Positions 1 through 64,000 of a stretch of 64,000 nucleotides of DNA are shown piece after piece. The DNA comes from Odiellus spinosus. Lineage: Eukaryota > Arthropoda > Arachnida > Opiliones > Phalangiidae. Numbering within the stretch: the stretch's first letter is position 1; each line of letters begins with the position of its first letter. The stretch lies in the NCBI GenBank assembly GCA_963920705.1, contig OY987226.1, positions 4,590,501-4,654,500 on the forward strand, read 5' to 3'. The notes beneath the pieces were generated by a model. It was not told the origin of the DNA, ran no database searches, and saw nothing but the letters and a program-made list of their open reading frames with translations. Position numbers and translations under genes: made by a program.

Positions 1-986
1 AATGCCACGGGCGGAAGTGCTTTTCAACCCATTCTTCCTCTCTGTGTTTTTGCTTTTCTTTCCTTCACCACTTTTCGCTGTTTCCGCGCTTTACCGTATT
101 ATTATGGCTTCGAGCTAAAACCTCGCAACAATACAATGCCACTGTTAGTGCCCAAGTTTTGAGGTTTTCTCCCTGCGTTTGAAATACTTTAGATTTTTAT
201 TGTTAGAATTTTAAGACTCTTCAACGAGTTGGTTCGAAGACTTTAATGTGTTTTTGCGGTCATTCTTATATAAGCAAAGCTGTGAAAGTATATTTTGTTT
301 CGTCTTTCTTTAAAAGAAGACCGTTTGTCAAATTTATAAGAGGTTTTGAATGAAATCATGTTTTTTTTAAAGAAAAATTCATCACTTGAATTTAGGTTTT
401 TGTATATTAAGGGGGAAGTGAAAGGTTTCGTGAAAAAACACTAGATGGCGTTGAAACCCGTAAAAATATTTTAATTAAAATTTTTATTTGCTGAACAATT
501 TGGGGTCAGACATTCATGAATTCGCTGTACACCTGAGTTCAGTTCGAACTCTTATGAACTCTGGAGTTCAGCTTGGATAGTGCAAAGAGTTAAAAACTTT
601 TGTACACCTGAGTTCGCAGAGTGTCTGCCCCCTCGCTCGCTGCTTCTATATATAATATTGTACTAAAAAGACGAGATTTGATTGGCTTGTATCCTCTTGT
701 CTTCGAGCAGTTTAAAAAATATTGATCGACCTGTAAGTTCGAAATTTTAAGTTTTTATTTAAATACCATTTTTTCACAATTTTACTACTTTAAGATATTT
801 TTTTTTTGTGGTCTACGAAATCTAGAGATTAAGTTATCGCATATTACACACGATTTCCTTCAATTTCCCTTTAATTTAAATGCCGAAAACTTGCTGATTA
901 CCATTTTTATTTTGGCGGGTTCTGAAAATGAAACTTTTGCCTGCCCTACTTTAATTTTTTTTAAATCATCATAAATTCATTCGTAC
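1..986. other. Intergenic DNA with a dispersed repeat copy
   Basis: No gene is recognised here. Two short related stretches containing TACACCTGAGTTC lie near 530 and 603. The part from about 640 to 900 resembles stretches near 24.08-24.30 kb and, inverted, 62.88-63.06 kb. They share the core AGATTTGATTGGCT and a following segment with TCTAGAGATTAAGTTATCGC or close variants. This is a dispersed repeat family of unknown class. Confidence 0.5.
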
Positions 987-1322
987 CAGAAGCCGATGAA
1001 ACCCTCCTTTGAAGTCTATTACTCCCGGGTCTTGTCTACCCCTCTCTGTATGGGTTATTCTCAAAAGGCGCGATTCGTACGCCTCCTAACGGTAGATGTT
1101 TTCGGAGCGGGAGTTCGTCGAGCGAATATCTCTAGCAGCCTTGGAGTTCGTCCAAAAACGTCGTCGTTTGTGGAGAGAGAGAATTTCCAATTTTCCGTAG
1201 ACAGGGGGGATGAAGTAGGACCCCTTCTGACTCGTAAAATTGGGAATTTTACCCATACAGAGAGGAGCGCTATATGGAACATTGGAGTAGTAGACTTGAA
1301 AGGAGGGTTTCATCGCCTTCTG
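987..1322. mobile_element. MITE, CAGAAG-ended, copy 1
   Basis: A 336-bp element with terminal inverted repeats of about 30 bp. It begins CAGAAGCCGATGAAACCCTC and ends with the near-exact reverse complement. The direct repeat TTCGTAC flanks it at 980-986 and 1323-1329, so a 7-bp target duplication is likely, or 8 bp with one ambiguous base. The interior matches the copy at 7476-7812 in the opposite orientation. CAG ends with a 7-8 bp duplication would suit a hAT-type non-autonomous element. The 130-codon open frame across it (from 996) is a by-product of the element. Confidence 0.8.
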
Positions 1323-2038
1323 TTCGTACCTAAACTTATTCTCATTCTAACTTCACGTCATAATTGGATTCTAACCAAATTACCCTGATTTCATTAGGCT
1401 TAGTAGAATGTCTCTAAAACATACGATAATCTGGAAAAAAATCTTTCTTTATCGAAAGAAAAAACACAACGTTAAACGTTCGCGACACTATAAGCCTTTA
1501 ACCTCAAACCAGCTTTTCAGTAAATCCTTTTAACTTAAATCCGTAGAAATTCGGAATTACTGGGGTAGACAGCTTCGGTCGAATAAGCGTTTCCGCTGAC
1601 GACATTACTTGCTTAAAAAAAATAAAGTCAGAAGGACTTTGCAAAAAAATTGACTTAAGCCGGGTCCCCACGATCTATACGTTTTTCCTCGGTTATAGTT
1701 TAGGTTAAATATACTCAGATATTATCTGTATGATTAAAAATAGACGATCATTCTAGTTTTAAAATTTAGGCTTGCAAATAGAGATATAAGAAAGAACGTC
1801 ATCACTAAGAATGTTTTGTTCTAGCCAATGGAATCTATCCTTTATCCTCTCAAACCCGGAGCTCTATCCTTCGCTAGTAAGGTTATATATTCGGGGAAGG
1901 TCATACACTTCTTGCCTTCTACACCCTGAGGATTTAAGTACATGAAAGAGAGGCGCTAAGTAGCCCTAACGTGGTCAGAATCACACTAAGAAGTCAGCAG
2001 TTGCGTAGATATATTTCTGTTGAGGATGACTTTACAAA
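1323..2038. other. Intergenic DNA, nothing recognised
   Basis: AT-rich sequence without a convincing open frame, RNA gene or repeat copy that I can support. Confidence 0.5.
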
Positions 2039-2039
2039 A

Positions 2040-2579
2040 GCTACGGTCAAACCGATATTCAAATCGCCATCAATCATTTTAAGCGCCAAGTGTTCACGCA
2101 TTATCTTTATAAATCGATTTATTGTAGCTTCATCTATTGGTTGTTGAAACCAAGGAGGATCAGAGAAGGAGAGGAAATGTGGGGACGGCGCGGTTCCTAA
2201 TGCGTCGGCCTAAACTCCCACTCTGGGAGAACGGGGGTAGAGACGTTTCGTGGTAAAATGTTGTCGCGTGGGTAAAACGAATCCTTTATGAGACGCGCTA
2301 GCTAGCGACCACGTGACAACAGTTTACCTCGAGAATTTCCTATCCCCCCTTTCCACCCGAGTGGGAGGTTGGCTCTTCTCTCTCTAACTCAACGCAGCCC
2401 CACATTTCCTCTCCTTCTCTGATCCTCCTTGTTGAAACCGAATCGGTACGAAACTGGTTCCCGAAGTAGTTTCGAGAAATCGAATCAAATCGATTCGAGA
2501 AAGACGTTGTCTTGTTTACACTACGCTAGTGAAACGTTTTGAAACGGTTTAAATCGATTCAAAGTCCTATGAAAGCGAC
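2040..2579. mobile_element. MITE of the AGCTACG family, split by a nested insertion
   Basis: This matches the intact copy at 55806-56034 and the shorter copy at 22127-22284. Shared blocks include TTGTAGCTTCATCTATTGGT, GGTTCCCGAAG and TTTCGAGAAATC. The copy starts near GCTACGGTCAAACC and ends near AAGCGACT, so its ends have drifted. It is interrupted at 2152-2430 by another element. Confidence 0.7.
2152..2430. mobile_element. MITE with perfect 33-bp TIRs and a 9-bp target duplication
   Basis: Arms 2152-2184 and 2398-2430 are perfect inverted repeats of 33 bp, starting AAGGAGGATCAGAGAAGGAG. The direct repeat GTTGAAACC lies at 2143-2151 and 2431-2439, so the target-site duplication is 9 bp. The element is 279 bp and has no coding capacity. 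A 9-bp duplication fits Mutator-like or Merlin-like transposases; the superfamily cannot be fixed from this copy. Perfect arms and duplication suggest a recent insertion. Confidence 0.88.
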
Positions 2580-5500
2580 TTCAGAAGCCCACGTGATTAT
2601 TCGTATGGAAATCAAGTCTGGATTCCAAAGAGTCACGTGGCTTTTCAGAGTCCGCTTAATCTTTACTACCCTTGACGACCCGCTTAACCCAGGGTGGTAA
2701 TATAGACCGAGTGGGAACAGAACGTGATCTGTGTCGCCTGATTTAGTTCTACTGTTCTTCACCAGGTGGTTTGAGTGCTCATTCGAGGTTAAGTCCCTTA
2801 GACCCGATTGTTTAACCCCGCTTGTCTTTTATTCGAGAAACATACTAGGTAGTGTGACGTCCAATCGTGTTACTTCTTCACTCAGTTTCCACCCCACTCT
2901 GGCTTAACCTTTATCTCTTTACTACGCAACCTTTACTCCATGTTGCTCGCGGATTTTATTTCCATGGGAAAAAGAATGTAACGTGGCTTTTCGGTCATGG
3001 ATTCTCGCGTGTCCACGTTGAATATATGCGTCTCGCAAAGGTAATAAGATTTTTTGATTATATTATTTAAAACGTATTACAATTCGTATTTTACGTTTCA
3101 AAATTTATTATAATTTACTTCAAATACGCCTTAGGTGCAAGTGTTTAATTTAGCCTATTATTTTAGATTTTAAATCAAATATTTACGGTTTTAAAGTAAA
3201 TAATAAAAACCTAGGTAATAATTTATTCAGGTCTTGAGTGCAAAATGATTAATTTATGAGTACATAAGTTGATTTTTTTAGGTTTTAGTTAATATAATTT
3301 ATTAATTTACACCAAATGATGTTAATTCTTAACTTAACCTTGCAATGCCAAGCTGTGTGAGCTTCAAAAACTTCGCCATACTTTATAAATATTGAATATT
3401 CGGGGTGATTTTAAACGCTAACTTTGACTCTACGCCCCATACGTTTATCTTCGGACTGGATTTTATTTATAATGTCTACAGTGCACTCTGAATTATATCT
3501 TAATCTAGCGAGGCTTAAGCCTTAGAGGTCGAAGTCTTTAGCGGCTTTTCGTGACAAAGGGTTTTTAAATTCGGGGTGGTTTAAAAGACTTTTCCTTCCT
3601 TTTTTCCTTTTCATCACCAGCTCCTTCTAATAAACTCTGCCCCCTTAGGCCCTGAAGTTCGACCTCGTTAGAAGGTATCTACGTGATTTTTCTGGATTTA
3701 AGCTTATTATTATAATGTATCTTCTCTCTACCTTCCTCAACTAAGGTGGATATTTCGGCGAAATCGAGCCTAACTAATTTAACGTTGAGCTTTAGTTAAC
3801 ATTTTACAAGAACTCGACATCTTGTGAAAAAGTAAAAGTGATTTTTTTTTTATAGCTAGTCGGTTGGGGATTTGCATATTTCAACTTATTTAGCATAATT
3901 TTATTTTATTACCTTTGAAGAATGGGTCTGTAGTTTTTATCTTTAAAGCGAAGCTGTCACAGATTTTTTTCATGAACTCCAAATAGAATTTGAGTGGCAT
4001 TTTCGGAAAGATCGTTAAAAAACGATTAAAAAATATATATACATATGTCATAGAAACAATTCAGCTACAGTTGATTAACCTCTGACCTTCTAAACTTTTC
4101 AAACTATATTTAATTAAAGTTTTATCGAAGCTATACCGCGTAGGGTAAAACAAATATTTTTGAGAGAAAGTAAACGTATTGACATTTGATAATATAGAAT
4201 TCCAAGCCATCATTCTCTAAGCATCCGGCGTGAAATTTCATACAGTTTTTATGACCTAAGTCCATTTTCTAATAAAAACTAGCGGGAAAATCTTGACTTG
4301 ATCCCAAGAGTTCAAATAGAACCGCCGTATATTGGCAAAACTTGCCAAAAAAATAAAAAAATAAAAATTCGCTAAGTAAACCTTATCTATAACTTAAGGG
4401 AAAATAGCCTTTTTTTTTTAGAAAAAAGTTAAACTCAAAAAAAATAAATACTCTTTTACATTTATTAATTCATTAGATAAAAGGATTAAGTAAGAAAATT
4501 AAATTTCGGTTTATTTAATTTTTGAATGATTAGCAAAAGTATTTATAATTCTGTAGGATTTTTGCTATACCTTTGGAGTAAAATATTTCATAAATTAATT
4601 TAATAAAATTGATCCACGCTACTTGGAAAAGGTTTTTGGGCTCAATCTGCAATTTCGGCTAAAGTTTGCACTCGACTTTAACAAAATGAGAAAAGCGGAA
4701 GCGAATTGATACACAATGTAAAACTTTATCGAAAAAAAAGTAGTCTATGAAAACTTCCCTTGAGCATAGAAGCGCCAAATTTCAAATCAAACCCGTGGTT
4801 TTAAATTAAACTTGGAAGTGCGCGAGTTCGAATTTTATTTATTGATTTAGGCTTAATTATTTAGAGGCTCTAACGTTTTGCGCGAATTTACTACTTACCC
4901 TTTAATATAGTTAAAAAATAAATGGAAAAAAAAACGGATAAAATCTCGCCCGATGGGCCACTTTTCCTCTAGAATACAGTTATACCTATATCTGCCAATA
5001 GAAAAGGAACCACTTCAACATCTAGACGTTTTAGGTATTCAACAAGCGTACTGTAAAGTTGTTTACCAAAAGTGGTCCAAGTTTTTTTTATTTCCTCTTC
5101 TTCTGGTAGTATAGTGAGAAACAAGTTGATAAAACCAAATAATTATTCTCCGAATACCACGTGATATAACCTAACCTTACCTTAAGTATTAAAATTGACG
5201 AAGTATGTGTCACGTGTGTGTGTGTGTGTGTGTGTGTTGATTATTTCCCCAGGAGATACATCCTAATTACAAACCTGTAATAGTAGGTAAACTACTACTC
5301 TTTCTATAGTGACTTGTGCTCTACGTATTTGATACCCCTTCTGGTAAAGGCTACCACCAATCAGAGCGCCGTGGTAAAAGGGGTCTCTGAACGCGGCTGA
5401 AATTTCAGTTTTCCGAGATTCAACCATAGTGATTGTTTTAAAATCGGAACTTTTATGTCACACACTCACAAACAGACACTCAACGAATACAAATTCTCTC

Positions 5501-6399
5501 CTTGAAATAAAGTTAACTAGGAGAGGAAAAAATTGGAGCATGTTAGAAGGTTTTAGTTTTTGTTTTCAGTTCAATGAAAGCTACGGGTCTATTATCGTCA
5601 ATGTTATGATTTGATTCGTAAAATATTAAATACAACTAGTGGTTTATGGAATTTTCAAATTGGTACAAGTACTGAATGTAAAAAGAAAAGAAAATGGGTT
5701 GAAAACCCCCTTTAGCTCCTTTTACAGAAAGCTTCTACTATGTGTATACTTATAAACAAGACATTTTGGGAGAATGTGACTGAAGCACCATCTATCGATT
5801 TGTTACCCCAAAAAAAATCTTTACTGCAAGGACGTGGGTTGTTTTCTAGAGAAGATTTCTCTTTTCTAATTTTTAGGCCCACCCAAAAACCATATTGATT
5901 TGGACTGTATTGACATCCTTAGGTTTCCGGATATTTATTCCATGTGTAGCGATGACGCTGTAAAAAATTGTTTAACTTGATCGACTAGGGGTTTTTCCAA
6001 TTGATTATAAGCTTTTCCTGAGTTTGACGAAAAAAAAAAAAAAAAAAGGGTTAATACACCAACAGTAGCTGTAAAAGCTCCTCAATATCGATAATCTTAC
6101 TATCTTCAGTCATACTCTAATCCAAATCATCGCGGGATAGATTCTATATCCTCTGATTGGTCGAAAAAAAACACTTAATTAAAATATAAACCCAGTTGTA
6201 AGCCTAAAATGTTTCAAATATTATTTTCTAATTAAAATAATTGATCAAAAATTCTAAAGAACAGGGAAATATTAAAAACGCTAGTAAAAGTTCCAGCCAA
6301 TAGTCATCCTTCAAGTGCAGGATCAGATATAGGAAACAATTAAAATAAGTTGTACTGAAACTGTTGTAAATATTTGTGGATTTCGCCATCTTGTTTAGA

Positions 6400-6432
<33 letters not shown>

Positions 6433-7011
6433 TTCTTTTATTTTTCTAGGACTTGAATTTCTTCTCTTTCCGATATAGAAGAGAATGAGAGGGTTGAAAA
6501 ATAAGAATTTCTAAAAACGGAGGTATAGCGGGAAAGCAATATTCCCAGACCGAGGCTTAGCGAGTTTTTGAGAGTATTTCTTTTTTTATCTGGCTAGAAA
6601 AAGGATGAGAGGCGTAGAAAGGGGGCCTAGGAATAATCGCGTTTATGGGAGGCTGCAATCTAATGCCCCGTGATCAAAGGTGTGGAAAATTCGATTTCTT
6701 TTCCACAGGATTTTAGAAAAGAGCTTAAAGAAAGATTAGATATTTAAAGGCCCGGAAAAGAATGCGTTTTTCGGTTGTTGTTCTTACGGCGGTTATCGTA
6801 ATCTTGTTTAGGCTTTGGGATTATACTAACCGAATAGGTTTCGGTGTAAAAATATGCCAGTAAATGTTTTTTGTTAAATCAAATTTATATTTTAAATTGC
6901 ATTTAAATGGGAGAAGTCAAATGTTATTTCAAAATCTTGTGTGTGTTTGTGAACTGTTTTAACCAAAAACCGACTTTGACTGTTTAAAATTAGAACAATT
7001 GAAGTATTTAA
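2580..7011. other. Intergenic DNA, no gene recognised
   Basis: AT-rich sequence with only short open frames of no recognisable family. It contains a (TG)n tract near 5214-5237, a short interrupted inverted repeat near 5332-5382 (ACCCCTT with AAGGGGT and TACCAC with GTGGTA) and a poly-T run of about 30 near 6402-6431. Confidence 0.5.
5214..5237. repeat. (TG)n microsatellite
   Basis: About twelve uninterrupted TG dinucleotides. Confidence 0.9.
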
Positions 7012-7306
7012 AAGTAGAATGCAACCTAACAATTAATTTAATCATGGTTTAAATAGGCCTAGTCCACCAGATTTTTACAAACCATTATTAAACTTAAAAT
7101 AAATTTAAAACTTACCCGGAAAATAGGCTTAGTTGGATTCATTGAGATCCTGAATATCTTTACATTGAAGGTTCAGCGACCAATGAGCAAAGGCCCGTCG
7201 TTAAGGCGAGATCTCTATGAGACTTTCAATAACATTTGATTGGTCGCTGACCCATCAATGCGAAGAAAAGGAATCGATAAAATCTTTGTTAGATTGCATT
7301 CTCCCT
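7012..7306. mobile_element. Inverted-repeat element with GAATGCAA ends, copy 1
   Basis: The left end AGTAGAATGCAACCTAAC is inverted at the right end as TTAGATTGCATTCTCCC. Inside is an imperfect palindrome, AGCGACCAATGAGC against GATTGGTCGCT. The interior, with AGGCCTAGTCCA and CCGGAAAATAGGCTTAG, recurs inverted near 61.15-61.40 kb. No clear target duplication was found. Confidence 0.6.
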
Positions 7307-7475
7307 TTAATGAGTTGGTTATTTAACTGAAACTTAAGTTAAAATACTATTTAATAACTAAACGTAAGACCATTTTCAAATCAACTTTTAAGCTAATAAT
7401 TCTATTTTGATACTGATACATTAGAGTTGACCTTAACATATTGCAATTTGACCTTTTAAAAATGTAGAGAACGGC

Positions 7476-7812
7476 CAGAAGCCGATGAAACCCTCCTTTG
7501 AAGTCTACTACTTTAATGTTCCATATAGCGCTCCTCTCTGTATTGGTAAAACTCCCAATTTTACGAGGTCGGAGGGGTCCTAATTCATACCCCCCTGTCG
7601 ACGGAAAATTGGAAATTCTCTCTCTCCACATACGACGACGTTTGGTTGACGAACTCCAAGGTTGCTAGAGATATTCGCTGGATGAACTCCCGCTCCGAAA
7701 ATATCTACCGTTAGGAGGCGTACGAATCGCGCTTTTTGAGACTAACCCATACAGAGAGGGGTAGACAAGACCAGGGAGTAATAGACTTCAAAGGAGGGTT
7801 TCATTGGCTTCC
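7476..7812. mobile_element. MITE, CAGAAG-ended, copy 2 (opposite orientation)
   Basis: The left end CAGAAGCCGATGAAACCCTC is identical to copy 1 at 987, and the right end is its slightly changed inverse. The interior is the reverse complement of copy 1, for example CGAACTCCAAGG in this copy and CCTTGGAGTTCG in the other. No clear target duplication remains. Confidence 0.8.
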
Positions 7813-9254
7813 AAAATATAAACCCCTCATGTTTATACGTTTTGAAATGAGCGCGACCAGCGTAACAAACGATAATATCCATTTGTTTATTAGATTGATG
7901 TAGAAAATAACTCTATAATTAAGTTTTCTTGTCAAGATCAGTGTCATACGTTTATTGCATTAACAATCCACTAATACACTACGGTCACTACCCCCTATAT
8001 CACTCGCGAAACGAGATATAATTTTGATCCGGTTTCGTAAGGAATGAAACGAGAGTTGTCCGTGATGGGATATAACCCGTATTATTGACTGACCAGACAA
8101 TTTGTCAGTTTTTCGGAGAGCGTCTTCTTGACCACTATCCCAACCTCTCGCGAGGTATCGAGCTTTAAGTTACGTCTTCCGGCAGACCCGATGCTATCGA
8201 TTCGTCTTTCTATGGATTTCTATTTCACTCCTTCATCCTCCCGGTCTTCCAATATCTTCAAAAGGTTTTTCCGGTATTTGACCAATAATATTCTGCCCAA
8301 ATAAGAATAGGAATCTAGGCTAGGATAGTGGCGATATATATTATATTGTTCGCGATCTTCGGTAATAGAAATTTGTACCCAATTTTCGGAAAGTAATGTT
8401 CGTCCATTTCCTGTCTGTTTTTGATTCAATTTTCTACGAGAGCTAGTAGATGAAAACGATCTACTAGATAAGACTTCGGAAATAAATTGTTATATTTTCA
8501 TATGTACTTAGTTTTTGTCCAAGTTCATGACCCGTGTTCGTTGGGAGATACAATTAAGCAAGGTGTATGACTACGTTTCTAGGCTCTTGGCGCATTTCAA
8601 ACATGTTTAGGGTAGTACATTGTAACCCTGTACCACCTTCCATTCCTCCACGACTGTCTATTCCATCCAGAATTGACAGTACCATAAAAGGTAGACTATA
8701 CTCGATACATTTGATGGGATTATTTAGAGGGAAGAGTAACCTAGCACTGTCCCTGTTACCAAATCGTGGTCTATCTGTATAAACAACCTTGGCAAAGATC
8801 CCAACAATTTCTATGGAAAATATTCATGCTTGAAATATGCAAATTTGGAAACTTAACAATCTTTGGAGTTCTTTAGTTTCTTTTCTTTTATGTGTGTTAT
8901 AAAGTAGCACATAGTTTCCAATTTTTTTATTTCATTTTTTTTTTTTAGCATAGCTTGTTTCACTGTACTGTTATTAAGTATTTTTTCTTATTCCAAGTAA
9001 AATCGCCTCAAGCGTAAAGAGCTGGAATAAAAAAAAAACACCAAAAAATAAAGACACCCCAGATGAATCTTTCCATGATCCCTTAACAATAGAATCAAGT
9101 ATAGTGGAGACTAAAGACGTAAAATATATTAGACTTTTAGACTACTACAAAAACTGTTTTTAAAAGATTACAAGATGTGCCAACAGAAGGAAATTATAGA
9201 GGAAGTTGGAATTTTTCAATTTGAAACATTGGATAAGCCGATTTCCATCGTTTT
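7813..9254. other. Intergenic DNA, no gene recognised
   Basis: Short open frames at 8220-8429 (minus) and 8567-8782 (plus) match no family I know. They lack splice or regulatory context that would support a gene. Confidence 0.5.
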
Positions 9255-9390
9255 TCTATTTAGAAGTAAAACTGACGTCACGTGTATTAAAAAACAACCC
9301 AGAGAATGTTTTCAATTTCTTGTGATGAAATTCGCGAGTTTGGCGCGAGATTAATTTGACGGGTTGCGTGTCTTAGTCTTTAAATTTTGC
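9255..9390. repeat. Half copy of the CRE-bearing long-TIR element
   Basis: Reads AGTAAAACTGACGTCACGTG, then TTTTCAATTTCTTGTGATG and AAATTCGCGAGTT, ending near CGTGTCTTAGTCTTTAA. This matches the right arm of the full copy at 46448-46852. It contains a perfect CRE octamer TGACGTCA at 9273-9280. Confidence 0.7.
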
Positions 9391-9436
9391 ATCTACCAAT
9401 CGTCCACTTTCTCTCCCATTGTATTTTGTCCATGGT

Positions 9437-9886
9437 CAGGGTGACCACTTTTCCTATATTTCATATTTTTTCCTATATTTTAACCTCCTTCCTATTTTCT
9501 CCTATAATTTAATGGCAATTCCTATAATCTCCTATATTTCTACTCAAAATCTCTAGTTAAGGGTAAAGTTATAAATCATACTGTCAGCTGTGGCTGTATA
9601 AGATTATTTTAGCTTAACTGTACATTTTCCAGTTAAAATAGTCTGTAAAATTCCATACTATTTAAGCAATTGGATCATATTAATACCATGTTTAAACCGG
9701 TGGCGAGAGTTGTGACGCAATAATAAACATGGTTCCTACTTTTAATTATTTTCCTATTTTATCATATATTTTACACTTATTTCTTCCTATTTTATCCTAT
9801 ATTTCACATAAAATTCTTCCTATATTTCGCAAAGAAATTTCCTATATTTCCTATATAGGATTTTCAAATTTTCAGTGGTCACCCTG
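9437..9886. mobile_element. Non-autonomous element with CAGGGTGACCAC ends
   Basis: A 450-bp element bounded by CAGGGTGACCAC and its exact inverse GTGGTCACCCTG. The interior is rich in near-repeats of CCTATATTTC and CCTATTTT. CAGGG ends suggest a hAT-type origin, but no convincing 8-bp duplication flanks it. There is no coding capacity. Confidence 0.72.
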
Positions 9887-9941
9887 CGTGGTATATATAT
9901 CATAAAAGAGAGGGAATATATGTACTACCAGAAGTATATAT

Positions 9942-10301
9942 CCATAAAAGTTAACAACGCCCCGTTACCGTAGCTTAATATCTTCAGCAAAGGGCCAGGT
10001 TAAACGTTCTAGCTCATCACTTAAAAATACTCAAAAGTCATCACCCCTGTCTGGATCGAGTGATTTGGAGTCTTCCTCGATATTTTGAGTTGGGAGAGAG
10101 GGACGTAATTTTGGCTGGCCTCGCTTATCTATATTGTCTTCCCTCCCAACTCCCAAATTTCTCCAAAGATTGGCGCTTCCGATTTCACAATTTACACGGC
10201 GACTGCGGCCGCTAGAGTGTCTCGAATCAGAATCTGCCGTTACATTTACTTTATAACCTTTGCTGATAGTATTAAGCTACGGGGTGTTGTTTACTTTATG
10301 G
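9942..10301. mobile_element. Long-TIR MITE, CAGCAAAGG family, copy 1
   Basis: The left arm runs CCATAAAAGTTAACAACGCC and on to GCTTAATATCTTCAGCAAAG. The right arm is the inverse, CTTTGCTGATAGTATTAAGC, then GGTGTTGTTTACTTTATGG. Relatives lie at 45051-45380 (nearly full length), 17374-17575 and 19687-19845 (halves). It contains GCGGCCGC in the interior. No open frame is present. Confidence 0.72.
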
Positions 10302-10881
10302 AATGAAGTAATAGACTTTTGAAACTATGTACATTTCTGCTGAAGAGAAGTTCGCAACAACTATTTCTATCCCTATGAGATTTTCCTATTTGCAGAACGC
10401 GGGCTCTTGAAAATGAGAAAAGTTGACGTGGATTAATTCGCGATGTTTAACCTCTCTGGGATAAAACTTGTTATCTCCGTTTAGCTTACTAGATGAGGAT
10501 CTGGTTAGGTTATAAACGAAGATTTATATAATAATTTTATTTCAGACAGAATGTTTACATTATTACTGTTCGGACGCGCGCGAAGTTCTTATTTTCATTT
10601 TTAGTTCCGAAAAATTAGTTTTGAGTCGTTGAACTATTATTGTTCATGCTAATGTCCTCCGCCAACCCCGCTACTGTCAAAGGCAGGGTCCTGAGTACGT
10701 AGGCGAGTAACGCGAAGTTTTCCGTTTCTCTTAAGGCTAAGAGCTAATTTTCATCAAGCGAATTTTGCGGCGAAAAATATTTTGTTGCGAAAATGCAAAA
10801 GATTTTTGCTGCGAATTTAGTTTGTACAGGATTGTAATTTTTTCTCAATAGGTGGCAGGATTATTCAGCGATTTTTGCAGA

Positions 10882-10957
10882 CGCGTCTCTCCCGTTACCG
10901 TGGCAACCCGACGTAGATGTTACTACGTTGGGTTGCCACGGTAACGGGAGAGACGCG
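10882..10957. repeat. Near-perfect 35-bp hairpin with paired X-box-like palindromes
   Basis: Arms 10882-10916 and 10923-10957 pair at 34 of 35 positions around a 6-nt loop. Each arm contains a 14-bp RFX/X-box-like site, GTTACCGTGGCAAC at 10894-10907 and GTTGCCACGGTAAC at 10932-10945. RFX factors bind this half-site arrangement (GTTGCC, two bases, GGTAAC). It could equally be the tip-to-tip remnant of a small foldback element. Confidence 0.8.
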
Positions 10958-11439
10958 ACTGCTAAATCTTTGGTTAATCACGCCTCTATAGTCAAAAACT
11001 AAATTTACCCTTTTAATTATTTTTCCGCGTGCACTGGCGTTGATAAAATATAGGAGGCGTTGGTTTAGACACAGAGTTCTGAATATGATCCTCAATATCC
11101 ATTTTTAGTTCATGAAAAAACCCGTAACAGTCTCACTTTAACCCAAGACTCAATTGAAATCTAGTTATAAGGAATAACAAATTCTATAAGATTCAGTCTC
11201 TCGTTATTGTTGAATATCTAAAAATATATATTTCGAATAACTATTCCCAGACTTAAATTTGAAATGCAATTGCGAATAAATAACAATGAATAGAATCTAT
11301 TTATTTCCCTAGACTGTCTCCCCTTCAGTTCGTGAAAAAAATATCTTATTCCCCTGTAAAAATTCGAATAAAACTTGAAACAATTTTTTTTAAAAATTGT
11401 TGCAATGCCCTCTAGCACAGACCTAGTACTTCATAGAAT

Positions 11440-11577
11440 CAGGGTCCGTTTACTCGGGTTGGGACACATTGAGGAGCTTCTACAACAGCTTCTTAACAAC
11501 TTGGCTAACCTCACTACGCGATAATCTACCAATCTTCTCCTCCACGATCAAATTCCTACCCGAATAAACGAACCCTG
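11440..11577. mobile_element. Small MITE with CAGGGT ends
   Basis: Ends CAGGGTCCGTTTACTCGGGT and, inverted, ACCCGAATAAACGAACCCTG, with two mismatches over 20 bp. The element is 138 bp. The 9-mer TTGCAATGC occurs on both outer sides, at about 11399 and 11583, but too far from the ends to be a simple target duplication. Confidence 0.6.
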
Positions 11578-12361
11578 AATATTGCAATGCATGGATTTAA
11601 AATTCTGAAGTCTTGTTGGACCATGGTTTTTGTATTGCCTAGTGGTGCGGTGCTACAGTAAGCAACATCCTACTTGTAAATTTATGTGTAGACGCCCCCG
11701 CTGGCATCAATTTTATTTTTCGTGACCTTATTTTTGGGAAAACAATGGTCTCTAGAAGAAATTTATGGGGAAGCTGTACTACTAGAAAAACTATTGTCAC
11801 CAAATGAAATTGTCTAACTTAAATCTGGCTGTATGTCTGTCATTATTTTGTACATACCCTAATTTATTCAAAATAAACAACACTTATTTGGTGATGTTAA
11901 TGTCGAATAAATAAGTTTTTCAAAATTTATTTTTATTCTAATTCGTATATTGAAAAAGACAAGCTTTTTTTTGCGACTTCTTGTTGCTTTTTGTAGCTCC
12001 TAAAAAAACAAGAGTAAGCGAACGAAAGAAAGGGGCTTTATCAATTTTAAAGCTTGCAGGACTTTTCTATCTACTATTCTATGGACAATATACAATAGCT
12101 CTTTCAAAGAACGGTTGACTTCGACTTGAAGAAAGTACGGAAAAACTTAGTGAGGGGTGAAATATAAAAAAAGGGTAGTGGTGTGAGAGGGGGTCGAAGG
12201 TTGTCTCTAAAAAGAAATTGAATAAAAAAAAAGGAAAAAAGAATGAAAAGAGGACGATAACGAAAAGGATGTAAAAATGAAAGTTGGTGCAAATTGGTCT
12301 TCGGAACGGTAACGCTTTTTTTAGAACAAAAGAAAGAAAAGTTCTGGAAATTTTTTACAAA

Positions 12362-12362
<1 letters not shown>

Positions 12363-12427
<65 letters not shown>
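12363..12427. repeat. (TA)n microsatellite
   Basis: About 32 uninterrupted TA dinucleotides. Open frames spanning it read as alternating Tyr and Ile and are artefacts. Confidence 0.95.
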
Positions 12428-12837
12428 GTATTTTTTTTTCAATGGAAGTTTGGGTCGCCTCTCTGTCTTTTTAATGCGCTGGGAATGAAGAGCTTAATGA
12501 AAACGGATCATATCGATCCTCTGTTGAAAAAAAAAAATCTTTTGTTGGAAGCAAACGGTGCGGAATGCTTGACGTACAAGACTCTTAAGTGCGTTATATC
12601 TTGAAATAGATATACCTCTTGCTGTTCAATGATAGTTTGCGTAATTATAAAAAGCCGAGATGGATTAATACACAATGATACATCTCATAGAGAAAAAAGT
12701 AGTCTCTGTGAACTTTACTTGATCGTGAGTATAGAATTACAAGCGATCATTACGTGTTGTTTTTAGAATCGGACTAATTAGGGAAATATCTTATCCTAAT
12801 TAATCGCCCTCTAGATGAAAAGAAAAATCGTTAGACA

Positions 12838-12990
12838 TAGAAACCTGACTCGATTCGGGTTCTTGTCAAATTAATCTCGCGCTAATTCCCGAATTTAAAA
12901 TTAAAAATTAACGAAGTTGTTTTTACGTACGCGTGACGTCGGTTTTACTTTTCATTACAATGTGCTCCCATAGAATATTGTAGAGCATAT
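12838..12990. repeat. Half copy of the CRE-bearing long-TIR element
   Basis: Contains CTGACTCGATTCGGG, TTGTCAAATTAATCTCGCGC, then GCGTGACGTCGGTTTTACTT and AATGTGCTCCCATAGAAT. This is the left arm of the family seen in full at 46448-46852. A TGACGTC core lies at 12934-12940. Confidence 0.7.
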
Positions 12991-14063
12991 AGTTGATTCT
13001 CTTTCGTTCTGGCACTTGATAAGGTGGCTTTCGCGCGGTCTTTTTCGTAAAAGTACCTAATCCAGAAAGCCCTATCTTTCTTAAGAACGCGTCAACCCAG
13101 AGGTATATTTAGAATATGGCTTTTTAATGTTATAAAACAAAATATCCATCGGCAATCGAAAAAATTGTGATAGCCTCACTTTAAAAAAGTAATTATATAT
13201 TAACTAATGAAAACATTTGAAAAAATGTCTCTGAACATCTGAAAATATTTAAATGAGAACCTACGACAAATCAAAGACTCTCTCTCCACCTTTGACTTAT
13301 TACAAAATATCCGCGACTCGCGAATAATAAAAAACCAGATCGTTTTCAAGTGTGCATGTCGCAACACGTGTCGCGGGGAATTTATTTAAGCCAAAGGAGA
13401 GCGTCTTTATATTAGTCGTGGCAAGAATAGATCTATTCTTGTTCTTTGGACAATACGCAAACTGACTTATTTTTAGAAGCAAAATCAATAGAAAATATTA
13501 CTTAATTTTCCTATTCACACTCCAATTTTAGACATATATATTATGAAAGGCTTCCATTAATAAAAAGAAATATTAATATATATACCAATATAAAAAATAA
13601 GTTTCAATGGAATTCTAAGAATAAGAAGTCGTATAAATAACAGAAAAAAAAACACAATATTTCTGTTAACCGCTTGTCATCAACTTTCATCATCGAAACC
13701 TTTTTTTTTTTTTTTCTCCGGAAATTCCAACACATACCTACTATGTGTGATAATATTTCTTCTCAAAAATTCCATTCATTTCTCAATATTGGTAAGGCAT
13801 TGAAGCTGCAGGTAGGAAGGGAGAAAAGCCCTAAAGAGATATCGACGTTTTCCATAATAAATTTCTTTTTCGCTCTATGTTTGGGGACCCCTAAACTTGG
13901 TCCCAAGCCAGCTTCCGCTTCGTTCGCGGCTTTTATAGGGGAAATAACTCCTTAACAAGATGAAATGAACCACAAATAACTTTTCATGGACGTAACTAAA
14001 TTGTATTTGATAAATTGGAAGAAAACCGGCTGAGTGACCAAATTAACTTTCAAACCAAAATTT

Positions 14064-15317
14064 GAACACTCCAGAAATTTGTGGCGTTCGAAATTGAACA
14101 CTCCAGAAATTTGAGGCGTTCAAAATTGAACACTCCAGAAATTTGTGGCGTTCAAAATTGAACACTCCAGAAATTTGTGGCGTTCAAAATTGAACACTCC
14201 AGAAATTTGTGGCGTTCAAAATTGAACACTCCAGAAATTTGTGACGTTCAAAATTGAACACTCCAGAAATTTGTGACGTTCAAAATTGAACACTATTGAA
14301 ATTTGTGGCGTTCAAAATTGAACACTATTGAAATTTGAGGCGTTCAAAATTGCACACTCCAGAAATTTGAGGCGTTCAAAATTGCACACTCCAGAAATTT
14401 GAGGCGTTCAAAATTGCACACTCCAGAAATTTGAGGCGTTCGAAATTGAACACTCCAGAAATTTGAGGCGTTCGAAATTGAACACTCCAGAAATTTGAGG
14501 CGTTCGAAATTGAACACTCCAGAAATTTGAGGCGTTCAAAATTGCACACTCCAGAAATTTGAGGCGTTCAAAATTGCACACTCCAGAAATTTGAGGCGTT
14601 CAAAATTGCACACTCCAGAAATTTGAGGCGTTCAAAATTGCACACTCCAGAAATTTGAGGCGTTCAAAATTGCACACTCCAGAAATTTGTGGCGTTCAAA
14701 ATTGCACACTCCAGAAATTTGTGGCGTTCAAAATTGCACACTCCAGAAATTTGTGGCGTTCAAAATTGCACACTCCAGAAATTTGTGGCGTTCAAAATTG
14801 AGCACTCCTGAAATTTGAGGCGTTCAAAATTGCACACTCCTGAAATTTGAGGCGTTCAAAATTGCACACTCCTGAAATTTGAGGCGTTCAAAATTGCACA
14901 CTCCTGAAATTTGAGGCGTTCAAAATTGCACACTCCTGAAATTTGAGGCGTTCAAAATTGCACACTCAAGAAATTTGAGGCGTTCAAAATTGCACACTCC
15001 AGAAATTTGAGGCGTTCAAAATTGCACACTCAAGAAATTTGAGGCGTTCAAAATTGCACACTCAAGAAATTTGAGGCGTTCAAAATTGCACACTCCAGAA
15101 ATTTGAGGCGTTCAAAATTGCACACTCCAGAAATTTGAGGCGTTCAAAATTGCACACTCCAGAAATTTGAGGCGTTCGAAATTGAACACCCCAGAAATTT
15201 GAGGCGTTCGAAATTGAACACCCCAGAAATTTGAGGCGTTCGAAATTGAACACCCCAGAAATTTGAGGCGTTCGAAATTGAACACTCCAGAAATTTGAGG
15301 CGTTCAAAATTGAAACA
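14064..15317. repeat. 32-bp tandem satellite, about 39 copies
   Basis: Units of 32 bp, read as GAACACTCCAGAAATTTG followed by TGGCGTTCAAAATT with small changes. Spacing is exactly 32 where checked (starts at 14064 and 14096). Variants come in runs: TGTGGCG first, then TGACG, two units with ACTATTGAAAT, then GCACACTCCAG, CTCCTGAAA, CTCAAGAAA and finally CACCCCAG with TTCGAAATT. Neighbouring copies resemble each other most, as expected when local unequal exchange homogenises the array. The minus strand is open in several frames, but this follows from the repeat. Confidence 0.93.
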
Positions 15318-15577
15318 CGCTATAAATTTATGGGCAAAAAAGTACAATTTAACATATTTCAAGATGTGATGTGTTACCAACTTCACCCCTTTCTTCCTCC
15401 ATTTCACTATTGAAGGTGTTCCTTATAGAGTATACTACTTTTAGATTGTAAAGTAATACATTTAGACTTTTCAGAGTATCCAAACGTATGGGGATGGGTA
15501 TAAAAATGAAAACTCGGAATGTGTTACGGCCAAGAGAGAGAGAAACTTTGGACCAAAATTCGGCGATAAAAATTCAT

Positions 15578-15781
15578 TTATTCTCCTTCAGCTGATTGAT
15601 CGTTAAGCGACTGCTCTTCAGCAGCTAGCTTGGAATTTCGTTTTCGCGCGAATCCACCAAATGTGGCGCTGAGAGCCGCTGTACGAGACAGACTTTGACA
15701 AAGCGACCCCTGAAAGCTAGGGTTAGCCAAAAATGAAATATAAGGTACGCCCATACTTTTAACGTTATCTTTAGATGGCAT
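15578..15781 (-). CDS. Small unrecognised ORF, 67 residues, doubtful
   Basis: A single open frame starts MPSKDNVKSMGVPYISF and ends EEQSLNDQSAEGE. Its amino-acid composition is balanced, unlike the other short open frames nearby. It has a basic stretch ARKRNSK in the second half and an acidic C-terminus, but no signal peptide or membrane helix. The stop codon overlaps a polyadenylation-type AATAAA on the minus strand. I do not recognise a family. It may be a small gene, the last exon of a larger one, a retrocopy fragment or chance. Confidence 0.25.
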   Translation of the reverse strand: MPSKDNVKSMGVPYISFLANPSFQGSLCQSLSRTAALSATFGGFARKRNSKLAAEEQSLNDQSAEGE

Positions 15782-16163
15782 TATACTATACCCGAAGCAT
15801 TTTATAGAAGCTTAGTAAAAACCTTTAGACGAATGTCTTAGCCTAAAGATTAAAGTTGACATTTCGTTTTTCTGAACCAGCGGAGGCTTTGTAAAACCGC
15901 GAGTAAATCTATCGTTTTATTTTTATTTCGATATTGAAGTTTCGATGGAAAGATTATCAAGCATATAGCCCAGCGCAACATTTTAGTGTGAGGTAAACCA
16001 TTTCAGAGAGATTCGAAATATGAAATGATTTGGGGACTCTATAATGATAATTTCCCTTATATGTTTATTAAACTCAAGGCTTGTAAAGAAATAAATTTTA
16101 AACATACACGCAATATACATAGTTTTCACTTAAGGAGGTAAATGCTGTTCTCCAGTGTTGCAA

Positions 16164-16247
16164 TCTTGTGTGAGCGCAAATTGAAGCAGAGAGAAAGGCT
16201 AGCAGTTCTGTTCTGTAACTGATTTGCTTTGAATTGCGCTCACAAGG
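16164..16247. repeat. Short inverted repeat
   Basis: CTTGTGTGAGCGCAAATT is inverted as AATTGCGCTCACAAGG across a spacer of about 50 bp. It is probably the remnant of a small foldback element. Confidence 0.5.
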
Positions 16248-17373
16248 TCCTGGTAGCCACGCAATGAAATGAAAGCTAGCAGAGAGGGTGGAATTTTCTT
16301 TGCCCCTTTATCATTCTTGATTTTCCGTTATTCTGAATCATAAGTTATTGAAAACCTGACTTATTTTCAAGCAGACTACAAAGTACAACCTTTTGAGGTC
16401 GTACATTGTCGTCTGCTCTGAAAGAGCTCCTTGAAAAGCTAACTATCAAATACGTATATACATAAATATTGGTTCAACAATATTTATTTCGATACCTATG
16501 TTTTTTTCCCCTTTCACCTTGTAATGGGAAATCTAAGCATCTGTTACTGAGCTTTCTAGCTAGTTTTCTTTTACCCATTACATTCTTGTAAACCTTTACA
16601 TTTACTGAGATATTTTTTTTTCCCATTTTAGTGGAGAAAAACTATTTCCCATACCAATATACTGCCAGAAACGGTTCTAGATTCAAGCATGAACGTAAAG
16701 ATTCATGTATCTAATAAGAGCTTATATTACCTCTTAGCTCTGGATTTACTACAACAGCTATCATTTGTTAGGGGCTTGAAGCACATTTTTCATATTACGT
16801 ATATATAAACTGGATTAGATCTGATATAAGATTTTGACTACACGAGTTAAAATGTATAACATAGTAACCAACTGCCCAAGTGCAAATGCGCATATGGAAA
16901 CTGCGCAAAGAGGATCTGCGCAATTGGAACATTACCCTTAAGATTGTTAGCATTGAAACAATGAGCAGCGAGATCAATGTAAAAACGTAACTACTTGTTT
17001 TTATTACGTTACTCACGCTGTAGGGAGTATTCCTTTTCATATTTTGTCTTTCATAAACTAAACAACTCTTACTGTCAATAAATCACAGTCCAACTCGACT
17101 CTTCAAAATGTTACCGAGTTCAACTAAAAAATCCGAAACTGGAAATAGTTGAAACCTAAGGAAAATTGACAAAGTTGGAGTCCAAAAGGGTTAGAAAAGG
17201 TATCCCATGCATGGTCTTTAGCTGGATAAAGAAAAAAAAATGGGCCTCATCGATCAAGGCGAAGCGAGGGCCTCAACTTCTGGAACTGATATGGGAATTC
17301 TTCCGCAGTTGTTTGTGCCTGCTCACAAAAAAAACTCTTCTTATGGCGGGTTTTCATAGAAGAAACTAACGCC

Positions 17374-17575
17374 CGTATACGTAGTACTATCAGCAAAGGT
17401 TCGGGTAAATATACCGGCAGATTCTGATTCGAGACGCTCTAGCGATGACATTTCGAATTTAGGAGGGAAGATAAAGTAGCCAAGCGCGGCCCGCCTAAAT
17501 TCTGTCCGACTCTCCTGACTCAAAATATCGAGCCAGAAAGGGGTGACGCCTTCTTTGGTGACCATGGACTAATAC
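17374..17575. repeat. Half copy, CAGCAAAGG-family MITE
   Basis: Starts GTAGTACTATCAGCAAAGG and follows the element interior (TACCGGCAGATTCTGATTCG, then CTCCTGACTCAAAATATCG). It lacks the right inverted repeat. An open frame over this stretch (17341-17565, minus) is element sequence, not a gene. Confidence 0.65.
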
Positions 17576-18111
17576 CTATACCTTATTTTGTGACAATAAT
17601 TCCGAAAATACCACGCAAAAACTATTTTCCATGATAAGTTGGAACCCCATTTCTGTTTAAAGTATAGAATACAGGCGATATCACGAAGACGCGACTTAAG
17701 GTACGACTGCTTGTTAAAGTTTTAGCCCATTATCGATCTTGAAGCTTTGGGAGTCGCTCTTTTTTTCTTCTTTTTGGCTATATTTGGCTATCCAGCTAGG
17801 GTATTTCATTACTATCCTCGGCTCAATGTGATATTCGATCACTAGCCAAGTGACATTTAAAAGAACCTTAAGGGATCACGTCTGAAAAAAAAAAAAAAAG
17901 AAGGGAACAAAGAAAAACCCGAAATTAGAATGAGAAATTCTTTTCAGAAGAAATTGGGGGCTTTCGCATTAGTATTAAGAGGTATTTAACCTTTTCTGCT
18001 TATGAGTTTGGCTAACCCAAATGATCGTCGTTATAAGTAATCAATCTTAAGAACCGAAATTTATTATTTTTTGATAAATTATGTGTGGAGTCGTAATTTA
18101 GCCAATGTTTG

Positions 18112-18125
18112 CCGCTAGGTGGCGG
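18112..18125. promoter_or_regulatory. CTCF-like motif candidate
   Basis: CCGCTAGGTGGCGG closely resembles the CTCF core (CTAGGTGGCG type). It lies about 600 bp upstream of the TPPP start codon. A motif match alone is weak evidence for binding. Confidence 0.3.
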
Positions 18126-18719
18126 TAATTGTTTCTCTAGTTATTGAGATTTGTGGGCTTCCGAAAATCGGTGATGACAGGCTGACAGCATGATTTTTAA
18201 ATAACAATTTCAAAATTTAAAAATATTATTTTAGACTTTTTTTTGCATTTCACTAATGTTATTATTTTGCACGCTTATTTCCCAACCATTTTCAAAATAA
18301 AGTAGGTCCTACTTTGCGCCTCAACATGGTTAAATCTTTTGACCGGTCATTTCTGGCTGACGACGAAATCGCGTGATGTTATCTAGTTATCTGAAAAAAC
18401 CAAAAAAAAAGTACAGGAACGTTTCTATTTATTTTTTATTCTTACTATCCTATCCATTCTATCTCCCACTAGTCATACGCTCAAGTACCTCTAATGAGAA
18501 TCTCGTGGGATTTTTTTCACCCAACCCTAATGAGAAGATAATTAGATTTGGGGAGGAGTTTTTTTTGTTAAATGATTTTTTGCTACACCGCAAAGTGTCG
18601 TATTGTCATCATTGTTTTATAATGGTATCTAGATGAAACTTTGTACAGATTTATTGTGGTTAAGTGAATCTGTTCAGAAATTTAGAGACCTTAATTTGCT
18701 TTTTTTCGTGTTATTGTAG

Positions 18720-18734
18720 ATCAATTTTAAAACA
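18720..18734 (+). other. TPPP 5' untranslated segment after a probable intron
   Basis: The sequence TTTTTTTCGTGTTATTGTAG ending at 18719 is a good 3' splice acceptor. It is followed by 15 untranslated bases and then the start codon in the context AAACAATGG. This suggests a non-coding first exon further upstream, which I could not place. Confidence 0.55.
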
Positions 18735-18922
18735 ATGGCATCGTCAGAAGGGTTAACGTTCGAAGAGACGTTCAAAATTTTTGCCAAATTTGGAGACTCC
18801 AAGAGTTCTGGCGAAGCCATCACTCTGTCCAACAGTGATAAGTGGTTTAAGCAAGCTAAAGTTATTGACGGAAAGAAAATTACAACCACCGATACTGGAA
18901 TTTATTTCAAACAAGTTTCCAA
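18735..18922 (+). CDS. TPPP: TPPP coding exon 1
   Basis: Residues 1-62 plus two bases of the next codon. The donor is GTAAGATT. The start is chosen because it is the first ATG after the acceptor at 18719 and has a favourable context. Confidence 0.93.
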
Positions 18923-20210
18923 GTAAGATTATCAATTTTTTATACTACTCCATCTTTTTGCTTTAAAGGGAGAAAGAAGCCTGTTTTTTAATGATTCTTT
19001 ATCGATAAACTATAACTATTTCTTGTCGAATTCTTATCGACAAGCTCTCGAATTTAATCGCAAGAAATTAAAAAAAAGGTTCCCGAGACTGTCGATCGTT
19101 ACATACGCGTGACGTCGGTTTTACTTTGTATTTCAATGTCCTCCAATAGAATAACAAATGAAATTGACTTTCAAATGAAGAAATATCTTTTAATTTGCTC
19201 GAAAAATTTTTAAATTGGAAAATTCGAACAGAATTCGACCAAATAAACCAAATGAAATAATCTGAATTCAACAAAAGTTAACTCGTTAACCTAAGAGGTG
19301 TAAAATAAAAGATTAATTTTCTTATAATATATTGTTTTTTTTAAAGGGTATGAAAATATTTGTAATTCAGTAAAAATAATTTTTCGATTGAAATTATTTT
19401 TCCATTCAGAACGAAGAAAGCTTTGCCACTAAAAGAATATTGCCAGTTCCTGGAAATCATCGCCAAAAACAAGAAAATGAATATAGAGGACATCAAGCAA
19501 AAGTTGACGGAGTCTGGACCTCCGCAAACTACCAAAACCACGGTAAGGAATTTAAATTTAAAATCATTTATTTTTCATGAGGGCATAAGATTTCTTGATT
19601 TAAAATTTTCTTTATTACATTCATAAATTAAATATTATACAAAAAGAAGCTGTTTTGCTGTGATTTTACTCAAAAGATTTTATTATGAGCGGCCCTCCTA
19701 AATTCCGTCCCTCTCTCCCGACCCAAAATATCTAGGAAGAGTCCAAATCACTCGAACCAGACAGGGGGTGATGACATTTTCCTTGTTTTAAGTGATGGGC
19801 TAGTTACGTCTACCTTGGCCCTTTGCTGATAGTATTGTTAAACTTTTGATATTACAAAAAATTGATAAAGGCAACAGTAACCTAATTTATAATTTTTTAA
19901 GGAAGCTTTGAATTTTATTTTTTTACTGTTTACAAATTCTTTAACCTTGCCCTATCGTATATAAGATAAAAATTTTTTATGGTGAGTGAACTCTTGATTT
20001 AAATAAAGCTCTCCATTTTTCTGACAGTCCGCGACCGCTGCAGGTGCTGTGGCCCGTCTCACCGATCATACTAAATACACCGGTACCCACAAACAACGAT
20101 TCGATGATAGCGGAAAAGGCAAAGGTATAGAAGGCAGGAAAGAAGTAAATTCAGAGTCTGGTTACGTCTCTGGCTACAAAGCCGAAGGTTCGTACGAAGA
20201 AGGACATTAG
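18735..20210 (+). CDS. TPPP: Tubulin polymerization-promoting protein (TPPP/p25-alpha), three coding exons
   Basis: Coding exons 18735-18922, 19410-19542 and 20028-20210 join in frame to 167 residues. Both introns (487 and 485 bp) are GT-AG. The protein starts [20 protein letters not shown]. It carries the p25-alpha signature in the order expected: [20 protein letters not shown] in exon 1, an Ile/Lys-rich helical middle in exon 2 (IEDIKQKL) and the diagnostic C-terminal [17 protein letters not shown] at residues 124-140, then [16 protein letters not shown]. Length is close to the usual 170-190 residues, and the long disordered N-terminus of some homologues is absent. Family members bind tubulin and bundle and stabilise microtubules; the fly homologue ringmaker acts in axons. 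The gene stands alone on this strand. Both introns carry pieces of dispersed MITEs. Confidence 0.95.
19095..19165. repeat. Fragment of the CRE-bearing element in TPPP intron 1
   Basis: ACGCGTGACGTCGGTTTTAC followed by TTTCAATGTCCTCCAATAGA matches the inner part of the arm of the full copy at 46448-46852. The TGACGTC core is at 19110-19116. Confidence 0.65.
19410..19542 (+). CDS. TPPP: TPPP coding exon 2
   Basis: Begins after TTTTTCCATTCAG. One base completes the split Lys codon and 44 codons follow, ending in phase 0 before GTAAGG. Encodes residues 63-107. Confidence 0.93.
19687..19845. repeat. Half copy, CAGCAAAGG-family MITE in TPPP intron 2
   Basis: Carries the right half of the family: CCTAAATTCCGTCCCTCTCT, then GGGGTGATGACATTTT and GGCCCTTTGCTGATAGTATT. 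The left half is missing. Confidence 0.65.
20028..20210 (+). CDS. TPPP: TPPP coding exon 3
   Basis: Begins after CATTTTTCTGACAG and ends with the TAG stop at 20208-20210. Encodes residues 108-167, including the conserved GKGKG stretch. A short ATGA tandem follows the stop near 20244. An AATAAA at about 20811 could serve polyadenylation, but nothing else supports it. Confidence 0.93.
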
Positions 20211-21324
20211 CCAGATCAAAAACTTGTCTGTCCGCCGAGAACCAATGAATGAATGAATGAAACTGGGCCGTGATATGTAGTCGGTAAGCTAGAACAATTT
20301 AATGCTATGGTTCCACTAACCCGTAAAGAGACAGAAATATGAAAAAAATGGTTAGAGAAATTGCAATTATATATTTTTGAAATTATAATTTATGGTTTTA
20401 ATTCATTAAGATCCCTCCTAATTAACCGTGGTTATGAACTAATTAGAATACAGGAAGTTCCCAACCGAACCCAACCTTCCGGCATTGTCCAAAATTTGCC
20501 AAAAAAAGTCGACCTTCGACAAGTACCTCTCTTTAACTATAATTTCAAAAATTTAAAATTACGATTTTTTTTTTTCTAACGATTAATTTTTAATTTCTTT
20601 CACTTAACGGGTTTGATATTAATGAGGTAAATACCCTTTTTTAAGGGTGCGCAGCAACCCCTTTTTGTACAATTCAAAGGTTTTCGGTGGATTGACTTTT
20701 ATATGATAAATAGTCGGTTCTTTTATTTTATTCGCGAAAGAGCTGCAGCTAAGTCTTTTTTTCTTCCATGGAAAATATCATGGGTTCAAAATCTTAATAT
20801 TAATAATATTAATAAATATAATAATAGGTGTATTTTTGGGAAAACGGTTTAAATCGCGCGCGAACGCTATATATTTGCAGAAAACATGAAAACGTTGAAC
20901 TTTTTGAAATATGTCTGATATGACATATATTAAATTAGGCTTAGCTAAGAGTAGTAAACCCAAAACCAGTCCCTACATAAAGAATACGTGAAATTAATTA
21001 CCAAGGCCTAAAAAATTTGAAAAATATTGAAGTATTTAATAACAGAAACTCTAAAACGTAAATTAAAATGCTAATAGTTAACCGTGAGGCCTTTTGTCAT
21101 TGTAACCCAAATACTCCTGGTCCAGTTATTATCCTTCAAATTTTAATTAATAGCGACGCGAATGAAGTTTTCAATGAATTTTTATCAAAGGTAGCGTATT
21201 TTATAATTAGAATAACGTGCAATTTTGGTAGTTTGCGTGGGAAGATGAGAGATGTCGCCACCTAACACGGTTTCGTGAAATCAAAGCCCCAATAGACGTC
21301 TTGCAAAAGGGGTAGACAACCCAC

Positions 21325-21403
21325 TGAATCAGACCTGTAAAGCAGGATGATGAGCTCATGCGCAGTGACGACGATGTTTCATCCCGCTTTACAGGTCTGA
21401 TTC
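21325..21403. repeat. 25-bp inverted repeat (small foldback element)
   Basis: Arms 21325-21349 and 21379-21403 share CAGACCTGTAAAGC and GGATGA with one mismatch. The outer sequences (GACAACCCACT and, inverted, GGCAACGACA) are also partly matched, so the element may be longer. Confidence 0.65.
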
Positions 21404-21984
21404 TGTCGTTGCCTATCACCTTTGTGTAGGGTCAAAATAAACCCAAAAAGAAAGGATTAGCTCGTATTTAGGTCAATTGAGGTCATCTCGCGTGTTTTTT
21501 ACTCTTTATATTCATCTCCTTATTGTTTAGAGAAATAAAATTTAAATATTTTAAGAGAAGAGTTTCCACGCCATCTAGTGTTTTTCACAAAAACGTTCTA
21601 CTTCCACCTTAGCATCTTACGAAATGAAGTTGGTTTTGCTACGGTTTTGCTACTCTTAGATCAGAGAAATATTTCAAAGTTCATAATTAAATGATCTCTA
21701 ACCCTTCTTTAGATTAATCTTTGTAGTATAAATGTTGTAAATCACGGGAAAATTAATATAACGCTTTTAACGATACAACACAAATTAATACAAATATATA
21801 TATATTTCGGTTGAAGGCAATTAACCAATAATATAGGGTTGATAATTTCTTGAAATCTGTAAGCTTATACAATTGTACAAATGTTTATCGTCCACAAATA
21901 ATTTTTAAATGTAAGTTTTTTAATTCAACGTAAAGGAAAATTAATCTAGGAAACATTATGTAGCTCCACCAAGAATGTAGACAA

Positions 21985-22350
21985 CCTGACTCGATTCGGG
22001 CCTTGTCAAATTGATCTCGCCCCAAGCTTGCGAAATTAAAAAACAAATTCCAGAGGCTTTTTTTTTATATACGCGTGACGTCGATTTTACTTTGCATATC
22101 AATGTGCTCCCATAGAATAAATTGATTTACTGTAGCTTCATCTATCGGTTGTTGAAACTGGTTCCCGAAGCAGTTTCGAGAAATCATATCGATTCGAGAA
22201 AAACCGGTTTCTTGTTCACACGACTCTAGAGAAACATTTTGAAACGATTTAAATCGATTTCAAAGCCTAGTATGAACGCGGCTATAATGAAATGAAAAGT
22301 AAAACCGACGTCACGCGTTCGAAAAACAACCATGGGAAATTTTTCAATCG
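21985..22350. mobile_element. CRE-bearing element split by an AGCTACG-family MITE
   Basis: The left arm at 21985-22126 (ACTCGATTCGGG to CTCCCATAGAATA, TGACGTC at 22076-22082) and the right arm at about 22290-22350 (AAGTAAAACCGACGTCACGC) belong to the family seen in full at 46448-46852. Between them, about 22127-22284 carries the AGCTACG-family blocks TGTAGCTTCATCTATCGGTT and GGTTCCCGAAGCAGTTTCGA. The younger element landed inside the older. Confidence 0.65.
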
Positions 22351-22564
22351 TGTCAGATTGCGCATCTATTTTAATATTTTTAATTTTTGGAATTTTTTGG
22401 TAATTGCTTAAAAAACATAATAGCGCCATAAATATATTTTATGGTTATAACTTAAGTTAAATAATTTTAACTACCTTGAATTGGGCTTCTATGTCAAAAC
22501 CTTGGCAAATGATATAAGCTCGTCATCAGCCGTCTTCGAACCGAGGTTTTATGACTAAATTTTC

Positions 22565-22856
22565 CAAGGTTGCCACAGATTTTTCAGATTCAAATTATCT
22601 GACTTTTCCAGATTTTTGCTTAACCTTTTCCGACGATTTTTCCCTGACCGTTTCAGCTAATACTACCCAATTTTTAACATTTTATTTTATATTATTTTGC
22701 AATTTCGTTCGACAAACGATTTGCACGATTATCTTCGTTCTAATCTATGCAACTGACACGGTCAGATCTTTAAGTTCCCTGACTTTTCCCTGACTTTTTT
22801 GGTTCATTTTCAAATTCCCTGACTTTCCCTGTTTTCCCTGACCTGTGGCAACCCTG
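22565..22856. mobile_element. Non-autonomous element with GGTTGCCACAG ends
   Basis: The left end CAAGGTTGCCACAGATTTTT is inverted at the right end as ACCTGTGGCAACCCTG. The interior is rich in TTCCCTGACTTTTCCCTGAC. Ends of this type are common in hAT-derived MITEs. No clear target duplication remains. Confidence 0.65.
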
Positions 22857-23835
22857 TTTTAAATTATATTTCAATGAGCCTTTAACCCAAAAACATTAAT
22901 CGCGATTTTTAAAAATTTTAAGCAATTTCCAATAATTTCACAAATAAAAATATTCAAATAGAATTTTCCTTTAAATATTATGTAGTTTAAAATCTTAATA
23001 TTTTTCATACTATCGCGCATAACGAATTAAGCTAAGCGGCTTCATCTTATCAAGTAATTCTATATAAATTAAATTATTAATTAGGATTAAAAAAGGCCAT
23101 TCAATCTTAATATAAATTAGATATAAAATGTATTCATACTAATTTGGCCATAATTTTAATAATAATTGAACGTCTTAATTTAATTACTATTAATTAATTT
23201 TTAAACCGATGCCACGAAACACATTTTAATTTCAAATCCTTAAATGTTTTAAACAAAAACTACTTAATTGATAATAGTTTGTTTATTATCATTATTTCAT
23301 TTAATAATATATATAAAGATATATATAAAATTTTTTTTTCTTTAACTAAGAGTTGGTTTGGTAATAAATCATCAAAGTATCATAAAAAAAATCTCCAAAG
23401 AATTTTTAAATCGACGAACCTAGGAGGCGCCTGTAGCTTTAGAGTATTTTTGACCCTTTTTTAAAGGGTTTGATGCGCTTGGAAAAATTCAGTAATTAAT
23501 TTTTTATAAATTTTATTATTTTAATTTTAATTTTATTTTTAAAAAGTGGATCAGCTTTTAATTTAATTTGAAAATTTGTTTCTAAATATAATTTTTTTTT
23601 CTCATAATTTGATGATTTTTTTCGCAAAATTGGTTAGAAGGGAGCCTGAAGCCAAAATCAAAAGCCCTATTTTGCTGAGTAGTAAAAAATATTGTAGTCC
23701 GCTGAGCCATAAAGTCACCGTTTTACCCTCCCGACTATTTCAATTCACCTTCCACCATTTTGTTCCACAGTGTGTAGAAAAGGAGAAAGCAGATAACTTA
23801 CGTGGGGATAATTGGGCGTTTTGTTTACTTGAATT

Positions 23836-23848
23836 TAGATGGCGCCAC
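23836..23848. promoter_or_regulatory. CTCF-like motif candidate
   Basis: TAGATGGCGCCAC fits the insect CTCF core (TAGATGGCGC). A similar inverted string, GTGGCGCCACCT, lies at 24035-24046. Motif only. Confidence 0.25.
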
Positions 23849-25241
23849 GGTCTCCGTATGAGCTCCGAATAACATATATTTACTTTACTTTCCTTAAGAA
23901 ACATTCGGATTTTGCTGAGTTTTTCTAATAATTTTAAGTTCTTCATATTTAGTAACTGAATTATCATTTTCATCATTTATTTAATACGAATAATTTGATA
24001 TTTTACGGTTCAATTAAAAGCAAATATGGGAAACGTGGCGCCACCTTTTGGGGGGCTTGCCACTAGTAAATACATTGATGGCCTGTATCTTCCTAAAAGA
24101 TCAGATTTGATTGGCTCGCCTCTCCTTTTCTCCAGAGCGCGACTTGAAAGTTCGAAATATAAAAATACTAATTTAAATTTTTAGCAATTTAACTCATTTA
24201 CCTTTTTTTTTTTTTTTTTACGAAATATCTTATTTTAGGGTCTAAGAAATCTAAAAATTAACTTATCTCGCGTTACACTCCGTTAGTTTCAGGTTCCCAT
24301 GATTAACCAAACTTCAGAACTTAAATAAAGCGCGAAAATATCGCCAAAAATGAATTCATAATTTTAAATTTAGAAAGCTGTTCCATATTGTGAAAAAAAA
24401 GAAAAAAAAAAAAAAAAAAAACTCACTTACTTTTGTAGCACGAAACTTCCGTAAATAAATGAATCTAGAGTTTGATTTTAAACTCTTAATTTTTCCTTAA
24501 AATTTTTTAACACTTCATTTGTATTAGGTTGATAATATTATTATAATATTGGAAAAATATTCCCATAACCCTTTAAATGGCCCAAAGCTCCATCTCTAAT
24601 AATAATTTATATTTTATGGGAGAGGGGGTTTCTATCTTTTTTTTATTCTTCAATTTATCGATTTACAATTAGAAATGATTACTTCACGAAAAACTGTTTA
24701 TTATAAAATCGATAGGTTAGATTTTTTTGTCTAATATGATATTGTCCGGGAGGGTAAAGATACGAAGTATCTGAAATTATAGAGACCTTTAAAAATTATT
24801 ATATTGCTTATTAAAATAGGTGAAACTACAAGTTATAAAAGTGGAATACAAATTAATTTAGACATTAAATTACAAGAGTACGAATAAATTAATTTAACCT
24901 TATTACTTAAAGATAATGTTAGGAAGTGGATCGCCTATACTGATAAATAAAGCTGGAATAGAATATAGCTTAATACTGCCAAAACATTAGAACATACTCT
25001 TGTGGTCGTTAAAAATATAGACTCGATTTTTACGGACAATTTTTTAATTAATATTAATTGTATGCCGGTATGTAAAGTATGCGTGTGCAAATTTGATTTC
25101 AGATACAGATTGAGTGTAAGTAAAAATTCAAACTTCTCAATAAAATGTTTAATAAATCTATGAATGCTTATTTTAATGAACAAATTTTTTGGTTAAAGGG
25201 TTATTATATCAATAGGTCTGATTTCTAAAAGTGTACGAAGT

Positions 25242-25483
25242 TTGTGTATTATTCCAAGTTTTTCAAGAGAATTTTTCCAGGAGCAGTTTTTCAAGAACAG
25301 TTTCCCAAGAGTAGTTTTTCTCAAATATATTTTCTCAAACCTCGATTTTTCTCAAACCTCGATTTTTCTCGAACCTCGATTTTTCTCGAACCTCGATTTT
25401 TCTCAAACCTCGAAAATCTCGATTTTTTTTTTTCCCCCTCTCGATTTTCCCCGTATTTATCATTTTTTTTTTTTTTTTTTTTT
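25242..25483. repeat. Left edge of the composite satellite: CAAACCTCGATTTTTCT repeats
   Basis: Degenerate copies of a 17-bp unit CAAACCTCGATTTTTCT between about 25330 and 25415. They are preceded by looser TTTTTCAAGA repeats and followed by a long T run that leads into the main array. Confidence 0.85.
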
Positions 25484-26475
25484 TTTTTTACAGGGGGTGT
25501 ATTTATGTTTTTTTTTACAGGGGGTGTATTTATGATTTTTTTTACAGGGGGTGTATTTATGATTTTTTTTTTACAGGGGGTGTATTTATGAATTTTTTTT
25601 ACAGGGGGTGTATTTATGATTTTTTTTTACAGGGGGTGTATTTATGATTTTTTTTTTTTTACAGGGGGTGTATTTATCATTTTTTTTTTTTTTACAGGGG
25701 GTGTATTTATCATTTTTTTTACAGGGGGTGTATTTATCATTTTTTTTACAGGGGGTGTATTTATGATTTATTTTTTTTTACAGGGGGTGTATTTATGATT
25801 TATTTTTTTTACAGGGGGTGTATTTATGATTTTTTTTACAGGGGGTGTATTTATGATTTTTTTTACAGGGGGTGTATTTATGATTTTTTTTACAGGGGGT
25901 GTATTTATCATTTTTTTTACAGGGGGTGTATTTATCATTTTTTTTTACAGGGGGTGTATTTATCATTTTTTTTACAGGGGGTGTATTTATCATTTTTTTT
26001 AAAGGGGGTGTATTTATGATTTATTTTTTTTTACAGGGGGTGTATTTATGATTTATTTTTTTTACAGGGGGTGTATTTATGATTTTTTTTTTACAGGGGG
26101 TGTATTTATGATTTTTTTTACAGGGGGTGTATTTATCATTTTTTTTTACAGGGGGTGTATTTATCATTTTTTTTTACAGGGGGTGTATTTATCATTTTTT
26201 ACGGGGCGTGTATTTATCATTTATTTTTTTTACAGGGGGTGTATTTATCATTTATTTTTTATTTACAGTGGGTGTATTTATCATTTATTTTTTTTACAGG
26301 GGGTGTATTTATCATTTATTTTTTTTTACAGGGGGTGTATTTATCATTTATTTTTTTTTACAGGGGGTGTATTTATCATTTATTTTTTTTACAGGGGAAG
26401 TATTTATCATTTATTTTTTTACAGGGGGTGTATTTATCATTTATTTTTATACAGGGGGTGTATTTATCATTTATT

Positions 26476-29400
26476 TTTCCAAATCTAAATTTTCCAAATC
26501 TCAATTTTCCAAATCTCAATTTTCCCAATCTCAATTTTCCCAATCTCAATTTTCCCAATCTCAATTTTCCCAATCTCAATTTTCCCAATCTCAATTTTCC
26601 CAATCTCAATTTTCCCAATCTCAATTTTCCCAATCTCAATTTTCCCAATCTCAATTTTCCATTTATTTATCATTTTTTTTACAAGGGGTGTATTTATCAT
26701 TTATTTTTTTACCTGGGGTGTATTTATTATTTATTTTTTTACAGGGGGTGTATTTATGATTTATTTTTTTTACAGGGGGTGTATTTATGATTTATTTTTT
26801 TTTTACAGGGGGTGTATTTATGATTTTTTTTTTTTTTTACAGGGGGTGTATTTATGATTTTTTTTTTTTACAAGGGGTGAATTTATGAGTTATTTTTTAT
26901 TTACAGTGGGTGTATTTATCATTTATTTTTTTTACAGGGGGTGTATTTATGATTTTTTTACAGGGGGTGTATTTATCATTTTTTTTTACAGGGGGTGTAT
27001 TTATCATTTTTTACGGGGCGTGTATTTATCATTTATTTTTTTTACAGGGGGTGTATTTATCATTTATTTTTTTTACAGGGGGTGTATTTATCATTTATTT
27101 TTTTTACAGGGGGTGTATTTATCATTTATTTTTTTTACAGGGGGTGTATTTATGATTTTTTTACAGGGGGTGTATTTATCATTTTTTTTTACAGGGGGTG
27201 TATTTATCATTTTTTACGGGGCGTGTATTTATCATTTATTTTTTTTACAGGGGGTGTATTTATCATGTATTTTTTTTACAGGGGGTGTATTTATCATTTA
27301 TTTTTTTACAGGGGGTGTATTTATAATTAATTTTTTTACAGGGGGTGTATTTATCATTTATTTTTTTACAGGGGGTGTATTTATCATTTATTTTTACTAA
27401 TCTAAATTTTCCAAATCTAAATTTTCCAAATCTCAATTTTCCAAATCTCAATTTTCCCAATCTCAATTTTCCCAATCTCAATTTTCCCAATCTCAATTTT
27501 CCCAATCTCAATTTTCCCAATCTCAATTTTCCCAATCTCAATTTTCCCAATCTCAATTTTCCCAATCTCAATTTTCCCAATCTCAATTTTCCCAATCTCA
27601 ATTTTCCCAATCTCAATTTTCCCAATCTCAATTTTCCCAATCTCAATTTTCCCAATCTCAATTTTCCCAATCTCAATTTTCCATTTATTTATCATTTTTT
27701 TACAGGGGGTGTATTTATCATTTATTTTTTTACAGGGGGTGTATTTATTATTTATTTTTTTACAGGGGGTGTATTTATGTTTTTTTTTTTTTACAGGGGG
27801 TGTATTTATGAGTTATTTTTTATTTACAGTGGGTGTATTTATCATTTATTTTTTTTTTACAGGGGGTGTATTTACCATTTTTTTACAGGGGATGTATTTA
27901 TCATTTATTTTTTTACAGGGGGTGTTTTTATCATTTTTTTACAGGGGGTGTATTTATCATTTATTTTTTTTTACAGGGGGTGTATTTATCATTTATTTTT
28001 TTTTACAGGGGGTGTATTTATCATTTATTTTTCCAAATCTCAATTTTCCAAATCTCAATTTTCCAAATCTCAATTTTCCAAATCTCAATTTTCCCAATCT
28101 CAATTTTCCCAATCTCAATTTTCCCAATCTCAATTTTCCCAATCTCAATTTTCCCAATCTCAATTTTCCCAATCTCAATTTTCCCAATCTCAATTTTCCC
28201 AATCTCAATTTTCCATTTATTTATCATTTATTTTTTTTTTACAGGGGGTGTATATATGATTTATTTTTTTACAGAGGGTGTATTTATGAGTTATTTTTTA
28301 TTTACAGGGGGTGTATTTATCATTTATTTTTTTTACAGGGGGTGTATTTATCATTTATTTTTTTTTACAGGGGAAGTATTTATCATTTATTTTTTTTACA
28401 GGGGGTGTATTTATCATTTATTTTTTTTTACAGGGGGTGTATTTATCAATTATTTTTTTTTACAGGAGGTGTATTTATGATTTATTTTTTTTTACAGGGG
28501 GTGTATTTATGATTTATTTTTTTTACAGGGGGTGTATTTATGATTTTTTTTTTACAGGGGGTGTATTTATGATTTTTTTTACAGGGGGTGTATTTATCAT
28601 TTTTTTTTACAGGGGGTGTATTTATCATTTTTTTTTACAGGGGGTGTATTTATCATTTTTTACGGGGCGTGTATTTATCATTTATTTTTTTTACAGGGGG
28701 TGTATTTATCATTTATTTTTTATTTACAGTGGGTGTATTTATCATTTATTTTTTTTACAGGGGGTGTATTTATCATTTATTTTTTTTACAGGGGGTGTAT
28801 TTATCATTTATTTTTTTTTACAGGGGGTGTATTTATCATTTATTTTTTTTACAGGGGAAGTATTTATCATTTATTTTTTTACAGGGGGTGTATTTATCAT
28901 TTATTTTTATACAGGGGGTGTATTTATCATTTATTTTTCCAAATCTAAATTTTCCAAATCTCAATTTTCCAAATCTCAATTTTCCCAATCTCAATTTTCC
29001 CAATCTCAATTTTCCCAATCTCAATTTTCCCAATCTCAATTTTCCCAATCTCAATTTTCCCAATCTCAATTTTCCCAATCTCAATTTTCCCAATCTCAAT
29101 TTTCCCAATCTCAATTTTCCATTTATTTATCATTTTTTTTACAAGGGGTGTATTTATCATTTATTTTTTTACAGGGGGTGTATTTATTATTTATTTTTTT
29201 ACAGGGGGTGTATTTATGATTTATTTTTTTTACAGGGGGTGTATTTATGATTTATTTTTTTTTTTACAGGGGGTGTATTTATGATTTATTTTTTTTTTTA
29301 CAGGGGGTGTATTTATGATTTTTTTTTTTACAAGGGGTGAATTTATGAGTTATTTTTTATTTACAGTGGGTGTATTTATCATTTATTTTTTTTACAGGGG

Positions 29401-32400
29401 GTGTATTTATGATTTTTTTACAGGGGGTGTATTTATCATTTTTTTTTACAGGGGGTGTATTTATCATTTTTTACGGGGCGTGTATTTATCATTTATTTTT
29501 TTTACAGGGGGTGTATTTATCATTTATTTTTTTTACAGGGGGTGTATTTATCATTTATTTTTTTTTACAGAGGGTGTATTTATCATTTATTTTTTTTACA
29601 AGGGGTGTATTTATCATTTATTTTTTTACAGGGGGTGTATTTATAATTAATTTTTTTTCAGGGGGTGTATTTATCATTTATTTTTTTACAGGGGGTGTAT
29701 TTATCATTTATTTTTACAAATCTAAATTTTCCAAATCTAAATTTTCCAAATCTCAATTTTCCAAATCTCAATTTTCCCAATCTCAATTTTCCCAATCTCA
29801 ATTTTCCCAATCTCAATTTTCCCAATCTCAATTTTCCCAATCTCAATTTTCCCAATCTCAATTTTCCCAATCTCAATTTTCCCAATCTCAATTTTCCCAA
29901 TCTCAATTTTCCCAATCTCAATTTTCCCAATCTCAATTTTCCCAATCTCAATTTTCCCAATCTCAATTTTCCCAATCTCAATTTTCCCAATCTCAATTTT
30001 CCCAATCTCAATTTTCCCAATCTCAATTTTCCCAATCTCAATTTTCCATTTATTTATCATTTTTTTACAGGGGGTGTATTTATCATTTATTTTTTTACAG
30101 GGGGTGTATTTATTATTTATTTTTTTACAGGGGGTGTATTTATGTTTTTTTTTTTTACAGGGGGTGTATTTATGAGTTATTTTTTATTTACAGTGGGTGT
30201 ATTTATCATTTATTTTTTTTTACAGGGGGTGTATTTACCATTTTTTTACAGGGGATGTATTTATCATTTATTTTTTTACAGGGGGTGTTTTTATCATTTT
30301 TTTACAGGGGGTGTATTTATCATTTATTTTTTTTACAGGGGGTGTATTTATCATTTATTTTTCCAAATCTCAATTTTCCAAATCTCAATTTTCCAAATCT
30401 CAATTTTCCAAATCTCAATTTTCCCAATCTCAATTTTCCCAATCTCAATTTTCCCAATCTCAATTTTCCCAATCTCAATTTTCCCAATCTCAATTTTCCC
30501 AATCTCAATTTTCCATTTATTTATCATTTATTTTTTTTTTACAGGGGGTGTATATATGATTTATTTTTTTACAGAGGGTGTATTTATGAGTTATTTTTTA
30601 TTTACAGGGGGTGTATTTATCATTTATTTTTTTTACAGGGGGTGTATTTATCATTTATTTTTTTTTACAGGGGATGTATTTATCATTTATTTTTTTTTAC
30701 AGGGGGTGTATTTATCATTTATTTTTTTACAGCGGGTGTATTTATCATTTATTTTTTTACAGGGGGTGTATTTATCATTTATTTTTTACAGGGGGTGTAT
30801 TTATCATTTATTTTTTTTTACAAGGGGTGTATTTATCATTTTTTTTACAGGGGGTGTATTTATCATTTATTTTTTTTACAGGGGGTGTATTTATCATTAA
30901 TTTTTTTTTACAGGGGGTGTATTTATCATTTATTTTTTTTACAGGGGGTGTATTTATCATTAATTTTTTTTACAGGGGGTGTATTTATCATTTATTTTTT
31001 TTTACAGGGGGTGTATTTATCAATTATTTTTTTTTACAGGAGGTGTATTTATCATTTATTTTTTTTACAGGAGGTGTATTTATCATTTATTTTTTTACAG
31101 GGGGTGTATTTATCTTTTTTTTTTACAGGGGGTGTATTTATCAATTATTTTTTTTACAGGAGGTGTATTTATCATTTATATTTTTTACAGGAGGTGTATT
31201 TATCATTAATTTTTTTTAAAGGGGGTGTATTTATCATTTTTTTTTTACAGGGGGTGTATTTATCATTTATTTTTTTTACAGGGGGTGTATTTATCATTTA
31301 TTTTTTACAGGGGGAGTATTTATCATTTATTTTTTTACAGGGGGTGTATTTATCATTTATTTTTCCAAATCTCAATTTTCCAAATCTCAATTTTCCAAAT
31401 CTCAATTTTCCAAATCTCAATTTTCCAAATCTCAATTTTCCAAATTTTTCCCAATCTCAATTTTCCCAATCTCAATTTTCCCAATCTCAATTTTCCCAAT
31501 CTCAATTTTCCCAATCTCAATTTTCCCAATCTCAATTTTCCCAATCTCAATTTTCCCAATCTCAATTTTCCCAATCTCAATTTTCCCAATCTCAATTTTC
31601 CCAATCTCAATTTTCCCAATCTCAATTTTCCCAATCTCAATTTTCCATTTATTTATTTTTACAGGGGGTGTATATATGATTTATTTTTTTACAGAGGGTG
31701 TATTTATGATTTATTTTTTTTAATGGGGGTGTATTTATGATTTATTTTTTTTACAGGGGGTGTATTTATGAGTTATTTTTTATTTACAGGGGGTGTATTT
31801 ATCATTTATTTTTTTTACAGGGGATGTATTTATCATTTATTTTTTTTTACAGGGGGTGTATTTATCATTTATTTTTTTACAGTGGGTGTATTTATCATTT
31901 ATTTTTTTACAGGGGGTGTATTTATCATTTATTTTTTACAGGGGGTGTATTTATCATTTATTTTTTTTTACAATTGGTGTATTTATCATTTTTTTTACAG
32001 GGGTGTATTTATCATTTATTTTTTTTACAGGGGGTGTATTTATCATTTATTTTTTTACAGCGGGTGTATTTATCATTTATTTTTTTACAGGGGGTGTATT
32101 TATCATTTATTTTTTACAGGGGGTGTATTTATCATTTATTTTTTTTTACAAGGGGTGTATTTATCATTTTTTTTTACAGGGGGTGTATTTATAATTTTTT
32201 TTTTACAGGGGGTGTATTTATCATTAATTTTTTTACAGTGGGTGTATTTATCATTTATTTTTTTACAGGGGGTGTATTTATCAATTATTTTTTTTACAGG
32301 GGGTGTATTTATGAGTGATTTTTTATTTACAGTGGGTGTATTTATCATTCATTTTTTTACAGGGGGTGTATTTATCATTTTTTTACAGGGGATGTATTTA

Positions 32401-34618
32401 TCATTAATTTTTTTTTACAGGGGGTGTTTTTATCATTTATTTTTTTTACAGGGGGTGTATTTATGAGTTATTTTTTATTTACAGTGGGTGTATTTATCAT
32501 TCATTTTTTTACAGGGGGTGTATTTATCATTTATTTTTTTTACAGGGGGAGTATTTATCATTTATTTTTTTTTACAATAGGTGTATTTATCATTTATTTT
32601 TTTACAGGGGGTGTATTTATCATTTATTTTTTTACAGGGGGTGTATTTATCAATTATTTTTTTACAGGAGGTGTATTTATCATTTATTTTTTTTACAGGA
32701 GGTGTATTTATCATTAATTTTTTTTTACAGGGGGTGTATTTATCATTTATTTTTTTACAGGGGGTGTATTTATCATTTATTTTTTTTACAGGGGGTGTAT
32801 TTATCATTTATTTTTTTACAGGGGGTTTATTTATCATTTATTTTTTTTACAGGGGGTGTATTTATCATTTATTTTTTTTACAAAAATAAATTTTCCAAAT
32901 CTCAATTTTCCCAATCTCAATTTTCCCAATCTCAATTTTCCCAATCTCAATTTTCCCAATCTCAATTTTCCATTTATTTATCATTTATTTTTTTTACAGC
33001 GGGTGTATTTATCATTTAATTTTTTTACAGGGGGTGTATTTATCATTTAATTTTTTTACAGGGGGTGTATTTATGATTTATTTTTTTTACAGGGGGTGTA
33101 TTTATGATTTATTATTTTACAGGGGGTGTATTTATGATTTTTTTTTTTTACAGGGGGTGTATTTATGAGTTATTTTTTATTTACAGTGGGTGTATTTATC
33201 ATTCATTTTTTTACAGGGGGTGTATTTATCATTTTTTTACAGGGGATGTATTTATCATTAATTTTTTTTTACAGGGGGTGTATTTATCATTTATTTTTTT
33301 ACAGGGGGTGTATTTATCATTTATTTCTTTTACAGGGGGTGTATTTATCATTTATTTTTTTACCAGGGGTGTATTTATAATTTTTTTTACAGGGGGTGTA
33401 TTTATCATTTATGTTTTTTACAGGGGGTGTATTTATCATTATTTTTTTTTTACAGGGGGTGTATTTATCATTTATTTTTTTACAGGGGGTGTATTTATCA
33501 TTTATTTTTTTTACAGGGGTGTATTTATCATTTATTTTTTTTACAGGGGGAGTATTTATCATTTATTTTTTTTACAGGGGGTGTATTTATCATTTATTTT
33601 TTTACAGGGGGTGTATTTATCATTTTTTACAGGGGGTGTTTTTATCATTTATTTTTCCAAATCTCAATTTTCCAAATCTCAATTTTCCAAATCTCAATTT
33701 TCCAAATCTCAATTTTCCAAATCTCAATTTTATAAATCTCAATTTTCCAAATCTCAATTTTCCAAATCTTAATTTTCCAAATCTCAATTTTCCATATCTT
33801 AATTTTCCAAATCTCAATTTTCCAAATCTCAATTTTCCAAATCTCAATTTTCCAAATCTCAATTTTCCAAATCTCAATTTTCCCAATCTCAATTTTCCCA
33901 ATCTCAATTTTCCCAATCTCAATTTTCCCAATCTCAATTTTCCATTTATTTATCATTTATTTTTTTTTACAGGGGGTGTATATATGATTTATTTTTTTTA
34001 CAGAGGGTGTATTTATGATTTTTTTTTTTTTACAGGGGGTGTATTTATGATTTATTTTTTTTACAGGGGGTGTATATATGATTTATTTTTTTTACAGGGG
34101 TGTATTTATGAGTTATTTTTTATTTACAGGGGGTGTATTTATCATTTTTTTTACAGGGGGTGTATTTATCATTTATTTTTTTACATGGGATGTATTTATC
34201 ATTTTTTTTTTACAGGGGGTGTATTTATCATTTATTTTTTTACAGCGGGTGTATTTATCATTTATTTTTTTTACAGGGGGTGTATTTATCATTTATTTTT
34301 TTACAAGGGGTGTATTTATCATTTATTTTTTATTACAAGGGGTGTATTTATCATTTTTTTTTTTTTTTACAGGGGGTGTATTTATCATTTTTTTTTTTTT
34401 TTACAGGGGGTGTATTTATCATTTATTTTTTTTACAGGGGGTGTATTTATCAATTATTTTTCCAAATCTCAATTTTCCAAATCTCAATTTTCCAAATCTC
34501 AATTTTCCAAATCTCAATTTTCCAAATCACAATTTTCCAAATCTCAATTTTCCAAATCTCAATTTGCCAATTCTCAATTTTCCCAATCTCAATTTTCCCA
34601 ATCTCAATTTTCCAAATC
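26476..34618 (+). repeat. Interspersed blocks of a 15-bp unit (CAATCTCAATTTTCC)
   Basis: Ten blocks lie inside the main array at about 26476-26662, 27393-27684, 28029-28217, 28936-29122, 29715-30050, 30361-30517, 31364-31650, 32886-32972, 33656-33946 and 34460-34618, with a short eleventh at 36243-36306. Most start with one to several AAATCTCAATTTTCC units (sometimes AAATCTAAATTTTCC), then a longer run of CAATCTCAATTTTCC, and most end in CATTTATTTATCATTT. The order is the same in nearly every block. Confidence 0.92.
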
Positions 34619-35116
34619 TCAAATCTCAAAAAATCTCAAAAAATCTCAAATCTCAAAAAATCTCAAATCTCAAAAAATCTCAAATCTCAAAAAATCTCAA
34701 ATCTCATAAAATCTCAAATCTCAAAAATCTCAAATCTCAAAAATCTCAAATCTCTAAAATCTCAAATCTCTAAAATCTCAAATCTCAAAAATCTCAAATC
34801 TCAAAAATCTCAAATCTCAAAAATCTCAAATCTCCAAAATCTCAAATCTCCAAAATCTCAAATCTCAAAAATCTGAATTTTCCAAAATCTCAAATCTCCA
34901 AAAACTCATATCTCCAAAATCTCAAATCTCCAAAATCTCAAATCTCCAAAATCTCAAATCTCCAAAATTTCAAATCTCCAAAATCTCAAATCTCCAAAAT
35001 CTCAAATCTCCAAAATCTCAAAACTCCTAAATCTCAAATCTCAAAAATCTCAATTCTCAAAAATCTCAAATCTCAAAAATCTCAAATCTCAAAAATCTCA
35101 AATCTCAAAAATCTAA
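34619..35116 (+). repeat. Block of CTCAAATCTCAAAAAT units, copy 1
   Basis: Short units of about 16-17 bp built from AAATCTC, AAAAATCTC and CTCCAAAATCTC. They follow directly on a 15-bp block and share its ATCTCAA core, so they probably arose from it. A shortened near-copy lies at 36307-36680. Confidence 0.9.
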
Positions 35117-36306
35117 TTTATTATTTAATTTTTTTACATGGGGTGTATTTATTATTTATTTTTTTACAGTGGGTGTATTTATTATTTTTTTACAGGGGGT
35201 GTATTTATTATTTTTTTTTTACAGGGGGTGTATTTATTATTTTTTTTTTTTTTTCAGGGGGTGTATTTATTATTTATTTTTTTACAGGGGGTGTATTTAT
35301 TATTTATTTTTTTTACAGGGGGTGTATTTATTATTTTTTTTACAGGGGGTGTATTTATTATTTAATTTTTTTACATGGGGTGTATTTATTATTTATTTTT
35401 TTACAGGGGGTGTATTTATTATTTATTTTTTTACAGGGGGTGTATTTATTATTTTTTTTTACAGGGGGTGTATTGATTATTTTTTTTTACAGGGGGCGTA
35501 TTTATTATTTATTTTTTTACAGGGGGTGAATTTATTATTTTTTTTTTACAGGGGGTGTATTTATTATTTTTTTTTACAGGGGGTGTATTTATCATTTATT
35601 TTTTATTACAAGGGGTGTATTTATCATTTTTTTTTTTTTACAGGGGGTGTATTTATCATTTATTTTTTTTTTACAGGGGTGTATTTATCATTTATTTTTT
35701 TTTACAGGGGGTGTATTTATCAATTATTTTTTTTACAGGAGGTGTATTTATCAATTATTTTTTTTACAGGAGGTGTATTTACCATTTATTTTTTTTACAG
35801 GAGGTGTATTTATCATTTATTTTTTTACAGGGGGTGTATTTATCATTAATTTTTTTTACAGGGGGTGTATTTATCATTTATTTTTTTACAGGGGGAGTAT
35901 TTATTATTTATTTTTTTTTTACAGGGGGTGTATTTATTATTTATTTTTTACAGGGGGTGTATTTATTATTTATTTTTTTTACAGGGGGTATATTTATTAT
36001 TTATTTTTTTTTACAGGGGGTGTATTTATTATTTATTTTTTTACAGGGGGTGTATTTATTATTTATTTTTTTACAGGGGGTGTATTTATTAATTTTTTAC
36101 AGGGGGTGTATTTATTAGTTTATTTTTTTACAGGGGGTGTATTTATTAATTTTTTTTACAGGGGGTGTATTTATTATTTATTTTTTTTACAGGGGGTGTA
36201 TTTATTATTTTTTTTACAGGGGGTGTATTTATCATTTATTTTTCCAAATCTCAATTTTCCAAATCTCAATTTGCCAATTCTCAATTTTCCCAATCTCAAT
36301 TTTCCA

Positions 36307-36680
36307 AATCTCAAATCTCAAAAAATCTCAAAAAATCTCAAATCTCAAAAAATCTCAAATCTCAAAAATCTCGAATCTCAAAAAATCTCAAATCTCAAAT
36401 CTCATAAAATCTCAAATCTCAAATATCTCAAATCTCTAAAATCTCAAATCTCCAAAATCTCAAAAATCTCAAATCTCAAAAATCTGAAATCTCCAAAATC
36501 TCAAATCTCCAAAAACTCATATCTCCAAAATCTCAAATCTCCAAAATCTCAAATCTCCAAAATTTCAAATCTCCAAAATCTCAAATCTCCAAAATCTCAA
36601 ATATCCAAAATCTCAAAACTCCTAAATCTCAAATCTCAAAAATCTCAATTCTCAAAAATCTCAAATCTCAAAAATCTAAT
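36307..36680 (+). repeat. Block of CTCAAATCTCAAAAAT units, copy 2
   Basis: Repeats the order of variants in the first block, including the marker strings CCAAAAACTCATATC, CAAAACTCCTAAATC and CTCAATTCTCAAAAATC. This was a block duplication with internal deletions, not independent growth. Confidence 0.9.
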
Positions 36681-37598
36681 TTATTATTTAATTTTTTTAC
36701 AGTGGGTGTATTTATTATTTATTTTTTTACAGGGGGTGTATTTATTTTTTTTTTTTACAGGGGGTGTATTTATTATTTTTATTTTTTTACAGGGGGTGTA
36801 TTTATTAATTATTTTTTTTACAGGGGGTGTATTTATTATTTATTTTTTACAGGGGGTGTATTTATTATTTTTTTTACAGGGGGTGTATTTATTATTTAAT
36901 TTTTTTACATGGGGTGTATTTATTATTTATTTTTTTACAGGGGGTGTATTTATTATTTATTTTTTTACAGGGGGTGTATTTATTATTTTTTTTTTTTACA
37001 GGGGGTGTATTGATTATTTTTTTTACAGGGGGTGTATTTATTATTTATTTTTTACAGGGGGTGAATTTATTATTTATTTTTTTTACAGGGGGTGTATTTA
37101 TTATTTTTTTTTACAGGGGGTGTATTTATTATTTATTTTTTTACAGGGGGTGTATTTATTATTTATTTTTTTTACAGGGGGTGTATTTATCATCATTTAT
37201 TATTTTTTTTTCAGGGGGTGTATTTATCATTTATTTTTTTTTACAGGGGGTATATTTATTATTTTTTTTACAGGGGGTGTATTTATTATTTATTTTTTTA
37301 CAGGGGGTGTATTTATTATTTATTATTTTTACAGGGGGTGTATTTATCATCTTTTTTTTTTTTTTTCAGGGGGTGTATTTATCATTTATTTTTTTACAGG
37401 GGGTGTATTTATCATTTATTTTTTTTACAGAGGGTGTATTTATTATTTATTTTTTTTTACAGGGGGTGTATTTATTATTTTTTTTACCGGGGTTGTATTT
37501 ATAATTTTTTTTACAGGGGGTGTATTTATTTTTTTTTACAGGGGGTGTATTTATTATTTTTTTTTTTACAGGGGGTGTATTTATTATTTTTTTTTTTT

Positions 37599-38783
37599 TT
37601 CATAAATACACCCTCTGTAATAAAATAAATGATAAATACACCCTATGTAAAAAAAAAATTAATTAACCCCCTGTAAAAAAAATAAATAATAAATACACCC
37701 CCTGTAAAAAAAAAAAATAATAAATACACCCCCTGTAAAAAAAATTGAGATTGGGAAAATTGAGATTGGGAAAATTGAGATTTGGAAAATTGAGATTTGG
37801 AAAATTGAGATTTGGAAAATTGAGATTGGGAAAATTGAGATTGGGAAATTTAAGATTGGGAAAATTGAGATTGGGAAAATTGAGATTGGGAAAAATAAAT
37901 GATAAATACACCCCCTGTAAAAAAAAATGATAAATACACCCCCTGTAAAAAAAATAAATGATAAATTGTAAAAAAAATAAATGATAAATACACCTCCTGT
38001 AAAAAAGATAAATGATAAATACGCCCCCTGTAAAAAAATAAATGATAAATACACCCCCTGTAAAAAAAAATGATAAATACCCCCCTGTAAAAAAAATAAA
38101 TGATAAATACACCCCCTGTAAAATAAATAAATGATAAATACATCCCCTGTAAAAAAATAAATGATAAATACATCCCCTGTAAAAAAATAAATGATAAATA
38201 CACCCCTGTAAAAAAAATAAATGATAAATACAACCCCTGTAAAAAAATAAATGATAAATACACCCCCTGTAAAAAAAAATAAATGATAATTACACCCCCT
38301 GTAAAAATTATTAATGATAAATGTCCCTCCTGTAAAAAAAATAAATGATAAATAAATGGGAAAATTGAGATTGGGAAAATTGAGATTGGGAAAATTGAGA
38401 TTTGGAAATATATGATAAATACACCCCCTGTAAAAAAAATAAATGATAAAAACACCCCCTGTATAAAAAAATAAATGATAAATACACCCCATGTAAAAAA
38501 AAATGATAAATACACCCCCTGTAAAAAAAATAAATGATAAATACACCCCCTGTAAAAAAAAATAAATGATAAATACACCCCCTGTAAAAAAAATAAATGA
38601 TAAATACATCCCCTGTAAAAAAAATTAATGATAAATACACCCCCTGTAAAAAAAAATAAATGATAAATACACCCCCTGTAAAAAAATAAATGATAAATAC
38701 ACCCCCTGTAAAAAAAAATAAATGATAAATACACCCCCTGTAAAAAAATAAATGATAAATACACCCCCTGTAAAAAAAATAAA
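37599..38783 (-). repeat. Inverted continuation of the ACAGGGGGTG array
   Basis: From 37600 the units appear as the reverse complement (GATAAATACACCCCCTGT with A runs). They include inverted 15-bp blocks GATTGGGAAAATTGA at about 37744-37898 and 38358-38408. The switch is abrupt: a forward unit ends in a long T run and the next bases are CATAAATACACCCTCTG. Confidence 0.95.
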
Positions 38784-38784
38784 T

Positions 38785-39253
38785 GGGAAAAATTGAGGTT
38801 GGGAAAAATTGAGGTTGGGGAAAATTGAGGTTGGATAAAATTGAGGTTGGGGAAAATTGAGGTTGGGGAAAATTGAGGTTGGGGAAAATTGAGGTTGGGG
38901 AAAATTGAGGTTGGGGAAAATTGAGGTTGGGGAAAATTGAGGTTGGGGAAAATTGAGGTTGGGGAAAATTGAGGTTGCGGAAAATTGAGGTTGGAGAAAA
39001 TTGAGGTTGGAGAAAATTGAGGTTGGAGAAAATTGTGGTTGGAGAAAGTTGAGGTTGGAGAAAATTGAGGTTGGAGAAAATTGAGATTGGAGAAAATTGA
39101 GGTTGGAGAAAATTGAGGTTGGAGAAAATTGAGGTTGGAGAAAATTGAGGTTGGAGAAAATTGAGGTTGGAGAAAATTGAGGTTGGAGAAAACTGAGGTT
39201 GGGGAAAATTGAGGTTGGGGAAATTGAGGTTGGGGAAAATTGAGGTTGGAGAA
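38785..39253 (-). repeat. 16-bp tandem block (GAGGTTGGGGAAAATT)
   Basis: About 29 copies of a 16-bp unit. GTTGGGG units dominate at the left and GTTGGAG units from about 38990. The unit resembles the inverted 15-bp unit with one base added (GAGGTTGG against GAGATTGG). Confidence 0.92.
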
Positions 39254-42200
39254 GCACGCTTTGAAAATAAAGCACGCTTTGAAAATAAAGCACGCTTTGA
39301 AAATAAAGCACGCTTTGAAAATTGAAAATGAAACACGCTTTGAAAATAGAAAATGAAACACGCTTTGAAAATAGAAAATGAAACACGCTTTGAAAATTGA
39401 AAATAAAACACGCTTTGAAAATTGAAAATAAGACACGCTTTGAAAATTGAAAATATAACACGCTTTGAAAATTGAGAATAAAACACGCTTTGAAAATTGA
39501 AAATAAGACACGCTTTGAAAATTGAAAATAAGACACGCTTTGAAAATTGAAAATAAAACACGCTTTGAAAATTGAAAATAAAACACGCTTTGAAAATTGA
39601 AAATAAAACACGCTTTGAAAATTGAAAATAAAACACGCTTTGAAAATTGAAAATAAAACACGCTTTGAAAATTGAAAATAAAACACGCTTTGAAAATTGA
39701 AAATAAAACACGCTTTGAAAATTGAAAATAAAACACGCTTTGAAAATTGAAAATAAAACACGCTTTGAAAATTGAAAATAAAACACGCTTTGAAAATTGA
39801 AAATAAAACACGCTTTGAAAATTGAAAATAAAACACGCTTTGAAAATTGAAAATAAAACACGCTTTGAAAATTGAAAATAAAACACGCTTTGAAAATTGA
39901 AAATAAAACACGCTTTGAAAATTGAAAATAAAACACGCTTTGAAAATTGAAAATAAAACACGCTTTGAAAATTGAAAATAAAACACGCTTTGAAAATTGA
40001 AAATAAAACACGCTTTGAAAATTGAAAATAAAACACGCTTTGAAAATTGAAAATAAAACACGCTTTGAAAATTGAAAATAAAACACGCTTTGAAAATTGA
40101 AAATAAAACACGCTTTGAAAATTGAAAATAAAACACGCTTTGAAAATTGAAAATAAAACACGCTTTGAAAATTGAAAATAAAACACGCTTTGAAAATTGA
40201 AAATAAAACACGCTTTGAAAATTGAAAATAAAACACGCTTTGAAAATTGAAAATAAAACACGCTTTGAAAATTGAAAATAAAACACGCTTTGAAAATTGA
40301 AAATAAAACACGCTTTGAAAATTGAAAATAAAACACGCTTTGAAAATTGAAAATAAAACACGCTTTGAAAATTGAAAATAAAACACGCTTTGAAAATTGA
40401 AAATAAAACACGCTTTGAAAATTGAAAATAAAACACGCTTTGAAAATTGAAAATAAAACACGCTTTGAAAATTGAAAATAAAACACGCTTTGAAAATTGA
40501 AAATAAAACACGCTTTGAAAATTGAAAATAAAACACGCTTTGAAAATTGAAAATAAAACACGCTTTGAAAATTGAAAATAAAACACGCTTTGAAAATTGA
40601 AAATAAAACACGCTTTGAAAATTGAAAATAAAACACGCTTTGAAAATTGAAAATAAAACACGCTTTGAAAATTGAAAATAAAACACGCTTTGAAAATTGA
40701 AAATAAAACACGCTTTGAAAATTGAAAATAAAACACGCTTTGAAAATTGAAAATAAAACACGCTTTGAAAATTGAAAATAAAACACGCTTTGAAAATTGA
40801 AAATAAAACACGCTTTGAAAATTGAAAATAAAACACGCTTTGAAAATTGAAAATAAAACACGCTTTGAAAATTGAAAATAAAACACGCTTTGAAAATTGA
40901 AAATAAAACACGCTTTGAAAATTGAAAATAAAACACGCTTTGAAAATTGAAAATAAAACACGCTTTGAAAATTGAAAATAAAACACGCTTTGAAAATTGA
41001 AAATAAAACACGCTTTGAAAATTGAAAATAAAACACGCTTTGAAAATTGAAAATAAAACACGCTTTGAAAATTGAAAATAAAACACGCTTTGAAAATTGA
41101 AAATAAAACACGCTTTGAAAATTGAAAATAAAACACGCTTTGAAAATTGAAAATAAAACACGCTTTGAAAATTGAAAATAAAACACGCTTTGAAAATTGA
41201 AAATAAAACACGCTTTGAAAATTGAAAATAAAACACGCTTTGAAAATTGAAAATAAAACACGCTTTGAAAATTGAAAATAAAACACGCTTTGAAAATTGA
41301 AAATAAAACACGCTTTGAAAATTGAAAATAAAACACGCTTTGAAAATTGAAAATAAAACACGCTTTGAAAATTGAAAATAAAACACGCTTTGAAAATTGA
41401 AAATAAAACACGCTTTGAAAATTGAAAATAAAACACGCTTTGAAAATTGAAAATAAAACACGCTTTGAAAATTGAAAATAAAACACGCTTTGAAAATTGA
41501 AAATAAAACACGCTTTGAAAATTGAAAATAAAACACGCTTTGAAAATTGAAAATAAAACACGCTTTGAAAATTGAAAATAAAACACGCTTTGAAAATTGA
41601 AAATAAAACACGCTTTGAAAATTGAAAATAAAACACGCTTTGAAAATTGAAAATAAAACACGCTTTGAAAATTGAAAATAAAACACGCTTTGAAAATTGA
41701 AAATAAAACACGCTTTGAAAATTGAAAATAAAACACGCTTTGAAAATTGAAAATAAAACACGCTTTGAAAATTGAAAATAAAACACGCTTTGAAAATTGA
41801 AAATAAAACACGCTTTGAAAATTGAAAATAAAACACGCTTTGAAAATTGAAAATAAAACACGCTTTGAAAATTGAAAATAAAACACGCTTTGAAAATTGA
41901 AAATAAAACACGCTTTGAAAATTGAAAATAAAACACGCTTTGAAAATTGAAAATAAAACACGCTTTGAAAATTGAAAATAAAACACGCTTTGAAAATTGA
42001 AAATAAAACACGCTTTGAAAATTGAAAATAAAACACGCTTTGAAAATTGAAAATAAAACACGCTTTGAAAATTGAAAATAAAACACGCTTTGAAAATTGA
42101 AAATAAAACACGCTTTGAAAATTGAAAATAAAACACGCTTTGAAAATTGAAAATAAAACACGCTTTGAAAATTGAAAATAAAACACGCTTTGAAAATTGA

Positions 42201-42362
42201 AAATAAAACACGCTTTGAAAATTGAAAATAAAACACGCTTTGAAAATTGAAAATAAAACACGCTTTGAAAATTGAAAAACACGCTTTGAACATAAAACGT
42301 GCGCTTGAAAATAAGTCTCGCTTGAAAATAAAACACACGCTTGAACATGAATCACGCGCTTG
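39254..42362 (-). repeat. 25-bp satellite with a long homogeneous core
   Basis: The unit is CACGCTTTGAAAATTGAAAA plus TAAAA. Shorter and variant units occupy 39254-39533. From 39534 to about 42276 roughly 109 successive units look identical by eye. The right edge decays within 90 bp into TGCGCTTGAAAATAAG-like and CACGCGCTTGAAAAATT-like units. All three minus-strand frames are open, giving frames of 1,237, 1,345 and 1,538 codons. This is expected of a stop-free 25-bp unit that cycles through all three frames, and I do not call a gene. Confidence 0.95.
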
Positions 42363-43011
42363 AAAAATTGTTTTTTGTTAACGCTGAATTGAAATGAAAG
42401 TACCAATTTTAGAGATGAACGCTTAAAATTTTTTTGTTTCCGTTGCCAAAAAAATTCTTGAAACAAGACATTTTTTTTTTTTTTTCTCTTTTTGTGAATT
42501 CAAGGGAATAATGATCAGTTTTCTTTTTCCTTATACTGTGAATAAAATTTTTATTTTTTTTATTTTATTTTCATTCTTTTCTGGCACAAATAATTACAAG
42601 TACGACATCTACATTTTTTTCTACGCATATTGTGTTTATTAGACATTTTTCTCGTATCTTTGTAATATATTTTTTTAAGTTCGATCACTCTCTTAGGTTT
42701 TTTAAGGAGAATCTTCTTGGTGATGTTTTTTGTATTAATTAAATTATAAATTTGGTAAAACTAATTTTTAATTTAATTAAAAATTGGGGTAACGTTTTTA
42801 TTACGCCTGAGTGAATGCGTTAGTATTTTTCAAGAGCAAATTCGGGAAAATTTATAGTGGTGGTTTATGGGAGAGGGCCATATTAATTTTTTGTTTTAGC
42901 TTATTTTTTTTAGCCGATGAAAAATCAACCAATTAGTCTAGGCACTTTAGGTTGTGGTATTAAACAAGGCCTTCATATTTTTGTAATATATTCGCGTGAA
43001 TTTTAATTTTC

Positions 43012-43040
43012 ATTTATTTATTTATTTATTTATTTATTTT
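43012..43040. repeat. (TTTA)n microsatellite
   Basis: About seven TTTA units running into a poly-T stretch. Confidence 0.85.
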
Positions 43041-43414
43041 TTTTTTTTTCTTAAATCTGAGTTTCTGAAATTAAAAACGTAGTTTTTCATGTTTTCTGAC
43101 ACTTCTTTAAAATAATTTAGATTTTCAACCAAATTTTCCATTATATATATATAAATATATATATTTGAAATTAATTTTTGTCCAAAATTGTTTAGCGTAA
43201 AACACGACTTTTTTTTTAAATTAAGTAAATTAGGCTCTTTGAGCGTAATTAAACGAGGTTTGGCCCAAAATATAACTAATAATTAACCCTAAATACGTGA
43301 TATAAAGTAGGGTCATTAATTAAAACCGCTTTAATTGAAGTACATCTGCTCAACAAACAAGCTTCGTGTTTGCCTGAAAACTGAGTCGCTGATACCTCTT
43401 ATAATTCCTCCAAG

Positions 43415-43700
43415 TACAAAGTAACGTGGCTCTTTTTTAACCGTAGTGTGACGTTAGTTTCACTTTTCATCTCGATAAACTCATATATAGTAACTAAAGA
43501 AATAGGCTTAGCATTTTTAAAAACATTTTTTCCGTTATTTTACAGGAGCGCGTTGAAATGTAAAAGTAAAACGAACGTCACGCGTATGTGAAAAAAGGGC
43601 CTTCAGAATATTTTCAATTTCTTGCTATTAAATTCGCCTGTTTGTAGCAATTTGATAAGATACCCGAATAGAGTAAGATTTCGTGTCAACTTTTAAGAAA
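43415..43700. mobile_element. Diverged copy of the CRE-bearing long-TIR element
   Basis: The left arm has GTGACGTTAGTTTCACTTTTC near 43448. The right arm has AAAGTAAAACGAACGTCACG near 43563, then TTTTCAATTTCTTGC and ACCCGAATAGAGT, ending in GTCAACTTTTAA. The two arms are inverted, as in the full copy at 46448-46852. Confidence 0.65.
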
Positions 43701-43829
43701 CTAAGCCTTGATTTCTTTCTAAGACTAGGCCTAGGGTGACGTTGTCTTGGTTTTGTTAATTACTTCAGTCCGCGCCGTTTACCACTAGATGACGCTTACG
43801 CACGTCAGTTTTGGTTGCATCTCTTTCCC

Positions 43830-44117
43830 TATAGTCCTGGTCGATTTGCCGGAAATGGGCCCTTGTCTCATAGCCGCGCCGCCATCTTTTTGTAGTAACA
43901 GGTTGCCAGACTATTTATAATTTTATTTTCCACAAACCAAATTCAAGTTGTTAGTCCAACGCTTCCTATATGATAAAGTATAGGAGGCGTTGGTTAGTCT
44001 GTAGCTATTTTCACACTACAAAAAGATGGCGGACGATCACGTGACAAAAAGTTTTCCCCGCCAAAATTTTCGCGAGGTTCTCTAGACTTCCGGTTTTGGA
44101 AATCGACCAGGACTATA
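43830..44117. mobile_element. MITE with TATAGTCCTGGTCGATTT ends and nested palindromes
   Basis: The terminal arm TATAGTCCTGGTCGATTT is inverted at the right end as AAATCGACCAGGACTATA; TA bases adjoin both ends. Inside are two further inverted pairs, GCCATCTTTTTGTAGT with ACTACAAAAAGATGGC, and CCAACGCTTCCTATA with TATAGGAGGCGTTGG. The structure therefore folds back in layers. AAGATGGCGG resembles a YY1/Pho core. Confidence 0.75.
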
Positions 44118-45050
44118 AGACACAATTTTTTAATAGTCCTAGGCTTAGTTAAATCGGTTAAACTATTTGGGTTGAAATATTTACTGATACCGAGAGAAGT
44201 TTGGGCCTAAACAGAACCCGAATTTAAACAATAGCCACAGACCTGAGATATCTTTGGGAGATAAATATTTTACGCGTTGAATTATACTTTTTTAAAACGA
44301 AAAATGGGACAATTCATATTTATGGGACGGCATTTTAATGAAAAACACACGTACAAAGGATTAGGATCATATTTTTTTCCGCATTTATTTTTATTTTTTT
44401 TTTTTTGGTATTTCAATTAATTTTTTTATGTATATAATAATTAAAACCAAAATTTGAAAATAATATTTCTAATTATTTTAGTTTTCACTAACTTACGCCA
44501 GATATCTTTTGTGTGAAAAAGATTTGAGTCTTATATATATGTAGATTATTTCCTATTTTTTTTTTTTTTTTTTTACCATTTAAATATTTAAATGAGGTGT
44601 GTAAAATCCACTAAGATTTCTTTATGTTTTTTTTTTTTTAATTTTTTTCTCTCTTTCAAAGTCATGGCAGTAGATTTTTATCACTTCTAAGACAGTTTTG
44701 TGTGTGGTATTTTGTATATTGTTTAAATATTTTTAATAAAACATCTTACCTTATGCCTTGATCTGAATTTTTCTCCTTAAATTCATTTACAGATAATTTT
44801 ATACATTTATTTATATTTTTGTTTATTTTTTTTTTTAGTTTTATAATTAAGGATTAAAATGAAATGTTTTTTTGATATAAAAAGCAATATAATTTTAATT
44901 TAAAATCATATTACGGTATTTTTAAAAACAGAATGGAAGCATAGGGATTATTTAATTGAGTATATAATTAAATTCAATCAAAAATGGGAGTAAAATTAAA
45001 TTTGGAAATAAAAAATCATTTAAAATGTAGCAAAAGTCTATAGCTTTATT

Positions 45051-45380
45051 CCATAGAAGTAAACAACGCCACGTAACTTAATACTATCAGCAAAGATCCG
45101 GGTAAATTTACCGGCAGATTCTGATTCGAGACACTCTAGCGGCCGCAATCGGTGGAAATAGTGAAATCATAAGCCCCCCCCGTCTGCGGAGAAATTTCGG
45201 AGTTGGGAGGGAAGACAATATAGCCAAGAGAGGCCCGTCTAAATTCCGTCCCTCTCTCCCGACTCAAAATATCATGGAAGAGTCCAAATCACTCTAGCCA
45301 CACAGGGGTGATGACTTTTTTGTCTAATTTTAAGTGATGGGCTAGTAGGTTTACCTGACCCTTTGCTGATAGTATTAAGC
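45051..45380. mobile_element. Long-TIR MITE, CAGCAAAGG family, copy 2
   Basis: Starts CCATAGAAGTAAACAACGCC, runs through CTTAATACTATCAGCAAAG and ends CTTTGCTGATAGTATTAAGC. The interior (TACCGGCAGATTCTGATTCG and CGTCCCTCTCTCCCGACTC) is in the opposite orientation to the copy at 9942-10301. Confidence 0.72.
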
Positions 45381-46447
45381 TCTTTTCGCCACTTATAACT
45401 GTAAATTTAACTCATTTAAAAACATTTAAGATCTAATTTTGATCTCATACCCACTTAATTTCATTTGGTTTTGGATAGTTTTACGAAAATTAAAAATTAC
45501 GCTTCGTGTTAATTTGCCTAAATTTTGAAGATTAAAATCTACCCGTACACTTTCTATGCCTGAAAAAACAAAGTTTTAAAATTAAAACGATGCTGTAAAT
45601 TGACCCCCAAAATTTTGTGAACTGTTAACGCGAATATATTAACGTGTCGACATTATACCAGACCGGTAACCTTCGAACTACTTTCGTTAAAGAGGAGAGG
45701 AACAGAGATCAGTTGCTTTTGACATGATAGCAGTAAGAACTAGACTAAAACCGTGGTATGAATTGTTTGCTTCGTTTCAATGTCAAAGAGCGTAAAAATT
45801 GAGTATTTTAAATTTAAATAATATTCGAAATTTTATGATTAGAGAAATTTAAATCAGTAGATTTGTATCTTTCACTGGATTAAGATATAAAATAATTAAT
45901 TAAAGGACGTAATATAACTAGGATAAATGTTAATTGTGTTTATTATAACAAATTGATACTTTTTAATTATTAAATATGTTACTGCAGATCGAAGGTTTAT
46001 TAACTTAAATCTTTGTTGTTAGAAAGATGATTCCAAATATGACTACTGTTAAAAATACTTCAATTTCATCCTCTTCAACATTAAAAAACAAAAATAAAAA
46101 CTTTGCAAGTTCTTTAAAAATGAGTATAAGCGTGTGACAGGCATGTTCAAGTCTTGTTCAAGAATGTAAATTATCTGCGTGGGTGTAAAAATGTTCTTCC
46201 ATGCGATACAAAGGTATTCAGGGCGTTCTTAAAAACGATGTATATTAAAATTTGGCAAGCATTTTGCAAACGGTTCAAGCGCGCCCTCTGCCGAACGAAC
46301 GTTTCTTATTACGTAGATCTTCAGTGGGATAATAATATTTCCGAAAATGGAAATATAAAAATGATATGCCGGTCCAAATATTGTGATGATTTTCATTTTT
46401 TTAAATAGTATATATAGAAAAAGAGTATTCAAGTGAGCAGTGATGGC

Positions 46448-46852
46448 TTAAAGTAGACACGAAACTTCACTAGATTCGGGTTTTTGTCAAATTGATCTGG
46501 CGCTAAGCTCGTGAAATTTTCGAGTGACGTCAGTTTTACTTTTCATTTCAATGCCCTCCCAAGGAATTATGGAAAAAATCTAATTTGGTTAAAAATGGTC
46601 CAAATTGAAAAATTACAACAGAATTTCACCAATTTTGATCATTTTTAATCGAATTAGATGTTCCTCATTGGGAAAGCAGATTTCTTTCGATAAATTCTAT
46701 GGGAGGATATTGAAAAAGTAAAACCGACGTCACACGTATATAAAAACAGCCTAGGGAATTTTTTTTCAATTTCTTTTGATTAAATTCGCGATTTCAGCGA
46801 GTAATCAATTTGCCAACTACCCGAATCGAGTCATATTGCGTGTATACTTTAA
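46448..46852. mobile_element. CRE-bearing long-TIR MITE, best-preserved copy
   Basis: The ends TTAAAGTAGACACG and, inverted, CGTGTATACTTTAA begin long imperfect inverted repeats of over 100 bp. Each arm contains GATTCGGGT, a CRE-like core (TGACGTCA at 46525-46532 and GACGTCA at 46726-46732), GTTTTACTTTT and CCTCCCA. TTAA at both ends might be the target duplication of a TTAA-specific transposase. No coding capacity. Confidence 0.75.
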
Positions 46853-47377
46853 GACTTTAATAGAATAGTAAAACACAAAGATGTGAAGGGAGTATAATAT
46901 CGTTTTTATGTCAATTTGACCATTGGTACAAAATAAGGAACAATTCTTATACTATTATTAAGGTGATTATAAATATTTTTTTTTTTTTAACTTTTTTTTT
47001 CGGCTTATGATTGAAGCGTCGGTGAATTATATTTGTTATTTTTTTTTTCTTCTTTTCTTAAGTACACATAAAGACCAGGGTCTATGGTCTAAATAACTAT
47101 GTTTACCGTTTGTTTTTTTTTTAAAATGAAATGCTGTTTTTGTTTGTTAAAAAAAATGTTTCCTACAAATAACAACTTGGCACAAATTCTACTTAAAGAA
47201 AATAATGAAAAGCCTCTATTTTAAACCGAAAACTTGGTTTAAAAAACACATTTTGGTTTTGGTTTATGGAATGTTAATGTTTGTATCTGTCTTTATTGCG
47301 TTTTTCTTAAGTTTAAAAAAAAAAACGCAATTGTGTAACCTTAATTTTAAGACAAAACAAAATTAATGAAATTCGCG

Positions 47378-47389
47378 GTAGATGGCGCA
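47378..47389. promoter_or_regulatory. CTCF-like motif candidate
   Basis: GTAGATGGCGCA matches the insect CTCF core. It lies between the satellite and the cadherin gene. Motif only. Confidence 0.25.
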
Positions 47390-48419
47390 TTTTTAAGTAG
47401 GAAAGTTTTTACGCAGGCAAACTGGGGATGAATGGATTTTATAACTTTCGCGATCACAACTCGACCGAGAATTATTTTTAATTTTTTTTTTTTTTTTGCT
47501 TAAGTTCAATTATTTTTAAGTGTCTGATTTAAATTTCAGTTTTAATTGTAAACTAACCGGGATTGGGGGCATTTCATTTATTTAAATCCGATTTTAGCTG
47601 GTCGACACGTAACGTAACGAATTGAAGCACTTCCATATTTAAAAAATTAAAATGAAAAAAAAAAAAAATGTAAAAAACTTTACAAGAAATAAAAAAAAAT
47701 CTCTTTTTAGGTCCACGCACATTAAATCGTTTATGTTTATGTGTTTTATGTGTTTGGGTTTTTATAGTTTTTACACGAGTTTAAAAAAGTAAAAACGGTC
47801 ATGTCAAAGCCTCCTTTTCCGTATCGAAAACCATCGCGCGTAGATCAATCTTTATATCATTTTTTATATAGTTTTTTTTTTATTTAAAATCTTTGCTTGA
47901 CGAAAACACTAATTTTTAATTTTTTTCACGCAATTAATAATAATTTGAATAATTTTATTATTTTTTATACGATTCATAAAGCTGCCGAACTCATATTCCC
48001 TCATTTTTTTTTTCCAAAAAACGTACTTAAAAATTGGCGGTTGGTAATTTTAATATTTGGTCCAAATTAACCAAAAAATTAAAAAAAATTACGTAATTTT
48101 AAAACTATATTCGACTATTTTCTTAAATAAATGGATTTAAAAAAATTATGATAAAAATTAAAAATGCACGAATGAAAATTGTTTAAAATATGGAATGAAC
48201 TGTGTTTTTGTTTTTCTTAACATCGATGTGCGCGTCACACGGTGTTGTATTTTTGTATATTTTAACTTAGTTTTTACTGTATGAGCTGGATATAGTTTTT
48301 CTTTTTGGTTTCTCCTTCAAAAGGTATTAGAAAAACAAACGCGCGTGAAGAACTAGTTAATATTTTCCGTCCATTATTTTAAACGCGATCGAACACGAAA
48401 AATTATAAAAAAACTTAAA

Positions 48420-48451
48420 ACCAGCCAGCCAGCCAGCCCGCCAGCCAGCCA
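48420..48451. repeat. (CCAG)n short tandem repeat
   Basis: About seven CCAG units with one variant, probably in the cadherin 3' untranslated region. Confidence 0.85.
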
Positions 48452-48664
48452 ATAAGGTTCAGATGATTAGTCTTCACCTTCGCGTAACGTAAGGGAAGAC
48501 TAAAAATCTAGAATTTTTCTTCCGTTTCTGACCAGGAGTGTTTGTATGTTTGTTTAGGAGATCAATTATACGTAGAGGGGGGTAATTAATACTCTTAATT
48601 ACGTACGTTTTACCCCCTTTGTCGCCCGCTGAAGGTTTTTTAATTTTTTTTTTTTATATTTACG

Positions 48665-48924
48665 TTAATCCTCTTCGCTCTCGCCTTGACCGTACATGTC
48701 GGCTAGTTTTTGGAACCTGGGACCCCAGCCGTTCAGGTAGTCAAAGTCTTGCTCATTGTCATCAGTTCCGGAAGCCAGAGAACTCAGACTGCCTGCAGTG
48801 CTGCCACACCCTTCGTAAGCGTAGTTTCGGAGGTCGTCAAACGGTGGAGCGTTGGGATCGTGGTCAGCTTTGTCCAAGTGGTCACGAATGAAATCACCAA
48901 CGTCCGGTTGAACGCCAGGAGGCA
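48665..48924 (-). CDS. CadN: CadN terminal exon: beta-catenin-binding tail
   Basis: Follows a TATTAG acceptor and ends at TAA (48665-48667). Two bases complete a split Leu codon, then [20 protein letters not shown]. The beta-catenin-binding core of classical cadherins follows: [19 protein letters not shown], then SSLASGTD and [18 protein letters not shown]. The protein ends GQGESEED. This is the most conserved part of the gene and fixes its identity as a classical cadherin. Confidence 0.96.
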
Positions 48925-51900
48925 CTAATATAAAGGAAGGGTTACAAAAACCAAAATTTTAACATATAGCAAACCCGCTATAAGTATCTTACAAAGTAAC
49001 TGGGAAATTTAAAAGTAAAATTGTAAAAATCTTGTATAATAAAACTAACTTTTTTTAACTAATTTTAGGTCCCAAAACCTTTTCACTTGGTTTTTGTACT
49101 TTTTAAGCGTCACATATATATTAACAAGATGGCCAAGCCCATGAAATAACTACACCTCTCTCGTTCAAGTTTAAATAAGACGCTTTGGATTAGATTGAGC
49201 TGGCTCAACCGACATTCAATGATTATATAAATAAATTAAAAATCTCTTGAATGGACTTACATTGGCGTTGCCGAGGTTCTTTGAAGGGTGGTTTTTCGGG
49301 TCCAGGTTTCGCTCCCAAGGGAGTACCAGCCGCGTCTATGGGAATTCTGAGAGGAGTGATATCGTACGCGTTCATGTCGTCTTCGCCACCACCTTCGTCG
49401 TCGTAGCTGATAATGTTTTCTCGAACGTCATCATCTACGTCTCCGTGTCCGTATTTCTGGTCTGGGCGACGGTTGCGCGTATACGCCACAATCACCAACA
49501 CCAAGACTTGAAAAGAAACGGGACAAAAATCGCGTCCATTAGAGATAACCTTTAACCTTAAGAAAACTTAAATTTAACGAGAAAACAATATGTTCTCGGA
49601 AGTAAATAATTATCCAAGAAAGAAGTGTTCCAGCAAAATTTTCGGAATGATTTAAAATTTCTTAAATCTAGCTGTCCCTACGGTGTGTAAGTGAACCATG
49701 ATTGGTCATTGTAATCCAAGATTTTTGATGACGGTACAGCAAAAGAAAATGATATAACTTCTTTATAAGATAATTACTATACACTTTTCATATAGTTATT
49801 ACAGAAATACTATTTGTTAAATCAAGCAACAATAGACAAATAATTGTAGAATGCGTGTAACAAGAATCTGACCAACTTTCCCAGTATTTTCTTCCTTTCG
49901 TACTGTATGGGTCTTTTTCCATACAGTGCGAAATAATTCTCCTTGTTTTGGAGTCGTTCTGAACGATAATAGTAGTAATTCAGAAATGAGTGAATGACAA
50001 GGCTCCCAAAAACAGAGGTCAAAATAAGCAACCCTTGTAATTTAATAATTTGGCTGCGATTTGAATTATCGTGGCGCAAATTTATCAATCTTTTCAGTAG
50101 TTGGTCAGACTCTTGTTTATAATAACTGTCTACAGCGTCTCCCCTTTATCTCCTTTTGGTAGTATTACCTAGCAGTCCGTCACCATGCTATGTTAGTTAA
50201 TAATACTAACAATACCTTTAAATCATGCTGGTTAGTTCCCAAAATTATTGCAGTTAAATATACCAAAAGCCATTAAAAATGGATTTAGCATATGTTATAT
50301 AAATTCTTACTTAAAACTGCAATAATGCAAGCTATAATAATGAGCAAGGCGTCAGTGCTCAAATTAACGGAGGCCTTATGGTAAATGCCACCGATATTTT
50401 CGTTGCTACAAGTGCAATTATTGCAGACGAAACCGTCTTGGCAGTGGCATTGGTAACCCAATCCGTGCATCAGGTTAACGCACTTGGCACCGTCACCACA
50501 ATGCAAGCTCAAACATTCGTCGTCATCGTCGCATCTCAGACGATCTTCCGAAGGAGCGAATCCCATTGGACAGCTACGGTTGTGACAATCGCATATACGC
50601 GTGTGTGGTGAGAGTGTCGCGTAGAGTAGGTTTGTATGAACACAAAAGTAAAACGAAAAACAAAAAGAAAACAAAAAAACAAAATAATTTTAGCGATGGC
50701 GACTGCCCAAATAATTTTTAAGTGATTTCGGAATTTGGTTAGAAACGTTTTCGCCGAGCCTTTAGCTTAAACAAAGTACATCCTAAGTCGCCACCGCCGT
50801 CCGCCCAGAAGACATCAAACTAATACGGTAGCGTTTAAACTTACTGAGTATATTAAGGAGGCAGACTAAAATGGCGGCGAGTGCGGCCATGCTAAGACGC
50901 ATAACCTTCAGTTGCGGTAGAGCTCCACAATTCTCTCCGCTATAACCGTCGGGACACTTGCAAAAGTATCCCTCTCCGTTATCACGATTGACGCAAGTAC
51001 CGCCATTTAGGCAGGGCTCGCTCAAACACTCGTTCGCGTCAGTGCAATTCTTGCCGTCGTCCGTTACGGCAAAACCAGGCTGACACCTGATAGTTCGAGT
51101 TAGAAAGAATTCAAGCGAGCCAATAGGAAAAAACCATAGCGAGGAACAATGCAAGGTTAGGGAATGATAAAAAAAGAGAGTTTAGTTCAGATGCTAAAAC
51201 CAACACCAAAAGTTATTAGATTTACAGTACTAAAAGTATTTGAAAAAAAGAGTTTTATTTGCGAAACAACTAGAAGTGTAAAATAAATCTCACTAATGGA
51301 TTCCTTTCGTTATAAGCTTTCAAACGAATACAAATAATCTATATTTTTAACTAAGTGTAAAATTTGTAAACTGATTGTGTAAATCTGGAGGCAACCTGAA
51401 GTGTAAAATAAGACTCACTAGTGAATTCCTTTCAATATAAGCTTTCAAACGAGTACAAACAATCTATATTTTGAACGAAATGTAAAATTTGAAAACTTAT
51501 TGTGTAAATTTACACTTCACATGTGTAAATGTGAGTAACATGATAGTGTGAGTAATGAAACGAAAGCGCTTAAGCTAACTATTATAATGCAATAACTAGT
51601 TCCATTGTTAGAAACGTTTGTTAGACAATTAGACCAAAATAGATTAAAAATCCAATACTTTTCGTAGGGTTTCAAGAATGGTTATTTAAAATCCAACCAT
51701 TTGAAATAGAAGTTATATAGAGGTAATTAACCAGACTAAATCGCGACGCGATAAAATGTCGGCTAGCAGAGATCCCACTTGTAAAACCTAATTTCTAGTC
51801 AAATTAATGGATAATTATCTATTAAAAAAAATCTGTTAAATTAAAACTACGAAATTCTAGCCTATAAATTTACGGCTTAATTGAGCTAAGTTTTAAAAGT

Positions 51901-54900
51901 TAGCCTTTTGTTCCCGGGGAAAATTATATTAGAAGAATTAAAAAAAGAAAATTGGGATATTTCCGAATCATTTAAATTGAAGAAAGAATTTCTACGAGAT
52001 TGTTCCCAACTTAAGTTTTCTTTTTTCTTTTTTTTTTTATATAAATATAAAAACCCGAGAACATTTAACGAAACGAGCGTAGAATTAAGTACGGTCTAGC
52101 GATAATACAAAAGAAAAGAAATTTTTCCCCTAAGTGGCAAGAAACCCATTAAAAGCAAACGAAGCAAGATTTCGGTGAAAGAAGTCCATCTATCAAGTTT
52201 AACCTCGCGATAAAACCAGGACGTTTCTCAGTTACGAGGAAAAATCCATTAAGGATATATTCTTTAATTCGATAATTTAAGCTTATACGACTGACAATAA
52301 TAGGGTTAAATAAGTGTTAACACCATTGATTTCCATTTATCGCGATCTCTCGAACGAGTACAAACAAGCCATGATTCGAAAATTACAGTTATTAGACACA
52401 ATTTACACTTGGAAAGAAATGTAGTGTAATTAAAGTGTTAGAGTTGTTAGCCAAAATAAATAAAACAAACATTCTACCGTAGAAAACACCTTCTTAAAGA
52501 TACGTGATATAACCAGCCAATAAAAATCGTTTTCGATTTGGTAATATTTCCCCGGGAATAACTCAAGCGTGAAGGCGCACGAGAAAAACTTATCTCTCTT
52601 CTCTCCGCGCCCGCAGACACGAACTATTTGGAAAAGCGTCTAGATACGTTTTTACTCCGTGTGAATAGGCGGGGGGGGGGGGGAGAAGAAAATCTTTCAA
52701 AACAGAGGCCGTTCCTCTTTGTAGTTAAAAAATCCGCCCTTTTAAAATACACATAGCCTAGTTTTGACTGTACAGTTAATGACCAACGTTGTCTGCTAAG
52801 CAAGAAAAGACTAAAACCAGGGACGGAAATAAGCACAAGTCACTGGTCATTTGTCCAATAAATTTTCCAAATGTCCGATAACTTTTTATTTTTAAGAAGG
52901 GGTCACTGGACAAATGTCCGATAAAAAAAAAGTACTTTTTAATACAGGAAATGTAGCATTGTCCGGTAATTTTGTTAAATGTCCGATAACTTTTGGATTT
53001 TAAAGGGGGGTTACTGGACATTTGTCCAATAAGAAAAATTTCTTATTTCCGTCCCTGTTTAAAACGAGCTCTACAAAAAGCAAACAGTACCTGTAAATAA
53101 ATAGGTAAATTCTCACAAGGGGCTTAAGTTCATCTCATTCTCATATATATGAATAGTAGATCAGGTATATTTTATTTTGAATATCTAAATTCAAAATACC
53201 AATTAACTGGGGAAAAAAAATCATTTTAAAGCTTCAAATTTAAAAGAAACACGAAAAATCTCTTTAAGAAAGCCAATTTCTCCAACTTATTTTTTTTAAC
53301 TTGTCTTTACGTTGAAACAACTATGTATATAATGACTTTTTTTAAATATATTAGATTTGTAAACCGTTAATAGCATCTGGCTTTACCCCCGTTTGAAAAA
53401 ATGTTTTACAGAAAGAATTCTTGAAAAAAAAAAAAGGTGGGCAACGAACGAGATGGGGTTTGAGAAAACTAATTTACGATTGGCGAATATTTTAATGGAT
53501 TTTTCCTCGGGTTTGGTTTCGCTACGTTTTATTACTATCGGATTAGACACACGGTAAAACCCAAGAGAAAGAAAGAAAAAAAACTCAGAAAAAAAACTGG
53601 CAAGGCTTAGGAAAAGTTTCAACTCTGGTTAAAACAACTAGTAAAGACATAAAAAGAAATAGTTTCGGATATTTCGATCAAATTTAAATTGTCTCAAACT
53701 ATCAAGAACTGCATATTAAAAAGTTATCAATTATTGAAAGCCACATTCGGGTGAGAAACAAATTTGGCGATGTTCTTGACAGTTCTTGATAATTAAAGAA
53801 ATTAAAAATGTCGGTGAAACTATTCCTTTGAGTGGTATAAAGAAATAACAGTGTGTTAGTACGATTGCGATGGTGTCCGTCAGAATTCTAAATCGTTCTT
53901 TTAATTTTTAACTACGCGGTTATCAGTTAAATTGTAAACCAGCTGTAATTAAGGCTCGGTGATATACGGTAACTATAATTAATAGGCTTAAAAACATTTG
54001 AAGAACTTAATGATAATATAAGATCTGACCTGCAGTCGTGAATCATCCACAAGTCAACGCAAATGAATGGTGGTCGACATACAATGCCATGACACGGGTT
54101 ATTGGACGGACAACCGTCAATGAGATTATGCCATTCAAGAACCACGGCATTCTCGGAGCCATTCTCCATTGGTAAGTATTTCTGATCCAATCGGATGTCG
54201 TTCATGCAACCTGCGTCATACAAATATACATAATTTAAAATATTTTAAATATAATTAATATCGTAATTCTAAATATAGAAATCCCCCATTTGAAATTGAC
54301 TAAACATAGAAATCCCGAATTTAAAATTGATTCTAAACATAGAAATCTCTAATATGAAATTATAATCTTGTTAAAAACATTAATATATTTCAATGACCAG
54401 CACGCGAATATAAATAGGAGGAAGTTCCCATATAGGGGCAATCTTACTAATGTATTTTCTACCTGGCCCCTGTAGAAATGTTCTCTCCTTCGTGCTCTGT
54501 CGTTTCGAGAGAAGCTAGCTATAGGGACTGAGGTATTTTTCGGAAGTAAGCTAATTTCTGACTATAATAATTTCCCCTTAATGAATAAATTAAATTTTCA
54601 CAAAACCTTTCACATAGGTCCTTACTAAGAAATATAATATGCGTTTCCAGGGGTATATGTCAGTCTGAATAAATGCTTAGAAGTCAATTTCAAATCGAAA
54701 CTGTTTGGCGCTATACAGTCTCCTTTTAAAATACAAAATTTGGGTTCATAGGTTCACTTTTTTTGCCCGACTTTTATCAGCCCTTTTTGGCTTTTCGTTT
54801 TTATTTTCCCGACTTATTCCTGATAAAATTTATCCAATTTTTCTTTAACCTAACCATTCTTATGTATTTTCAAATATCTCTCTTTCCCCCCATGGCATTT

Positions 54901-57900
54901 CGGAAACATTTCCTGATTTTACAACTACATTTCGAACAAACTTTTATATTTTTAAACTCCAAGATAATATAAGCGACAATCTAACTGGGAGTTTAAAACA
55001 CTGGAGTATCATTTCCAATAGACAGTTCTAAAAAATAAAATTGATAAACAGAGACTAAAAATAAAAAAATTGGAGGGATTTTGAGAGTTTTGTAGGTCGG
55101 AAATCCAAACGGATTTTTCGCAAAAACTTTTTCACTCCTTTTTTATCCTACAGGAAGGCTAAATTTTTTTTTCTTATTCTAGCAATACAAGAGAGTCCCG
55201 TCTCGATATAGTCAATTCTAGTCTGAAATGACATATTTATTAACGTTACGGCGGAGTTATACGTAATGTTAAACTTGGTAGATAAAGACTATTTTTGTTT
55301 GTTTTCGAACTCAAAAACGAGTACATAGTTGAGAGCTATTTATTCTGACTCTGTTCTAATGGATTTTGCTGATATTCAACAAGACAAATGTTCAGAACCG
55401 GAGCTTGCTAGCCCTACCACCCACACTCTTTTCCTTACAAGGACAAAGGCTCAAGAATACAAAAAAATATATTTTTTGGCAGGCCCGGGTACATACGCGA
55501 GAAAAAACTAGGTCCATGAACAAGAAGTCCCCGTAACTGATGGACCAGAAATGATTTTTTTTTTTTTTTTTTTTTTTTTTGGTTTAACAGTTGGAGGGAA
55601 TTGAGTTTTATCTTTTTAGGGTTTTGGGTTGTTAGCCTTGCAAATAGTAAAGAGGTTAAGACCAAATAATGGTCAATATAAATCAGAAATAATCACGATT
55701 TAGATTTTTTACGGTAATTTGAGCGATTAAAACCATATTTTAAAGGTAATGTGAAAAGGAAGAATATTTTTTATCCGTTCTTTTATGGAAAAAAAGACAT
55801 GATTTTAGCTACGTTCATACTAGGCCTTGGAATCGATTTGATTCTCTCGAAACTGCTTCGGGAACCAGTTTCATACCGATTCGGTTTCAACAACTGATAG
55901 ATGAAGCTACAATAAATCGATTTATGAAGATAATGCGTGAACACGTGACGCTTAAAACGATTCCAGGCGATTTGATTATCGGTTTGATTTTACAGTTTCA
56001 AACCGATTAATAAATTCTAGTGTGAACGTAGCTATAGACATGGAAATATTATACCCGGGCAGCCAAATTTGCATAAACATAACTTGAAGAAAACTTCATC
56101 TATAGTTAGATCCCAGTATAAATTATTTTATATGGTTGCTTCAAATCGATGTAGAGGTCGTTATTATAACCAACGAATTCGTGGATAATCAGTTAAAGTT
56201 TTACAAATATATATTTAAAAATTTGATTTTATCAATATAAGGTCTCTATTATGGATATTCGAAAAGCAGACATAGAAGTTGACAATTCCTAGCCCTATTT
56301 TAACTCTAACCTTTTTCTAAACAGCCTTTGAATACCGAAATGGCCTAATTTTTCAAAGGTTTCTTATATTACATATTTAGAATTCAACGTTTCAAAGAAA
56401 ACTGAAAACCCTTGGCCTGAAAAACATTATCAGACACCCGCTTTAAAAGATTCATGAACCTATCGATTGAAATAACGAAAAAAAAGGCCTATGGAATAAA
56501 TAGTATAACAAAAATAAGTCAAAATGATGATAAAGAGCCTTAAGGCATAAGGCGAGGCTAGAAAAAAACCTTAAACCGCAGTGTCTCTTATTTCGTCATA
56601 TTTCAAGATACTCCCCTTTAGTTTTTTCTTAAAGGAAAAGTCTCAGTAAAAATATCTTAGGTTATATCATAAACCTATTAATTCACCCGTAAGTTACAAA
56701 CGATGGTCGTTTTAAAATTAAGCTAATGACTGGCCAATCTCTCGACTCAAATCCATCTAGGTAGCTTGAAACTCTCCCAATGCATGCTAAGACATCCCGT
56801 TTCCTGTCAAGAGGAATGAAGTTGGGTAGGGAGAATTAACTAGGTTTTGTCCGCGAGGTGGCGTAGGGCTTCAAGTTTCTATCTCTCCCTTCTGTTAGCG
56901 GAAGGCGGGGCCAAGTTGACGGAGCCTGAATACGAAGGGCTCTATGGGGAACTCAAACTTACGTGTGAAGAATTAATAGGCTTATGGTTATATTAATTTA
57001 TAAAGATATATAACAAAACCGGGCATTGATATTTTTTAAGTGAATTTTAAAGATTATTAAAATTCTTATTTTTAACCGATTTGGATGAACTCTGTCCCAT
57101 ATTTAAATTTCACTAGTATCTATTGTTAGTCAAATGTGATTTTACCTTAAGATTATCTCTTTAACCCCAAAAAAGGTTTTAACAGGGGGGGGGGGGGATA
57201 ACGTAGATACCTTAATTCCCAGAGTCAAATAACTGACAGATGATATACTATCTCTAACGCAGGAAAATTCGTCCAAGCTTTGTTTAGCAAAAACAAAGGT
57301 TATCAGAGAATTCAATAATTAAGATTAAAATAAACAAAAATTAAGTTAGGAATATCTGCTCATGCAAACCTAGATAAATCTATTGAAATTATCAGAAAAT
57401 TCAATTATTTCGGAATAAATTAAGCAGACATAAGTTTGAAATACAAAACTAGACTGAAAAGTGAGCCTCTCACAATTTCTTACGAAATTTTTAAAAAGGT
57501 ATATTATAATTTTAAACCCCTGGGTTGAAGTGGTTTTACGAAACTTCAAAATTAAAACATAGCTTGATACTGAAACTTAACGATAATTTGGATTTGAAGG
57601 ACAGAAATATACAATTTCACGTGCCAGTAGGTTCAATTTAGGACTATGAACAATGGACACATCTTAATAGATAAATATGAATAAAAAACCTGGCGTTCAT
57701 AAGCGTCCTCTAACGGCAAACAGTGCAGGCAAAAGTAGTCTAGTATTCCCTTTAACCAAAAGCCCACTTGCTAGTTTCGAAGATAAAGAAACGACAGAGC
57801 TTACCTTCTTGGAAATCATTGTCAACGACCGTCATTCCTGGTCCGACATACTGAACATCGCCACCGGCTATGACGTTTTGCTTTTCAATGTCCATCAATT

Positions 57901-60900
57901 GGTGCAGTCCTTCAAAATCTAGCAATTCGTTGTACCGTCGTCCTCCGCCGCCATCCAAAGATATGCTAGCGGTGCTGCCGTATCGAAGTACCAGAACATT
58001 GTGCCAATGGCCATCGCTAACTTGTACGGCTGGCAGCCACAATTCGCGTTCATCTGACGTGTGTTTATGGTTCAGATTGAAACGGAAACGTAATTTCTTA
58101 TCTCGGATCTAAGGAGTATAGAATGTTTTGCAAGAATGGTTTGAGATGGGGGTTTTAATCTATACAAAAATCCGACTTTCCCCTGACCTTTTGACCGATT
58201 CTTTAAATTCTCCGACTTTCCCCTGACCTTTTGACCAAGTCTTTAAATTCCCTGACTTTCCCCTGACCTTTCTGTCTAATTTTTAAAATTTTCTGAATTT
58301 CTTAAATTCATTTAAACATTAAAATCGAGCCTAACAATTCTGCAAAATATTTTAAATATATTTTAATTTTTTTTTTTTTTTGTGATTGAAGTTTTCGTAG
58401 ATAAATTAAGCCTTCCCTTTTTAACTAATAGTTTTGTTATAAAATCATTATAAAAATGAAAACTAGCCTCTAGAATGCAATATTCTCGTCCATGTTTACT
58501 AGTTGCTCTGAAGAGCTCTCCGTGTTTTTGCCTGGTTCGGAACATGAGCTGAATTTCAGTCTTGAAGGCACTCGGGTCAAAAGACAGCGCATATTTGATG
58601 TAACTTTTCTGAAGGAACTTTTTGGATTTGGTTTCTATTTTGAAACAAAATGAAAAATAAACGATGAACAATGTTTATTAAGACTAATATTTAAGATCTG
58701 TAAAGTTGCTGTTCGTAAAAGGTGGAAAAATTGGAATATGAAAATACCTTTGTCGCACGTTGATCCGTACCATCCGGGTTCGCACACGCATTTGGCTGAG
58801 TCGTAAGTACCAATGCATTTGCCGTGTTCGCAGAAGCTTCCTAAGTTATTAGCGTTACACTGGTCTTCAGCCGGAGTACAACCGGGTCTACTGTGTTCGA
58901 AACTTCCAGGAGAACCCATATCATACATCTGTTAATCACAAAAAAAATAGGCATTGGAAAATGCAACTAACATATATATATATACAAAAGTTTATCACTT
59001 TATTTTTTAAATATGGGAAGTTTTTTACTAGTTATAAAACCATTACTATACCTCGCTATTATGAATGAAATTCTTGATGCAACCTTCGAATCCTTCACGA
59101 GTATGTTTATGTTGCCAATCGTAGCTGACTAATTTGTGATGGACGCCACCCATTTGCAGCGGAGTGTTAACATTGAGGAACTCATTGAAAGGTGGAATAC
59201 TAGCTCGCCCTTCGCAAAAAGTGCGGTCGAATTTTGGAGTGTCTGAGTCTTCCGGTTTGGCTTGATCGCAGCTATCTACAGTCATTCTTACATTCTGAAA
59301 CGAAAGAAAATAACACAATGGGTATTGAGTAGTTCGAAGAATCCAGAATCAAATCATTTTAGGACATAAAAAATTTATTCTTTGCGGATATTTTTCAAAG
59401 TACTGACCTCTCTATCCCAAAAGATATCGACTTGATGCCATTTTCCATCGTGCAAAGGCTTCGGAACCGAGACTCTAACTTCGGCTGTTCCGGAACCGAA
59501 ATCAATAAGCAATCGAGGAGTTCCGCTCTCCAATTCCAAGGAGATGAAATCTTGAACCACTTCTTCCGAAGGTTCGGGATTGGTAATGGGTCCGTTGTAA
59601 AACAAAAGACCATTGGGCTTTTTTGTCATAAATTCCATGCTCAAATGAGAGTTTTCGCATTGTTGCAACGGAGGGAACCAAGCCCAGCCGTTACCGTTGA
59701 ATGTACGCGATCTTTCTTGGCATTGAGGACCATCTACGCCATTACGACATTCACAACTGCATCGAGGGAGAAAAAGAAAAACATAACTTTTACTAAGAAA
59801 ATTTCACAAATTCAGTTTAGTTTTCTATTGGGACGGTTCATTAACTTCTTAATCCTATGGTCAAGTAAGTATTTATGTTTGTTGCAAGTGTCTGGGTGTT
59901 GAGGATAAAACGGTCAAAAATTATGGTCAGATCTTACGAGATTTGTCTGATTTGGTAGTGATTTCACTCATTAAGGCGATTTAAGCGATTAGGTGTTTTG
60001 TATAGGATTTTTGAGTGATTTGACTGGTTAGGGCGATTTGAGTGATTAGCAGCTATGTAATTATTTTACAGTGATTTATGATTTAGATAATTTTTGACTG
60101 ATTAGAATAATTTCAACGATTTAAGTGATTTTCCTGATTTGCTTACATATATGTTACATAATCTAGTGAAATTTGGTACTAAAAATTAAAGTTTATTAAT
60201 TATTACATGCTTTAATAAAAAAAAAACTTACGTTATGCCTGACGCAGTGTCGACGCAACGCCCATTGTTATGGCAAGGAGATGGTTTCTTGCGACAAGTT
60301 TCAGGCTCTGAAAAGTCACGAGCTCCGCAAATACATTTGGGATCGACCCAAGTATTGACGCCAACAAAGGCAGTTCGGTTAGCGTTGACCACGATTGGTT
60401 GACGATCAACCATCAGGACATTGGTGCAACTCGTTTCGCAGTGCAAATTCTCAAATAGACACTCATCAATTCCCACCATCGTGATATTAATTTTGACATG
60501 CTCTTGTATCTGAAATTAAATACAGATTTGCAATGCCGAAAATTTACAATATTATGGTCATAGTTGTAAGACTATCTAACATTGGTTAAATTATCGAAAT
60601 TAATAGAAATATTCATAGTATGATGAAGATACAATAAATATACCAATTAGATGTATTAGTATCAATATAGAAGGGGATAAACTCTCCTTTGAAGATTATT
60701 ACACAGCTTCAATCGAAAATATTTCAGAACATACAGTGGGAACCTTTTTTTTCGGAGTGCTCATTAATAAAACTCAATTCATTAGAGTCTTTAATTTCGT
60801 TGCAAAACTTGGGGAGAAGAACAAAATATCGAAGACCACTGGTTTCACAAAGAAAAATCAATATCTCAATATTTAAGATGACGTTTGTTGTTATAATCTC

Positions 60901-63900
60901 ACTTTCCTGTCACCTTTATTTCAATTAGATAAATAATTAAGCTTAAATATGTCATTTTAAAGTGATACTAAGCTTGACACAATCCAAATATTAATACGAA
61001 TTGAACCTGAAAGGACATCCATTCCTGAACGAAATAAATTTATTTCTAAAATAAACACATTTAATAACTGCACAAAACAGATGATCTTTCCAATTTACGC
61101 TAATTATTCAATTAAATGTATTTTCCATCGGTACCAGCTAGCTAAAGCTAATAAGGGTAAGGGACCAATGAGCGATAAGAAGAAATCTCCATGAGACTTC
61201 CAATAACATTCGATGATTGGTCTCTGACTCTTATAAGCGAAGAATTCAGGTTCTATTAAATGCAGCTAAGCCTATTTTCCGGATAAGATTTAAATTTATT
61301 TATAGTTGAATATTAGTTTGAGAAACATTTTACAAGTGGATTAGGCCTATTTAAACGATAACAAACCGAAAAAAAAAACTTTTTTAGTTGCATTCTCCCT
61401 TTAGCGAAGTTTGCAATATTTTAAATATAATAGAAACTCTACGGTTTTATGTTTTGATCCATGTCTTTCATGATAAGTTACCCTTTAAAATCTCTCCGAA
61501 AGCTCTCCAAAAAATTAGAACTCGTACAATAATATTTGACCTCTGGGTTAATTAAGTTTCTATCAAAGTTGAGTCTTTCTTATTGGAAATAAAATTGGAT
61601 TCGCGACCAAGTAATGTTGATAACTTCGAACTTGTTTGTATTTGGTAACTTTGTCCTACTATCAGAGATATAGCGAATGATAGTGCAAAATTGATTATAC
61701 CATCAAGAACGTGTCATTAATAAAACATTAATAAGAGTTTGGGCCAAAACTTACGTATTCCCTGTTGAGAGCGACGATACCGTTAAGCATGCTAGCCTTG
61801 TAGTAAGGCGAACCGTGAGCCGAAAATCGGACATCAGTGACTGGTGGACGTTTCTCCTTCTCAATGACGCTAAACACGTCGACATTTTCCAGACGAGTTT
61901 GGGTCAAATTAGCGATGACCTCCTTGAACTTTTGATACTTGCTTTTCTCTTGACGACGTTCTTTCCAGTTCCAGACTCGAATGAAATCTTCGGCAGAAAG
62001 ACCTTCGAAGAGGGGAACATAAAAAAAAAATTAAGATTGAAAACCTAGGAGGCTATATATCTAAAAAAAATGAAAACTTTTATATGTAGGAAAGGGGCCA
62101 CTGAGTTTTACGACTTCGAAAAGGGATAAAAAGTTAAAGCGTCATGGTATAGGAGGAATGGTACTTAATGATTACGAGCTCTCAATTTTCGGTTAAAATC
62201 AATCGAAAGTTATAAAAAATCGCGAGTTATTACTGAAGGGAAAAATCGATATAATCAGAAGTACATAAAAAAACCAAGCATTTCGTTGAAACAGAGTTTC
62301 GTTATGGATATCTTACCATAAGTCTATAATTAATATATTTGTAAGTAAGTTCTACACATTCTCGTTATGCAAAACGAACGGGAGACATCAGTTTCTTTGA
62401 TGACTAAAGATTAATTAGTAGTGCTCGGGATTGGATAACCATAATCTTGATATATTTTTTTCATATATTCTATTTTCTAATTGTTTAATTAGAATATGAA
62501 ATATGAAATTTGTAAATTCAGATAATAGTTGAACTGATCTATATTTATTGTCAAGTTACTCGAATTAAAATGAATAACATTGGATAAGAAAATTCGCATT
62601 TCTTAGAATTGTGTAAAATAAAAGAAACTAAAACTAAAAATAAATTGTCAAAAGTTAAACTTAAAACTTAACCTGTCTAGACGTATTTTTATAAACATAT
62701 TTATACAATAGCATTATATAAACACCTTTGCAGAGGTAAACATTTGAAGCCCGGGTACTATTTCAATTATTTTTGAGAATAATAATATTACTAGGTTAAT
62801 ATCTTAGTAATAATAAAAAGATTGGCACGATAAAACAACCAAGAGTGCAAGAGTTTTTTTAAATAAGACTGAAGGAAATCGAGTCTAATATGCGATAACT
62901 TAATTTATGTTATTTAGTAACAAAGTATTTAAACTTTTTAAATGCCTTTAAACTAAGTTATATTAGATTTCGAACTTGCATAATTTTGAATACTGTCGGA
63001 GAGGAGATACTAGCCAATCAAATCTCGTCTTTTTATTACAATATTATATATACAAGGGACAAGCCCCCAAAAGATAGCGCCACATTTCCCATACAAATCT
63101 ATATCAATTCGAGCAAAATTTTTTTCAGAACAGGGACGGAAGTAAGAAATTTTTCTTATTGGACAAATGTCCAGTGACCCCCTCTTAAAAATAAAAATTT
63201 ATCGGACAATGACCAGTGACTTGTGCTTATTTCCGTCCCTGTTTCAGAACCCCGTTGGAGACTGTTGCGCCATCTAACCAAACACGTCATAAGATTATCC
63301 CAAAGAAAATCTCTAATTGGCTGGTATCTCCTTTTCTACAAGATGGTGGACGATTTAAATAAGTCGGGGGTAAACTATTGACTTTAAACCAAGATTACAC
63401 ATTTACCCATTAATACACATGATTAACATGTGATTAATAGCTTCCCTTGAGATTTCAACTACGTAAATAAACAAATATAACTGACCTGAAATCCTGATAG
63501 ATCCGGAATTGTAGATAGCTTCTTCCGGAATCTCTTTAACAACGACGGTCACGTTGGCGGGAACCTCTTGAGTATGAACCCGATCGTAGACCAAGAACCT
63601 CAAGAAATAAGTGCCGGCGCTTGTCACGTTCTTCATCGTGATCATGCCAGTTTCTTTGTTCAAATCAAAATTAGGGTGAACAGTATGCGACTCCCAGAAG
63701 AAGGTTTTATCGGGTAAATCCCAATCGTCTAAATCCTCAACGTGCACGCGACCAATCGGTGTTGGTGGCGTGTCGCCCTTAAAGTTGTAGACGAAGATAT
63801 GCTTGCTACCAGGGTGCATACGGTTGTCGTTAATGTCGCCGATGATGACAGTTAGGGTCGAAGTACCAGTCATGGCCGGGTTGCCACTGTCTTTAATAAC

Positions 63901-63986
63901 AATAGGAACGTAATATTCTTTTCTATCTTCGCGGTCAAATTCTTCCAAAGATTCAACAACGGCCATTCCGTCACCATTGGCACCAG
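48665..63986 (-). CDS. CadN: N-cadherin-type classical cadherin, 3' half of gene
   Basis: Thirteen exons, two of them alternatives to each other, were placed from splice signals, frame phase and homology. The order is 63986-63486, 62002-61755, 60509-60232, 59756-59408, 59294-59052, 58928-58748, 58634-58468, 58108-57805, 54210-54030, then 51086-50845 or 50573-50311, then 49506-49261 and 48924-48665. Using the first alternative, the part in view encodes 1,065 residues; upstream exons lie beyond the window. Domains: cadherin repeats, NCCD region, EGF, laminin G, EGF, laminin G, two EGF-like modules, membrane helix and catenin-binding tail. This layout with two laminin G domains fits insect N-cadherin (CadN) and not the shorter E-cadherin (shotgun). 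The protein is a calcium-dependent homophilic adhesion receptor, best known in neural wiring. The tail is nearly identical in kind to fly CadN. Introns carry MITEs. Confidence 0.96.
49261..49506 (-). CDS. CadN: CadN exon: inner half of membrane helix and juxtamembrane domain
   Basis: Begins [19 protein letters not shown], the inner half of the helix plus the basic stop-transfer. Then comes [20 protein letters not shown], the p120-catenin-type acidic segment, and [12 protein letters not shown]. The acceptor ends in TTTTCAAG and the donor is GTAAGTC. Phase is 2 bases in and 1 base out, matching both alternative exons upstream. Confidence 0.95.
49507..50310 (-). other. CadN intron between alternative exon b and the juxtamembrane exon
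   Basis: 804 bp, GT-AG. A short hairpin (ACTGTATGG with CCATACAGT, 8-nt loop) sits near 49902-49928. No further exon-like sequence is seen. Confidence 0.6.
50311..50573 (-). CDS. CadN: CadN alternative exon b: divergent EGF-like module and outer membrane helix
   Basis: Starts C-tgt after the CCGTAG acceptor, encoding [20 protein letters not shown] and then [20 protein letters not shown]. The juxtamembrane stretch has [19 protein letters not shown], then helix sequence [17 protein letters not shown]. The donor is GTAAGAATT. The 263-nt exon has the same entry and exit phase as alternative exon a. Its EGF spacing is altered, with extra Cys near the membrane and potential N-glycosylation sites (NCT and NLS) absent from exon a. 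Fly CadN has a comparable alternative exon pair, 18a/18b. Confidence 0.88.
50845..51086 (-). CDS. CadN: CadN alternative exon a: canonical EGF module and outer membrane helix
   Basis: Follows an ACTATCAG acceptor and encodes [20 protein letters not shown], then a canonical EGF ([34 protein letters not shown]). A short linker LPQLKVMR leads into [16 protein letters not shown], the outer part of the helix. The donor is GTAAGTTT. At 242 nt it ends with one base of a split Ile codon, as alternative b does, so either joins the shared juxtamembrane exon. Confidence 0.92.
51273..51520. repeat. 125-bp imperfect tandem duplication
   Basis: Units starting GAAGTGTAAAATAA at 51273 and 51398 share ATAAGCTTTCAAACGA, AATCTATATTTT and TTGTGTAAAT. 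The second unit runs into TTTACACTTCAC, an inverted form of its own start. Confidence 0.8.
52818..53057. mobile_element. hAT-like MITE, CAGGGACGG ends, 240 bp
   Basis: The termini CAGGGACGGAAATAAG and CTTATTTCCGTCCCTG are perfect inverses. The flanks ACTAAAAC and TTTAAAAC agree at 6 of 8 positions, consistent with a decayed 8-bp duplication. The interior repeats TGTCCGATAACTTTT and GGACAAATGTCC. The 111-bp relative at 63131-63241 keeps only the ends. Confidence 0.82.
54030..54210 (-). CDS. CadN: CadN exon: end of laminin G 2 and start of next EGF
   Basis: Encodes [20 protein letters not shown], the typical laminin G closing Cys segment, then [20 protein letters not shown] and VDLWMIHDC. The acceptor is GACGCAG. 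The donor GTCAGA is weaker than its neighbours, which may matter because it feeds the mutually exclusive pair. Two bases (AG) are left over, giving Arg with exon a and Ser with exon b. Confidence 0.94.
54211..57804 (-). other. CadN intron containing an intact AGCTACG-family MITE
   Basis: 3.6 kb, GT-AG. No exon-like sequence is seen. It includes a poly-T run near 55558-55580, the MITE at 55806-56034, a somewhat GC-richer patch near 56.75-56.96 kb (with GCGAGGTGGCGTAGG) and a G13 tract at 57185-57197. Confidence 0.65.
55806..56034. mobile_element. AGCTACG-family MITE, intact copy
   Basis: The ends TAGCTACGTTCATACTAG and CTAGTGTGAACGTAGCTA are inverse apart from one base, with TA at both borders, as expected for a Tc1/mariner-type TA target. 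The core is 225 bp. The interior matches the copies at 2040-2579 and 22127-22284 (inverse orientation). Confidence 0.78.
57805..58108 (-). CDS. CadN: CadN exon: laminin G domain 2, main part
   Basis: Begins [20 protein letters not shown] after a CTCCTTAG acceptor, then [20 protein letters not shown], the laminin G core with the WH pair, [15 protein letters not shown], and ends VVDNDFQEG before GTAAGC. Starts in phase 0 and leaves one base. Confidence 0.95.
58109..58467 (-). other. CadN intron with an apparent GC-AG splice pair
   Basis: 359 bp. The upstream exon must end in phase 0 at CTAGAG, and the next bases are GCTAGT, not GT. The only nearby GT, five bases on, breaks the frame. Three imperfect copies of about 46 bp with TTTCCCCTGACC (58158-58275) fill the middle; this motif is typical of hAT-derived MITE interiors, as at 22565-22856. 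Confidence 0.7.
58468..58634 (-). CDS. CadN: CadN exon: start of laminin G domain 2
   Basis: Encodes [20 protein letters not shown], then [20 protein letters not shown] and REYCILE. The acceptor is CAAAATAG. The last codon is GAG and the next exon continues IRDKKLRF, which is the normal laminin G strand continuation. This supports the unusual GC donor. Confidence 0.92.
58748..58928 (-). CDS. CadN: CadN exon: second EGF domain
   Basis: Encodes [17 protein letters not shown], then [20 protein letters not shown] and [16 protein letters not shown]. This is a six-Cys EGF module between the two laminin G domains. The acceptor is ATTAACAG; the donor is GTATTTTC after one spare base. Confidence 0.95.
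59052..59294 (-). CDS. CadN: CadN exon: second half of laminin G domain 1
   Basis: Encodes [19 protein letters not shown], then [15 protein letters not shown] and [17 protein letters not shown], the closing laminin G Cys motif. Acceptor CGTTTCAG, donor GTATAG, phase 0 at both ends; 81 codons. Confidence 0.95.
59408..59756 (-). CDS. CadN: CadN exon: end of EGF 1 and first half of laminin G domain 1
   Basis: Opens [19 protein letters not shown] (end of EGF 1), then [32 protein letters not shown] and [12 protein letters not shown]. The acceptor is a long pyrimidine tract ending GATGCAG; the donor is GTCAGT. Completes the split Thr codon from the previous exon. Confidence 0.95.
59757..60231 (-). 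other. CadN intron, low-complexity
   Basis: 475 bp, GT-AG. It is rich in imperfect GTGATTT and GCGATTT repeats on the plus strand. Nothing else recognised. Confidence 0.6.
60232..60509 (-). CDS. CadN: CadN exon: NCCD region end and EGF 1 start
   Basis: Encodes [20 protein letters not shown], then [10 protein letters not shown] and [19 protein letters not shown], and begins EGF 1 with [14 protein letters not shown]. Cys-rich junction typical of the non-chordate classical cadherin domain. Acceptor ATTTCAG, donor GTAAGTTT after two spare bases. Confidence 0.94.
60510..61754 (-). other. CadN intron with a dispersed repeat
   Basis: 1.25 kb, GT-AG. About 61150-61403 is an inverted copy of the element at 7012-7306 (GGACCAATGAGCGA, TTTTCCGGATAAG, AGTTGCATTCTCCCTTT). 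No exon-like sequence. Confidence 0.6.
61755..62002 (-). CDS. CadN: CadN exon: membrane-proximal cadherin region
   Basis: Encodes [20 protein letters not shown], then [38 protein letters not shown] and [11 protein letters not shown]. This matches the segment between the last cadherin repeat and the first EGF in non-chordate classical cadherins. The acceptor follows a pyrimidine tract ending CTTCGAAG; the donor is GTAAGTTT. Confidence 0.94.
62003..63485 (-). other. CadN intron with a hAT-like MITE and a dispersed repeat
   Basis: 1.48 kb, GT-AG. The part 62.88-63.11 kb is an inverted relative of the repeats at 640-900 and 24.03-24.36 kb (AGCCAATCAAATCTCGTCTT; GCCCCCAAAAGATAGCGCC). The MITE at 63131-63241 follows. 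No other exon seen. Confidence 0.6.
63131..63241. mobile_element. hAT-like MITE, CAGGGACGG ends, 111 bp, with perfect 8-bp duplication
   Basis: Ends CAGGGACGGAAGTAAG and CTTATTTCCGTCCCTG; the direct repeat TTTCAGAA is at 63123-63130 and 63242-63249. The 8-bp duplication and CAGGG ends identify a hAT-type insertion. It is an internally deleted relative of 52818-53057 and inserted within the CadN intron. Confidence 0.9.
63486..63986 (-). CDS. CadN: CadN exon: last cadherin repeats
   Basis: First exon visible; an acceptor (TATATCCATAG) lies at its right border, so the exon is complete and the gene continues beyond the window. It holds the end of one cadherin repeat with calcium-site motifs [21 protein letters not shown] and DINDN. 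The following atypical repeat ([47 protein letters not shown]) lacks a closing DxNDN. Two NVT sites may be glycosylated. Donor GTCAGT. Confidence 0.93.
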
Positions 63987-64000
63987 CTATGGATATAAAA

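Follow-up and report, generated by a model that had tools for sequence, protein, structure and literature searches.

A block of about 17 kb within the window (the whole 64,000-nucleotide stretch of DNA that was analysed) is built from interleaved short tandem repeats and runs in the order B–(A with B cassettes)–inversion–(A′ with B′ cassettes)–B′–C, where A, B and C denote families of repeat unit. The block has been duplicated at two scales, and the orientation of its arrays flips at ~37,600, a feature absent from an earlier sequence-only reading of this DNA. We regard it as a local composite satellite in intergenic arthropod DNA that grew by slippage, unequal exchange and inversion, a reading to which we assign a probability of roughly two in three. 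Although unusually layered, the block looks like repeat DNA that arose through ordinary duplication and inversion, and not like an element of a new kind.

Repeat families and their arrangement

Tandem Repeats Finder returned 61 rows for the window, 38 of which lie at 25,257–42,366. Together with family labelling, these rows confirm that the composite, interleaved ~17-kb repeat block noted in the sequence-only reading is real, and every unit named there was found where it had been placed. The limits of the tandem structure are corrected from 25,242–42,362 to a start at ~25,257 and an end at ~42,366. The description of the block as uninterrupted is nearly accurate, except that unassigned stretches of up to 62 bp occur between 25,328 and 42,294; the two outermost edges, of ~70 bp each, carry no family label. 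Two small arrays had not been listed before, at 25,257–25,320 (14/28 bp) and 39,252–39,322 (18 bp). The parts of the block are as follows.

25,257–25,327, + strand: left edge L1, degenerate 14/28-bp AGTTTTTCAAGAG repeats (Tandem Repeats Finder)
25,328–25,414, + strand: L2, 17-bp TTTTCTCAAACCTCGAT array of the B family (Tandem Repeats Finder, family labels)
25,483–37,600, + strand: left arm, A family (ACAGGGGGTGTATTTAT plus T-run) with 11 embedded B arrays (293 units, segment table)
26,475–28,934, + strand: first higher-order unit, copy 1, three B cassettes plus A (alignment to copy 2)
28,935–31,359, + strand: first higher-order unit, copy 2 (alignment; cassette types in matching order)
34,457–36,238, + strand: second higher-order unit, copy 1, holding the 16-bp CTCAAATCTC derivative at 34,623–35,115 (alignment)
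36,239–37,600, + strand: second higher-order unit, copy 2, holding the 16-bp derivative at 36,315–36,678 (alignment)
37,585–37,601, no strand: inversion centre, 17-base loop between inverted A units (sequence reading, DNA fold)
37,601–38,784, − strand: right arm, inverted A family with two embedded B arrays at 37,744–37,894 and 38,364–38,409 (Tandem Repeats Finder, labels)
38,785–39,255, − strand: R16, 16-bp GAGGTTGGGGAAAATT array, inverted B family (Tandem Repeats Finder, alignments)
39,256–42,294, − strand: C family, 18-bp array followed by 25-bp CACGCTTTG array (Tandem Repeats Finder, unit comparison)
42,295–42,366, − strand: right edge, degenerate C-like (Tandem Repeats Finder)

Known RNAs were sought with Rfam (0 matches at the gathering threshold) and ARAGORN (0). 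Long ORFs of up to 1549 aa were not treated as genes, being a consequence of the repeat periods and low complexity.

Unit alignments support about three families, A, B and C, so that the earlier count of at least five was overstated; five or more independent families were rejected, as a single family is the best reading of the 15-, 16- and 17-bp units. In a comparison of 28 pairs of units, each against 300 letter-shuffles, no shuffle was as good as the real pair for B15–R16, L2–R16 and C25–C18 (0/300 each), while A showed no relation to B15, R16 and L2 (119/300, 100/300 and 65/300). The pairs A–C25 (21/300), B15–L2 (12/300) and B15–F16 (4/300) are each weak alone, 28 pairs having been tested. 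L2 is placed in the B family because of its likeness to R16, and F16 mainly because of a direct transition at ~34,611. The pairs R16–C25 and B15–C25 gave low scores of 18, reached by 0/300 and 1/300 shuffles, which may reflect a distant B–C link. By the same comparison, the block does not consist of one monomer throughout, as a single-family satellite would.

The A unit, of ~30 bp, has the form ACAGGGGGTGTATTTAT followed by C, G or T, then A, then a T-run of variable length that is often broken up as TTTATTTTT. A relaxed search allowing edits located 293 ACAGGGGGTG units on the + strand, with 281 of the 292 spacings at 25–38 bp and 261 of these at 27–34 bp, and a further 30 units on the − strand within the block. 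Complete A units on the + strand number 281, of which 138 are distinct. The base after TATTTAT varies by region, being C in 126/172 A units at 27–35 kb, T in 46/65 at 35–37.6 kb and C in 21/27 in the inverted arm, which fits local homogenisation. The 17-base A core occurs nowhere in 46.8 kb of flank at up to three substitutions and once at four; with insertions and deletions allowed, one flank match was found, at 7,583. A nearby dispersed repeat holding ACAGGGGGTG at 19,761 was considered as a source and rejected, since the likeness stops beyond those 10 bases. One 22-base pattern gave 0 copies in IMG/VR, a search that may pass over records from the genome to which the window belongs. Four unit strings, as typed words, were not met in the literature, a weak negative since units are rarely printed as a single word. 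As a separate observation, most A units (25,483–38,784) carry T(6+)ACAGG, a candidate by sequence for a motif resembling a strong 3′ splice site; T6ACAGG occurs 229 times on the + strand of the block and 25 times on the −, and the looser T6NCAGG is found on neither flank strand.

The B family comprises 15–17-bp units of the type TTTTC(C/T)CAA(T/C)CTC with variants, and covers the 17-mer (25,330–25,413 by Tandem Repeats Finder), the 15-mer, the 16-bp CTCAAATCTC unit F16 (34,623–35,115 and 36,315–36,678) and the 16-bp GAGGTTGGGG unit (38,784–39,253). The recurrence of 15-bp blocks inside the A array, remarked upon in the sequence-only reading, is borne out by 13 embedded 15-mer arrays, 11 in the left arm and two in the right. 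The derivation of F16 from the 15-bp unit, also suggested there, is supported by the transition at ~34,611, the unit comparison alone being weak (4/300). The cassettes share their junctions and internal order. In the left arm, the right junction is TTTTCCATTTATTTAT in nine of 11 cassettes, and the remaining two pass into the 16-bp derivative. Polarity is seen in ten of the 13 embedded arrays, with AAATCTC-type copies at the start and CCCAATCTC-type copies at the end; b13, among these ten, has only three copies, and the exceptions are B10, B11 and b12. When three 15-mer variants are coded x, a and C, three cassettes repeat in order, xaaC9, xaaC15, aaaaC8 being followed by xaaC9, xaaC18, aaaaC6. 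A minor family is thus embedded with recurrent transition zones; as all copies lie in one block, they are perhaps duplicates of few events. Neither the exact 15-mers nor CACGCTTTG have a match in the window flanks.

In the C family, 119 of the 25-mer units were compared; exact copies number 110, and 109 of them follow one another without a break. This run of identical units suggests recent amplification, or else assembly smoothing.

Higher-order duplication and the inversion

Within the left arm, a 2.4-kb unit with three cassettes has been duplicated. Its copies, 26,475–28,934 and 28,935–31,359, align with 2223 matches and 68 mismatches, an identity of 97.0% once the 303 gap columns (22 events) are set aside. 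Next to the inversion, the corresponding identity of 34,457–36,238 and 36,239–37,600 is 95.9%, from 1290 matches and 55 mismatches; gaps there take up 454 columns and fall into 27 events.

Family A forms direct subarrays up to 37,600 (+ strand) and inverted subarrays up to 38,784 (− strand), and in successive 1-kb bins between 35 and 39 kb the AT skew is −0.386, −0.185, −0.174 and +0.379. Folded as DNA, the 301-base centre (37,450–37,750) yields a hairpin of −101.2 kcal/mol against −36.2 for shuffles (sd 4.3; z −15.2, 0/100 as good). The identity of the mirrored arms outside gaps is 84% at 100 bp, 84% at 200, 73% at 400, 83% at 800 and 86% at 1150 bp, with 14, 62, 64, 152 and 564 gap columns, respectively. 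The inverted symmetry extends to the B arrays outside the two arms. When L2 (25,330–25,413) is aligned to the outermost 100 bases of 38,785–39,253 in reverse complement, the score is 72 (shuffles 19.9, sd 4.3; 0/200 as good), and the whole left edge, 25,242–25,480, aligns with R16 with a score of 100 (shuffles 25.2, sd 4.5; 0/200).

The arms differ greatly in length, with ~12 kb on the left and 1.2–1.7 kb on the right. Within the left arm, the right arm has its longest inverted match at 32,528–33,447 (86.9% by BLAST, 90.4% outside gaps), and some shorter matches elsewhere are closer, up to 89.7% by BLAST among the 25 matches listed. Between 27.5 and 32.5 kb, 40–42% of right-arm 28-mers are found in each 1-kb bin of the left arm, compared with 32% in 35.5–36.5 kb and 27% in 36.5–37.5 kb. 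Since the inverted arm mostly carries the C variant of the A unit and the adjoining 35–37.6 kb the T variant, the inverted piece may have originated at a point further to the left; alternatively, the T-variant units next to it may have expanded once the inversion was in place.

Formation of the block and alternative explanations

From this organization we infer a local origin, a sequence of events and the recombination mechanisms behind them. The short units of A (~30 bp) and B (15–17 bp) would first have multiplied by replication slippage and small tandem duplication, after which a B array would have become enclosed in an A array, once or a few times. An A–B–A piece would then have been duplicated through unequal exchange to give the multi-kilobase higher-order units, one end would have inverted to form the long dyad, and the third unit, C, would have been amplified recently on the right side. 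The common junctions and the polarity of the cassettes suggest that B entered A in few founding events and was then duplicated along with it, as opposed to having been inserted many times independently. Against the local satellite stand the three of 13 cassettes in which polarity is broken, the differing right junction of b12 and the unbroken run of 109 perfect copies, which could partly reflect assembly; the block may also belong to a mobile or genome-wide family.

An unlikely alternative is that the block is the remnant of an expanded foldback-type transposon, in which long tandem-unit TIRs face each other near 37,600 and have since expanded to satellite-like arrays, in the manner described for Tetris. 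The inverted order B–A–A′–B′ fits this idea, and Tetris is described, in the portion of its report available to us, as a foldback-like element whose inverted repeats are internally repetitive and have expanded into satellite arrays (PMC4079207). However, the outer termini are not homologous: the left edge (25,242–25,480) shows no homology above chance with the right edge (84/200 shuffles reach the score) or with the start of array C (159/200), and the inner L2/R16 pair, although homologous, is without a sharp outer end. Among possible target-site duplications none is convincing: the longest exact words are GTTTTT (6 bp) by the outer ends and AAATA (5 bp) by those of L2/R16, both short and simple, at ends that are poorly defined. 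The arms are also unequal, and no transposase was recognized by Pfam among the 17 ORFs submitted out of 94 listed, none of which lies inside the block.

It is very unlikely that assembly created the unusual structure, with chimeric or misjoined reads giving rise to the inversion or interleaving, or gap filling to the perfect 25-mer run. The 109 perfect 25-mers in a row speak for such an account, but the cassette copy numbers vary, and the mirrored arms bear different unit variants and are only 73–86% alike outside gaps over the five lengths from 100 to 1150 bp. This divergence led us to judge a fold-back read artefact unlikely, because such a read would give near-identical arms at the centre. 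Least probable of all is a functional hairpin locus, whether transcribed across 37,600 into long dsRNA that yields small RNAs or forming a DNA cruciform with a role in chromatin: the strong folding of the centre and the hypothesis, in the part of the Tribolium madens report seen, that macro-dyads form large hairpins (PMC13081366) speak for it, but such folding is expected of any inverted repeat and the flanks hold no target (A core at up to three substitutions, exact 15-mers or CACGCTTTG).

The surrounding DNA and related satellites

An arthropod N-cadherin (CadN) gene lies 6.3 kb from the block; it occupies the − strand, beginning at 48,665 in window coordinates and reaching 62,030 or beyond. 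Pfam identified the cadherin tail (PF01049, 9e-33), laminin G and, in two pieces, the DE-cadherin Ig-like domain (PF24811). An exon within 50,783–51,181 encodes an EGF-like domain (5.9e-9, Pfam), and a second exon within 50,285–50,689 had no Pfam match; by eye, both have a membrane-spanning stretch at the end and equal phase before GTAAG. An alternative exon pair, ME-18a/b, is reported in arthropod N-cadherin, as far as the available part of the paper describes it (PMC2655722), and the two putative alternative membrane exons are in line with a pair of this type. A 125-bp tandem duplication (88%) at 51,273–51,509 lies directly upstream of an alternative N-cadherin exon.

Other repeats occur in the window. 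A separate 32-bp satellite at 14,056–15,312 (39 copies, 97% match) looks by eye unrelated to the block. A ~336-bp dispersed repeat has inverted copies at 989–1,322 and 7,476–7,811 (92.9%), with two ORFs across it that have no Pfam match. Another dispersed repeat has four copies, at 45,031–45,381, 9,972–10,321, 17,352–17,532 and 19,687–19,836, with pieces 78–88% alike, and a 94-bp palindrome at 10,873–10,966 is 88% self-complementary.

The block is a compact record of composite satellite formation, with junctions, polarity, duplication and inversion all within 17 kb, a length covered by one long read. Should the block recur or vary among individuals, it would be a good site for the direct measurement of satellite growth; taken as a single locus, it is a neat example of an ordinary kind.

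Three known systems bear comparison, as far as the available parts of their reports describe them. Tetris is the nearest foldback case that we met, and the likeness of the block to Tetris and its TIR-220 satellite lies in inverted arms of tandem repeats that are able to expand in a satellite-like manner (PMC4079207). In Drosophila virilis, Tetris has defined flanking domains, target-site duplications of 8–10 bp and ~220-bp repeats, none of which was found in this block (PMC4079207). Satellite–microsatellite composites, such as TmSat4 with (AC)n and those of Penaeus vannamei (mentioned in PMC13081366), likewise have two tandem families of unlike period alternating within one array; in contrast, the second component here is a 15-bp minisatellite that is polar inside, and the block is inverted.

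The nearest organization that we met, as an analogy, is that of TmSat1/TmSat2 in T. madens, and with this case on record the earlier statement that no named satellite has such an architecture was too strong. The text of that report seen describes cassettes of a minor satellite inside a major one, conserved transition zones and macro-dyad inversion, in multi-megabase regions from which 5764 TmSat2 arrays, with a monomer of 704 bp, were analysed (PMC13081366). In both systems, cassettes of a minor family interrupt a major one at recurrent transition zones, copy number varies within the cassettes, and a change of orientation gives a multi-kilobase dyad (PMC13081366). Unlike the beetle satellites, the present units are of 15–31 bp, in one known block of 17 kb with a gene 6.3 kb away, and the likeness, judged from that partial account, is one of form, at a shorter repeat length. 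It is a tentative and rather doubtful proposition that the beetle-type plan of cassettes and inversion also arises at the minisatellite scale in gene-bearing arthropod DNA, here as polar 15-bp cassettes with fixed entry and exit, set in a 30-bp satellite and folded as a dyad. Were unrelated loci to show the plan as well, satellites in general could be said to adopt it, perhaps under selection, and the fixed junctions would act as sites of amplification or inversion.
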